Below are positions 1 to 64,000 of a stretch of 64,000 bases of DNA, in pieces. Under the pieces are notes generated by a model. That model did no database searches, had not been told where the DNA came from, and worked only from the letters and a program-made list of their open reading frames with translations. The translations under genes and the position numbers were made by a program. The number at the start of each line of letters is the position of its first letter. The first letter of the stretch is position 1. This DNA is from Tilletia caries. Lineage: Eukaryota > Basidiomycota > Exobasidiomycetes > Tilletiales > Tilletiaceae. The DNA is taken from NCBI GenBank assembly GCA_032718865.1, contig JALUTQ010000004.1, positions 1,178,001-1,242,000 of the forward strand, in the 5' to 3' direction.

Positions 1-1220
1 TGGGACGGAGACAGGAGGCCGACGCGCCTCATTTTACTCCGTCAGCTCCTCCGAAGTCTCCGCCCCTTTCCAAGCCTTCTGCGGAAAACGCCGACAAGAG
101 GTCTGGCTCGGGCCGTCCGAAGCAAGTTCCTGTTCGGCCGCCTGAATATGCCCATCTCCAGCCGAATCTGATTGACGGCTTATGGCACTGCTCGAACTGT
201 GGAATTCCTGGCTCGCTCGGACCTGGACGACGGAAGGGACCGCTAGGAGACAAGAGCCTGTGTTCGAATTGCGGCAAGTACTTCCACCGATTCCGACGAG
301 TTCCCGAAGTCGAGTACACCCGCGACACTCACTATCACATCCAGGAGCAACGCGCCCGTGCGGCAGCGGACGCTGAGAAGAAGGCCCAGATGGCCCTCCA
401 TGGGATCGGCAGGGGAGCCATGAACGAGGGCTCCGGTGATCCAGGGGGAGCACTGTCGAACGGCGGATCGAAGTCGACGAAGAACTCGCTCGATGGCCTG
501 CCGTTTCAGGAGATTGGCTCTCCCGACGACTCGGAATCGGAGGAGTCGGATATGGACAGTCGGACGAATTCTCCGACGAAGCGCACCTTGCTCAGCGTGG
601 AGGACAGTGGTAGCCTGCGTGCCGGCTCGCCGAGCAGGGTCATGTCTCCCTCGGGTCGGATGTCGACGCTGCCGGGCGAAGTCGACGGCACGCTTCCAGA
701 GTCGTCTTCTGCTGCAGTCCCACCACCTTCAGCATCGGAGGGTTCGGCAGGCCCGACGTCGACCGCTCCTGCTCCTGCCACTCCTAGCATCGCGGCAGCA
801 GCAGATGTCGGACCTGTCCCACCGACTCCGCCGATTCCATCCGGTCGGGCCCTTTCGCCTGGGACGCTTGCTCGGATGCCTGTGTGGATAACGAATGCAC
901 TCGAGGGCAAACGCGGGCAATATCCTGACGACAAGTTTGAGATCCAGCTGCGGACGAGACCACCGGGGACGCCCGTAGCGCCAGAGCCAGAATGGCGCAT
1001 TCGATGTTTGGACTGTCCGGGTCGTGTGAGTTTCCGCAATGTCCTTCCTGGTTGCTTCGCGTTGAGTGATACTGACCTACCTTTCTTTCCTTTTCGGATC
1101 CACCAGCTGTACACACTGGGACCGAACCAAAGTCTGGACAATTTTGAGATCCACCTGAAGAACCGAGGGCATCGAGCGAATGTGCGGAACCGTGTTGAGG
1201 GCATCGGGTTCGCGAGCTGA
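1..1220 (+). CDS. SNF5-family chromatin-remodelling subunit, C-terminal part (left-arm copy, cut by window edge)
   Basis: Partial copy of the gene seen whole at 56261-60385 on the other strand. The coding frame is codon position 1 at base 3 and stays open to a TGA at 1218-1220. A GATA-type zinc finger is visible at about 190-300 (CSNCG, then CSNCG 21 residues later). A Ser/Pro-rich linker follows, then a C-terminal block with CLDCPG and a conserved NFEIHLKNRGHR-like end. An 81-bp GT-AG intron (1026-1106) is inferred because removing it joins CLDCPGR directly to LYTLGPN; it is a multiple of three, so the frame also reads through it. Family role (known): core subunit of SWI/SNF or RSC-type nucleosome remodellers in the nucleus. 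Near base 678 this copy keeps a base that the right-arm copy lacks, so its frame is intact. The rest of the gene lies outside the window. Confidence 0.85.
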   Translation, partial: GRRQEADAPHFTPSAPPKSPPLSKPSAENADKRSGSGRPKQVPVRPPEYAHLQPNLIDGLWHCSNCGIPGSLGPGRRKGPLGDKSLCSNCGKYFHRFRRVPEVEYTRDTHYHIQEQRARAAADAEKKAQMALHGIGRGAMNEGSGDPGGALSNGGSKSTKNSLDGLPFQEIGSPDDSESEESDMDSRTNSPTKRTLLSVEDSGSLRAGSPSRVMSPSGRMSTLPGEVDGTLPESSSAAVPPPSASEGSAGPTSTAPAPATPSIAAAADVGPVPPTPPIPSGRALSPGTLARMPVWITNALEGKRGQYPDDKFEIQLRTRPPGTPVAPEPEWRIRCLDCPGRVSFRNVLPGCFALSDTDLPFFPFRIHQLYTLGPNQSLDNFEIHLKNRGHRANVRNRVEGIGFAS

Positions 1221-1429
1221 GGTCGCGCTCACTTCAAACAACTGAAATTGATAATTCTTCTGCCAAGGCGATTGGATACGAAGTCATTGTAGTCAAGAAG
1301 TAAACGGTGCGGATGGAACTATGAGGGAAGGTAGAACATGATCGAAAGGGGACACGAGAGAGGGAGGGAAGATGCAGCGCGCAGAGTGAGGGAAGATAAA
1401 GTGATTGCACGCAAAAGCAAAAAGTAATT

Positions 1430-1537
1430 CGACGCCAGCAGGATTTGAACCTGCGCAGGCAAAGCCTAACTGATGACATCCCGAGTAGGAATTAGAATAT
1501 TCTAGTCAGTCCCCTTAGACCGCTCGGGCATAGCGCC
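1430..1537 (-). tRNA. tRNA-Ser (anticodon AGA) with intron, left-arm copy
   Basis: Same sequence as the plus-strand gene at 55944-56051. The acceptor stem GGCGCTA/TGGCGTC pairs fully with G-U pairs. The T arm GCAGG-TTCAAAT-CCTGC is perfect. The anticodon stem ACTGA/TCAGT encloses loop CTAGAA plus an intron of about 25 nt placed after position 37, as in other eukaryotic nuclear tRNAs. The long variable arm AGGCTTTGCCT fits type II (Ser). Discriminator base G. Confidence 0.85.
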
Positions 1538-1827
1538 CAAATTTTTCTGAAGCCCAATCGCTTGAGATTATTATATAATATTAGTGTTTTCTACTCAACA
1601 TATGCCGCAAGAACCCGTAAAAAAAAGTTAGGCGCTAAAATTGCTGGTTCCCCAGACTTTAGTATGGGGTTATATCTGCCCCTTAGATTTTTACGGCCGA
1701 GAAAAAATGTTGCAACATCCCTCGAATAAAATTCTTCAAATCTCCTTAAAATCTTCCCAAACTTCGCCTGGGTGTCCGTACTCCGTGTTAAGGGGTATTC
1801 AGTTTTGTTTTCATTAGGGGTAATTCA

Positions 1828-2023
1828 AGGCTCGGCAACTATCTTCACTATGTAACTATGATAACTATATAGTTATAACTAATGGTGATAACTTGACTAT
1901 ACTTTGGGCGGCGAAGCCGCTTAGAAAAAATAGTGGCTATAACTTTTTCAGATCGGCGCGGACTGCGGAGTAACTAATAGTTGAAATAGTTATGAAAATC
2001 GCATTTGGCTGAGGTAGCCACTA
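1828..2023. repeat. AT-rich repeat module (TAACTAT / CTATACTTTG type), left part
   Basis: No gene. The stretch is made of short inverted motifs such as ACTATCTTCACTATGTAACTAT and CTATACTTTG followed by a GC-rich stem and AAAAAATAGTG. The same modules recur at 8140-8690, and the sequence resumes at 2592 after an inserted MITE. It is probably a decayed non-autonomous transposon; I could not find its outer ends. Confidence 0.5.
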
Positions 2024-2591
2024 CACTGCCAATCGTCCACGAGAACTGGGGATAGTCCTCAGCACGACACGTGAGGATCATCCTCGACGATATCGTGCGA
2101 TCATCCTACAACCCTCGTGGGATCCACGAGATCTGAGGAGATCCTCAGATAAATGAGCACCGCCTGCCATAATTTTTGTACAACGTTATTTATTTCTCAA
2201 CACCAGGTCCTAATTGAGCGCGTCAGCCAGCATTTGAATGATCCCCATGCCCTGGATTCGTGTTTTTAAAATTATGTTACATTATATGTTTTTAAACTGG
2301 AAATGGTGACTATATGCTACGGCGCTCGTGGTTTAGTGGTAGCACCGCTGGATTTCGAAAAAAAGTCCCGGGTTCGAATCCGGGTGTGAGTGCTTTTATT
2401 TTTTCCCCTCATTTTTTCTCATTTTTTGGGATTTCTGAGGATGATCGTGGGCTTAACATCTCGTGCGACTCTCAACGATTGAGCCCAAAATGATCGTGGG
2501 AGATCCTGGGTCGGGTTAGCCTCACTCAGCCTCACGATGATCCTGCGAGATCCTCGCGATGGGTGAGGATCCTCGCAGCCGACTGGCAGTG
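2024..2591. mobile_element. 568-bp MITE with TA target duplication (Tc1/mariner-like size and TSD)
   Basis: The ends are inverted: CACTGCCAATCG at 2024 and CGACTGGCAGTG ending at 2591, each flanked by TA (2022-2023 and 2592-2593). The subterminal 100-200 bp at both ends are dense in GATC-centred palindromes (for example GAGGATCATCCTC, GATCCTCGCGA), suggesting transposase-binding repeats. It splits the AT-rich module around it. It contains a tRNA-like sequence (2322-2394). No transposase is encoded. Confidence 0.75.
2322..2394 (+). tRNA. tRNA-Arg(TCG)-like sequence inside the MITE, probable pseudogene
   Basis: A perfect pol III A box (TGGTTTAGTGG) and B box (GGTTCGAATCC) are present. The acceptor stem GCGCTCG/TGAGTGC pairs with G-U pairs, the T stem CCGGG/CCGGG is perfect, and a T-run follows. 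The anticodon loop reads TTTCGAA (anticodon TCG), but the 3' half of the anticodon stem is A-rich and does not pair, so a functional tRNA is doubtful. It could be a promoter-bearing tRNA relic or SINE head. Confidence 0.5.
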
Positions 2592-2905
2592 TAGATAGTC
2601 ACTATGTAGTAGCTCCAGCTACTCATAGTCACATATAGTCACTATCTCAGTTACTCATAGCCACATATAGTGACTATTTCACCCAAATGTAACTTTTTAT
2701 GTTGGACAGGGGCTGGCTGAGACAGCTGCTGGATAGTTACTATATAGTAGCTCCAGCCTCCAGTCACTTATAGCCACATATAGTGACTATGTCGATCTCA
2801 CTTTGTGCTGAACTAGGCACAGGTAGCTACTGGAAGTGACTATAGTGGCTAAGGCTATTTCAGCGAAAAGCCAACAAAAATTTCGCATGGCTGAAATAGT
2901 CACTA
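2592..2905. repeat. AT-rich TAGTCACTAT repeat module, right part
   Basis: Continuation of the module interrupted at 2024. TAGTCACTATGTAGTAGCTCCAG-type and CATATAGTGACTAT motifs occur several times, partly as direct repeats about 130 bp apart (2596 and 2735). No reading frame of note. Confidence 0.5.
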
Positions 2906-4240
2906 TTAGTATCCCTCTTCGTTCTCCAGCTCTGGATCCAATCCGACGTCGGCTTCTGGATCGTCGCCCTCCTCCTCCCAACGAGAGAAATCTAACCCGT
3001 GTTCTCGCTGTGCCCTAACCCTCTCCTCGCCCGTCAGCCAGTCCCCCGGGCCCCGGCTCCGATCCCCCGTCCACCAGCACGTTGTGGAGCGCAACGCACG
3101 TCCGAATCCAACAAGCTGCGCGTTGCTCCTCCAGCGCATCCTTCAGGCTGATCGGAAGCGCGCGAAGAGACTGCCAGCGCAGCTTGAGAAGCCCAAACGC
3201 GTGCTCGACAGCAACGCGGCGAGGGGAAGCGTGCTGGTTGAAGCCGATCTAAATGAGAAAGGGGAACATCAATGAGATTATATTCTCGCGAGGCGCGAGA
3301 GGGAGAAAGGAAGGAAACACTGACCTGCGCCGCAGAGAGACTGCTTTGCCCTCTGAAGCGGCGGAACAACGAGACGAGGTGCGCGTCGGACGTGTAGCCC
3401 GAGTCGCCCAAAATGAACTCGTCTTTTGAGAAGTGATGATCAGGGTTTTGCGCGAGCGCGCTCGCCCTGTACACACGCTGGTCGTGGGCGGACCCAGGGA
3501 AGCCAAGATGCAGAAAACGAAATCGTAGATTGTAATCGACCACGGCCAGGATGTTGTAGGAATGACTATGGTGCCGGTTGAAAAAGTCGGCAGCATCGTG
3601 ACGGGCAGGGGCTCCGATGAAATTGACGTGTGTCCCATCAATGAAGCCGATGCAGCCGGCGAGCCCGTGATGGTCTCTAAGCTCTTGACGCAGCTGCTGA
3701 CGCTCCCCTGCCGTCGGCCACCACACGTACGTCGATTCTACGGCAATCAGAGCGCAGAGAACTCGATCTGTCCACGCAATGACAGTACCCTCTACAAAAT
3801 GAGATTGAAAATGCCAGCAACTGAGGGGAGAAGAGTTAACGACTAACGTGCCGTACTCCATGACCCCTGTTCTGATAGCCCATAGACTAACCGGAGACCC
3901 CAAAACGCTCTGCAATGTGAAAAGCAGTGGCGCCCGTGCCCGAGTGAGCAAGGCGCCAAAGCACCAAAAGAACTTGATGTTCGACAGGCTGCTGAGGACG
4001 ACCGCGCCGCTTTCGGGAAAAAACGTCGTCGGGGGCGAGAAGGTCGACGATCGAGTCAAACTGACTCTCGGTGACCCGAAATGCGCGTCTGAGTCGTCGT
4101 CGTTCCAAGAGAGATGCTCTTCAAAAGAACGATGCGCGTCTCGATGACGCTGTTCCTCCGCCGGACGTCTCCGAGACAGGTACCGACTGGCGACTGCTCT
4201 CAACGTGGTCGAGGGCCTCCTCGCACTCGTCGACCTCATT
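2906..4240 (-). pseudogene. PIF/Harbinger DDE transposase (Harbinger-1), broken
   Basis: Known role of the family: cut-and-paste transposase with an HTH-like N terminus and a DDE nuclease. Exon A (about 4130-3890) gives a DNA-binding region with RVTESQFDSIVDLL and PVEHQVLLVLWRLAH. Exon B (to 3325) carries GFIDGTHV (first D), GSAHDQRVYRAS (second D) and FILGDSGYT. A GTCAGT...TTTAG intron (3249-3324) leads to exon C with RRVAVEHAFGLLKLRWQSLR (E) and ALHNVLVDGG. The frame then shifts in a G-run near 3060 before the acidic C terminus ends with TAA at 2906-2908, so the copy is probably dead. Related to, but clearly different from, the transposases at 12570 and 37748. Terminal repeats not identified. 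Confidence 0.75.
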
Positions 4241-7200
4241 CTCCAATCCTTTATCCACTGCGGCTGCCGATACCAGCAGACGAAAGTATCTTGATAGCGC
4301 CTGTATCAGACGAGCGGAGGTTGGGCATATTGGGGGAGGATGATGGAAGAGAATGAGATGAGGTACATTGCTGATGAGGAAGAAGATGAGACACGTCGCG
4401 TCGGAGCGCGTCACGCGTGTGTCCTACACGTGGAAGCCGCGTGGAGAACACGTGGCTGTGCCGCAGCGAAGTTTGGAGGGTTTTCCCCGAACTCTTTAGA
4501 GTTTTGGGGTTCTTGGGGTGCCGGAAATCTTTCGACCGTAAGGAATTTGTTAGTTGACGACTGACACCTTCTAATAGAGCTCCCTAATTCTGTTAGGAAA
4601 CACATCACTTTTTTTACATGGGCGTGTCGCGTTTTGAATTCGGGCCATCTAACGTCGCAGTTTCGGACGCTGTTTGTTGGGGACGAAGGCGACTTGTCCT
4701 TGACCTCACATTTCTGGCCCCCTCCGAAGTGTTGGTTCTTCACCTTCGCGACCTTCGAGGTGTGTAGGACCGTGCAAAACCACCTCATTTACCTCTCTCG
4801 GGTTCCTCACAGGTCACAGCATCACCAGCTTCAGGTTCCCTCCCATCCTTTTACAGGCACGGTAAGCTCGACCAGTGGTGCAGTACATCAGCAGCTTTGC
4901 GTCTCTCTGCTCTCATCTGAGATCCCTGCGACGATGCGGTGGATTTTATGGTGTCCCCCGCTACCCTTCTCTTCCCTTGACATCGGTTGGTTCTACTCCT
5001 TCAAAATGACATACGTTTGCACGGACCTGGGCCGTTTGCGGCTTGAGAAGAGCCCCTATCCGTCGCCTCTGCATGGTGCCTCATGTCCACCACCTGCTTG
5101 CAGAGCTCCACCACTCCCATTCCTGTGACCCGTCTTTCTGCTTTAAATCGACCAACAAGGACATATGTATGCGCTGACAGCTACTTCCGCGTTGCCTTTT
5201 TGCTCACCTCTTTTTTTCCTATCTGCTTCTTCTTTCTATCCTCCCAGCACAATGGCAAACACTCTCTCACCTTTCTTCCCCAAAATCCTTGCCCCCTCAA
5301 GGTCGAGCCATTCACCGTCAAGATCAAGCATCGCAAGATCAACCTCTGCGGCGTTCCCGCCGACAAGATCAGTCTCATCTCCTCCGCGGCGGACAAGCTC
5401 GATAGGATAGGCTGGGAGGATGTGGAGAGGGAGATGGTGGTAAGAGGGAGATGGTGGCGGAATAGGGTCTGGATAGGATGTGATGGATAAGATCGGGGAG
5501 CATGGCAGGCTCAAGGGTAAGTCATCCCACACCACTTCGGCTTGACACCGCCACGCTAAAAACGCATCTCCTTCATCTCATCCAGGGACCAGGCGGAGAT
5601 GGTCAAGCAGGAGAGTCGTGAGTGACATGCGAACGATTGTCATCCACATGAACATCTGAATGACGCTTGGATGTCATTCACATGATCACATCACACATGT
5701 CATGCATGTGCAGACTGCAGTGCTGCACCTCGACCAGCAAAGATACTGACAGTTACTTCCGCATTGCATTTTTGCTCAACCCTTTGATTCCTATGTCGCA
5801 CCGTCTAGATCCCGCTCTGTCCTCCATTGACATCCACTTGTGCACGGGAACGATGACCTGCTACTTGTGAGTGGTATTCGAGTGTCACTCGATTGTCATC
5901 AACATGAACATCTACATGGCACTCGATTGTCAATTACAATCACTCTTTCTGCGGATTAGCTGATCATGATTCCTTCTTCGCTTTGCATTCTATCTGCTCT
6001 TTTACCATCCAAGTGAGGCGGACTTGATGCTCAGATGACCCATGTTCACCTGGGTCGACGATGACTTTCGCTTCAACATGAAGATTGCTACCCATTCGCG
6101 CGTCAACAGTAGCTACCGCGGAAGCATTCTGATCTCCTCCAACTACACCGCGTTGGCAATGGTGACATTAAACACGCCCCATCAGGTTGCTGTGAGTACA
6201 AGTTCTGCCTTTGGACCCTCATCGCATCGTGCGACAGCTGACAGGACGCGTCTGCCCTTCACAGTCGCACGGCGCGCTTTCTGGACTCTCGGCGAGGGTC
6301 TCTGCCCCTCCGGTGAGAAGATCGATTTGCTGGAATGGGCCAACGACGGAGAGCCCCACTGTGGCGACAACTCAATCATGCACATCCGGTCAAAACTGCG
6401 ACGTTTTCGCCACCGACAACCGAGAATCCTCAGTCCCGCCACGAGCGCAGACGGTGCTGACGGAAACGCCGCCCGCGGCTTCAACGCTAACAGAGATCGT
6501 GATTGTTTTCACAGGTTGATCTTTCTCCGCTGTGCCTGTCTAGCCCACGAAGGCGATCGCCATCAGCTTCACACAGCTCCTGCCCTCTGCTCGCTCTCAA
6601 GAGTAGCCGCGTCAATACCGCGTCACCAGCTCAGTCCATGCGCCTCTCCAGCTCTTCTCGGCCGACGACATGGAGGATCAGGGAACATCACTTTGACTAC
6701 TACCTCGGAATATAATGTGGTGACAGTGCACAACCAGTCAACCACCACCATCAGCAAGGTCGACTGCTCCTTCGACGAGCTGGCGGGCGATGACCTGCTT
6801 TGGCCCCCATGGTCATCTTGCCACCAACTTCGAGGATAATTGGTGCCAATAACGGTCAGTCATTAGTGCGAGATGCATTTGATTGCCCACAGTCTCACCT
6901 TTCCCATCTGACCATTCATTATTCGTTCTGCAGTGTACCGTCTCTTTTCATGATCCTTCTATTTTACATTCTGCAGATAGATTTGTAACTCATTTTTCCT
7001 CTTTCTTCGATTGCGCCTCTTTCACATTTCTCATCCAGCAGACCTTCCATCGTCGATTCAGCAGCACAATCCGTCCATTCTGCGTTCTGCATCACGTCGA
7101 CAGTCTCCTCTCCACAGTTTTCGCCTCTCTCCGCTGTCGAGCGCTCGAACCTCACCCGTCCCACCCGTGCCTCTTCCTTCAGAGGTCTGATGCGACGCAG

Positions 7201-8139
7201 GACATCGACTACGGCTCGCTCATTATCACCAATGACTACGTCCCCGTCTAGCCGCTAGCCCAGCCCTCGACCTGCGCTGAGCCGGCTTCCACCTTTGATC
7301 TTCACCTTCTGCGAAGGACAGTGCCACCGCAGAGCACACCGTCCACGTCTTCGTTGGCACTTATGCCTCTCGCAACGTTGCTCCGCTGGCGATTTCTGCC
7401 GCGTAAGTCTGGGTTATCTTGTTATCTTGAACCCTCAAGCGGACATACTGTCTCACCCTGTCTTCTATTCGCAGCATGCTCTCCTCTTACCGCTGTATTC
7501 GGAGTCGCTCCTGACACATGCCCCCAAAGTATCCCGCAGTCGCCATCGCCTCTGCATCATCTCCCGCACAAGGGAACGACAAGCGGATGAGCCACGGCTG
7601 CGCGCGGCTTAATTAGTGAGCCCATACCACATCTCCCGCTCGCAGTGGCTGCCACTGAGCACTGAGCATGTACTCTCTCTTCTCTTTATCGGGCAGCCCC
7701 TAAGCTGAAAGTGATCAGGCAGAACGCATTCGGCATTCAAGTCGATACTCGCAGGCCCCTGCACTGACATTACTCTTAGCCCACAGCACATAGTGCTAGA
7801 GATGACTGACGTTTGAAGCTTCTTCCTTCTCACCAAGCTTCCCTCCCTTATTTTCCCTCACTTACCTTCCTTCACCCACAGCGTTCTGCTCTCTTCATCA
7901 CTGAAGCCCTCCCTTTCTTCTGGCTTCCGGTCTCCATCTCACCTGCATCTGAGGTTGCTATTGTACCATCCCTCCCAACCGCACCAATCCATACCATACC
8001 TGAATGCTCATGACACTCGACTCTTTGATCATTTTTGCCCACATAAAAAGTCACCCAGCAGACGGCGTTGATGGTTGACCGTTGACCTCTACCTGCATCC
8101 CAATTCCCAGGCAGGCCTCAGCAACTTCCTTCACTTCGT
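4241..8139. other. Gene-poor relic DNA, no recognisable gene
   Basis: Only short or shadow frames. The strand looks like eroded intron-rich coding DNA: several GTGAGT...CAG-like pairs and pyrimidine tracts, but no frame longer than about 265 codons and none with a domain I recognise. Diverged direct repeats occur: GACAGYTACTTCCGCRTTGC at 5174 and 5747. A cluster around CACATGTCATGCATGTGCAGA at 5690 recurs at 8931, together with ACTCGATTGTCATC-type motifs at 5890. The longest plus frame (6042-6839) switches to other plausible frames repeatedly. I see no promoter or RNA gene here. Confidence 0.5.
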
Positions 8140-8690
8140 ATACTTTGTAACTTGGAAGTGAGAACTATTAGTGAACTTTCACTATACTTTGCCTCCGAGC
8201 CGTCGAAAAAAAGATAGTGAACTCTCACTTTGGCGGGGCCGGGAAAGTGAAGAAAGTATGGAGATAGTGAGTTCGTCTTCATGTTGAACTTTAAGTCACT
8301 TGCTATCACTAGTAGTGCTGCCAAGTTAAGGTAGTCACTAGTAAGTAACTATCCAGTCAGGAAAGTAACTAATAGTTTACTACGTTTACTACCCAGTTGC
8401 TATCAACACTTTATAATATTATTAGACACTCCTCATTTCACATCACTTTGTAAAACCCTTGCAACTATCTTCACTACCTAGTGACTTAGTAGAGCTCTGA
8501 TGAGACAAAATCAGGGACCACCGCGGTCTTCTATGTGGCCGCAACGGTCACAAAAAGCGCTCAAACTAGTAGTCACTATCTCAACTTTTCATAACTAAAC
8601 TATACTTTGTCGGCCGGCTGAGACCCTCACTTTCACTTTCACTATACTTTGTCCGAAAAAATGCTCACTATCTTCACTTGCCGAGCTCTG
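8140..8690. repeat. AT-rich CTATACTTTG / TAGTGA repeat module, second copy
   Basis: Shares with 1828-2023 the phrases CAACTATCTTCACTA and CTATACTTTG plus a GC stem plus AAAAAA(G)ATAGTG. At least three CTATACTTTG units lie at about 8193, 8601 and 8644. No coding potential. Likely a decayed non-autonomous element of the same family. Confidence 0.5.
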
Positions 8691-8952
8691 ATCCCAGGTG
8701 CGGGGAATATCAAAAAGTCGTTCGCCCTGACCGTGGAGCGAGATCTCACAGTTTTCAGGCAGCGGAAAGAGTTGCGAGTGAAATCCGAACGATTGTCATG
8801 CACATAAGAACCTGCATGACATTCGGTCGTCAAGCGTTTCCCGTCACTCACAGGATTGCATGTCATGCTTCTGCAAATGGTCCACATGAACACACAATCA
8901 CGAATGACACTCGATTGAAATCCATATCGTCACATGTCATGCATGTGCAGAT

Positions 8953-9592
8953 ATGAAGACGCTGTTCTCCAGCTTCAAGCTTCGCACACAGCTCAATCAC
9001 ACGCTCATCTATCATTATGTATTGGTAGTCATGTCTAAGAAATGTAATCTTCCTTACTTAGTACGATCGGACAGCTCGGATCACTTCCTCCGGACGACCA
9101 CGACCATGTTGTCCGACACAGGGGGAACATATGTCATTTTTTTCTCCAAATACATGGAAATGATAGCCACAGTCTGCCTGAACATGGATGTGAAGGTTTG
9201 AGGAAGAATGGTCAAGAATTGAGCGAGATTGATCAGAGCGAACTCGGCGCGTACTTAGTACTCCTGTGTGCGCGCCTCATATCCGGCCATTACTCGATGA
9301 CGGCGCTGCTGACGCGCTTCTCACATCTCACACAGCTCGGTCACACCCTCATACACCGTTCTGTAATAGTTATCATGTATGAGAAATGCAATTGTCCTTA
9401 CTTAGTAACCCCGGACAGGTCCGATCACTTCCTCCGGACGACCACGACCATGATGTCAGATATAGGGGGAATCCATGTCATTTTCTTTCTACGATCGATA
9501 GATACAGTCTAGCTGATCATACATATCAAGGTTGGAGAGAGAACGAGCCAGAATTGAGCGAGATTGGTCAGTGGCAAGTTGACGGAAACTGA
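8953..9592 (+). repeat. Diverged tandem duplication, unit about 350 bp
   Basis: Two successive units (about 8965-9235 and 9325-9580) align over CACAGCTC(A/G)(A/G)TCACAC, TTACTTAGTA, GATCACTTCCTCCGGACGACCACGACCATG and GAGCGAGATTG. Both encode similar plus-strand peptides (SDHFLRTTTTM(L/M)SD(T/I)GG). No domain is recognised and the frames are short, so this may be an old gene fragment duplicated in tandem or an element remnant. Confidence 0.6.
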
Positions 9593-10053
9593 AGTCGAGC
9601 GCGAACACATGTCCTCAAAGACAACCGTCAGCAAAATCAGCAGCGAGAGCTCCAGGATTCTTGTGGTACGCCAGATTACCTGTCATTCAATATACATATC
9701 ACGTCTACTTTATCTCGACCTCAGAAGAACATATAAGTATCCAAAAATCAAGGGGGGAAACGCTCCCCTGAACGCTGGAGCGCTGGAGGCCCGAATTCCT
9801 GGGCAGAACGGGCTGAAAACGGTTAACGCTGAACAGCTGAAATGGCGGTAAAAAATAAAAAGAAAAAGAACTTCCTGTAGAGTCTAAAAAGTCTGAGGAA
9901 GACCTTAAACCATGGTTAACAAAAATATAACGTAAACTTCTAACTTCTAGCGGTAATAGAGTTCGGGGAATACTCCGCCCCCACAGGGTAAGGGACGGGT
10001 CACAATTGGGTCACTCAATAACTGCCTCTAAAATGACGAACTTTGGACCATAA
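9593..10053. other. Intergenic, no gene seen
   Basis: Short frames only. Contains CCTGAACGCTGGAGCGCTGGAG-type sequence near 9773 resembling the Harbinger-2 end motif, and directly precedes the Harbinger-2 left terminus. Confidence 0.4.
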
Positions 10054-10351
10054 TAGGGGTATTCAGCTCAACCCTGAGGCGTTCACGAGTGTTCTGACCC
10101 AGAAAACTTCTGGAAGATGCCGTCTCATTCCACATACAAATTTTCCTTTGAGCGGTCAGAAGTTTCCAGAGCACCTTGGAGCGCTCAGAAAGTTCTGAAC
10201 GTCAGAAAGGTTCTCTCTGGATCCATGATCTTCGTTCACCACGTGGACTCGTAATTCTCATCTAAATCTTCTCTCTCCTTCGTTGCTTCAACGCGGGTGC
10301 CTTGATGTCTTGACATCGACTTCTTCTGCACAAGACTCTACATCTCTCGAT

Positions 10352-12325
10352 ATGTCTTCTTCCGCCTCTGCTCGCACTGATGGCGTACCTGCTCGCGCGG
10401 AATCTTCGGTTCCGCGCGGAATGCCTCCTTTTGTGGTGAGTAGTGTACGGCAGACGGCTAGCATGACTCTGATGCGGTTATGTTGGTAGACTTACCTGTG
10501 TTTGGTTTGTTTCACAGCAAACAATCAATACAAACATCAATGCTCCTTTTTTTGACGGGGCTGCCCCGGCGCCTGCACTTCCTGTGCCCCCAGCGGAGAC
10601 CAGTAGGGTGCTTGCCCCAGACTTCAGCTCCGCTAATGCACTGAGCTAGCCAGTTGCAGCAGCTACCTCGCGGTCGGTTGCACCTACGTCGTCTCCCGCG
10701 TCGACTGCTGCACCGGCGGCTCAGAAGAAGAAAGGTCGGTCAGTCGGTGTAATACATAATTGCGCATTGCTTTGGGTCAGTGATATTGACGCGGTCGTTT
10801 GTATTGCGTGTACTATAGCATCGGCTAAAAATAAGGCTGTTCAGCCTGGCTCTACCCGTCCCAATCAAGTCTCTCCAGCCAAGGCCAAGGTGGTTCGCTG
10901 GGACAACGACCGCGGTGCGGCCGGAACGCCTACCTCGATTGAGGTTCTGGTTCTTTGGCTGTCTGACGCCGATAACTACGCACGCTGGAAAGGAGCTGGA
11001 GGGTGGAAGAACAAGAGGTGCGCTGATGAGATCGCGGCCAAGATAGTGGCCGCAGGGTGCACAGGAGTTCGCTCACAGAGTGCGGTTGTAGAGAAGATAT
11101 TGATTACACACATGTTTGTTATTGACATGAAGCTAGCCGCTGAAGTTTCTACACTTCTGCATGAACCACTCTAATCCTTTTTGTAGATTCGGGAATGGCA
11201 CTCGCAGTTTGCTGCGGCTGAGGCGTGGCTCAATGGGACTGGTCAGGGTCAGCTGGATGCTGCCGCTAAACTCGGCGAGGTGCAATACCGAGTGGTGGAG
11301 CAGGGTATTATGGGTGAGTAGTGAGTGGGTGTTGTGCTACTGTTGAACAGTGTGCACTACAGCCTACGGTATAAAGCCTGAACGCCTGAACGCTAAGGAC
11401 AGAGGAGTTTTAAATTTGTGGCCATTGTTTCTGATTGGTACTTTGTTCCTGATTAAAGCTTATGTGTACAAGAAGTGCCCCTTCTACGACGAGCTGTCCC
11501 CGGTCCTTAAGGACCGAGCCTCTGTCAATCCGACCTTCTCTCACAGCACCGGGGACGGTGATGACCCCGCTGTTGCTGCTTTGCAACAGCGAGCTTCAGC
11601 GCCTGCAGGAGAAGATGGAGCTAGTTCTCCTGAGGAATTCTATCCTGGATGGGATGACACTCATACTCAGTCGCAGACGCAGGGTGCCCGAGAGGATGCC
11701 AACGCACCAGCAGAAAACAATAATGGTCAGACAGCTACTTCCGGTACAGCTGACCGGCCTAGTGCTTCCGCTGCCCGCAGTGCTTCCGCTGCCCCCGGTG
11801 CTTCTGCTGCCCCCGCAGCTTCTGTTGGAGGCGCGCCTACTACCCCGGTAGCCGGGCCTGCCCGCCCGAAGCTTAAGGCTGCCACGCCGGCATTGGAAAA
11901 GGCTAAGAAAGAAGCGGCTCAATCAAAAGGTAAATGGTATTTGATACAGACCATGAGCGTACACAAGCATCATATGGAAGGCTAAACCCAAATGCACGTT
12001 TATTGTTTGGTTTCCTCACAGGCAAAAAACGGATGTCCGAAATCGAGAAAGGAATCAACGCTCGCGGCGAGAAGCGCCTGAAGCTGGATTCTAAATGAAG
12101 GAGGTCGAAATCCGCAACCTTGCTTTCGATCGCATTTCGACACGCGCTCAGCATCTAGAAGCTGACGGACTGTCTTCTACCCGCGCCTTCAAGAAAGCTT
12201 CTGAGGAGTACAAGATCCATATGAAGTCCTTCAAACTGGAGCTGGACTGGAATGACGAGGACGCAGAAGCAGACGGCTCTGCCTCTGACAGTGACTTCTC
12301 GAGCGACAGTGACGACGATGCTTAA
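10352..12325 (+). pseudogene. Harbinger-2 ORF2, Myb/SANT-like DNA-binding partner (copy 1)
   Basis: Family knowledge: Harbinger elements pair the transposase with a Myb-like protein that binds the element ends and imports the transposase. Exon 1 is 10352-10435; GTGAGT...ACAG leads to exon 2 at 10518. The Myb-like block lies at about 10890-11100 (EVLVLWLSDADNYARWKG, KNKRCADEIAAKI), continuing at 11188 (TGQGQLDAA) and, after an intron ending near 11458, with KKCPFYDELSPVLKDRASV. A Ser/Ala/Gly-rich repeat (about 11750-11850) and a coiled acidic C terminus follow. Two lesions: TAG in exon 2 near 10648, and one A missing near 12094 that makes AAATGA where copy 2 reads AAAATGAAG. Probably inactive. 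Confidence 0.7.
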
Positions 12326-12569
12326 ATCTCAGAGGGTCCACCGCACCGGGTATACATTCTCTGTTCAGCACACCCAATAAAGAGCCTGATCCTGCATCCA
12401 AATACAAAACACGTTCTATGCCACCCTCACATCTTATACAATTGAGTATTGTCTACCTAAGTGATCACCAGTGACCAGACTCCACTTGACTTGTCGGTCG
12501 CTGACTGCAGATGTATGCAGCTCGCTAGCATCAGGGCTTTAAAGGTAAAGATAATCGATTTCCACGCCT

Positions 12570-14131
12570 TCATAGATCGCGCCACATGTCAATGAAAGCA
12601 TGCAGCTTTGCCCGGAGTGCATTTCCCAGCTCCACATCGCTCTCGTTGACTTCCTCCTCCGCCCCCGCCTGTATCTCCCCCTCTTCCTCCAGCTCGTCAA
12701 CCCTGAGAGTTGCTTCGTCGCGTAGATTCTGAAAGTCTCGTCCAAATAGCCTGCGTGCCTCTGCTCGCTCGACTGACGTAAAAACGTTCTCTATGTCATC
12801 CGAGCGTTTCTCCATGAGAACGTTGTGCAGCATCACACAAACTCTGTCCTCTGATGCTGACCCAGACGTAAGCTAGTGCCTCCAGCCCCGCATTCTTGAT
12901 CGACAAGCGTGTTCCTCGCAAGCTCTGCCATCGCAGCTTGAGCATTCCGAAGCTGTGCTCTACTGCCACACGGTGAGGAGAGCAGTGCTGATTGAAAGCG
13001 ACCTTTAGAAGAGCAAAACACAAACAAACCAGATATGAAACAAGTTAGCTCATCATTCTCCCAGACAACCTAAGCTGCTTATTTGTTTCTATTATTACCT
13101 TGTCTGCAGGCAACTGACTCACTCCCCTGACACGTTTGTACAGCGGCACGATATGGGCACCAGGAGTGTATCCCGCATCTGCCAGCACATACTCGTTCTT
13201 CGAAAAGAATGCTTCAGGGTCTCGAGAGAGGCGCGAAGATCGGAACACCCTTTGGTCATGAGCGCTCCCAGAAAGCCCAACGTGTACAAGCCGAAACCGC
13301 TTGCGGTTATCTACCACAGCAAGGACGTTGTAACTGTAAGAGTACTGTTTGTGGCGGTTGAAGTAGTCGGGAGCATCTTTCCGAGCCGGAGCCGTGTAAA
13401 AGTTGATGTGTGTGCCGTCGATGAAGCCGGCACAGCCTGATAGACCCTTCTCGAACCGCATTTCCTCTCGAACCGAAGCTCGTTCCGTCGCAGTCGGCCA
13501 CCAAACAAAGCGCTGCTCATGTTTGATTAATGCGCAGAGAACGCGATCTGTCCAAACTCCAAAGCTGCACCGTACCCTCTACAAAAAGACAGAAAGAATA
13601 CATGAGCAGAGAATGACCAATGCGAGGAACGTCAGCTACAGAATCACTACTTCGGCACCGGCCTGCAAGGAAGCAATCTAGGTTAGAGGTGCTTTACGTA
13701 CCCGAGACTCCAAACTTATGCGCCACTTCTGGAATTGCAGCTCCTGATCCACAGTGTGCCAGACGCCATAGCACCAGTAGCAACTGATGTTCCACAGGGC
13801 TTTGACGTCGCGCATCTGTGAACAAAGTGTCGGGCCTGATAAAGTGACAAAGCTCCTCGAACTCAGCATGGGAGACTCGGAAGAAACGACGAAACTCGAT
13901 ATTTTCCAACGCCAAAAAGTTAGCGCACTTGTCAGCTTGAGCGTGATGCTTGCGTCTCTGTGTAGAAGCGCGGTTCAGGTAACGAGAGCTCTGAACGCCG
14001 TCTAGACCATCATCGACATCGATAAGATCTTGACCTGCAGCCTCATCTCCGTCAGTCTGCACCAGAACGAGAACCCGCTTAAGGCGTTTAAGACTGCGGA
14101 TCAGCTTAGCTCGCTCAGTGTACCGTGGCAT
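12570..14131 (-). pseudogene. Harbinger-2 DDE transposase (copy 1)
   Basis: N-terminal exon from ATG at 14131: basic start, DVDDGLDG acidic patch, FRVSHAEFEELCHFIRP and SPVEHQLLLVLWRLAHCGSGA (DNA-binding region). Middle exon: WTDRVLCALI, GFIDGTHINF (D), GLSGSAHDQRVF (D), YVLADAGYTPGA. Last exon: HRVAVEHSFGMLKLRWQSLRG (E), then VCVMLHNVLMEK in another frame and an acidic tail ending at 12570. About 13 extra bases between YVWVSI and VCVMLHNVL shift the frame, and the first exon junction is also out of phase, so the gene looks broken. Both lesions are shared with copy 2, hence older than the duplication. Confidence 0.75.
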
Positions 14132-14171
14132 GGAGTTTGAGGATGGTGCTCGTTGTACTCTGTGAAGCTAT

Positions 14172-14496
14172 TAAGGATCTTCCCGGAGTAGATCCCCGGA
14201 GCCCGGACTCCGGGGCGGCGCTCCGCTCAGCTCCTTCTGAGATCTGGCCAGCTCCGCGCTCCGCAGAATTCTTGTTGATCAGCTGGCGAGCACTCCGTGC
14301 TCCGTCGAAGTCGCGGTTGCGCGCAAGAATCTACTCCGCGCTCCGTATAATTTTCACAGGTGGACTCCGTGCTCCGCAAAATAGCTCCGCGGACTCCGGG
14401 GTACTCCGGGGTGTCATGAAATGAGTCCAACATGGGCTCAGGAGAAGGTCAAATCTCATCGAAACAGTTCAATCGCAGCTTTAGAAGTCTATATCA
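14172..14496. mobile_element. MITE-A left end (orphan fragment)
   Basis: Starts with TAAGGATCTTCCCGGAGTAG after the 8-bp flank GAAGCTAT (14164-14171). Identical to 39351-39675. The matching right end with the same flank occurs once, at 55429/55430-55437. The interior is GC-rich with repeated CTCCGTACTCC-like motifs. It is cut at CTATATCA (14489-14496) by hAT-B. Confidence 0.8.
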
Positions 14497-15082
14497 TAAG
14501 GATGAGCCCGGAGCGCCCCGGAGTGCTCCGTACTCCGGGGCCTATACTCCGGGGCGCTCCGCCCAGTTTTAGAGGGAGTCCGCGCTCCCGCAAAAATGAG
14601 ACACAGTTTAGAGTTTGCGCTCCGTACTCCGCAAAATTATTTCCAAGTCATGAGACGGCACTCCGTACTCCTGCTAATTTTAACCCTTCACATTTCTGGC
14701 GCTCCGTACTCCAGTAAATTTTTTGGCCCAAGATAATTTGAGCTCCGTACTCCGCACGTGCGGAGCCCGGTTACTCCGCAGGAGTCCGTACTGCTCCGGC
14801 CAAGTAAAATCTGCGTGACTTTCTAGTGACAAGACTTAGTGACAAGACTCCGTATATTGACTAAGACTACTGCAAAAAACCCTCCTCACTTATTGTCAGA
14901 ACTCAGAAACTCCACCTTCAGACGCTAGCGCAACAAAGGGAGGGCGGCTGTCCATGTTACGTTCCACAGACCACACTACTCATCTCCTTACCTTCTTCTT
15001 CTCTTCGACTCATCACGTTCACGTCATTTTCCAGTTGCACTCCTGACAGAATCGGTACGTGTTTTTCACTTCCACCGCTTTC
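14497..15082. mobile_element. hAT-B left end (586-bp orphan fragment)
   Basis: Starts with TAAGGATGAGCCCGGAG. The first 330 bp are dense in CTCCGTACTCC/GGAGTACGGAG subterminal repeats. The remainder (14830-15082) looks like a promoter and 5' leader (pyrimidine-rich, ending with GTACGTG). Same as 39676-40260. Its junction with host gene sequence is at 15082. Confidence 0.75.
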
Positions 15083-15097
15083 GTTCGTCCCCCACAG

Positions 15098-17589
15098 CCG
15101 CACGGGATCGCACAGGGAGCAGCACGTACAGCGCAGCAGAAGGATCCGGTGAGCTCCTCCACCTCCCTGCGCCTCCCTCCACCGAGGCAGGCGCGAGCTC
15201 GTCCCCACCGCCCAAGAACAACAACAAAAATCGACGGCGGCGGAAAGCTCGGACGGGCGCCACCACTCCAGCTGGTTCTGCAGAGCACGGAGTTGTTGAA
15301 GATGGGACCGGGTCACGAGTCACGTCTTCTTCTGAAGACTCGGACGATCAGGATGGGCGCTCGTCGAAGCGGTCTAATAATTCGGGTAGCGCGGCCATTC
15401 GAAGACGGACAGCTAGGAAGAATGGCAGAGCTGCTGCGGCAGGAGGAGCAGGAGGTCAGGCAGGAGCTAGCGCCACCCCTTCTGGTCAAGGCTCTCGACT
15501 TCAGCTCCGCGGCGATGGCATCACGGTCCTTCGTCCGACGACATCATCATCGTCCTCAGCAGCGGCAAACAACAACAAGCAACCTGCATCGGAGGAGAGC
15601 ACCGAAGAAGGAAAGTTGGCCCGCAGACCACCCTCAGCGTCGACAAGGCTCATCAGTGCCATCCTGCGCAAACTATTCACGCTCGAACCGGATGTGTTGG
15701 ATGCGTTCCTGTTAGGAAGCGAGACGCATGTCCTTGGACATTCCAACGCCGCTCCTCAGCAGCAATCATAACAACAGCAGCTTGAAGGAACCGTACTACA
15801 GCACCAGAATGTGCGGACGTCAGGCAGGGACAGTAATGCAAGCGGCGGCGCTCGAAGTGTTTCCAACTCGTCCACCACGGCATCCTCCCGCCCGCGTCGG
15901 ACGGTCCGGTTCGCCGAGCTCGGGGGCGGCGCGTCGGGGGAGGCGGAGAATGTGAGGCCGTATGAGTACGAGTATCGGACGTTTGCGGCGGCGTATCAGC
16001 AGCAGCAGCGGAAATCCTCCTCTCGCTCACGATCTTCGGAGGGCAAGACTGGGTTGGGCTCGGCGTCGGAGACGGTTAGTTCGAACCCTATTCTGGCGAT
16101 TGCTCGTGCGGCGGAGCGGGCTGAGGCTGGGGAGAATGAGGATGAGGAGGATGGGGATGGGGATGAGGCAGATGAGGTGGGGCTGGTCAAGATTGATCCG
16201 GAGGGGAAGCTTGCGACTCGAAGGCCGCGAACGACTAAGACGGGAAATGCAGACGGGAGCAGCGGCGGTGCCTTTGAGCATCCGTATAAGCAAACGCGAC
16301 GCTCCTCCTCTGCCGGCGAGCACGACGAGAACGACGAAGCTAATACCTCCTCCGCCTCCTTCCAACCCGTCCGACGGAACGCCTCAAGTACCAGCTTGAC
16401 GAGCAGCACGCGCCCACGGACGACGTACTCCGACTCGTCCTCAGCCATCGTCGGTGGCGGTGCCGGAGGAGGTGCGACGATGATGGAGCCCACCGCATGG
16501 GAGGCGATCCGGGCCTTATTCGACGAGCGACTTGCGCGTCAGGCCTACTCGTTCCATGAGGGCATTGGGCTCCCGCTTTCTTTACGTCTGTTGAGGTGGG
16601 TCCTTGGACGGAGTGGGGTCTGGGATGGCGGTGCTGGTGGCGCGAACAAGGGCAGGAGGGGGACGCGGGCGGCTGTTGTTGCTGGGATTGGATGGGATGG
16701 GATTGAGGAGATGCTGGATGGGGATGAGGAGGAGGATGAGGAGGAAGGTCAGACTGAGGATGGTCTGTTCAGTAGTGAAGTTGGTGATTTTGCGAGGTTG
16801 GTGGGTGGGGAGGCTGCCTTATTCGGAGGGGACGTGGCTGCTGCTGCTACTGAGACAGGCGGCGGGCCGTCGTCCGTCGGAGAGAGCGAAGCCGTGAAGA
16901 GGGAGAGGGAACGGAGGGAATGGGAACGGGCGTGGGCAAGAGGCGTTGCGCTCGCTTCGGCTGCCGCTCATGCGTCTGCGTCGACGGAACCTTCGGAAGT
17001 CGGGGAGGATGCCAGACATGGCTCGCTCTCTCCTCCGTTGGGATACCACGCCCGGTCGTACTCGGCGTACGACCTCAGCCACTACCCACCCCAGGATGGC
17101 TACTATAACCCGGCGGCTGTCAACGTCGGTGTTGGTGGTGACGGTGCGGAATATCTGAACCCGCCTCACGTCGCTGGTCGATCGTCGTGGGTCGGCGGCG
17201 GGAATCGAGCCTTGGCTCACTTCCATCATCAGCAGCAGCAGCAGCAGGGCGGCGGGACGTACCCTTCCCACTTCGCGTCATATGGTGACTTACCCGCCAT
17301 CGCTGCCTCGATCGAGTCGAGCTTTGGGGGACCTTCCTTTCATGAGGCGCGACAACATCACTCACCAACCTCGTCGGCGGTGTCGTCGTCGTTGCCGTCG
17401 CCCTCTGCGCTCGAGCTGGGTCTGGGGACGGCGGGGTTGGGAGGGGCTGTTCAGTTTAGACCTACGGTTGGGGGTCCGACTGTAGCGGCGGCTCGAGGAG
17501 GACTGGGCTTGCTGGAGTCGGATGATGGAGGGGATGCGGATGAGGAAGGGTCGACGGGACGTCGGTACTCTCGCCGAGTTGTCGGGTGA
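15098..17589 (+). CDS. Low-complexity Ser/Gln/Asp-rich protein, function unknown, internal TAA
   Basis: One frame is open from before 15098 to TAA at 15769-15771, then continues in the same frame to TGA at 17587-17589, about 830 codons in all. The 5' start lies in or before hAT-B sequence: a candidate donor GTACGT at 15055 and acceptor CCCACAG ending at 15097 would form a 43-nt intron across the repeat junction. Features: Asn/Ser runs, an acidic stretch (DEEEDEEEGQTEDG), His-Gln run near 17225, and a more conserved-looking block AWEAIRALFDERLARQAYSFHEGIGLPLSLRLL near 16500. The TAA could be a nonsense mutation, or removed by a 48-nt intron with a weak donor (15730-15777). I do not recognise the family. 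Confidence 0.55.
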
Positions 17590-17690
17590 TGTTCCGGATT
17601 CGCGTGTCCAGGAGGCGGGCGTCTCTCCCCTTCGCTCTCACGTCCCGTCACGCGCGCTGTTGTTGTGTTTTTATGTTCTGTATACCAATC

Positions 17691-17737
17691 TCTCTCTCTC
17701 TCTCTCTCTCTTCGTTCTCGTTCTCGTTCTCTCTTTT
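17691..17737. repeat. TC microsatellite and TTCTCG repeat
   Basis: About eleven TC units at 17691-17712, followed by TTCTCGTTCTCGTTCTC. Lies just 3' of the preceding gene; probably untranslated region or intergenic. Confidence 0.8.
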
Positions 17738-18435
17738 CTGCCTTGTTGTCTCTTCGTTGTGCTATCAAACTGTAGACCATACCACCCCTCTCTCTCCCCC
17801 TGTTTTCGAAATCGCAGTCAGGCGTCTCGCCAGCACAGGGAATGGTGTGTTGGGCTCCTGCTGGAGTCCGAGGGGAACGAAAGGAAGAGGACAAGAGGCG
17901 GAGGCGAGGTCAGCGATCTTTTCACAGCTGCCGCTCTTCACCGATGACCTCGTCCCTGTCATTCACCTCATCTCCTGCAAAAACGGGAACGACTGCGGCG
18001 GCGCTGGCAAGAGCGTTCTAGTACACCGCCAACCTTCCTCGGCGATCCCTGAATAGCAGGGAGGTTTGGCTGTCTGTGGATCGTCCGGAGGACAGATCCG
18101 CGGATCATCCGGAGGGGACGATTTGATTCCCAATCGTCCACAGATCGTTTTTCTAAAGTGGGACCTAAAAACAATCCACACGGGCTGTTTTCAAACAGAC
18201 ACTCGTGAAAACGATCTCTACTATCTCTAAAATCCAACGGGTTACCTCATTTCGGATGGGATCGGACCGGGTGAACCCGACAGGGAGGCAAGCGGCGCTT
18301 TTTAAGGTTTCGGCTCCGTCAATCGACCCCGTCATCTGTTGCCACAGCCAATGCTTGCTCTTCTTCTTCCTCTGTACTGCATCGCTGTATAACAACAGCA
18401 GTCCGGGAGAGAGGGTGTACATTAGAACTGTTCTG
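17738..18435. other. Intergenic, no gene seen
   Basis: Includes a GGATCGTCCGGAGGACAGATCCGCGGATC-like palindromic patch at 18075-18150. Related GGACGATCC motifs occur near 28790-28910. No reliable reading frame. Confidence 0.4.
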
Positions 18436-18513
18436 TGGCTTAGTGGGGTTGGACGCTTCCTTGCTTTTCTGCGGACAGGCAAATGTCCGGGGTTCAAACC
18501 CCGGTGCAATCAA
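18436..18513 (+). tRNA. tRNA-like pol III sequence, pseudogene or SINE head
   Basis: A box TGGCTTAGTGG (18436-18446) and B box GGTTCAAACCC (18491-18501) match consensus, and the T stem pairs perfectly (CCGGG/CCCGG). No sequence upstream pairs with the 3' acceptor strand TGCAATC and no convincing anticodon arm forms, so I do not assign an amino acid. Confidence 0.3.
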
Positions 18514-20587
18514 AAATGATTGTGAAAAATGGCATTGCATGGGAATTGGTGACTTAACCATAGGTGGTCACCATGAACCATGAGGGTTGGGGAGAATTGG
18601 GGGAGCCCTTTGGGCGTTCTTTTATTGCCCGAAGGGCTCACTTCCAATTCGCGGGCGAATTTTTGAACCAATACTCGATGGGGAGCAAACGTTATTGTTA
18701 TCTCAAATCCATATGTTGCTCCTGCTTTGTGCGGCTGCTCTGCAGTCTGCTGTGACAGTGGTGGTCCGTGCGGCTAAATCGGGGTGACAAATTTTGAAAG
18801 GCTCCGGAGTGTTCACCTCGACCTCTCACCACTGACTTACCACCATCGCGTCCACCACCACTGACCACTGCACTTCTTCACCCTGTTCATTCCCCACCAC
18901 TTCTTCAGCCGACACCACTCCTCATCTCTCCAACATTCTCTTGATCTCTCTATATCTCGCCCTCTGTCACCACGATCTCTTCCTCTCTCCTACTACCGTA
19001 TCGCAGGCGCCAGGCAACCAGCTTTCAAGCAGGGTGAGTACTTGCTAACGTCTCTTGCTGTCGCACGCAGCTTTACTTCAGAGCTCCACTGACCGTCAAC
19101 CCATGCATTGCCAGGCTCTTCAATCTCGATATCACCTCGCTTGAGAACTCTTGCCCCTCCGATCCGGCAGCGCGTCTCCGGCCCACCCACATCCAATGGC
19201 TCCAGTACAGCTTCGGTTGCAACTACGGCAAGGATGTACCGGAACCTCTTTCTCGAAGCAGAAAGCTCAGCACTCCCGCGCCCCTGCACACGATCGAAGC
19301 CCCAGCCATGTGTGACCACGACCACTCAGTCCCTCTGATTGCGGAACTGAACGGAGACACCAGCTAAACACACATCGCCGTCGAGACTCGCACTGCACAC
19401 GTCCCAGAGGGAAGACCTGCCGAGCGTGTCACACAGCGCATGCGCTACTCCGACTTCCTCTCCAACGTATCCAAGTTCAACATGATCGAGCGCACCCTCC
19501 GTGTGAGTACGTCGCTTGCACCGAGATACCAGCACCCAACTGACACAGGTCTCTCTACTCCTTTCCTTGCATTGCAGCGCCTGTAACGATGACGAGTGGC
19601 ACGGATCTCTGTGTCGGGTGCCGGCAAACTCCTCGGCGAGCAGGCTGCTGTTGAACTCGACGATAACCGATGTCCCTCTCCCGCAGCCCATACACCAGTT
19701 CACATCAACACCAGCATGGACGCATCCGCACACAGAACAAGCTGCCCACTGCTCCAACCTCATACTCAAGCGTCAAGGTATCCAGCACAGAGTGAGTCTC
19801 TCCCATGCAGAGAAGCACTTCTTCTAGCATGTTGATCTTGGCTTTCATTCTCGAGCATCCGTCCGTTACGACCGCACACGCAGACACCGTGAAGGACGGT
19901 CAGTGTCGCACATCCAAGCAGGCAGGAACGCATCAGACTACCTCCTGCGCGTGCCCCAGTGTCGTTCGACCAGCAGACACATGCCAGTGAACACGGCCCC
20001 GCCTCCTTCGATTTCGAACCGCAACTGAATGCTGATGAGTCTCCAGTCTCCGGTGTCCGCGATCCCCATCCATCATCCCGCCCTCATCACCCACACCGGC
20101 CTGCCGACTAACATCCGACCTCTTCAGCTCGAGAGCAATCACAATTCACGCCACGCTCAGTCGTCGATATCAATTCGGCAAGAAGCCTACTGCTTTTGCA
20201 CCCAACGCCATCAAGATCCACCAATGACCGGATCCCTGCGACAACGGACCCCCCCCCCCTCCCCCTCTCCAATCCAACTACTTGCCTCATTTCGGTACTC
20301 CCATGAAACCCGCTGGGCTTTAGAGATTGTATAACATGATACATGCAGCCCGCCTTCGCGCTGAGTTGGACACGGCAGGCAGGTACGTGGGTCGTGGAGC
20401 CCTGAACTTGGTGTCAGTAACCTTGGTGTCAGTAACTCAATATTCTATCGGGCTTATCTGCATCAGTGCGTATATATCTTGCCGTGTCCGGTATCCCTAT
20501 ACTTCAGCAGTTCAGCTTCCAGCCTTGCTCATTCCGTGCATGCTGAATTTCCTCTCGCTTTGCACCGGTAACCAACACAGATCAACA
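18514..20587. other. Gene-poor relic DNA before the Helitron gene
   Basis: Several splice-like GTGAGTAC...GCAG pairs (for example 19034-19070, 19503-19577) and partly open frames, as in an eroded intron-rich gene; a piece at about 19065-19365 reads well on the plus strand but matches nothing I know. A C-run lies at 20250. The Helitron 5' end should lie in the last few hundred bases but carries no mark I can identify. Confidence 0.4.
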
Positions 20588-23500
20588 ATGCATCTGCCAG
20601 CTTCTCATCTCAAAGCAAGAAGACCCATCCTTCAGCTTCAACCGCACTATCTAGGAACGATGGCATACCGGTGCGGTCACCACCACTGTCTCGCACGGCA
20701 CTGGCTCGACGAGCGCGTGAGCGGATCACGGACGGCGCCCGTATTTTCCTCATGCTGCGCGCGAGGGAAGGTCAAGCTTCCTTTAATCTTCGATGCACCG
20801 GAGCGACTTCAACGGCTGTATCAAGGCACCGATCTCCTGTCCAATCGATTTCAAAATGCGACCCGGGATTACAACAACATGTTCTCCTTCATCTCCATGG
20901 GCGGAGCCCGGCGGGACATGACAGTTGCTGGACAGATGGGCGTGTACACTTTCAAGATCCAGGGTCAAGTCTACCACCAAGCGGGTTCTCTTGCACCGGC
21001 TCCAGACGGCAGACCTTCTTACGCACAGACGTATTTCGTGCAGACGGACCCACAAGCAGAAGCAGGCATTCGTCTACATGGCTCCAGTCGCCGTCAAGAC
21101 ATGGACATCGAGACGATAAAACGAGTGCAGGAAGAGATCTACAGATGCAGTCCCTTCGCCTCTTTCTTGCGCTCCGCCAGCGACACGCTCTCCGCCGCCG
21201 AACGAGAAGGAAACGATACCGCTATCCGTATCATCGATCCAGGTCGTATAGGCGGAACTGACCCTCGCACATATAACCGTCCAACAGCCTCCGAGGTTGC
21301 AGCCCTCATATTGCACGATGCGCACAACACAAGCCACGGACGAGACCTGATCTTCTACTACAAGGAAGGCCCTCTTCGACGCGTTTCAGAACTCCACCCG
21401 GCATTCCTTCCCTTACGATTTCCTCTGCTTATCCCGTACGGCCACTTTGGATGGTATCCATACATCCCGCTCGGCATAGAAACTCCTCGAGCCATTTTTC
21501 GATCCCGACCAGAATGTCGCCCGCGCAGCGCTTTTAATGCCTCAAGGTATGTGTCCCTACATAACCCTTTTTCCTATTCTGAAAGCAGGTCTTCTGATAT
21601 CCCATCATCTGTGATCTGCTACAGTGGCCGAGAGTCGTGGACGCGGCGGCACACACAAGGTGACGCTGGAAATGTTCCACGCTTTCCATTTGCATGATCA
21701 CGGCCAGTTCTCCACCTTACTTCACGGTCGCAACCTTTTTCAAGAGTACGTCGTCGACGCGTGGACCATGATCGAGCAGGACCGGGTCCAATGGCAGCGG
21801 AACAATCAAGACACACTCCGTGCAGAGGAATACGCTGGCCTTCAAGATGCTCTGATCACCGGTCGAGACCTCAACTCGGTCGGGAAGAGGACCATCCTTG
21901 CGGCAAGCTTCACCGGGGGGCCGCGGTGGTGGCAAGCGAGGTACCACGACGCGATTGCGCTCTCACGAGAATACGGTCGCCCAGATTTGTTTATCACGAT
22001 GACCACCAATGTCCATTGGCGGGAGATTCAAGACGAGCTGTATCCCGGGCAAACGGCATCCGATAGGCCGGACTTGGTGTCTCGAGTCTTTTGGCTCAAA
22101 CTCGACCACCTTCTCTTCCTCACCACCAAGCAACATGTCATGGGTGAGGTCGCTGCCCACTGCTACTCGGTCGAATTTCAGAAACGGGGCCTGCCACATG
22201 TCCATCTTCTACTGTTCCTCAAGGATCGCGACAGGCTCAACTCAGCGAGGGCAATCGACTCCGCCGTCTGCGCCGAACTACCAGATCCCATCCAAGAACC
22301 GGAACTGCACACAGCCGTTCTCACGCACATGGTTCACGGCCCGTGCACAGCGAATCAACCGTGCACAGCGAATCAACCGTGCATGCAGAATCCGACGATG
22401 CCGGGACAATGTTCTCGGCGGTATCCTCGACCTGTTCGTGCGGCAACTGTTGCAGACGTAGACGGATACCCCGAGTACCGTCGACGACCAGACGGCGCTA
22501 CTGCACAGAAGCGCATCGCTGGCGGACAAACAGTCACCATTGACTCTTCTTGGGTCATACCATATAATCCCTTTCTCTTACGAACGTTCGATTGCCACAT
22601 CAACGTGGAGGTCTGTACCGCAATCAGTGAGGTCAAATATTTGTACAAATACATTTTCAAAGGCCCAGACCAGGTCACGATCACCACCGATGCTGATGGC
22701 AACGCTACCATCGACGAGATTACAGACTATCTGAAAGCTCGCTATGTATCTCCTTGCGAAGGTCAGTCTTTTCGTGTAAAGTGCCGATGCACACAACATC
22801 CTTAACCCCTTCTGCCCTCTACTTTGAACAGCTGTTGGTCGTATCTTGAATTGTCAGCTACATGGTCTTTATCCGAGTGTACACGCACTGGACATCCACC
22901 TCGAGGGGCAACATCGCGTCGTCTTCGACCCGGACAACGAAGGTGACGCCCTCAACCGCCTGGAATCCGCGCAAGACAACTCCAAGCTGCTCGCCTTTTT
23001 TGCATTGTGCAGCAGCGACCCCGTCGCAACTGCAGACCTCACGTACGCAACAGTTCCCGCTCGGTACACTTGGGACTCACGATCAAAACAGTGGAAGCGT
23101 CGTTCACAAGCCCGTGCACAGGGACAAGTAGGTCGCATCTACTACGCCCCCTTCTCCAGTGGGGAAAAATACTATCTCCGACGTCTACTCCACATTGTCA
23201 CCTGTCCCAAATCGTTCGCAGACCTTCGCACGTTCGAGGGGGTTCAATACAACACTTTTCGAGAGGCCTGTGCGGCCCGCGGTCTCATTGCAGATGATCA
23301 AGAGTGGCATCACTGCCTCGAGGAAGCATCACAGATTCAGACCGGATCCGCTCTTCGACACCTCTTTTCCACCATCGTCTTGAATCACGAGGTTCAAGAT
23401 ATCCAATCATTGTACGACCATCATCACGTGGCGTTGGCGGACGATTGCCGGAGACGACTGCTCCGTCGAGGAATTTCAAACCCGTCAAACGAGCGCATCC

Positions 23501-25125
23501 TTTCCTTATCGCGGGCTCTCATCAGGGAGACCATGCTCAAGATCCAACCCACCTTCGACTTCACCGGCTTTCCTGTTCTCCCACCCGACCCGGAGTTTTC
23601 AGCGGATATCAACGACCTTCCTTCTGTGGTGCAAGACGAGCTCTCATACGATCGCGTCGCACAGTTGGCATTTGCACAGCAAGCATACAGTTCCCTGAAC
23701 GAAGAACAACGGACCGTCTTCAACGAGATCACCACCGCTATCCAAACGGAGACACCCGCAGTCTTCTTCCTCGACGGTCCTGGCGGGTCAGGCAAGACAT
23801 ACGTCGAGAACGCAATCCTTGCCCACGTCCGCGGACATGAACAAGTGGCGCTCGCCATAGCTTCTTCTGGAATTGCGGCCTTGATGCTCGAAGGAGGACG
23901 AACCGCTCACAATCGATTCAAGATCCCGTTCACCATTCATAGCGACTCCATCTGCTCCATCAGAGCTCAGTCTGGAGATGCGGCACTTCTGCGGCAGGCG
24001 AAACTCATTATCTGGGACGAGGCGCCGATGCAACACCGCCACGTCGTAGAGGCAGTCGATCGGTTGTTGAAAGACATTCGCCAAGATCAGTCTCCCTTTG
24101 GCGGCATCATAATGCTCTTCTCCGGAGACTGGAGACAGACTCTCCCGATCATTCGAGGCGCCTCCGACGCCGACGTCCTTGCCGCCTGCTTGCACAAATC
24201 GGCGTTCTGGGCATCCATAAAGATCTTACGGCTTACCGTCAACCAAAGAGTACTGGCCAACAACCAATTGGTCTCGCCTCAGACACAGGCATTCCTCACC
24301 GCGTACAACGAATGGGTTATGCATGTCGGAAACGGTACTCAGGAATCGGACGAGTACAAGAACATCGGTATCCCAGAGTGGCTCCGAATCAACGACGACG
24401 AGCCAACGAAGCTGATCAACGCTGTATACGGTGACCACGCAACTACAGCAGAAGATCGAGAGCGGTACTGGAGCCGGCGTGCCATCCTCCATGCGCGCAA
24501 CATTGATGTTGACGACACAAACACACATGTGCTCGGAATGATCTCTGGGCAAGTCAAAGTCGTACACAGCGCCGACAGAGCTCTCACTCCCGACGGCGAC
24601 TCACATCCTGGCTTCCCCCCGGAGACGTTGGCCACCATCAACCCATCTGGAATGCCACCACATCAGCTGGCTGTAAAGGTAGGAACTCCAGTAATGCTCC
24701 TTCGAAACTTGGACCCTTCTCATGGGCTCTGCAACGGTACCCGACTGTTGCTCACCCACATCGGCAACAAGGTTATGGAAGCCAAGATTTTGACCGGCGC
24801 ATCCAAGCACAAAGGCAAATCGGTCTTCATCCCCCGCATTCGGAACAGAAGTGGAGACGGCGTACTTCCTTTCATTCTCGATCGCCTTCAGTATCCTCTC
24901 AAGTTGTGCTTTGCGATGTCGATCAATAAGAGCCAAGGACAATCTATCCACCGAGTAGGCATCGACCTTCGATACCCTGCCTTCGCTCATGGACAATTAT
25001 ACGTTGCATTGTCCAGAACAACCGACCCTTCCACAGTTCGATGCCTTCTTCCAAAGGGGCACACTGCCACTCCGAACATCGTGCTAAAAGCTGCCCTTGC
25101 TCACACCAATACCGCAGCTCCGTGA
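20588..25125 (+). CDS. Helitron Rep-helicase (rolling-circle transposase), one apparent frameshift
   Basis: Single protein of about 1450 residues from three exons: 20588-21546, 21625-22761, 22832-25125 (GTATGT...ACAG and GTCAGT...ACAG introns, phases agree). The N terminus has the Helitron cysteine region (YRCGHHHC...FSSCC...GKVKLP). The Helitron_like_N/Rep part has FPLLIPYGHFGW, the HUH motif GLPHVHLLLF and the tyrosine motif YLYKYIFKG. The PIF1-type SF1 helicase has Walker A GPGGSGKT, Walker B IIWDEAPM and a C-terminal INKSQGQS...LYVALSR. Known role: nicking and rolling-circle transposition. In a T-run near 21497 the frame must shift by one to join LGIETPRAIF to FFDPDQNVARAALLMPQ; apart from that it is open, so a recent copy or a sequencing error is plausible. 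Start uncertain; HYLGTMAYRC implies it lies at or before 20588. Confidence 0.85.
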
Positions 25126-25480
25126 CCGGCTGATGATCAAATGTACCATCTCCCTTTTCCCACTTCTTTCCACCTGTAGCCTTTTTCACAGATCAGAATC
25201 ATAACTCATAAGATTGTAAGCATACCCGTCACCAGCTAGACACCACATCCTCATTACGTCTCAGCATTTGAGTGTCCATTGCAGCTTGCAGAAACAGTAG
25301 GCACAGAGCTGAGTTCTGGAAGGAAAGAATCACAACGTTCATGGATCGTCCATTCGAGCAATCGTTGTCCATCATTGGGAGACCTTCAATCACAGCACCA
25401 ACCCAGCTGGGAGAGATCGTCCATTCGAGCAATCGGTGTCCGTGATGCGGAATCATTTTGGTCGGCGTGGCGTACTGCAT
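25126..25480. other. Spacer between convergent Helitron genes
   Basis: No gene. A direct repeat GATCGTCCATTCGAGCAATCG occurs near 25342 and 25411. No CTRR-type Helitron terminus with adjacent hairpin is evident here. Confidence 0.4.
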
Positions 25481-27254
25481 TCAGGTCGTGCTGGCGTCGT
25501 CAGCCTCCGCTCCCTCGCTGAATCGTACTCGCTTCCGCGCTTCTCCTTCGTCGTCCTCCGCCTGTCTGCGATTTCGCGCGCTCATCACCTCGGCGAAGGC
25601 TCCTTCCGTCAAGACGCCATCGAACGGACTCTCTGCTGTGATTGTGGCAGCGTCTCCGACCCTCGAACGTACGGACACAGAGCCCGAGGAGGATGCTTGC
25701 GCAGTCGTCTTGAATCGACCGCTTGAGCCCAAGTTGGAGGTCGATCCCTCCGATGTCGATGTTGATGTAGCCTGCACAGACTTCGAAGGCGCCATCCAGA
25801 TCTTCTTTGAAGCCTTGCTTGAGCTCGCGCCAGAAGACAAAACCTCCGACTGACCGCCGTCACGGACGCTGTTCTGCAGCTCCTCCATCGCCACAGTGAG
25901 TATGTATCCTTCGTCATCGTTGTGCAAGGTCTGCACCGCCCCGCGGGCGCTGATGAAGTCGTTCACATCGACCGGTTTGTAGTTCGCCCAACGTTTCGAC
26001 TTCTTTCCGTCAGGAACTAGCCAACGACTGACAACAATCGTCTGCTGACCGACCTGTCAACGAAACGTGAACGTCAGCACAGACATCACCCACGACACAA
26101 TCCATCGCTGCACTTACAATATCAACGCAGCTCTCCATCGTGAAGGTACGATCCTTGGATGCTGTAACCCGTCCTGCAACGCGTACCCGCCACGGCAACG
26201 AGCAGAGCTGTTCCTCCATGTACGTGTCCGATCCCAACGTTCCCGGCCGAAGCTCGATCCGGCCGTTGATTGCTTCGAACACGAGTCCGTCGTTGTCGAT
26301 GCCCACCTGCACCGTCATCGTGTAGATTCCCAGCACCATGGGCGCCGCATCTACGGTCTTCACGTCCAACACCATAAACCGATGCGTTGAAATGTTGAAA
26401 CTGTTTCGACTGGAGAGTGCCGATCCTTTGGACGCCGTTCCAACCTTCGTTTCCTCCTTCGCTCCACCCACTGTCGCCACAGTGCTCTTTTCAGCGGAAG
26501 TCCCGTTGCCTGCAACGGCCTTTGACGGACTGCCTGCCTTCCACGCGCTGGACCACTTCTTGCCGCTCGATGAACTGCTGCGCGAAGATACGGATCCCGC
26601 GCGCTTATGCGGAACATTATCTTGAAGACGGTCAAGGCGTGCCGTCAAGCCGTTGGTGGTGGAAGTGACCGTTCCGAGCGCTCCAGCGTATGATCCCACC
26701 TTCGGGATGTCGAAGCCTGTGTCCGTGCCATCGACGAGGAAAGTAACCTCGAACTTCTTCTTCTCTTCGATCTAATCAAAGAAGCATCGTTAGCAAACAT
26801 CAATTCCTTCAGCTTACCCCATCCCGCACCGTCATCTACTCACCACAAACGTTTGCCCTTTGATCGTGAAACTTGATGCCGTTGCTGATGTGACCAAGCC
26901 GAAAGCGTGGATCTGCATTGGCAGATTCGAGAAGTGTTTGTCCAGGTATTGCTCCTCCTCTTCCGGATCCCCGGGTGCGACCGCGACTTGAGAGCGATCA
27001 TATGTAAGCTCGACGCCGGTAGAAGGCGTTGCCACCAAGAAAATGCCCGTTACCAGCGTCCCCCGCGATGGCGGTTCGTCCCTCCACCAGCCCTTGAGCG
27101 CGACATGGCCCGCGTCGCCGAACGCCAGCCGACCAAGTGATTCGATCCGCACAAAGCCGACTTTGTCCCGTATCTCTAGATTGTTAATGTCCTCCACCGG
27201 GAACACATGAACCATCTCTGCCCACGATGTATATGTTGATACAGTAGTAGTCAT
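25481..27254 (-). CDS. Two-module OB-fold-like protein next to the Helitron, intact, three exons
   Basis: Start ATG at 27252-27254, exons 27254-26844, 26771-26118 and 26053-25481; phases close exactly (411, 654 and 573 nt), giving 545 residues. Two segments look alike: (M)QIHAFGLVTSATASSFTIKG and WRVRVAGRVTASKDRTFTMES, each followed after an intron by a charged strand and then a linker. This resembles a repeated small beta-barrel (OB-like) fold, but no signature is strong enough to name a family. A Ser-rich linker, a basic RKRVRF near the C terminus and an acidic end are also seen. Convergent with the Helitron gene, 355 bp away. Inference: an accessory single-strand-binding protein carried by the Helitron, analogous to RPA-like genes in plant Helitrons. 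It could also be an unrelated host gene. Confidence 0.7.
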
Positions 27255-27633
27255 CTTCGAGGATGGACCTGAAAACTGCAGAAAGACGCGGTTGAAGTTC
27301 AGATGCAAACAGCAACAGCATCCCCACCCCGCTCTTTATACATGACAACTCACGTCCTTCTCAATACCCCAATCATGCGTCCAACAAGACCCATGACGCC
27401 TGTGCGTCCGCACGGCCGCACTCCGCCCCAACGCGGCCTCGCCCGCTCCGCTCCAAGCCTGCAGACCTGCAGTACATGATACATCTATCTCGCCTCATAA
27501 ATCTGTATCTTCCCCTCTCTCTCTCCTCCGTGATAAACACCGTGTAGTGTGCTTGAGACTTGAACCGTGTGATTGCAACAGCGGTATCACATTAATATCC
27601 GTTTGATTTGCTGATTACTCAACCCAATCGCGA

Positions 27634-27654
27634 TCATACGGGCGCCCGCAGGGC
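27634..27654. other. GC-rich hairpin, possible Helitron 3' signal
   Basis: CGGGCGCCC-GCA-GGGCGGCCG forms an 8-of-9 bp stem in an otherwise AT-rich stretch. Helitron 3' ends have such a hairpin, but no CTRR terminus follows within the usual dozen bases, so assignment is weak. Confidence 0.3.
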
Positions 27655-29746
27655 GGCCGTCCTTTATCCTTGTCCAAAGACGAACGCAGATAGAACGATT
27701 TAGAGATCGTCATTATGAACAAAACCAGCTGCATTGTCCTTATACTCCTGTTTAGCAATGCACGCAACGTAGCCGCATCTCCCCATGCAATTGGATGCTG
27801 TCCAAGGCGTTGCGTGTGCTGTCCTTGCTACGGGGAGCAAAAGACTTGGTGCGAATACGAGAAGCCTTGCGATGTCACTACGTTTCTCGGCCGAGACGGT
27901 GACACGGTGACAGCACCAAGTTGATTCCTGCACCAGCCTGCACGACTTGACCACCACCACCACCACCTCCACGACGTCGCCGACAGCATGCGCATCCACA
28001 TGACCACAGTCTCATCGCAGGGAGTGGGTGCGCAGGATGTGGTTTACGGTGAGCATCCGCTGGTTCTGCTGCTGCCTGCTCGTTGCTGGGTCCGCGTGGA
28101 TGCATCCACTGACATCTTCTTCCATGCGTGATGCGCAGGCGGCCATCCCACCCTTAAGCATCGCATGGTATCTTGTACGGTCAGGCGCTTGTGAGTCCCA
28201 CTGATACCTCTGCTGGCTTACTGTCTCCTGTCTCGTCTTTCGGCCTCCTGACGCTTTCGTCCTCTGCTTTGCTGCTGACTTCCGCAGCCTCAATCTACAC
28301 GACCTGTCCTTCGTTTTTCTTCGCAGCTCACAACTTCATCATTCTCCTTACAGCTACCCAATCCACTCGCTCTGATGCTTGCCTCTGGTCTCCCCCTCTT
28401 CCCACAGGTTGGACTCCGGCCTCAGCACGGCCACAGCGCGATCGACAAATAAGGTGCGCTTCCCTCTGCTGGCGCGACTTTTTCCTTTCCGAGTACTGAC
28501 TGTTGACATACTCTTTACTTCTACGGGCTCTCACAGATGACAGAACGCAACCGCTGCAGCAACGCGAATGGTCGCCAGCTTCTGAGGTCAGTCGTCCGTC
28601 ACCACTGATCGCTCTCACTGACATGTATTCTAGCTCTTCATTGGCAGCCTTACCATCGCGCATATTGCAGCCGCGGGGCGCAGGGCGTCTCGCTACTTGC
28701 AATACACTGAACATGATCATCAATACTGCTTTGTCTGACGTCTGAGGAGGAGGGTGAAGCGCTGGGAATGCCTATGGGAACGCACTGGGACGACCCTCTC
28801 CCGGACGATCCCTGGACGATCTGAAAATTGAGCTCCAAAAAAGCCCCCTCTTTGAAGTGCACGTCAATCCAAAAATGATCCGCCTTACTAATTGGCCGGA
28901 CGATCCAGAAATCACAGAGCCCGTCAACCCATGGATCGACCGGCAGGGTTGGCGGTGTAGGTCGACGTCCACATACTGGAGCCTGCCTGCCACTTCCACA
29001 GGGGTTCTGGATCGAGGACGTCCAGATGGCGGTGCATGCATGCCAAGTCGTGTCGAGAGACAGTCTGGGATCCGCTTTGAGCACAACAACATGGACGACA
29101 ACGACTGCTGTTGACCCTGGACTCCTGACATCTCCTCCTGATCCTCACCAACAAACATCGACAGGTCCAGGCGTCGATGCCATGGGCGACAACGATCCCT
29201 TGGCGTTTGGCGAGTGCGAACAGGAAGTCAAGGGAGCGTGAGCTACATTTTCTGCTGATCATCTCGTCTCACACCATTCCTGATACCTCTGCGCAGGCTC
29301 TTCACCGTTACGGACGCATGGAAACGCGGGCGTGGGAGGACTGATCCAGAATTTTCCGTATCTACAGACCCACCTCGACCGTTGGCCAATTCCCACGAAT
29401 AATTATGTGGACGGATCGACGTTCGATCTCTTACAGACAGGCCACAGCCCTGGTTCGGGAACGGTTCTGCGACCAAGGTGCTCAGATGCTCTCTGCAGAA
29501 CTTTCGCTGGACTTGCATAAGACTGGGTGTCGCGCCTCAGGACGCGTGTCGCCAGCAGAGCTGGTCGTGTGCATTTGGGTACATAAAGCGCTGACCTCTT
29601 GTCCTCTCCCTGTGCGCCTCTAGTTCTCAATCATCTTTCCCTTTTCCTCGCCTGCTCGGCCCACCATTCGCATCTCTTTCTCCAACGTTCCCTCCCGCTT
29701 TCCCACAAATCTAGCCGAACACCCCACCCAACCTGGCACTGCGAAG
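27655..29746. other. Gene-poor relic DNA
   Basis: Fragmentary frames on both strands with splice-like signals (for example CTCACAG near 28535 and CGCAG near 29297). None is recognisable. A purine-rich GGACGATCC patch at 28790-28910 resembles 18075-18150. Confidence 0.4.
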
Positions 29747-31182
29747 ATGAATTGGCGCAACCTTGTGGCTCTCCTCTTCGTTGCCAGCTCTGCTTCGCTG
29801 GTTCAAGCTCGTCCCTCGACGAGTACATCCTGCAACACTGCCTGCGTATCAGGCAGAGGTACCCGCACGACCTCGCTCGCGCCTCAAACCCGTCGTCCCA
29901 CAGTTACCACGTGAGTAGCCTTCTGCCACTCGTGACCCACCGACTCCCTTCTTCTTCTTTCGAAAGAGCTCACTTCCACGCGTGTCCACATACATAATCT
30001 TCTTCTTACAGGTGCCCTGTCGTAAAGTCGACCGTCACGGTAACTCGTCGTCGCACCTCGACCAAAGTTGTCGCCACCATCTCAACGAGGCTAGTGACGA
30101 GGAGTGCGCCCGCTGTCACACAAACCGTCACTCCGACCGTCTTCGCGGTCAGTGTGCCCGTTGTCACGGCTCAGGCTCCCGCCTTTACCCCGACTCAGAC
30201 CGACTTTACGGTCCAGCCCTCGCCCGGCACCTTCACGAGCACGTCTACGACGTTCACCAACCCTCCGGGCCCGACTTTGCCCGTTGCCCTTCCGCCCCGT
30301 GCCATCAGCGATGAGGAGGAGGAGGATGACGATGTTGAGGAGCGAGACAATGGCTTCAGCCTTCCCGAAGAATCCGTGCTCGACCGTCGGACTGCAAAGA
30401 GGATCACTCCCGCTAACGTAGCGAGCGAGGTTCGCCTTCTGAAGGGCAGAGAAGTCTACTGCCGTCGTATTGTCCGGCTCGACCCGAAGACTGTTGCCGG
30501 CACTCGGACTCGCACGGCCACGGTTAGCACCACGGTGCGTCCTCGGACGACAATTACTTCGACTGTCACCGCGGTCGCGACCAGCACAGTCTTCAACAGC
30601 GCTGCAAATGTCCTCATTGTGGGTAGAAACAGAGACTGCCGTCGAGCCATGCAGAACTGAGTGACAACTTATTACTGATCTTACATCATTTCGCTTCCTT
30701 TCCTCTGCCTTTTGCTCTTCTCAATCTTCACCGGATAGACGGCTGCGCCCACCACGAGCACGATTGTTGCCATTCCCATCACGGTCACCAGTACCTCGAC
30801 GGCCGCCACGGTGACGGTGACGTCAACCATCTTGACACCTCAGCCGACGGTGGTCGTTCCGCTCCTCCGCAACGTCTTCTGTGGACCTCGTGCTCGTTTC
30901 TACAACTCAGACTTGATTGGCACACTAAACGGCGACAACCAGCAGCTCAATGCCGTCCCGAGAAACGCAGGTCAAACCTGCTGCGATGCCGCTGCAGATA
31001 TGCCGGGGGCGGTCGGCTTCGCGGACTTTGGCGCTGGCAATTGCTTGTTAGTTCGGATCACTGCTGCGCCTCTCGAGCAATTCTGCGTGGCTGGCAATCC
31101 TGCGACGGGCTTGCTCACAAACGCCGGTGGGTGCGACCCCGCAAACTGCGCTATCGGTGGCCTGCTCCAGTGCGGAGCTTGA
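29747..31182 (+). CDS. Secreted Ser/Thr-rich, Cys-containing protein, intact, three exons
   Basis: Exons 29747-29910, 30012-30618, 30739-31182 (GTGAGT...ACAG and GTGGGT...ATAG introns) join in phase to give 404 residues. The N terminus is a clear signal peptide (MNWRNLVALLFVASSASLVQA). Val/Thr/Ser-rich mucin-like stretches (TVTVT, TSTTFT) suggest O-glycosylation. There is an acidic block DEEEEDDDVEE and a possible Kex2-type site RTAKR at about residue 155. The C-terminal ~110 residues hold about ten cysteines (FCGPRAR, TCCDAA, QFCVAG, GGCDPANCAIGG, LLQCGA). Likely exported and cell-wall-associated or processed. I do not recognise a named family. It is one of few intact non-transposon genes here. 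Confidence 0.8.
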
Positions 31183-31950
31183 TGCTTTCCATGTCCTCTC
31201 CACTTCGACACCCAGATCTAGTACTACGATCACTCGTACTATATACCGATCACGGCGTCTGCCATAAACCACCTTTTCCTCAGCGGAACTATACTCTACA
31301 TCCCCCAAACTACTATCCAATGTCAGCACTTCGACGCCTTTTTACATACACTCCGCTCTTCAGCACATTCCGACGAAGCTAGAAAAGGAGGGAAAAGGGT
31401 GAGCTCCGTTGCCAGCGCGGAGGATGGAACAAAATGTCCGGGCGTCCGAGATACTTGGCCCACGATTGGGAAAATCAGGAGTCAGGCAGGACTTTCACTC
31501 CCTGGGTGACCCATTTTGCGCCCGTGCGCCAGATAGAGAGATTCGTATAGCCTGCGCAGAAGGTAGGTAAACCGGGGTCCATCTTCCCAGCTTCCTGAGT
31601 CCCAGTAGGCTTCCGGTCAAAACCCAGCTCTGGCAAAACGACCGACTTGAGGGTGGGTGCGGCGGTGGCAGTATCCTCGCCTTCCAGACAGGGCCTTCGA
31701 TCGTACTGAACACTGAATCTGCGCGGAAAGGGTGGGGCGGACACAATGGTCAAGGATATTGTGCGACATCCACTGAGGAGAGGGGGACGAAAGAGGGTCA
31801 GGCTTCCTGTACGGTGAAGTCGCGGCCAATTGTCAGGACCTCAGCGAGTCAGTGAGTTGTAAGCTTGCCTTGGGAAGCATGGAAGAAAGGTGTCAGCCTT
31901 TCTTCGCTTCGCTGAGGCGCTATAGATTGAGTTATTGCGTGAGGCAGGCT
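31183..31950. other. Intergenic, no gene seen
   Basis: Short frames only; ends at the MULE target duplication. Confidence 0.4.
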
Positions 31951-31960
31951 CCAGCCCAAG

Positions 31961-34264
31961 GGGAGTGATAGGGACAAAACCACTTCTGACTAGGGACAAA
32001 ACTGCTGACTGCGGACAAAACTCCCGCGTGGGTGCGTGTCAGAGCCATGCGTCAAGACGCGTGTGCGTCGGGCGTGTTTCTTCTGTACTTCCACTTTCAC
32101 CTGCGCAACAAGAGATTTCTCTCTCTCTCTCACCTGCGCAACAAGAAGCATCTTTGATCACCATGCCACCGTTTCTGGCTCCTCCGCCAGAAGACACGTT
32201 CGATTCGAAGGAAGCGGCAATGAAATATGCGCAGAAGTGGGCGCGCGCTGAAGGATACGCGGTCGTCACACACGCGTCTGCAAAAAAGGGCCGTTTCGTC
32301 TACCTTTGCTGCGATAGGGGAAGCACATACAGGAATCACGCGCAAGCTCCAAGACGACGACAGGCAGCGAAAAGTCTCATCAAGCAAGGTCGACTGCCAA
32401 TTCCGAGCGCGCATCCATCTCAGCGAGAGTGGATCATGGGAACTCAGCGTCCAAAATGAGGCCCACACAGATCATGGCCCCTCCGAATCCTGCTTGTCGC
32501 ACTCAATCCAACGCCGATTCGATGCTTTGACGACCGAACGTGTGCTGGAACTTGCTCGATCCGGATCTCGAGTGCGCCAAATCGTGACTTTGCTTCAAGA
32601 ACAAACCCCTCCTGTCCTTGTCACCTCAAGGGACGTTTCCAACCTCATCGCCCGATACCAGCGAGAACTGCTCCAAGGTCGCCTTCCCGCTGAGGCGCTG
32701 CTCGATTGGCTCAAAGAACAAGGATGGCCACACCTGGAGAAGACTGTTCCGGTCTCTGAAGACGCAAATCGCCTGGAAGGACTCTTGTTTGCGCATCCCC
32801 GGGGTCTGGAGCTTATGCGTCGCTTCAACACGGTGCTCGTCATTGATGCAACATACAGCACCAACAAAAATCGACTTCCACTCCTACACTTCGTAGGCTT
32901 CACCAGCTCCAATCGGAGCTTCACGGCCGCCCTCGCTTTTTTGCCCAACGAGACGACGATCACATACACCTGGGCATTGGCTGCATTGCAGCTTCTTTGC
33001 CCGACGTGGGAGCCACACGTTCTGGTGACAGATGAGGACGCTGCATTGAGCGCTGCAATCATGAACACTTTTCCTCCCACAGTTTCGCAGATCCTATGTC
33101 AATGGCACATCAGGCAAAATATGCAGAAACACGCGCGTCGCTCCCTTCTCGACGAGCAGGCGTACGAGCACATTCTGTCCGATTTCGACGAGGTACGAGA
33201 CGCACAGACGTTGGACCAACTCACCGAGGCCAGGAACGCGTTTATGGAGCACTGGGAGGACTCACACCCGAATCTCTGCGACTACCTGGACGAGAAATTG
33301 TCGGCCGAGCACCTTTGGGTGAACGTATACATCAACCGCCATCCGCACATGGGGACAAGAGTCACGTCTCGCGCGGAGGGAGCGCACGCTACCCTGAAGA
33401 ACTGGCTCCATTCCCGCCATGGAAGTCTATTTGTCGTCACCCAGGCTCTCAAAAACCACTTCGTTGTCCAGCAAACAGGCATCTCTTCCGACCTCGAGAA
33501 TGATCGGTCCAAAATTCCAGTCACCCTCCTCGGCGATCCATTCTTTGTGCAAGTTTCGCGTACAGTCTCGCGCCATGCCCTCAATCTGATCAAGTACCAG
33601 GATGAAATGAGTCGTCGGCCGAAGAATCGCACCCCCGCGCCCGCCACACCGGCATGTGCCTGCATACTTCCACCGACAATGGGCCTGCCGTGCTTCCATG
33701 CACTGGCGCGGCTGCGCGCCGCGGGAAAGCCAATTCCCCTGGATTTCATCCACCCCCAGTGGCGCACTGCTGCCGGGCTTCTTGACGAACGAGTTCCTCG
33801 ACTTCTGGATCCATTGTCGCCCAGCCAACGCAGAGTCGCAAATGAGGCTGCTGCCGCGACCACCTCTTCCGGCAGAATCCTCACAGGAAATGAGGCTGCA
33901 CAGCAGGTGCACACTCGCAGGTCCCGTCGGTGCAAAAACTGCCACCAGACCGGTCACAATTCGAGCAAGTGTCCATTACCATGTGGGCGCTGTCAAGGAG
34001 ATCATCAGCTTGGTCAATATCCCCATTGATGGCTGATGCGGCGTTCTCTATACATGCATTCTCATCTCTCTGCTTTCAATCCAATCCTCATCTGATATCT
34101 TCTTTGGTACTGTTGTCTCTGATGTTCACCTCCTTGCGCGCGAGCTTCTGAACCACAACCACCACCATCCCTCTCAAGCAGGAGTTTTGTCCCCAGTCCG
34201 AAGTTTTGTCCCCAGTCAAAAGTTTTGTCCCCAGTCGTGAGTGGTTTTGTCCCTATCACTCCCC
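31961..34264. mobile_element. Complete MULE (Mutator-like) transposon, 2304 bp
   Basis: A 10-bp target duplication CCAGCCCAAG flanks it at 31951-31960 and 34265-34274. Ends are inverted: GGGAGTGATAGGGACAAAAC on the left and GTTTTGTCCCTATCACTCCC on the right. Inside each end GGGACAAAACT-type units recur (three on the left, four on the right), likely transposase-binding sites. Carries one MULE transposase gene. The perfect duplication indicates a recent insertion. Confidence 0.9.
32163..34029 (+). CDS. MULE transposase (FAR1-like N terminus, DDE, SWIM, CCHC), one frameshift
   Basis: ATG at 32163 starts MPPFLAPPPEDTFDSKEAA...YLCCDRGSTYRN, a FAR1-like DNA-binding region. An extra base near 32343 shifts the frame to KLQDDDRQRKVSSSKVDCQF, and from there the frame is open to TGA at 34027-34029. 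The DDE core has VIDATYSTN (D), LVTDEDAAL (D), QWHIRQNM and SRAEGAHATLKNWL (E). A SWIM-type CxCn...CxH (ACACILPPTMGLPCFHAL) and a CCHC knuckle (CKNCHQTGHNSSKC) end the protein. Known role: Mutator-type cut-and-paste transposition. The single frameshift is the only visible lesion and might be an error. Confidence 0.85.
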
Positions 34265-34274
34265 CCAGCCCAAG

Positions 34275-35737
34275 GAACGCATCTGCCAAAGGACGACAGA
34301 ACCCTGGCTTCGGTGCCTGGGTTGGAAATACATGCACGTTGCTGGGGTCGGAACCCCTCTTTGGACCAGAAATCGGAGGACCCATGGAGAGGCGCAGCGA
34401 GTGGTGGAGAGGCGATGCAGTGGTGGTGCACGGGCACGAGTTGCGTTTGACTTGGTGATCGAAGTCCGCGTTGCTGTTCGGCCCGTGCCAGCACACAAGT
34501 TGCGAGCCTGCTCTCCCCTCCGCATCTGCTCTGACACTTCTCCAGACGCACGACCATAAATGCAGAACGTTGAGGCGTTGAGGATCCGATCTGTGAGCGT
34601 CCAGCATGCGGAAAGGAATGCAGATGAAAATTCTGAGACAGCCGACAAACAGATCCAGCTCACAGACTGACGAACGCCCAACATGCGGATCACTGAACTT
34701 CTTCTTCTTCTTCCCAATGCTCCTATGTTCCCCTCTGCGCAGGCGAGCGATATGGACCTCTCAGGCGCAGGGGCGCAAACAGGACTTGCTGGACACCAAG
34801 CTTCTAATTCTCGGGACCGTTGACCGAGTTCCACGCCTCTCGAACGCCCGCGCATCTTGTTGCTCAAACTTGAGGCTTGAGCTGCCCTGATCCATCCTTC
34901 CGCCAACCTGGGCGCCGCCAACCTGGGCGACTCGCCACGAAACTCCATCCTGTCCCTCATCGCTCATCAGACCGCCAGTACTCCCGGTCCCGAGATTTGG
35001 GATCTACATTCAAGATCATGTGCAGATTTCGCTGGACCCGCCCGGAAGTTGCATTTCTTCACCTCAGGGCGGGGTGGCCGTGTCGGTGTGCGGACAGGTG
35101 CAAGCAACAGCACGAACATCTCTCGCCCTACGTACCTGAAATCAACGTCGACCTCAATCACCTCCGTCTCCCGAGTGTTGATTGCGCATGTCCCGAAGGC
35201 CCGTTCATCGTAGTCTGCCTCTGCTCCCAGGCGGACTTGGCCCAGCACTTCGAGCCTTGCTTCTACGCTCCCAAAGATCGTGGGGCGGTGCTGCTGGTCC
35301 ACTGTAGTTCTACCGCCAGTCTCACAGTGCTGCTTGCCTCGTCGTCTGCGGTAGGCCTTGTCCTTTCTGAGCGCCAGCGGAAGCTTCGAGGTTCAGTTGT
35401 CTTCCGGGCACTTAGCGGTACTGAAAGAGTTTGCGTAGCTGTGCCTGAAGAATCAAGCTGTTGGCCCCTCCGAATGGGCGGATGTAGCTCACGGCACTTC
35501 CCGTACCAGACCATATGTGTATGGAGGTCTCTGAACCGACTGGGTATATAAGCTGCTGACTTTCTCTTGCCTTTCCTCATGATAATTTACCCATCATCAC
35601 ATTCACCCTCCCCCTCTCACCTCAGTTCTCCCTTGTTATCTCTACCTCCAGCTCTTGTCCGTCACACATACTTTTACCGCCCTTAGCCTCCCACCTATTC
35701 ATTCCCACAGTCAACTCTCCAACATGATGGTCTGGGG
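34275..35737. other. Non-transposon DNA around the MULE site, no confident gene
   Basis: The longest frames overlap on opposite strands (34256-34960 minus, 34877-35551 plus, 34967-35302 minus). The minus frame at 34967-35302 has the most protein-like composition, but no start, splice partners or domain can be supported. 35580-35720 is pyrimidine-rich, like a fungal 5' leader. Confidence 0.35.
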
Positions 35738-35745
35738 TCACCTTG

Positions 35746-36532
35746 TAAGGTTGTCCCCGGAGTTGACGCGGAGCTGGGGTTTTGCGGACTCCGCACTCCT
35801 CCGACGGAGGGCTCCGCCGGAGGCGGAGCGCGGAGCTCACTTTGGGGGAATTTTTAATCATAAAAAAGCACGGACTCCGCCTGGAGGACTCCGCCGGAAT
35901 TTACGCGGAGCGCGGAGCCCAATCCTGGGCCCACTGTCCAAAAGTGCGGAGCGCGGAGTCGTCAAAATAGCGTGAAAATTCCGGCGGAACTTCCGCGGAA
36001 TTCCGACGGAGCTGTGAGGTCACGTGATAGCCGAAAATAAGGGTCACGTGACCTCATTTTGGGTGCGCTCCGCCGGAATTCCGTCCAAGTTCCGCGGAAA
36101 TGTGCGGAATTCCGAGAAAATAGGCATCGTCGAGACACGCGCAGGAAATAAAACAGGCATCATCATCCGTTGAGAACCTCAAAATAGCACTGGAGTCAAT
36201 ACCGCAACAATGTCGGATGCTAAATGTATAGCTCTGATTGTACTAGAGTCATTGAAAGCAACTTATACCACCACTGCGCTCCGACGGAATTCTGCGGAAT
36301 TCCGAGCTCCGCACACACGGAGCACGGAGGAGCATTATGAAAACGCACAGAAAAAACGCGGAGCGCGGAGCTGGGATTTCAACTTTTGTATAATTCCGTC
36401 GGAACGCGGAGCTGGTTTCTTTCAGCTCTGTCTTAGTCTGCGGAGGCGGAGCTTGCCTCAAAAAGTCAAAATTCCGGCGGAATTTGGAAGTGCGGAGGCG
36501 GAGCCCTCCGCGTTACTCCGGGGACAACCTTA
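35746..36532. mobile_element. 787-bp hAT-type MITE, CGGAG family
   Basis: Flanked by TCACCTTG at 35738-35745 and 36533-36540 (8 bp, perfect). Terminal inverted repeat TAAGGTTGTCCCCGGAGT. The interior is rich in GCGGAGCGCGGAG and CCGGCGGAATTCCG motifs, with two runs of GTCACGTGA/TCACGTGAC-like sequence near 36020-36050. No coding capacity. It shares the TAAGG...CGGAG end style with MITE-A, hAT-B and the element at 48391. The copy-2 direct repeat begins two bases after its right duplication. Confidence 0.85.
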
Positions 36533-36542
36533 TCACCTTGTT

Positions 36543-37505
36543 CAGAGGAGTTTTAAATTTGTGGCCATTGTTTCTGATTGGTACTTTGTTCCTGATTAAA
36601 GCTTATGTGTACAAGAAGTGCCCCTTCTACGACGAGCTGTTCCCGGTCCTTAAGGACCGAGCCTCTGTCAATCCGACCTTCTCTCACAGCACCGGGGACG
36701 GTGATGACCCCGCTGTTGCTGCTTTGCAACAGCGAGCTTCAGCGCCTGCAGGAGAAGATGGAGCTAGTTCTCCTGAGGAATTCTATCCTGGATGGGATGA
36801 CACTCATACTCAGTCGCAGACGCAGGGTGCCCGAGAGGATGCCAACGCACCAGCAGAAAACAATAATGGTCAGACAGCTGCTTCCGGTACAGCTGACCGG
36901 CCTAGTGCTTCCGCTGCCCGCGGTGCTTCCGCTGCCCGCAGTGCTTCCGCTGCCCCCGGTGCTTCTGCTGCCCCCGCAGCTTCTACTGCCCCCGCAGCTT
37001 CTGTTGGAGGCGCGCCTACTACCCCGGTAGCCGGGCCTGCCCGCCCGAAGCTTAAGGCTGCCACGCCGGCATTGGAAAAGGCTAAGAAAGAAGCGGCTCA
37101 ATCAAAAGGTAAATGGTATTTGATACAGACCATGAGCGTACACAAGCATCATATGGAAGGCTAAACCCAAATGCACGTTTATTGTTTGGTTTCCTCACAG
37201 GCAAAAAACGGATGTCCGAAATCGAGAAAGGAATCAACGCTCGCGGCGAGAAGCGCCTGAAGCTGGATTCTAAAATGAAGGAGGTCGAAATCCGCAACCT
37301 TGCTTTCGATCGCATTTCGACACGCGCTCAGCATCTAGAAGCTGACGGACTGTCTTCTACCCGCGCCTTCAAGAAAGCTTCTGAGGAGTACAAGATCCAT
37401 ATGAAGTCCTTCAAACTGGAGCTGGACTGGAATGACGAGGACGCAGAAGCAGACGGCTCTGCCTCTGACAGTGACTTCTCGAGCGACAGTGACGACGATG
37501 CTTAA
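36543..37505 (+). pseudogene. Harbinger-2 ORF2, 5'-truncated (copy 2)
   Basis: Retains only the last exons, from KKCPFYDELFPVLKDRASV (36615) through the Ser/Ala repeat to the acidic C terminus (37505). The whole Myb-like region is missing because the repeat begins in the intron before it. An intron (about 37110-37200, GTAAATGG...TCACAG) separates KEAAQSKG from KKRMSEIEKG. The C-terminal frame is intact here (SKMKEVEIRNLAF) where copy 1 is broken. Confidence 0.7.
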
Positions 37506-37747
37506 ATCTCAGAGGGTCCACCGCACCGGGTATACATTCTCTGTTCAGCACCCGATAAAGAGCCTGATCCTGCATCCAAATACAAAACACGTTCTATGCC
37601 ACCCTCACATCTTATACAATTGAGTATTGTCTACCTAAGTGATCACCAGTGACCAGACTCCACTTGACTTGTCGGTCGCTGACTGCAGATGTATGCAGCT
37701 CGCTAGCATCAGGGCTTTAAAGGTAAAGATAATCGATTTCCACGCCT

Positions 37748-39310
37748 TCATAGATCGCGCCACATGTCAATGAAAGCATGCAGCTTTGCCCGGAGTGCAT
37801 TTCCCAGCTCCACATCGCTCTCGTTGACTTCCTCCTCCGCCCCCGCCTGTATCTCCCCCCTCTTCCTCCAGCTCGTCAACCCTGAGAGTTGCTTCGTCGC
37901 GTAGATTCTGAAAGTCTCGTCCAAATAGCCTGCGTGCCTCTGCTCGCTCGACTGACGTAAAAACGTTCTCTATGTCATCCGAGCGTTTCTCCATGAGAAC
38001 GTTGTGCAGCATCACACAAACTCTGTCCTCTGATGCTGACCCAGACGTAAGCTAGTGCCTCCAGCCCCGCATTCTTGATCGACAAGCGTGTTCCTCGCAA
38101 GCTCTGCCATCGCAGCTTGAGCATTCCGAAGCTGTGCTCTACTGCCATACGGTGAGGAGAGCAGTGCTGATTGAAAGCGACCTCTAGAAGAGCAAAACGC
38201 AAACAAACCAGATATGAAACAAGTTAGCTCATCATTCTCCCAGACAACCTAAGCTGCTTATTTGTTTCTATTATTACCTTGTCTGCAGGCAACTGACTCA
38301 CTCCCCTGACACGTTTGTACAGCGGCACGATATGGGCACCAGGAGTGTATCCCGCATCTGCCAGCACATACTCGTTCTTCGAAAAGAATGCTTCAGGGTC
38401 TCGAGAGAGGCGCGAAGATCGGAACACCCTTTGGTCATGAGCGCTCCCAGAAAGCCCAACGTGTACAAGCCGAAACCGCTTGCGGTTATCTACCACAGCA
38501 AGGACGTTGTAACTGTAAGAGTACTGTTTGTGGCGGTTGAAGTAGTCGGGAGCATCTTTCCGAGCCGGAGCCGTGTAAAAGTTGATGTGTGTGCCGTCGA
38601 TGAAGCCGACACAGCCTGATAGACCCTTCTCGAACCGCATTTCCTCTCGAACCGAAGCTCGTTCCGTCGCAGTCGGCCACCAAACAAAGCGCTGCTCATG
38701 TTTGATTAATGCGCAGAGAACGCGATCTGTCCAAACTCCAAAGCTGCACCGTACCCTCTACAAAAAGACAGAAAGAATACATGAGCAGAGAATGACCAAT
38801 GCGAGGAACGTCAGCTACAGAATCACTACTTCGGCACCGGCCTGCAAGGAAGCAATCTAGGTTAGAGGTGCTTTACGTACCCGAGACTCCAAACTTATGC
38901 GCCACTTCTGGAATTGCAGCTCCTGATCCACAGTGTGCCAGACGCCATAGCACCAGTAGCAACTGATGTTCCACAGGGCTTTGACGTCGCGCATCTGTGA
39001 ACAAAGTGTCGGGCCTGATAAAGTGACAAAGCTCCTCGAACTCAGCATGGGAGACTCGGAAGAAACGACGAAACTCGATATTTTCCAACGCCAAAAAGTT
39101 AGCGCACTTGTCAGCTTGAGCGTGATGCTTGCGTCTCTGTGTAGAAGCGCGGTTCAGGTAACGAGAGCTCTGAACGCCGTCTAGACCATCATCGACATCG
39201 ATAAGATCTTGACCTGCAGCCTCATCTCCGTCAGTCTGCACCAGAACGAGAACCCGCTTAAGGCGTTTAAGACTGCGGATCAGCTTAGCTCGCTCAGTGT
39301 ACCGTGGCAT
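37748..39310 (-). pseudogene. Harbinger-2 DDE transposase (copy 2)
   Basis: Same architecture and shared lesions as the gene at 12570-14131: GFIDGTHINF, GSAHDQRVF, YVLADAGYT, VAVEHSFGMLKLRW. It has an additional 1-base insertion in a C-run near 37859 that scrambles the acidic tail, and one substitution in the DDE exon (SGCVGFIDG instead of SGCAGFIDG). Not expected to be active. Confidence 0.75.
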
Positions 39311-41539
39311 GGAGTTTGAGGATGGTGCTCGTTGTACTCTGTGAAGCTATTAAGGATCTTCCCGGAGTAGATCCCCGGAGCCCGGACTCCGGGGCGGCGC
39401 TCCGCTCAGCTCCTTCTGAGATCTGGCCAGCTCCGCGCTCCGCAGAATTCTTGTTGATCAGCTGGCGAGCACTCCGTGCTCCGTCGAAGTCGCGGTTGCG
39501 CGCAAGAATCTACTCCGCGCTCCGTATAATTTTCACAGGTGGACTCCGTGCTCCGCAAAATAGCTCCGCGGACTCCGGGGTACCCCGGAGTGTCATGAAA
39601 TGAGTCCAACATGGGCTCAGGAGAAGGTCAGATCTCATCGAAACAGTTCAATCGCAGCTTTAGAAGTCTATATCATAAGGATGAGCCCGGAGCGCCCCGG
39701 AGTGCTCCGTACTCCGGGGCCTATACTCCGGGGCGCTCCGCCCAGTTTTAGAGGGAGTCCGCGCTCCCGCAAAATGAGACACAGTTTAGAGTTTGCGCTC
39801 CGTACTCCGCAAAATTATTTCCAAGTCATGAGACGGCACTCCGTACTCCTGCTAATTTTAACCCTTCACATTTCTGGCGCTCCGTACTCCAGTAAATTTT
39901 TTGGCCCAAGATAATTTGAGCTCCGTACTCCGCACGTGCGGAGCCCGGTTACTCCGCAGGAGTCCGTACTGCTCCGGCCAAGTAAAATCTGCGTGACTTT
40001 CTAGTGACAAGACTTAGTGACAAGACTCCGTATATTGACTAAGACTACTGCAAAAAACCCTCCTCACTTATTGTCAGAACTCAGAAACTCCACCTTCAGA
40101 CGCTAGCGCAACAAAGGGAGGGCGGCTGTCCATGTTACGTTCCACAGACCACACTACTCATCTCCTTACCTTCTTCTTCTCTTCGACTCATCACGTTCAC
40201 GTCATTTTCCAGTTGCACTCCTGACAGAATCGGTACGTGTTTTTCACTTCCACCGCTTTCCCTGCCGATTGCGAATATGCTGACCTCCATTGGTATTCTA
40301 TAGTACTTGCTTCCATCATAATGCCCCCTCCTCAGACACTCCGGTCCAAACAACCCTCAGACAGTAGGCTCTTTCAGGCTGGTTTGCAGGGCGGAGGCGA
40401 TGACGTTGCAAGAGCCCTGTCGGTATGTAACATACCAGCGAACCGTCCCTGATGATCTGTAGTTCGCATAGACTTATCTTTTCCATCTGATCACACCACA
40501 GATCGAAGACCTCTGCCAGCTCTGGCCTTCGATTTTCCAGGGCACCTTCAGCCGATAGAACTTCGTCGCATCGCTCTCATGACTTACTCACAGGTGCGAT
40601 CCTCGCCTTCTCGTCTCCTCCCTCTTTCCAGGCACTGGCCTTTCTTCCCCTTGTGCTTGCATGCATATGCAGATGGAAGAAGCCAAGCTGTTCGATACCG
40701 GCAAGAAGACGCCACTTACCATCCGATTTTCCACTGTTGTGGCGAGGCCGGATCGGCTGATACTGCGCGTGACCCGCGTGGGCTTGCTATCAAGTTCCGC
40801 ACGGAGGAGGGTAACCTTGATTGGGTGTTCAATAACGTGAGCATTTTCTTCTTCTATTGCCACAACTTTGCCACTCTCAGCATCTACGCGCATGCTGACC
40901 ATCTTACACATCTTCGCCACTTACCACTGTCTTCTTCCTCCGCGACCCGGCAAAGTTCCCCCACTTCATTCACACCCAGAAGCGCGACCCTCAGACTCAA
41001 CTCAAGGACACCGACATGGTGAGCATCTTTGATATCTACGAGTTGCTTCTGCTTTTCGCTGACGAACCTTTCCTTCAATTGATTCCAGTTCTGGGATTAC
41101 GCATCACAGAATCCAGAATCGATTCACCAGTTCATGATCTTGTTCTCTGACCGCGGCATCCCCGCCGGACACGCCTTCCAGCACAGCTATGCCGGCCACA
41201 CCTCCAAGTTTCGTGGACGGTGTCTGTGCAGAGCATGACCGAGGCACAGGCCGAGGCCTTCCGTTACTCTGTCTTCAATCTCACCAGGGTATGTTGCCAC
41301 TCTACCCGCTTGACGCATCGTACAGGACTGACTATGGAACATGCTCAATTCCGCCTCCGCAGATCTGGTTGCACACAGACTACCCGCTCCGCCCCGTCGG
41401 CAAGATCACTCTCAACAAGAACCCAGGGAAATACTTCGCAGAGATCGAGCAAGTCGCCTTCAGCCTGTAAGGTGTCTGACATATGTAGGTACCACGCGTA
41501 CATTATTCAGCACCTCACAAGTTAACACTTCTATCCTCT

Positions 41540-41890
41540 CACCCGTACCGACGCGTGGTGACCGACGCGTGGTGCGGGTTGTTTTCTTCTCTATAATTTA
41601 CGCATTGATATATGGTATCTGCGCGCGCGACATGTGGTGCGCGTTGTTTTTATTTCACCTGAGACGCGCCGCGCGTCGACAAGTGTCACGTGGCGCGTGT
41701 GGTGTGCGACGCGTGGTGCGCGTTGGTTTCTCACGCGCCCAACGCGTGGTGCGCGTCACGTGCCACATATGGTGCGTGTTGTTTACAATTTTGGTGAAGT
41801 GTTGGTTCACGCGAATTTCCCATCGAAACACATTTTCGCGTGGTGAACCAACGCTCACCACGCGCACCGCGCGCACCACTCACCACCGCT
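41540..41890. repeat. ACGCGTGGTGCGCG-rich repeat in the catalase intron
   Basis: Seven or more ACGCGTGGTG(C/A)-type units, plus an inverted pair GTTGGTTCACGCGAA (41802) and TTCGCGTGGTGAACCAAC (41835). Mixture of CG-rich and T-rich stretches; no coding. Possibly a small non-autonomous element or one edge of the Crypton insertion. Confidence 0.5.
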
Positions 41891-43149
41891 TCCTCTCACC
41901 TCACCTCGCCACACTCACACTTCCCCTTTGACTCGTCCCTGCTCCCATGATGACTGTATGACTGTGTATGTATTTAGCCCGTGTCAAAGGATGACTGTGT
42001 ATTAACTGCTGGGTGATTTATGGTGACTGTTGGATGACTACTATCTGACGCGTCAGTTATATCAAATTTCGGTCACAAGTTTTGAGTGTGAAGTCCAGAC
42101 TCAGTCACAACCGCAGGACTCACCCAGTCAGGACTCATTTTCCTTGACAACCAGTTACCAAGAATCCTACCAGCTGATAATCACGATTGTCACCACCAGA
42201 GCTAGGTTCGTGTATGCCCTCAATGATGATTACAACGAGGCATACAGAGGCTTACAACTGGTTACTTCTTTCATTACAGGCAACAGCAATAGAAGGCCTG
42301 CCCTTCCACCGACCACCGACCACCAGGACTATGCCTTCGCATCAGGCTTGAGGCGTGACCTCCCCAACATCGTCACGGAGCGCACTGCGCAAGTCGCAAG
42401 TGGCGCAGGTGCCAGGTACGCATGATCCCCTCTCCCTCCGTCTCCCAATCAATCACTGCTTGGTTTCGCAGCTCGCTGATCACACTCTACTTGATCCTTC
42501 TACCCCTTTGCTCCTTCCATTCCATTCCCTCTCTGTTCCTTCTCTGTTCTGATCAGGTCTTGGTCCTCGCGCGTTGCGCTCTCTCTTGGCGCGTCTCTGC
42601 CTTCCCCGTTTTTCCCGGTCGACCAGACGGCAGACCAGATGTGAGCGTCCACTCCTTGACACTCTGCTCTTGATCGTTACTGAATCTCGCTCTCTCGTCT
42701 TTCCGCATTTCATTTCCATCTCAGACGCTACAGGCCCTTACCAACGTGGCCCTCGCTTTCTCATAGCAGAAGGCCGAAGCTGTAGCAGCTGCAGCTGCTG
42801 CTGAGATACGGTGAGTCAGCCTTTTCGTTCTTATTTCAGAGCGTGAGGCCGCAAACATTCTCTGACCTCGTTTCTCTTCTTTTTTCCCCTTCTTCCTTTC
42901 CATACACCAATACAGACTGATGACGCCTTTGGTCTGTCCGCCTCTCGTCTTGCCGTTTGTCCGTCACTCACAGCAATCACAATTCACAGCCTTTCAACCT
43001 CAAGTCCTCAACCGCGTGACTTCAACCCTGAAGGAAGCCGACCAAGTGTGAAGCGTGATCAGATACATTCAGTGGAAGAAAGGAGTAAAAGGTTTACAGT
43101 TGGAGGATAGATAGACAGTAGAATAATAGAATACATGTGAACCTACAGG
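41891..43149. other. Non-coding DNA 3' of the Crypton gene
   Basis: One plus frame of 131 codons (42030-42425) and pyrimidine-rich segments, none recognisable. Probably a mix of Crypton flank and relic introns. Confidence 0.35.
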
Positions 43150-46105
43150 CTACAGATCACCCAACGACAGGTCTGGGTAAGCAAGCGGCCGTCCGTCTTT
43201 GATGTGCTCTGATAGTTTTGCGAGAGACTTGTTCGACAGCTGATTCCGAGCGTGCTCAAGGAGCACCACGGCGACCCGCTCCGCGACCTTCTTCTCCACC
43301 GCGAGCTGCTTGACTTTGTTGATAATGCGCATGCGGCGCTCATAGTGTTTCCGATCCTTGCCGTCAGCTCTCCATGCCGCTCCCCACTGCGCGTCCATCG
43401 CCTCCACCGAAGGACCGCCTCTCAGCCCATCCTTATACTCCCGCCAGCGCTCTGCGCAGGAGCTCAGATCTCGGTCCTGGCTCATCACTGGAGGTGTCGA
43501 CTGGGACTGTGAGGCGGAAGCGGAGGTCGGTGGAGCTGTGGAAGAAGTGGGGAAGGGGGAAGCGCCACGCCGGAGGAGGGAAGTAGCTGCCGCCGGGGGG
43601 AGGGTCCAAGGAGAGGAAGAAGGGCGGAGGGGCCGAAAGAGAGAGCTACGAAGGAGGAGGGATGGAGAGCGACGGAAGGAAGGGGGAAGGAGGGGGTTGA
43701 GAACACTGTCAGCTGTGGCTTGATAGGAGCAATGTAAGACGGGCCGACTCACGTGAATCACTTTCATTGAGAGCAGGACCACTTGAGGCCATAACGAAAC
43801 CAAGCAACCCACGCAGGGTCGCATGCATCTCGCTCATCTGCTTCTGGTGCTGCAGCTGAAGCTCGCGCACCATCTCCACCACTGTACCGAGCCCATGATT
43901 CGCGTCCTCCCTCAGATCCTTCAACCTCTCGTCCACGTGCTGCTGCGTCGCTGCCGAGTGCGCCTGTATCTGTTCTCCGAGGAGAGGGAGAACGGCGCGC
44001 AGCTGATCGTCGCCAGAGGTGTCCGGCGCGTCGAGGGTGCTGAGCAGCTCGGCCTCGTATCGGCAAAACTCGTCGGAGGAGAACATTCCGTGCGTCCAAA
44101 GAAAGAGGTGAGGGTACTGCGCCTTGAGTACGACAGCGTCTTGCAGCACCACAGGACGCAGGCGAATGAGAAGGCGGACGAATGCACGTGCAGCAATGTT
44201 GGTTTCGACGCTGCTGCCATCCGCAGCCTGGCCCGTCTCAATGGCGCGCTCCCTGCACCAATGAAAGAACCACAATGACCGGATTAGGACCAGCAGCAAT
44301 AGAGACCCAACAGGAACATGGTTCCGAGTGATGGGAACCAGCGCAACCAACTGCGCAAGGCTCAGTGGCGCAAGCTCCAAGAAGGAGCAAGCAAAGGAGT
44401 CAAGCAATGAAGCAAGGGAGTCCAGGGGAGAAGAAGTCAAGAAGCGGGGAAGAGGGCGGAGCAGGAAAGGCAGGATGCTACTCACCAGGCGTCAGCCTGC
44501 GGGAATATGCGCTCCAGCAGCACCTGGGGCGGCTGGATGTCACGGCGGAGAAAGTAAGAACCGCCGTCTTGATGAAATCCCGCGTGTACTCGCAGAACTG
44601 GTCGGGGAAGTCGTGTGAGGTAACAAGTCTCCATGGTCGTCTGGTTCCATCGGCCAGCTCGACGGACTGCTGCCTCGCTGGCACCTCCAGACTCCGCCAG
44701 CTGCGCACCAGACTTGCGCGCAGCGTGCGTCTTTGCTGTGGTCAGCACTCCGCAGGCCTTGAACGCTGCATCCAGCGCCTTGCTGTGCGTCTGCTCGTCA
44801 ATCGATTCCGTCAAGCTCTTCGGAGCTTTAATGACCTTCAGATCGTACCATTTGGAGGAATGGCTGAGGTTGGGGAAAGGCTCGGCACTATGATGAAATC
44901 TTTGAAATTGCGCAGAGGAAAAGGGAGGTTGACAAGAATCGTCAGAGGCATAAGAAAACGAGGGGGCCTGGAAACATTGAACACAGCAAACTCCATGCTC
45001 ACCTGGAGAACAGATACAGGGCAAGCGCGCCAACTGGACACACAAACGCGTCTTTGTTCCGCAAGAAAGATCCGTATTCCACCCTGCCCGCCTGATTGGT
45101 CTTCCCGTTCGACAGCAAGAGAACCACAGCGAAGCAGTCCGAAGGACCTTCCCCTTCGAGCTGCAGATGATGAACGTCGGCGAGCTCCAGGTTCCTCGCG
45201 TTCGCACCTCGAAGAAGGGCAAAGTGGGAGATCAGAAAGGCCAGACGATCTCGGAAGCCAACCTCGCTGTTGCGTTGAATGAAGTAGTTGCTGACTTGAC
45301 CAAACTGAGCGAGTGTGTAGCCGTCCAAAGCTGTGCCTATGGAATGGTACATTCAAAACAAAACCACGGGGGCAAGCGTGTCAGGACCAGGGATCAAAAA
45401 AGGGAAGAACGAAAGACAGGGAGGAGCACATACCAATCCCGCGATCCACATACTCCCGCTTCTTCCGGTCACGTTCCTCAAGCTTGCGAGTGCACAGGAG
45501 CATGCGAACCGGTCCGGGACGAGGGTGAGGGGCGGAGTTCACGCCGCGGGCTTGTTGTTGCGTGTATAAGTCGATGATGGCCGCAACGTAGAGCCGCACG
45601 GTGCTGTCGGACAGCGTCTTTGGAGTCACATCGTCCTTGTGTGTTGCCTTCTTCTTTGTACGCTTGGGGGCACGATGGAGCACTCTGTCTTCCAAGAACA
45701 AATGTAACTTTTGAGAGGTGACTTGATAGCTACAAGAAGAAAAACAGACAGAGAGGACAATGGCTGGTCAAGTGTCAGATTCCACCATGAGTACCTCACC
45801 GAGCACCGAGCACAACCAACACAGGAACGCTGAGAAGGGAGATTGACTCACCGCGACATCTCATCAAAACCTTTCTCCTCAGCCCATTCCCTCCACTCCT
45901 TCTGCTTTGGCGCGTAGTTGCGAGTGGTGTTGTGCGGGCGGACCTCGTTGGCTCGTACCACTGTCCGCAATATCGATTCGCTCATAGCCACCTCCAACTG
46001 GGCCGAGCTATATGTCCGCTTTGCAGCTGCTGCGCTGGCAGGCACACTGCTTTGGCTGCTGCCGACTGCTGGAGTCGCAGCGGCTGTAGTTGTGTTGGCT
46101 ACCAT
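43150..46105 (-). CDS. Crypton tyrosine recombinase with GCR1_C-like domain, intact, six exons
   Basis: Exons 46105-45852, 45729-45434, 45336-45003, 44899-44486, 44252-43753, 43712-43150; all five GT-AG introns keep phase, giving 786 residues with no stop or shift. The N-terminal part (LEVAMSESI..., NTTRNYAPKQKEWREWA) is a core-binding-like helical region. Catalytic residues: Arg in FALLRGANARNLELADV, HAAR (His-x-x-Arg) in KTHAARKSGAQLAESG, AGRWN, and Tyr in CYLTRLP. The C terminus has a GCR1_C-like DNA-binding block (EYKDGLRGGPSVEAMDAQWG...WR...YERRMRIINKV). Known role: site-specific recombination of a circular intermediate, without terminal inverted repeats. Lies antisense within the catalase intron. 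The only transposition gene in the window with no visible lesion. Confidence 0.88.
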
Positions 46106-46797
46106 CAATCTAGCCTTGATCGCGCTGCCTTTGAACGGAAATGAAGCCTTGAGGACAGAAGGACAAGTGGGAGGGGAGCCTGAAGGAATCTTCCAGATCT
46201 GAAGGCAATATTTCTATACAAGCAGCTGCGATCACGCACTGTAAACCATCTGCGCAGGTATACAATCTCATTAGAAAAACGAGATCGGGAACTCTCAGAT
46301 TCTGTAGCTTCGCTGCGCGAGCCCGAATCACAAGTTGTCACGTGGCTGTGACTCTTGTGACTCACCAGCACACCGACGCATCCACATCACCACACCTCAG
46401 CGCAGCGCACACCACACAATGCGCTGCGCATCAGGGGCACCATGAAAGGTATAAAAGGAGCGCCCTCGCCGCCCTTCTTCCCTTCTGGTCCCCCCAGCTC
46501 TTTCCTCTCACACTCCCAGACAACTAACTTAGCAATCACAGATCATTGCAGAGTTAAAGTCTACTGTGTGAAGTCTGAGTCTCATAAAGTTTCATCAAGT
46601 GATTGAGAGAGCCACTTTCACCCACACACCTGTAGGACCACTGGTATACTGGTTAGTTATCTAAACATAGTAGCATAGGCCAAAGTTCAGCAGCGCGTCA
46701 CTTCTGTCTCTATACAACGAGCGGTACTACGCGTCCGACTGTCCAACACCAATTCTATTGTGTTTGCAACGACCTTATAACTAGGAAATCTTACACA
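46106..46797. other. 5' region of the Crypton gene and end of the catalase intron
   Basis: No gene. A TATAAAAG-like box lies at 46451 on the plus strand. Ends with ACACAG (46797), the likely catalase acceptor. Confidence 0.35.
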
Positions 46798-47340
46798 GCC
46801 CCTCCCAACTCGTTCCCAGCATCGAGCCCTCGGCCGACCCCGTCCTCCAGAGCAAGCTGTTCTCCTACTCCGACACCCACCGCCACCGTCTGGGCGTGAA
46901 CTACCAGCAGATCCCCGTGAACGCGCCTTTGGTGCCCGTGGCCAATTTTCAGCGTGACGGTGCCATGTCCGTCACGGGCAACCAGGGCTCGCGGCCGAAC
47001 TACTAGTCGAACATCTCGCCCCTGCAATACTCGAAGAAGGTCACAGTCAACGCGGCGCACGAGAACTTCGCCTCGGCCTCGATTGAGAACTTCCTCTCGC
47101 AGGTGGACGAGAAGACCCGCGGGCGCTGTGGGAGAAGGTCTTTGATGATGGGCAGAAGGAGCGCTTTATCCATAATGGCTCGGTACATTTGGGAGGGGTA
47201 AAGACGGAGAGCATCAAGAAGACGCAGCTGGGCATTTTGAAGCGGGTTCACCCTGACATTGCCCCAGCGCATTGGGAAGGAGATTGGCATCAGCGCTTAA
47301 AGGATGCTTTCCGTACCACCATTGAACGATCTTCACTACC

Positions 47341-48382
47341 CTTTTTTCTCATGCTTCATGAATTGCGGCCAACCCGGAGCAATCTCGAGACTGCCCCCTC
47401 TCTCTCTCTCCCGCGCTTTCCCTTCCTCTTGCTGTCGCTGCGACTTCTGCTCTCCACAGTTTCTGCCACAGCTTCTCCCGTTTCCTTTCTGGTGCAGATT
47501 GCAGCACACGCGCACGCTTCCCCGACATGCGGACCCTCGCTCCAGCCAAGTGATCTGTGTTTCTCACTCTCTCTCTTCTCCTAGGTCCTATCTATGACGA
47601 ACCAGCAGTCAGTAAACATCCATCCAACCCTTCGTCGTTGTCTTCTTCTCATTCACTCACTCTCTCTCGCTCTGCATCCACAGTACACTCTTGTGTCATT
47701 CCAACCAGTCTCTTTCGTCCTCGCATCGATTGCGACAACAGGGACCCCGATGGCGATACTCCCAGCAGACTTGTATCGATCCGACGACCAAGCCTCCCTC
47801 GCACACGCCCTCGCGCACTCTTCAGCCCCATCAGGGTGAGTGGACCCCAGGCCCCAGGTTACAGCAAGGTACGTAATCATCATCTACCTCTGGGCTACCG
47901 TACGTGTGTACCCTGGTTGCTCAAGCTCTAACCTCTCACCTCTCTCATCTTTGTATCCCCGTACGTCCTCCTTACTTTAGATCCGCACAGCAGCAACATC
48001 AGCGCAAGAGCAACAAGGTCAGAGTGAGTGCTTCATCTTCCGCTCTTGGCCTCTTCTGCGTCTTCTCGCGCTCATCAGCATCATCATCATCATCCACACA
48101 GCATCACAGCAGCAACTCCAAGTCTCCAACTGCGGAAGTACATCAGCAAAGTGAGTGTAACCCTCACTGCTTCGTTCTTCTGCGTGTCGTGTGATCCTCC
48201 CGACTCCCTCCCGCTCATCCTCATGCTTCGTTCTTCGTTCTACCTGGCCGCTGGCTGTGAAGTGAAGTATTGTGTGTGTGCTTGTGTATGTCTCTACCGG
48301 ACATTTACGCTCATTCTCACATCTGCATTCTGCAGCGCTCCCGTCAGATAACCAGTACGTTTTCTCTCACTATTTGCCCTCC
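47341..48382. other. Pyrimidine-rich relic DNA
   Basis: Short plus-strand frames full of Ser/Leu with splice-like CAG sites; CATCATCATCAT run near 48080. No family recognised. Ends at the duplication CCCCACAT. Confidence 0.4.
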
Positions 48383-48390
48383 CCCCACAT

Positions 48391-49188
48391 TAAGGATGGG
48401 CGCGGAGTAAGCCCCGGAGTGGGTTTCCCGGAGTTCCCCGACTAGTCGGGGCCTCACTCCGGGGGAGTACGGAGTACGGAGTGCATTTTCGAGGATTTAC
48501 TCCCGCTGATTGGATTCTGCAGGAGTACGGAGCGCAAGCCTGTCATGTCCCCGGAGTACGGAGTACGGCAAGGCCTGGTGCTAACTTTTCGCCGGAGTAC
48601 GGAGTGACTAGCTCGAATGCCAGACGGAGTGCGGAGTTTCCCCGAAACTCCGGGGCGCTCCGGGGCCTTGCTTTTTTCAAAATCAGGTCGCAATTTTGAA
48701 AATTCAAGTCAGAAATGGGCATATTTTTGCTCTGGTTTTTCAAAAAAAATTTGGCAAAAATTTCTTTTTCAGATTTCTCATTTGGGGTTCATACTGTGTG
48801 TTCTTGAGCTCTACGACCGCCAACGATGATTCTGCCGAACAAAAAAAACATGGATGGAAGAGCGGCAATCAATGTAAGGGTCCACATTTCTCAAGTTCTG
48901 TAGGACCTCTGCGAACTTTCCCCGGAGTACGGAGTTTCGGGGGAGTAGTCGCGCTCCGTCACCCCGGAGTACGGAGTGGACTTTGAAATTTTACTAAATT
49001 TAGCCGGAGTACGGAGCTAGCGCAATGAGATGGGGAGATTTTGTGCGGAGCGCGGAGTGGAGTTGGGACGACTGCCTAAAAATGAGCGGAGTACGGAGCG
49101 CGAAAAAGCATCTCAAAATCAGCCGGAGTCAGCCGGAGTAGGAGCCCCGGAGTACGGAGCACTCCGGGGCCCTCCGCGCCCATCCTTA
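48391..49188. mobile_element. 798-bp hAT-type MITE, CGGAG family, inside hAT-B
   Basis: Perfect 8-bp duplication CCCCACAT (48383-48390 and 49189-49196) and 17-bp inverted ends TAAGGATGGGCGCGGAG. CCGGAGTACGGAG recurs about a dozen times, concentrated near both ends, while the centre (48680-48880) is AT-rich. No coding capacity. End sequence and internal motif match the hAT-B family. Confidence 0.9.
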
Positions 49189-49196
49189 CCCCACAT

Positions 49197-50183
49197 GCAC
49201 ACACACAACGCTTGCACTCACGCCTTTTCCCTCAGCAGGATCCTCGCACACAGCCTCTCTCCGCAACCCAACGCCTCGCACAAGCCCATGTCTCAGAGAC
49301 AGGCTTTCGACAGACCCGCACCAGCTCGCTGTTGTAAATAACCCTTCTCGTGTTCGTGGTTTCCCCTCTCTCTCGCGCATGTACTTCGATGACTATGTTC
49401 TCTCTTTCTTTGTCCCCTGCCACCCAAATCACGCCACCGTGGAAGACCAACGCACTCATCAGCCCTCAAACTCGCCGCTGCAACACGCATCGACTCCGCC
49501 CGCTCCTGCCTCTCACACGTCACACGTCTCCACCTTACCCTCGCATGAAAGCTGGCGCGGGCGGGAAGCGTCGTCGTCGACTTCTCCTCTGATGGATCAT
49601 GGGATGAGTTCGATTGATCTTTCCCACGGGATAGCGTTCCTTCATCTCGGTCAGTGATGCTTGCTCCCTCTCCATTCCTCACTGCAGACAAATCACATAC
49701 GTTCAACACTACATGAGTTGAGGGCTGACTACGGCTTCGATATCTCAGAGCGCATATTCCTGACGTCCCTGTTAATATTTCCAACTCGTCCGGGGTTGAC
49801 TTTTTCTGTTCCCTCCCAACTTCTCGCTGACATCCCAAGAGACGCGCGGAACGCCAGTGAACATCATCACAAATGCTACAATTGACAATTGACAAATGGT
49901 GTGAGATTCAACAACGACTAGGTCACTAAGAGGTAGCAACTCTGAGTCATTCAGCAGCATGGACTCGAGTCGAAATTCCTCAGCAGTATTCGTGGTGTTG
50001 TATGAGCTGGTATTGGATCGGAAAAGAAGCTTTGTGGGAACGTTTTGATGTCGCAGCGGCCAGCGCAAGAACGACTTTGTTGTTGATATTGGCAGAAGTT
50101 GCCATCAAGGTTGAGGAGGAGTATCAGCCGACCGGTGCGGAGAAGTGGCAGACATGGCCGGTGTCGTCGTTTCGATGTCTGAA
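49197..50183. other. Relic DNA 3' of the hAT transposase gene
   Basis: Frames up to 200 codons overlap on opposite strands with no domain. No gene supported. Confidence 0.4.
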
Positions 50184-53100
50184 TCAGCTGAGGCTCATGT
50201 CGGCATCTTCGAACACTGAATCATCGTCGTGCTCGCCGTCTGCATCTCCCACCGAGTCGACTCTCTTCGTACGCTTCGTTGCCCCGTTGGCTTCCTCGGC
50301 TTCCTTCGCTTTGCGCTTGCCGTTGCGGATCCTTTCGCGCTTTTCCTTTCGAACTGCGGCCTCGCTCGACAGAGCATCAGGAAGGAGGGTTTCCGGAACT
50401 GCGCCCTCGGAGAACCACTTGCCGACCGTAACGAGCTGGGAGATCCTCTCTGCCTTGAGACGATAACGGAGCGGAGTCACAGTTCGACCAGCTCTGGAAA
50501 AAAGGCGCTCTACTTCGACCGATGTGGCTGTTGAATAGAAACCAGATGTATGTCAAGTGTCAGCAAAGTGCGAGCTCTGCGTAAAAGAGTACGGTACGAC
50601 TGACCAGGTGTACTGAAAACGTCCAGAGCCATGGAGGTCAGCCCATCATGCTCGTTCCCCTTCTTCCTCTCTGACCACCACCACTGCAGCGGGTCGATCC
50701 GTACGACAGTTCCCTCTTCTCCAACGTGCAGCATAGTTAATCCCGCGAGCCACTCGCAATGGCGTCTCGAGCCGGCGCGTTCTTCTGCCTCTCTTTCGCC
50801 AGTCGCATTAGAGCCTGCTTGGTCTTGTCGAGCTTGTCGAAATCTTTGGTCTGTGAGCCTTCGGCAATGTCTGCCTCCTCGACTCTGATCTCGTAGTGCT
50901 TGACAAAAGTGTCGCGCAACACCTTCTCCGCTTGCTTTTGCCAATCCTTGGGCCACTTGAGCACGTCCATGTAGGCTGCTCGGTAGTTTGGATGCAAAAC
51001 TGTCGTTGATGACGATACAACAAAAAATAGAGGTTAGAATGATAGTGAAGATGATCAAATCACATATATCGCCACAAGCCACGAGAATACTCACGAATGG
51101 CCATGGAATAAACATCAGCTTGCTCGGTAAAGCCATAATACTTGGCATTGACCAGGTGACCGCGGTTTGCAGCCAGTGGTGCATATTATACTATAGTATG
51201 TCACATTTGAAGCATAATGTACTATAGTATATAGTATGTTTTTTTTTTTTTTTGAATTTGAGCCACATACTATCCATAGTATCCAAAAAGTATACACTAT
51301 CTCCTGATAGTATACTATAGTATGCGGCGTAAATTATATGCCAATTGAAGTCTACTATATTCATACTATAGTATATAATGACAATTTCCGGCCAAATTGT
51401 GCCTTAGTATGACACTAAAAGTGTATTATAGAATAGAGCTAGTATGTCTGTATGACATATATAATGCACTAGAAGTATACTATAGCACAGAAATAGTATA
51501 CTTTAGTATACAACAAGCTCTTTGCAATGATCCTAGATACATCCTATTGTGGATGTTTCTAGGATACTCTTTTCATACTACTCTGAAAGTATAACATAGT
51601 ATAAAAAGAGGATACAACCAGTATACTGTTTGAGTACTATAGTACACTTGTATGCTACAGTAGGATAGTTCTAGTATGATTTTCCGCAAGTGAGGCAAAA
51701 CATACTATAGTCATACTATATTACCGCCGCCAAAACCAAATAGTATATAGTATGACAATCGAAAAAATGCCGGCAATTCGGGGCATACTATAGTATATTA
51801 CTTAAATAGCATATACTATTTAGTATATTATCGTAGGATACTATTGATAGTATGTTGCACCACTGGTTGCAGCCTGCTTTCAAACGTACTCCTCGTCCTC
51901 AGAAGCCTGAGCGCTCGCGAAGTACTCGTCCACATCTTCGAAGAGCCCGATCACATCGCCAATGGTGGGTGTGGTGTTTGCCGAGAACTTGAGCGTTGCG
52001 TGAGCTAGAGGGTTCAGCAAGTCAACAAGCTTACGCACGTCGGCTTCGTCGGAGCGCTTGAGCCGCTTGTCCTTTGGCACTGGGGTGTTGGGCAGCTCGG
52101 TGAACGCAATGATGGCTGGCCAAAGACTGAGACTACGCTGGAGCATGTTGACAGTCGAGTCCCACCGGGTCGCGACATCTCGAATGAGGGAATGAGGAGT
52201 TTTGAGTCCCAGTCGTCGGCAGACTCCCTGGAAGGTTGCGCGTTTGGTGGGACTGTAACGCACTGTAATTGCGAGCCACGCAAGCTTCCGAAGTGCCAGG
52301 CCAAACTCTTTGTTTCGCATCTGAAGTTCTTTGTGCTGTCGTGTGGTTTGCTCTTCGTTTTTTTGGTCCTGCAGTACTGCTTCGATGTCGGCATCATCAG
52401 CAGCGACCGCCGTAAGTTCCGGATTGAGAGCCGTCAATATTTCGAAGTCGTCTTCGTCCTCGAGGGCCACCTCCCCGTCCTCGTCGCCTTCAGCTCCTGG
52501 GTCCAGTTCCTTCCCATTGCCCTCATGGTCATCGTCGTCGTAATCTTGCTCCACCTCCACGTCCAAGCTGACATCGGCTGTGCCGTCTTCTTCGGCAGCT
52601 CCGTCGCCGTCTCTCTTACTCCGTCGCGGGTAGAAGCTTTTGAGCACCGCCTTGCTGACAAGATTGAGCACGTGTGCGGTGCATCGAACACGGCAAGACA
52701 TCTCCTTGGTGGAGTCGAAGCGAGGGAGACCGTCCATGTTGGCGAGCAGCCTCATCATTGTGTTGTTCTCTGAGGCATTGTCACTGACCACGTTCCAGAG
52801 TCGACCCGCAATTTTATACTTGTCCAGCACCTTGAAGGTAGCGCTGGCAAGGTGTTGCCCGTCGTGTTGGGTGAGGAAAGGAACCATTTCGAGGAGGCGA
52901 CGCACCGCTTAGCCGGACTGCTGGTAGCAAATTATGAGTTCCAAAAATGCGAACCCATTAGCACTCGTCCAAACATCCACAGCCAAATGAAAGCACCCTT
53001 TGACGTCGTCAAAGTGGCTGGTGAGAATCTTCTGCATACCGCAAAAGACGCGGGTAATGGCTCGAGCGATTGTGAATCGGCCCGGCATCAATTCCTGCTG

Positions 53101-54335
53101 GGCCTTGGGGAGGAAGGCAAGGAAATTTTATCCTCGATGATGGATAGTGGGCGACCTGATTCGGCAACCCAAGCGACCGACATCTGACGGGTGACGCTGA
53201 ACGGGAGGAGTGAGATGGTGTCCGATGCTGCAGTCGGACGCTGCGAAGCGAGCATAGCGGGAATCGTGGTTTGACTGCGTTTGTTCTGCTGCCGGAAGAT
53301 GTGGGTCCGGAGGTTGGAAGTCGAGCTCTCTGAGCAATGCCGGACGACCTCGACGGAGGGAGTGCAGCACAAGCACGGAAACGCAATGACTGCCTTCCCG
53401 GCCTTGTACTTGCTGAGAGTGGGAGGGCCATAGTTCAGGTAGACGGTGCTCGCGGTTTTTCCTGGGCCCGGCTGCCACTCGACTCCCTCTTCAGCCGCTG
53501 CTTTCTGGTCTGCTGCAGTCTTTTGAGCTCGCTTCCACGCGATGGAGGCGGCCTCTACAAGGAACAAAAATTCACACGTGGATGAGGAAACACATCAGCA
53601 AGGAAAATGCAAAAGACATTGAATCACTGATTGACTGATCTCACCGAGTGCCGCAGCTGGGCTGTTGTCCTTTCGCTTGTGAGTCGACGTCGAGGAAGCC
53701 GAAGACTGACTTTCTTCGGCGTCGGTGACGTCAATTGGCACTTCTGCAGTGGTGCCAGGCTGCGAGATATCGGCATCGCTGCCTTGAATCGCGATCGAGC
53801 TGGTGGAATATCGCAAGCGCTGCGAGGAGGGAGGTGGTGGTGGACCCATGGTCGAGCTGGGGCTGGAGAGTATCGAAGCTGCCGGAGAAAAAACACTGGT
53901 AATTTTTGGAGTTGCCAGGGACCCTTTTGACGGAACGCCTTTCGGCTGCGAAATCCTTCGGAGGCTCGAAACCAAGGAGGATCCTCCAGGACGGGAGCCG
54001 ATTGTACCTCCAAGACCGCGACTACTGCCGTTGCTGGATTTCTTGGCGGGGTCCGTCGCATCTGTCGACGAGGCTTGACGAGCGTTGTTCGTCAATTTTT
54101 GGGACGAGGAAAAGGGGGAGATCAGGTCCTCGTCGTCAGACGAGTCGGGATGGTTGGCGCGGTCGTAGGGGCGGGGTCTGGGGCGTGCTGGCTGGGCTGT
54201 GGCGGGGGACTGTGAATCGGTGGACTGCAAGGCAGCGTCTTCTGTGACAAACCCGTTGAGACCCGGAGGCGGTCGACGTTCTTGACTGGGGCGTGTCGCA
54301 TATCGGCGAGTAGAATCTTCCTCTTGCCCAGTCAT
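50184..54335 (-). pseudogene. hAT-B transposase, disabled by stops, frameshift and a MITE
   Basis: Start ATG at 54333-54335 (MTGQEEDSTRRY), Pro/Ser-rich N terminus, intron (about 53652-53555), then a BED-type zinc finger (PCLCC...SNLRTHI). After a frameshift near 53130 come GRFTIARAITRVF and the hAT motif HLAVDVWTSANGFAFLE, interrupted by TAA near 52908 before RRLLEMVPFLTQHDG. The catalytic core with an acidic insert, VATRWDSTVNMLQR and VRKLVDLLNPLAHAT follows, then TGA at 51880-51882 and a MITE (51174-51865). Beyond the MITE: NAKYYGFTEQADVYSMAI, intron, LHPNYRAAYMDVL, IDPLQWWWSERK, intron, and the dimerisation block SVEVERLFSRAGRTVTPLRYRL. Clearly hAT superfamily, once full-length, now non-functional. 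Confidence 0.85.
51174..51865. mobile_element. 692-bp AT-rich hAT MITE inside the hAT-B transposase gene
   Basis: Inverted ends CAGTGGTGCA / TGCACCACTG; 8-bp duplications TTTGCAGC (51166-51173) and GTTGCAGC (51866-51873), one mismatch. Removing it with one duplication restores the phase of the transposase frame. The interior consists of TATACTATAGTATA-type palindromes with a 15-nt T-run at 51240. No coding. Unrelated in sequence to the CGGAG family, so it needs a different transposase. Confidence 0.85.
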
Positions 54336-55050
54336 TGGGCGCGAGGGATAGACTGCGAGACAAGGAAAGGAAGACTGTCTTGAGGGGAAAAGAGACACAA
54401 GGAAGGAGATGTCAGGGAGAAGTTACGGAGAGTGAAGGAGGCTTCTCGCGAGATGATTTCCGTTCGTCTGTTCTTATACATCGCATAGAAGCTGTAGCCT
54501 GCACCGTAGAGCAGAGTGCAGAAGCAGCCCGGCGAACATCGGCGCGGATGATGTTCTGCGCCGTGCCGTACCTCAGTAGTCACTCGAGGAGATGGCTGCA
54601 CGAGGAGGATCAGAGTGTGCCGGCTGCCGGCCGCGAACCAGAGAGGGAGCCTGCACTTCATGAAGGACCTCAACGTGGCACTGTCTCATGGCTCTCCGCT
54701 CTCGGCCGAAAGCACTGTACTACCGCTGCACGTGACGAACGGAGCGCCCCGGACTCCGGGGGTCTATCCGGGAAACTGACGCAGGTCGCTCTCGCGCTCC
54801 GTGCTCCGTCAGAAAATTGGGCTCACAAGATTCAGCGCTCCGTACTCCTGCAAAATTTGGCTCAGCGGAGCAGGTTCACTCCGCGCTCCGGTAAGAAAAA
54901 TTGACGGTGCTCCGTACTCCGCCACACGGCGATCCCAGCTAAATTTCTCAAAAACTTCACTCCGTACTCCCGGCTCCCCCGGAGTGCGGTCCCGGATAAC
55001 CGGGGCGCTCCGGCAAAGCCGCTCCGGGGCTTACTCCGGGCTCATCCTTA
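54336..55050. promoter_or_regulatory. hAT-B right subterminal region and transposase promoter side
   Basis: 54336-54720 should contain the transposase promoter; no clear TATA box seen. 54730-55050 has repeated CTCCGTACTCC, CTCCGTGCTCC and CCGGAG motifs in both orientations, likely transposase-binding sites, ending in the terminal inverted repeat. Confidence 0.5.
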
Positions 55051-55437
55051 CTGTATCATTTCTTTCCAAGGGTTTACTGCCCCAAAAAAGCTGAAATACA
55101 CAGTATTTCGACCTGATTCGGCCGAGAAATCCCTCAAAAACCGGTCACGTGACTCAGTTTTGGCCATCACGTGACCCACTTTGCCATCCCCGGAGTCCGT
55201 CGGACTCCGGGGTCTGCTCCGTACTCCGGGGCTTTTTTGACAATGCAAGCAAACTCACTCCGTGCTCCGGGGCGTTGCAGCCATACCTTCGCGGAGTAGC
55301 TCCGCAAATCTAAAGCTAGTAAAAAACGCTCAAATCTCGCTCCGTGCTCCGTACCCGTGCAGAGCGTCCCCCGGAGTCCGCGGAGCTCCGGGGAATGCTA
55401 CTCCGGAGCCTACTCCGGGAAGATCCTTAGAAGCTAT

Positions 55438-55655
55438 TCGTCTATACGTACATGAAGCTGAGAACACGTCAAAGAAAATTGCGCTGAATTCACACTCCAC
55501 GTGGCATAGTCGTTTGGAATCTCATGGAAAATGATCAGTCCTGTTCTGAAGGTGCGGTCTGAAGGGGCTCTCTGTGAGGGTATTCAGTTCAAGGCGCTCA
55601 GGCAAGTTTTCTGCAGAAGCCGCCCTGAACGCGTCAGGGTTGAGCTGAATACCCC
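55438..55655. mobile_element. Harbinger-2 right terminus (copy 2)
   Basis: The last 30 bp (55626-55655) are the inverted complement of the Harbinger-2 left end at 10056 with one mismatch (GGGGTATTCAGCTCAACCCT...). A second, inverted, imperfect copy of the end motif lies at 55578. Together with 36543-39350 this gives copy 2 a right end but no left end. It directly abuts the right arm of the inverted repeat at TTA. Confidence 0.75.
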
Positions 55656-57479
55656 TTATTACCCCTTATGAAAACAAAACTAAATACCCCTTAACACGGA
55701 GTACGGACACCCAGGCGAAGTTTGAGAAGATTTTAAGGAGATTTGAAGAATTTTATTCGAGGGATGTTGCAACATTTTTTCTCGGCCGTAAAAATCTAAG
55801 GGGCAGATATAACCCCATACTAAAGTCTGGGGAACCAGCAATTTTACCGCCTAACTTTTTTTTACGGGTTCTTGCGGCAGATGTTGAGTAGAAAACACTA
55901 ATATTATATAATAATCTCAAGCGATTGGGCTTCAGAAAATTTGGGCGCTATGCCCGAGCGGTCTAAGGGGACTGACTAGAATATTCTAATTCCTACTCGG
56001 GATGTCATCAGTTAGGCTTTGCCTGCGCAGGTTCAAATCCTGCTGGCGTCGAATTACTTTTTGCTTTTGCGTGCAATCACTTTATCTTCCCTCACTCTGC
56101 GCGCTGCATCTTCCCTCCCTCTCTCGTGTCCCCTTTCGATCATGTTCTACCTTCCCTCATAGTTCCATCCGCACCGTTTACTTCTTGACTACAATGACTT
56201 CGTATCCAATCGCCTTGGCAGAAGAATTATCAATTTCAGTTGTTTGAAGTGAGCGCGACCTCAGCTCGCGAACCCGATGCCCTCAACACGGTTCCGCACA
56301 TTCGCTCGATGCCCTCGGTTCTTCAGGTGGATCTCAAAATTGTCCAGACTTTGGTTCGGTCCCAGTGTGTACAGCTGGTGGATCCGAAAAGGAAAGAAAG
56401 GTAGGTCAGTATCACTCAACGCGAAGCAACCAGGAAGGACATTGCGGAAACTCACACGACCCGGACAGTCCAAACATCGAATGCGCCATTCTGGCTCTGG
56501 CGCTACGGGCGTCCCCGGTGGTCTCGTCCGCAGCTGGATCTCAAACTTGTCGTCAGGATATTGCCCGCGTTTGCCCTCGAGTGCATTCGTTATCCACACA
56601 GGCATCCGAGCAAGCGTCCCAGGCGAAAGGGCCCGACCGGATGGAATCGGCGGAGTCGGTGGGACAGGGCCGACATCTGCTGCTGCCGCGATGCTAGGAG
56701 TGGTAGGAACAGGAGCGGTCGACGTCGGGCCTGCCGGACCCTCCGAAGCTGAAGGTGGTGGGACTGCAGCAGAAGACGACTCTGGAAGCGTGCCGTCGAC
56801 TTGCCCGGCAGCGTCGACATCCGACCCGAGGGAGACATGACCCTGCTCGGCGAGCCGGCACGCAGGCTACCACTGTCCTCCACGCTGAGCAAGGTGCGCT
56901 TCGTCGGAGAATTCGTCCGACTGTCCATATCCGACTCCTCCGATTCCGAGTCGTCGAGAGAGCCAATCTCCTGAAACGGCAGGCCATCGAGCGAGTTCTT
57001 CGTCGACTTCGATCCGCCGTTCGACAGTGCTCCCCCTGGATCACCGGAGCCCTCGTTCATGGCTCCCCTGCCGATCCCATGGAGGGCCATCTGGGCCTTC
57101 TTCTCAGCGTCCGCTGCCGCACGGGCGCGTTGCTCCTGGATGTGATAATGAGTGTCGCGGGTGTACTCGACTTCGGGAACTCGTCGGAATCGGTGGAAGT
57201 ACTTGCCGCAATTCGAACACAGGCTCTTGTCTCCTAGCGGTCCCTTCCGTCGTCCAGGTCCGAGCGAGCCAGGAATTCCACAGTTCGAGCAGTGCCATAA
57301 GCCGTCAATCAGATTCGGCTGGAGATGGGCATATTCAGGCGGCCGAACAGGAACTTGCTTCGGACGGCCCGAGCCAGACCTCTTGTCGGCGTTTTCCGCA
57401 GAAGGCTTGGAAAGGGGCGGAGACTTCGGAGGAGCTGACGGAGTAAAATGAGGCGCGTCGGCCTCCTGTCTCCGTCCCA
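55656..57479. repeat. Right arm of the large inverted repeat (partner 1-1827)
   Basis: See the left arm. The inner boundary coincides with the Harbinger-2 terminus; the outer limit is unknown because the partner is truncated by the window. Confidence 0.9.
55944..56051 (+). tRNA. tRNA-Ser (anticodon AGA) with intron, right-arm copy
   Basis: Type II tRNA: D arm TGCCCGAGCGGTCTAAGGG, anticodon arm ACTGA-CTAGAA-(intron ~25 nt)-TCAGT, variable arm AGGCTTTGCCT, T arm GCAGGTTCAAATCCTGC, discriminator G. A T-run follows at about 56056-56060 (pol III terminator). Identical to 1430-1537 in reverse. Confidence 0.88.
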
Positions 57480-60385
57480 ACCCACCAGGATACGACTGAT
57501 GAACGGTGTCCGGGTTGACCGCGCGAACCCGTTTCTGGTTCAGCTTGACATTGAGCTCGCCAGGAGCCGGTGTCGCGCCGGCCGAGTCGGCGTTGATTCC
57601 AGAGACAAACGACTGCGAGGCGGCGATAGCAGCCGCACGGCGCGTCGACAAGCCAGAGAAGGTACTGTGGCCCAGGGCAGGCGCAACAGCTTCCCGACTG
57701 GCAGCCGCGGCCGTGGTAGCAATGAGACCGTACACGAGCGGTGACCGTTGAGTCTTGTTCGGTTCGCGATCCGGCAGCTGGACACCACGCCGACCTTTCG
57801 TCTGTCGCCGTTTTCTCCGGGCATCGCGCTCTCGTTCCTTGGTGAGCTTGTCGATCTCGACCTCGCTGAGCTGCAGCAGCTTGGGCGTGTACGAGTCCAC
57901 CTGGTTCTCGGTGCGTTCGCAGGTGTCGATGGGTGGAAGAAAGGAAGCGCGCAGTTCCTCGTCCGCAACGGGTGCGCCGTTGAAGGGGTGGCCAATGATC
58001 GACAGCGATTTGAGGAAGACGGCGATCTGTTCCCGGATCTGATGTGCAATCGCAGTCTTGAACTCTCCACTCAGGCCAAGATCGGCAGTGATCGCCTCTG
58101 CGAACTGCTCCGGAGAGCTGGTCACATCTCCAAGATCCCACTCGAACTGGTCGATCAGGTTCATGTTCCCGACCGTGATATCCAACTAACGTAGGACATT
58201 GAAAGGAAGGAGTCAGCGAACATGCAATCCCACACAGCTGGAAACAGCTCAAAACTCACCTTGATCAGGGTCCGTAGCTCCTCAAAAGGCGAAGCAGCTG
58301 GCACCGGCACCTCCTGCACCGCTGTGGCCACATCTTCCAGCATCTTGCGATCCACATCCCTCGCCTCTTCTTTGGTTTCCCAATCACCAACTTCAGTCGA
58401 CTCCGACTGCTCATCAGCGGACAGTCGCCGTCTCCGCCACGCCGGCCCTTCGTCCTTATCCTGATCCACTTCTCGGAGGCTCCGAGACCGCTTCCGCTGC
58501 CCTACGACACCTTCACCGTCCTCCTCCTCCTCATACGCCTCCTTCTTCGTCTTCCGTCTCCAAGCGGACCACCACGCCCCGTCCTCGTCTTCCTCCTTCA
58601 GCCTGCCCTGGCCCTTCGGTTCCGACTTAACACAGACCTCCGCCTTGGAACGAGCCCGACGGCCTTCGCTCTCCCCGATCTCCACTAGCTGCGCGTGCAT
58701 GGAGTCCGAGATCAGGTTGACGAACGTCTCGGGCGGCAGACCGTAATCTTCGCACAGGTTCGCGGCAAACGCTTGAACAGAGAGCTGTCGGTCGTTCGCA
58801 TTCCACGTGAACGTCTCCCGGAGCTTGTACTGCTCATAGTCGATCTCGAGTCGGATAGGCACGAGCCACTCGTCCTCAGAGGCAACGCGCTCTAGTTCCG
58901 TCTTGGACAGGTTGATCGTCGGTCGCGGACCCCTCGTGCCCTTCGACATCTCGAGCTCCCGCTGGCGGGGGAACACCACTCTGAACGGCTCGAAGCGGAT
59001 CTCGGACGCGTCCTGCTCTGGATTGAGTAGCCTTCTCGCCTTCTCCATCTCGATCTCCGGGTCGCCGCGCTCCCACCACTGCAACTTCGGCCCGAGTCGC
59101 CTGGGCTTGGAATCCGCCTCACCAGGTACCGACAGTCCAAGCAAGTCATCCATTAGCTTCCCCAGTTCCGCCTTCGTCCACTCCTGTTGCTGCGCGAAGC
59201 GCTCCTGGTACTCATGGTCAATCCTCATGACACGTTCCATCTCCTTGATATCTTCATCCATAAGAGGTTGGTAGTACGCCGATTCGGGGAGTCCGAGTTG
59301 TCCCGGTTGCGGAAGCGGGCCATTCGCGTCTTGTAGCCCGTGATCTGCGTTCCGAGGTTCGACACCGCCGGCAAGGACCCGCCATAAACCGGAGGGACAG
59401 TCGCGGCAGGAATGGGCGGAGGAGTAGGCTGCACGGCCACTTGTTGCTGCGGATTCGGAACGCAGACGGCATCTGCGCCAGCTGACCACCTTGACCATCG
59501 GCTCCCTGTACAGGCGGTCGAGGGATCATGTCAGGGCCTCCAAGGTTCAGCTCACCTGCTGAGACAGGCCCCATCGCGCCTTGTGCATCCCCCATCGCGC
59601 CGTTTGACATGGACATCCCATGGGAGCCTGCATATGGATGCCCTCCTGGGCCGCCGGGCACGCCTTGGTCGACAGGAGCACGCATCCCGAGAGGCAAAGC
59701 AGTCGCAGGGTTCACCTGAGACGCCATCGAAGGCCCAGCGCCGGGGAGGCCCGACATCGGAGGCATCGCAGGCTGGATCATCGGAGTCCCCGTCTCCGTA
59801 CCCGTGGCCGAGCTCCCAGGTCGATGTTGCTGTGGCGTCCCAGGTTGTCGGGGCGTCTGAGACACATCGCCAGAGAGATGGACAGACTGCTGCGAAGACA
59901 TCGACATGTCTGCATTTCCGATATTCGTCATTTGCCCCTGCCCTGGAACTTGGCCGGGAGGTCCCTGTTGCGAGGCCGGCCGTGCTATCGACCGAATATG
60001 TTGCTCCTGTGCCTGCGGTAGTTGAGCCTGTGGTTGGCCCTGGTACCCAGACTGTTGTACCTGACCCATCGGTTGTTGTATCGGAGGAGCTGGCGGTACC
60101 TGAGGTAGAACACCCAGAGCTCTCGCCTCCTCGATCCTCACAATTTTTCCCAAGACCTGCGGACCACCCAGCATCCTGTGCCCCGTAATTTGCGGCACAG
60201 CCGCGTTGACCGAAGGTAATCTGAGATCTGTGTATAAGAGGGAGATTCAAGGTTGGGCGTGAGATGGTGGTTTGTGACATGTTCGTGAGGAAAAATGCAG
60301 ACTTCTCACACTGATTCTTTGAGGACCCCAGCAGCTCCGCGTGAGATCGGCAATCTGTGAGAAGAGGGGCTACTAGGGCACCCAT
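56261..60385 (-). CDS. SNF5/SMARCB1-family remodelling subunit with GATA finger, three apparent frameshifts
   Basis: Candidate exon 1 60385-60310 and intron 60309-60228 lead to LRLPSVNAAVPQITGHRMLGG (60227), then a Gln/Pro/Gly-rich N terminus. A linker QQQVAVQPTPPP...GTQITGYKTRMAR, then LPQPGQLGLPESAYYQPLMDEDIKEMERVM, each need a 1-base shift (near 59455 and 59318). SNF5 repeat 1: EDEWLVPIRLEIDYEQYKLRETFTWN. After an intron (about 58258-58190), repeat 2: LDITVGNMNLIDQFEWDLGD...EQFAEAITADLGL. Then a basic region, GATA finger (CSNCG...CSNCG, about 57290-57190), third shift near 56802, CLDCPGR, 81-bp intron and NFEIHLKNRGHR end. Known role: SWI/SNF or RSC core subunit. The left-arm copy lacks the third shift. 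Either real pseudogenisation or consensus error; such genes are usually essential. Confidence 0.85.
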
Positions 60386-61161
60386 GAATTTTACCCCCAG
60401 GTTTTACCCACTCGGGGGTAAAATTGCCCATGCGCCTTTTTAACCTCCACTTTTACCCATCCTTACCCACGCAGGGTGCCCAAATTTACCCAACTCATTT
60501 TACCCCTCGGGGTAAAATGGCTCAGGAAATGGGTAAAAGTGCTGAATTGAGATGTGGACTCTGACTTTTTACCCACAAGTCTTTACCCCTTGTGGGTAAG
60601 TCTTGGGGTAAAAAAAATATTTCCTCACTCCCATGCCCTCGAAATTTTACCCATTCAAGTTTTACCCAGTGACTACTTTTAAAATCGAAGTTATGGTCCC
60701 CACGATTGCCTCCCTTCTCGTCTCGGCCTAGAAATCGTTCACCCTGCGGCTCCTCGTCGAGATGGGAGGGCTCGAGCTCATCGTCGGGGATACCGGAAAT
60801 ATACCGCGGCCCTGCGAGTGCTGGCTCGGAGAAGCGGAAGTGGTCAGAGGGGTCTCATATAGGGAAGACCCCCAAGCACGTGGTCGAGACTCGGGGTCTC
60901 TCCGTCTCAAGGGGTAAAGCGCTTGTGGGTAAAACCCGCTCTTCAGTGGGTAAAAGTGAGGATTTGCAAGTGAGATGAACAATTTTACCCCTTCCGGCAC
61001 CATTTTTACCCACGTGGGGTAAAAAGTTCCAGGGTAAAATTTGGGGGTCTGCATGGATAACGGTGGGTAAAAATGGAAGCTTAGAGGCCGCCTATTCAGT
61101 TTTACCCACTTTTTACCCCCGCGTGGGTAAAGTGGCATGGGTAAAATTCGGGACTCTCGGG
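60378..61161. mobile_element. 784-bp MITE of TTTTACCC / GGGTAAAA palindromes at the SNF5 5' end
   Basis: Flanked by CTACTAGG (60370-60377 and 61162-61169), extendable to 11 bp GGGCTACTAGG. Imperfect inverted ends share GAATTTTACCC. Around thirty TTTACCC/GGGTAAA units occur, often as TTTTACCC-n-GGGTAAAA hairpins. Non-coding. It sits between the divergent SNF5 and Myb-like genes; the farthest-upstream in-frame ATG of SNF5 (60385) lies within it. Confidence 0.8.
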
Positions 61162-61324
61162 CTACTAGGCAGAGAGAAAAGATCCATCAGCATTCAGCAA
61201 GTAAACATCCATCACCTCCTCATCCTCTACACTCGCTCTGCCAACACCGCCCGTACTGCTTTCTGCCGTGACCCGCACCCGTCTGGCATCCGTGATCCGA
61301 CCTCCCCGCGCGCACAACGCAGCA

Positions 61325-63031
61325 ATGGTGGGGCGACGTGGAAGAAGTGCGGCAAATGAAGTTGACCCTTCCCTCCCTCCTCCCAACCTTCTAAACCCCC
61401 CCTCTTCGTCGTCTTCTTCTTCTGCCAACAACAGCAGCGTGCAAAAGCAGGTGCTGCGCACACTGGCTTCGACTCCGCTGGCTACCCCTCCAACGCACCC
61501 TGGCCGCCGCATCGCCATCAAGCTGTCTCGACCTCAGAAGCAAGTGGGATCACCGGCACCGTCTGCGACACCAGCTCCTACCGACTCCCCCGCTCCCCAC
61601 CTGCGTCTTCCTCCGCCTCCACCATTCGACTATCGAAACACCACGTCGCACTCACCGGAAGGAGACGATACCAGCTTGCAGAGTGCTGCTGGAACCTGGC
61701 CCGATGGTTATGGAGCAGCTGCTGTGCAAGAAGGTGATGACTGGTCAGCAATCGATCCCGGACTGCGCTCGCAGTCCACGAATCCAGAACGCACCAGCGG
61801 AACGTCTGCAGAGTCGATGGTCGGGATGGAGGATGGAGATGAGGTGGTGGAAGACGATGGCTTGAGTGACTATGAGAGAAAGCAGGTAAGTCAGTGATCG
61901 AGCTCGGTGCACAGCACTGTGCAGTGACTGATCACCGATACAGACGAGTGACCACTGACCTTCGTCCTTCCTACACCTCTTCGTTGCTTCTCTTGCGATG
62001 TGGTCTCTGCTTGCCTTTCAGCGACAAGGAGATGCTGTGGATCCTGCGTCGACGAAAGGAGGATCCGGGATAGCAGCGATGAACGTTGCCGATGGCGACG
62101 ATCCCTCTCCGACTGCGGCTTTGGCTGTGAAGCAAAAGAAGGGGAACGGCAGGCACCAATGGACGAAGGCAGAGCGGGAACAGCTTCTCGAATTCATGAA
62201 GCGTTCTCCGAAACTGCAGCAGGCACTACTTCCCGGACGCAGCGATACCGACGGTGGCCATACGATCAATCACAACTCAATTCTTCGTGATTGCGCGGCT
62301 ACGATAGACATCCCCGAGGAGAAGCCTCTCGAGCCCATACAAGTCAGACGGCAGATCGAGGCAATGGACGCGAAGTACGAGATTGCTCTCGCACTACTCT
62401 CTGAGACGCGACGCAGAAAGACTGCTTCGGAAGTTCCGGAACACGGATTCTTGCGGCAGGAGCGCGCAGGGGCAATCAGCAAGTGCTGGTACTTTGAGGA
62501 TTGGCATGAGATGCGCCGGGACAGAAGATCATCAGCACCAAGCCGGGTCAGGGTAGGGGGAGGAGAGGGATCGGTAGCAGTTACCAAAGCAGGGATCAGG
62601 GACGCGGAGGATGATGAATTCAGCGAGGATAACGAAGATGTCGGCAAAGGCAAACGCAAGGAGACTTCGACCTCAGGCGCAGAAGACTCGGACGTCCGCA
62701 CGGCCAAGAAAGCAAAGACGGAAAAGAGCTCGACCTCGGCACCAAAACGATCTGCAGCCGGTCTCAGCAAACGCAGTCACGCCAGCTCTACAGCTGTAGA
62801 CGACCTTGCCGCCAGTATGAAGGACTCAATGCAGGAACGAGAGGCACGGGCATCAGCAAGAGAAGAGAAGAAGCACAACGCGAGGAGGAACGGAACAGGC
62901 TCGAGAAGGAACGCATCGACATAGCCCGCATGGACGCCGAGACTCGGAGGATTGAGGCGGAGACTGCTCGAGATGCCCAAAGACAACAGAACGATCTGAT
63001 GAGAGCAATGCTGGCCAAATTCAACTCCTGA
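61325..63031 (+). CDS. Myb/SANT-like DNA-binding protein, probable Harbinger-3 ORF2
   Basis: Exon 1 61325-61885 (Ser/Pro-rich, acidic end DGDEVVEDDGLSDYERKQ), intron GTAAGT...TTTCAG 61886-62021, exon 2 from 62022. A Myb-like trihelix block starts at HQWTKAEREQLLEFMKRSPKLQQALL and runs through QVRRQIEAMDAKYEIAL to WYFEDWHEM. A basic, Ser/Lys-rich linker follows. In the AGAGAAGAGAAGAAG run near 62870 the frame shifts. The nominal frame stops at 62924, but the adjacent frame gives a good coiled coil (EEERNRLEKERIDIARMDAETRRIEAE...LMRAMLAKFNS) to TGA at 63031. Tail to tail with the transposase, 65 bp apart. Inference: DNA-binding partner of that transposase. Confidence 0.65.
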
Positions 63032-63096
63032 TTCTGGATGTAGTTGGCACGATGGAATATGATTTTATTTTGATTATGAAGATCCTGATGACCTGA

Positions 63097-64000
63097 TCAA
63101 TGATGACCTCTAGACAACACCGCCTGAATTCTCCTCCGCTCGACGTCTGCTAGCTGCTTTTTGGTCAGCTCTTTTTGGCGCGATCGCCAAGTGGTATCCA
63201 CAAACTGGAGGTCATATGCTCTATTGAGAGCGTCGTGTAGCGACTCTCGACGTTCCTTCGCGCTGTCGATGCGAATGATGTCTCTGTCCGTACTCGAAAA
63301 CTGGTTCGCAGCCTCCTCCTGCTGATGCCTCCACTGCTGATGATCTCGCTCCTTCTGCCACTCCATCTCCCGCTCCAGGTCGTCGTCGTTGGCTCGATCC
63401 CAGTCGTAGTCGCGCGGTGTCATGCTACGATCCAATCCTTCTTTGACATACACCAAGTACCGACCAGCCTCATCATGTTGCATAGCCAAATTGTGCGCGA
63501 CCAGAGCGGCTACGATGAAGTCGTGGGCGTACTCCTCAGCACGCAGTGAAGCCAGAAGCCCTCGATATCCCTTGAGCGCTGGGAAACGGCCTTTAACGTA
63601 AGCCATGGCATGCTCGCTGCGGATCCGAATGCTGGATAGAGAGTAGTTGAAACGTCTGAAGTCGATGGATTTCGTTGCTGCTAGATGCTGATAGGGAGAG
63701 ACAAGGTAAGAGGCGAAGGGGTAGCCTAGATCGGCCCAAATCCATTCGTCTTTGCGTAGGTATCTGGCAGGTGCATCGACTACCGACGAGCAGGCCCAAG
63801 CTCGAGCATCAGAAGATGCGCCACGATGTCCAACGACGTAGCTGATGATGCGAAGAGTGTGCACCATGGTGACGAGCTGAACGTTGAATGAAAATCGTCG
63901 CTTTCGGTTCATGAATGCGTCGCCGTGATCCAAGCCCGGCGCCCATGCACAATTGATGTGCACTCCGTCGACCGAGGCGCATCCGTTGCGCCATTCGGGG
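63097..64000 (-). CDS. PIF/Harbinger DDE transposase (Harbinger-3), 5' end beyond window
   Basis: Open from the window edge to TGA at 63097-63099. Motifs: CASVDGVHINCAW (D), GASSDARAW (D), IWADLGYPFASYLVSPY and IRSEHAMAYVKGRFPALKGYRG (E), then a helical AALVAHNLAMQHDE and a charged coiled C terminus (LEREMEWQKERDHQQWRHQQEEA). The VDG...SSD...ADLGYP...EH order is that of DDE_Tnp_4/Harbinger nucleases. No lesion is visible in this part. Different family from Harbinger-1 and -2. Confidence 0.75.
   Translation of the reverse strand, partial: PEWRNGCASVDGVHINCAWAPGLDHGDAFMNRKRRFSFNVQLVTMVHTLRIISYVVGHRGASSDARAWACSSVVDAPARYLRKDEWIWADLGYPFASYLVSPYQHLAATKSIDFRRFNYSLSSIRIRSEHAMAYVKGRFPALKGYRGLLASLRAEEYAHDFIVAALVAHNLAMQHDEAGRYLVYVKEGLDRSMTPRDYDWDRANDDDLEREMEWQKERDHQQWRHQQEEAANQFSSTDRDIIRIDSAKERRESLHDALNRAYDLQFVDTTWRSRQKELTKKQLADVERRRIQAVLSRGHH

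Follow-up and report, generated by a model that had tools for sequence, protein, structure and literature searches.

A transposon nest in Tilletia caries later split by a 3.7-kb direct duplication

The window, the whole 64,000-nucleotide stretch of Tilletia caries DNA analysed here, contains a nest in which Harbinger-2 holds MITE-A, MITE-A holds hAT-B, hAT-B holds a solo LTR and the solo LTR holds a Crypton, with two further MITEs also lying in hAT-B (Table 1). This insertion order is well supported: it was read from the element ends and their target duplications, and three levels have uninterrupted relatives elsewhere that agree with it. The nest is genuine, but not as first described. The initial annotation proposed five levels that could be peeled off in order from their target duplications, and of this the succession from Harbinger-2 through MITE-A to hAT-B holds, whereas its outer layer and inner order were wrong and the depth of five is reached only by counting the solo LTR, which it did not contain. 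Copy numbers given below are lower bounds where 40 of 115, 121, 45, 180, 273 or 249 candidates, or 39 of 42, were scored.

Table 1. Elements and segments making up the nest, in positions of the window.
Feature	Position	Strand	Ends, duplications and remarks
Harbinger-2 (PIF/Harbinger), level 1	10055..55656		left end AGGGGTATTCAG at 10055, right end CTGAATACCCCT at 55656
S, first copy of 3.7-kb direct duplication	11400..15082	+	part of Harbinger-2, left half of MITE-A, first 586 bp of hAT-B
M, between S and S'	15083..36542 (21.5 kb)	+	extra, diverged copy of C21:167987-160501 (minus), with three transposable element insertions
hAT MITE at right edge of M	35746..36532		perfect duplication TCACCTTG; 10 bp from S' breakpoint
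S', second copy	36543..40260	+	36543 is a breakpoint, not a transposon end
MITE-A, level 2	39351..55429	+	20-bp perfect TIR, duplication GAAGCTAT
hAT-B, level 3	39676..55050		17-bp perfect TIR TAAGGATGAGCCCGGAG, duplication CTATATCA / CTGTATCA (7 of 8 bases)
Catalase gene fragment carried by hAT-B	40682..47362 (40682-41465 plus 46796-47362)	+	degenerate, split by LTR
Solo LTR, level 4	41466..46795 (41466-42058 plus 46337-46795, 1052 bp)	+	TG...CA ends, 5-bp duplication CAGCC
Crypton (YR element), level 5, in solo LTR	42059..46332	-	bounded by the 4-bp direct repeat AGTT
MITE of TAAGGAT hAT type, in hAT-B between catalase remnant and transposase	48391..49188		duplication CCCCACAT
hAT-B transposase reading frames	50184..54422 (50184-50552, 51883-52908, 53091-53594, 53598-54422)	-	cut by MITE at 51174-51865
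AT-rich hAT-like MITE in hAT-B transposase	51174..51865		end CAGTGGTGCA, duplication TTTGCAGC / GTTGCAGC

The outermost element, Harbinger-2, now spans 45.6 kb, its left and right ends lying in different halves; it has a short TIR, and DDE_Tnp_4 (PF13359, 1e-18) in both exon copies marks its product as a PIF/Harbinger transposase. The genome has two close bodies of this element, both in the window and both carrying MITE-A, and weak partial matches (67-78% identity) on C22 (3 of 3 candidates scored). At least nine short family members have both ends close together (40 of 121 candidates scored). Of nine retrieved, L052 was not matched by the pattern used, and perfect 3-bp duplications were found in seven of the remaining eight (L058 is without one; L056 and L059 have common flanks). 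The target duplication of the PIF/Harbinger superfamily is TWA; in this family it is NNT, not TWA only. Level 1 is less clean because the flanks of Harbinger-2, AAT and TAT, are not identical, an extra 10-bp tandem repeat stands on the right, the right flank lies within an inverted repeat, and the three candidate empty sites are mixed, with L051 joining both flanks, L050 joining about 15 bp and L049 not joining them. One candidate empty site was located in C6; for an older repeat around Harbinger-2, the left end was looked for in three other loci and was not found there. The short candidate empty site suggests that Harbinger-2 is probably a single insertion that was later split by segmental duplication.

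For MITE-A, the ends, the perfect TIR and the duplication proposed in the initial annotation were all borne out, and the TIR together with a perfect 8-bp duplication places it among hAT elements. It measures 696 bp with hAT-B removed. An almost identical copy of its left half lies at 14172-14496, and at least 40 near-full-length copies of that half (at least 323 of 325 bases) were found, two of them in the window (40 of 115 candidates scored). Six copies outside the window were compared, out of 38 other near-full-length copies listed; five have perfect 8-bp duplications (L008 has no matching one), and all six are collinear with both halves of MITE-A and run uninterrupted across the site of hAT-B, where each has a single CTATATCA-type site. 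Of the two empty sites suggested as checks, the one for hAT-B in MITE-A was thus found; as to the other, for MITE-A in Harbinger-2, both Harbinger-2 bodies of this genome carry MITE-A.

The ends of hAT-B were likewise as first described. Its transposase is represented by four frames, one of which (50184-50552) matches Dimer_Tnp_hAT (PF05699; 9e-5, 22.6 bits; cut-off 21.4), the hAT dimerisation domain. The core frame, 51883-52908, had no hAT match in Pfam and is 82% identical over its full length to Tilletia indica CF319_g7240; one relative is named as an AC transposase and two carry other Pfam entries. No Pfam match was obtained for the frames 53091-53594 and 53598-54422, and the scored candidates (40 of 180 and 40 of 273) included no second long copy of hAT-B. 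Both MITEs within hAT-B also stood up, the one of the same superfamily with a perfect duplication and the foreign one in the transposase with duplications agreeing at 7 of 8 bases. The latter has at least 50 matches elsewhere at 76-97% identity, many of them partial (40 of 273 candidates scored).

The initial annotation had further placed the Crypton in an intron of a catalase gene carried by hAT-B. A catalase fragment is present, in which different frames match Pfam Catalase (9e-15) and Catalase-rel (1e-9) and Catalase matches flank the LTR, but there is no such intron: the solo LTR interrupts the catalase coding sequence, and the Crypton sits in the LTR. The inner order was misread because the LTR had been taken for an intron. 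Profile positions 275-308 end just before the LTR and 308-376 start just after it, and matches from either side to a related catalase locus, C15:907933-909582 (81-91% identity), which we provisionally take to be the native gene, meet at C15:908505-908509. Besides its TG...CA ends and 5-bp duplication, the LTR has the paired occurrence of a retroelement terminus, with copies separated by roughly 8.05-8.9 kb at several loci (40 of 45 candidates scored). Its two halves are collinear with five of seven retrieved copies, L065 and L066 matching the left part only. All five LTR copies that span the Crypton site are uninterrupted there, and the terminal AGTT repeats were defined against them. The Crypton is predicted to encode NDC10_II (2e-23), a tyrosine recombinase domain, and the DNA-binding domain GCR1_C (2e-17); these domains and the short direct repeats correspond to CryptonF.

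Through this nest runs a direct duplication. An alignment of its two copies, S and S', over 3680 positions shows 14 substitutions (0.4%), and there are five indels, one of which, of 36 bp, falls within an 18-bp tandem repeat. Between them lies M, which is cut within genes at both ends and is collinear with a segment of contig C21, to which it is 96% identical at 15083-18023 and 85-89% identical in four further collinear pieces from 28956 to 35746 (84-89% under a second choice of settings). Its junctions fall in no transposon end and share 2 and 0 bp of microhomology. C21 is not the immediate template of M, because the two differ by 4-15% and S and S' by only 0.4%. Queries with 15083-25000 and 34300-35745 revealed no donor closer than C21 (39 of 42 candidates were scored in one search). 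Placed next to each other by eye, the two ends of M read in frame, and an origin of M from a circle, either permuted or excised, was considered; this was rejected, since M is collinear with the linear C21 segment.

The element ends were also set against a chance level. The window holds 1764 pairs of 15-bp inverted repeats, of which 13 have 8-bp flanks matching at 7 or more of 8 positions. Seven of the 13, all with palindromic flanks, belong to the SNF5 inverted repeat; the remaining six are the MITEs at 35746-36532 and 48391-49188, the right end of MITE-A with two left partners (14172 and 39351) and the right end of hAT-B with two (14497 and 39676), the partners being identical in each case. 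When the flanks were taken at four shifted positions instead, each shift yielded 1 to 3 pairs (pairs not individually inspected), and twenty Markov-1 sequences gave 2 pairs in total, using 13-bp repeats. The initial annotation had held that a better partner elsewhere for either set of ends would tell against the nest. The nesting is unbroken, but an equally good second left partner had not been reckoned with; it exists because both left ends fall in the 3.7-kb direct repeat.

Based on these data, we put at roughly 85% the probability that the nest arose by successive ordinary transpositions and was subsequently rearranged by a tandem duplication with templated insertion. Harbinger-2 would have entered older repeat DNA first, with a 3-bp duplication, followed by MITE-A into Harbinger-2 (8 bp), by hAT-B, presumably already bearing its piece of catalase gene, into MITE-A (8 bp), by a retroelement into the catalase coding sequence (5 bp), since reduced to a solo LTR, and by integration of the Crypton into that LTR (4 bp). 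The two MITEs would have entered hAT-B at times not ordered relative to the LTR. Relative ages may be suggested by divergence estimates, which use few copies and no clock and compare the layers with a small majority sequence. After the arrival of hAT-B, S would have been duplicated in direct orientation with M between the copies, and the likeliest route is that DNA broken at 15082 used a diverged relative of the C21 segment as its template before going back to the nest 3.7 kb upstream. Duplicated flanks and an inserted copy of a distant sequence are features of templated insertion that are observed here, with junction microhomology of just 2 and 0 bp. That the copying was by template switching during break repair within the nest, from a diverged C21 homologue that was either a lost paralogue or another lineage's locus acquired by hybridisation, is a tentative proposal to which we give rather low odds.

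The outer layer had originally been described as "Harbinger-2 copy 2", implying a second insertion with 36543 as its end, and two Harbinger-2 bodies 25 kb apart do at first suggest independent insertions. We reject this, at a negligible residual probability: S and S' carry MITE-A and hAT-B at identical bases with the same left duplications, the duplicated block starts inside Harbinger-2 and stops inside hAT-B, the left end of the element occurs only in one copy and its right end only in the other, and neither a second left end beside 36543 nor a second right end beside 15082 was seen in the sequence there. An assembly artefact, in which joined haplotypes or nuclei or a chimera would have broken up a truly continuous nest, is unlikely. 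In its favour, the arrangement is known from assembled sequence and not from reads, S and S' are nearly identical, and the closest relative found for M differs from it by 4-15%. Against it, the junctions of M share so little sequence that there is no basis for an overlap-based misjoin; substitutions and indels separate S from S', and next to the S' junction M bears a MITE of its own whose target duplication is perfect.

The origin of M might instead lie in a broken fragment captured by end joining or in unequal exchange between two chromosomes that each carried the nest. Either process would suit junctions with little or no microhomology and ends cut mid-gene, yet both appear doubtful: plain end joining alone does not duplicate 3.7 kb of target, and unequal exchange requires a second nest, whereas no further close Harbinger-2 body was found (3 of 3 candidates scored).

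Nests of transposons are a known structure; what is unusual here is that a 3.7-kb duplication has since divided the nest, bringing with it an additional copy of a segment also present on another contig. The closest named relatives belong to Tilletia. In plants, nests have reportedly been reconstructed on bread wheat chromosome 3B and with REANNOTATE, and as there, younger elements split older ones and the order can be read from interrupted copies. The present nest differs in bringing together a Crypton, a solo LTR and two kinds of DNA transposon, in its fungal host, and in the later segmental duplication running through it. Elements of the hAT superfamily make 8-bp target duplications and have short TIRs with ends of the CAG... 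type; hAT-B resembles them in its 8-bp duplication, its 17-bp TIR and its Dimer_Tnp_hAT domain, but its ends are TAAGGAT... and its cargo is a degenerate catalase fragment.

CryptonF elements, according to PMC3212892, combine YR with GCR1_C and have terminal direct repeats of 4 or 6 bp, mostly 6 bp in fungal elements; ours is alike in architecture and in having short repeats, here of 4 bp and inside a solo LTR. ToxTA (formerly ToxhAT; PMC12506042) is also a gene-carrying DNA transposon nested in larger fungal elements, the Sanctuary and Horizon Starships, but here a Harbinger takes the place of the Starship, and the cargo, in use in ToxTA, is broken. Complex human insertions with templated insertions (PMC5120786) pair a distant segment with nearby copy-number changes and junction microhomology, and are ascribed to template switching; the inserted distant segment and nearby copy-number change recur here, in a fungal transposon nest whose mechanism we infer from one assembled locus. 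Among the matches listed in a literature search (titles and abstract openings), no description was found of such a nest in fungal genomes, nor, in titles and abstract openings, of catalase capture by hAT elements, which is not proof of absence in either case.

The general importance of the locus is modest, because nesting itself is common. Most layers of this nest can nevertheless be checked against uninterrupted relatives, and it illustrates how interrupted repeats can mislead annotation, since a single transposon looks like two incomplete copies and an LTR lying in coding sequence can pass for an intron. The subsequent duplication would record, at the resolution of single bases, a large repair event within transposon DNA. 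If the donor of M was indeed a diverged homologue, the nest would record, base by base, a five-step transposition history together with a replicative repair that drew on foreign or lost DNA.

The initial annotation read a nest of transposons with a recoverable insertion order in this stretch (C4:1178001-1242000, in a genome of 38.1 Mb and 40 contigs), and the nest is real, but its anatomy needed two corrections. The coordinates of its components are collected below.

Components of the nest and of the inserted block M
Feature	Position	Level	Ends, flanks and content
Harbinger-2	left end 10055, right end 55656	1 (likely)	
MITE-A	39351-55429	2	20-bp perfect TIR; GAAGCTAT at both flanks
hAT-B	39676-55050	3	17-bp perfect TIR; flanks CTATATCA / CTGTATCA
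Solo LTR	41466-46795	4	starts TGTAAGG, ends TTACA; CAGCC at both flanks
Crypton	42059-46332	5	NDC10_II and GCR1_C domains; AGTT on both sides
TAAGGAT-type MITE	48391-49188		inside hAT-B; duplication CCCCACAT
AT-rich MITE	51174-51865		inside hAT-B transposase; 7/8 bp duplicated
M insertion 1	18024-28955 (10.9 kb)		helicase-bearing
M insertion 2, MULE transposon	about 31960-34264 (region 31940-34290)		long inverted ends; apparent target duplication CAGCCCAAG
M insertion 3, hAT MITE	35746-36532		

At levels 2 and 3, hAT-B entered MITE-A. With hAT-B removed, the remaining 696 bp of MITE-A aligned without a break to all six family copies compared, in each of which the insertion site was single, confirming the empty site; five of the six had perfect 8-bp duplications of their own, the exception being locus L008. 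MITE-A was present in both Harbinger-2 bodies of this genome. Scoring of the best 40 of 180 and the best 40 of 273 genomic candidates revealed no further long copy of hAT-B. Among nine proteins found, the core frame of the hAT-B transposase was 82% identical over its full length to one from Tilletia indica and 48% identical to one from T. walkeri; identities to proteins of T. caries, T. laevis, and T. controversa were 70-93% over 12-85% of the length. We take the genome to be that of a smut fungus in or close to Tilletia. According to a survey covering three Tilletia species, repeats account for 7.8-13.7% of most assemblies and for 37% of the sole isolate assembled from PacBio plus Illumina reads (PMC9172201).

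Inside hAT-B, the segments 41466-42058 and 46333-46795 were halves of one 1.05-kb repeat present across the genome and, among the matches listed, paired at a spacing of 8.05-8.9 kb in several places, which identifies it as an LTR. Copies also recurred in that list at steps of 8.05-8.12 kb (C7:2273668, 2281725, 2289779, 2297839; C34:601728, 609843, 617955), resembling tandem retroelements with shared LTRs. Catalase profile positions 275-308 directly preceded the LTR and 308-376 directly followed it. Two matches to a C15 catalase locus, which we take as the native gene, met at the LTR, one ending at C15:908505 and the other starting at 908509. This continuity indicates that the solo LTR sits in catalase coding sequence with no intron there; the Crypton had been placed in a catalase intron, a reading that was not borne out, and the LTR is a layer that the earlier nest lacked. 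The catalase fragment was degenerate, with pieces in different frames, and the only other occurrences of its 3' part were two sites on C15 (all five candidates scored), giving no sign of multiplication by hAT-B. The insertion times of the two MITEs within hAT-B are unordered relative to the LTR.

The Crypton site was uninterrupted in the five LTR copies spanning it; two further copies matched the left part only and were outside this count. The element shares YR and GCR1_C with CryptonF, for which a 2011 survey describes direct repeats of 4 or 6 bp, but its repeat is 4 bp whereas 6 bp is commoner in fungi in that survey (PMC3212892).

Harbinger-2 is likely level 1 of the nest, and probably a single insertion. 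Scoring of all candidates gave two close genomic copies of its body, both within the window, and weak partial matches on C22; DDE_Tnp_4 matched the transposase exon 38227-38757 (Pfam profile). At least nine short family members carried both types of end about 310-330 bp apart or adjoining, with perfect 3-bp duplications in seven of eight compared. The flanks (...GGACCATAAT on the left, ...ATGAAAACAAAACTAAATACCCC on the right) were joined as CCATAATGAAAACAAAACTGAATACCCC in locus L051 on C6, a short match and candidate empty site; of the other two candidate loci compared, L050 joined over only about 15 bp and L049 showed no join. Since that match is short, the window flanks are non-identical (AAT left, TAT right), and a 10-bp tandem repeat lies on the right side, level 1 counts as likely and not as a clean case. 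Two Harbinger-2-type MITEs (C40:878201-878950 and C21:378751-379500) had identical flanking bases, so a larger segment may be duplicated there.

Harbinger-2 is flanked by a 4.6-kb inverted duplication of the SNF5 (SMARCB1) region (window coordinates on C4, -2727 to 1824 and 55658 to 60211), the left copy in longer open frames and the right one cut in its 5' part. In 300-bp bins, identity between the arms was mostly 98-100% over the inner 1.8 kb and 96-100% farther out, falling to 92-95% across the last 0.9 kb, as if they had been partly homogenised. The nearest named record for the SNF5 gene was from T. horrida, at 67% across 38% of the query length (top match overall 72%). The inner edges (1787-1824, left AAGGGGTATTCAGTTTTGTTTTCATTA; 55658-55694) were inverted ends of another Harbinger-like family, accompanied by a DDE_Tnp_4 frame at 3037-4305. 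Harbinger-2 may lie inside this older element, giving six levels; the left end of that element found no confirmation in three other loci.

Chance pairing of ends was assessed by an exhaustive window scan for 15-bp inverted repeats with an 8-bp flank match of at least 7/8. Thirteen of 1764 inverted pairs passed: seven in the inverted repeat around SNF5, with palindromic flanks, and six transposon pairs, including two in which a right end pairs again with the duplicated copy of its left end. Shifted flanks gave 1 to 3 pairs (counts only), and 20 Markov-1 sequences 2 pairs in total at 13 bp.

A direct repeat, S (11400-15082) and S' (36543-40260), runs through the nest, with 14 substitutions in 3680 aligned positions (0.38% divergence) and five indels; an 18-bp tandem repeat in a Harbinger-2 reading frame (11743-11845, 36886-37024) differs between the copies by 36 bp, or two units. 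The start of the direct repeat lies within Harbinger-2 and its finish 585-586 bp into hAT-B; neither boundary coincides with a transposon end. Of the two copies, only the left one includes the Harbinger left end, and it lacks right ends; all three right ends belong to the right copy. Between them, the 21.5-kb block M was collinear with C21:167987-160501 (minus strand), cut mid-gene at both sides. On C21 the first gene of this segment stays open for 1158 codons between stops, whereas its version in M is missing the start and contains an interrupting stop. At junction 1, CCGCTTTC meets GTTCGTCC with 2 bp common with C21; at junction 2, CACCTTGTT meets CAGAGGAG with 0 bp common. The first insertion in M was bounded by inverted ends of 13 bp (TACACCGCCAACC) and carried a PIF1-type helicase; its portion 18214-27673 was 99% identical in pieces to C32:198424-207901, with 1133 bp (19066-20198) inverted between the two.

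Divergence of M from C21 (about 4% at 15083-18023, 11-15% at 28956-35746) was far above that of S from S', and queries 15083-25000 and 34300-35745 found no closer donor in the assembly. As the simplest account we infer that S was duplicated in tandem and that a templated insertion was added at the join. For human complex insertions, replicative template switching accompanied by templated insertions has been described (PMC5120786).

Relative to a majority sequence of five copies, the LTR carried 5 substitutions over about 1050 positions (the five copies themselves 3-10); relative to that of six copies, MITE-A carried 13 over 696 (the six themselves 12-20). From these few copies, the divergences agree with the nesting order, MITE-A being older than the LTR. 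Nested transposons are a familiar type of structure, and the duplication with a large insert running through this nest is its less usual part.
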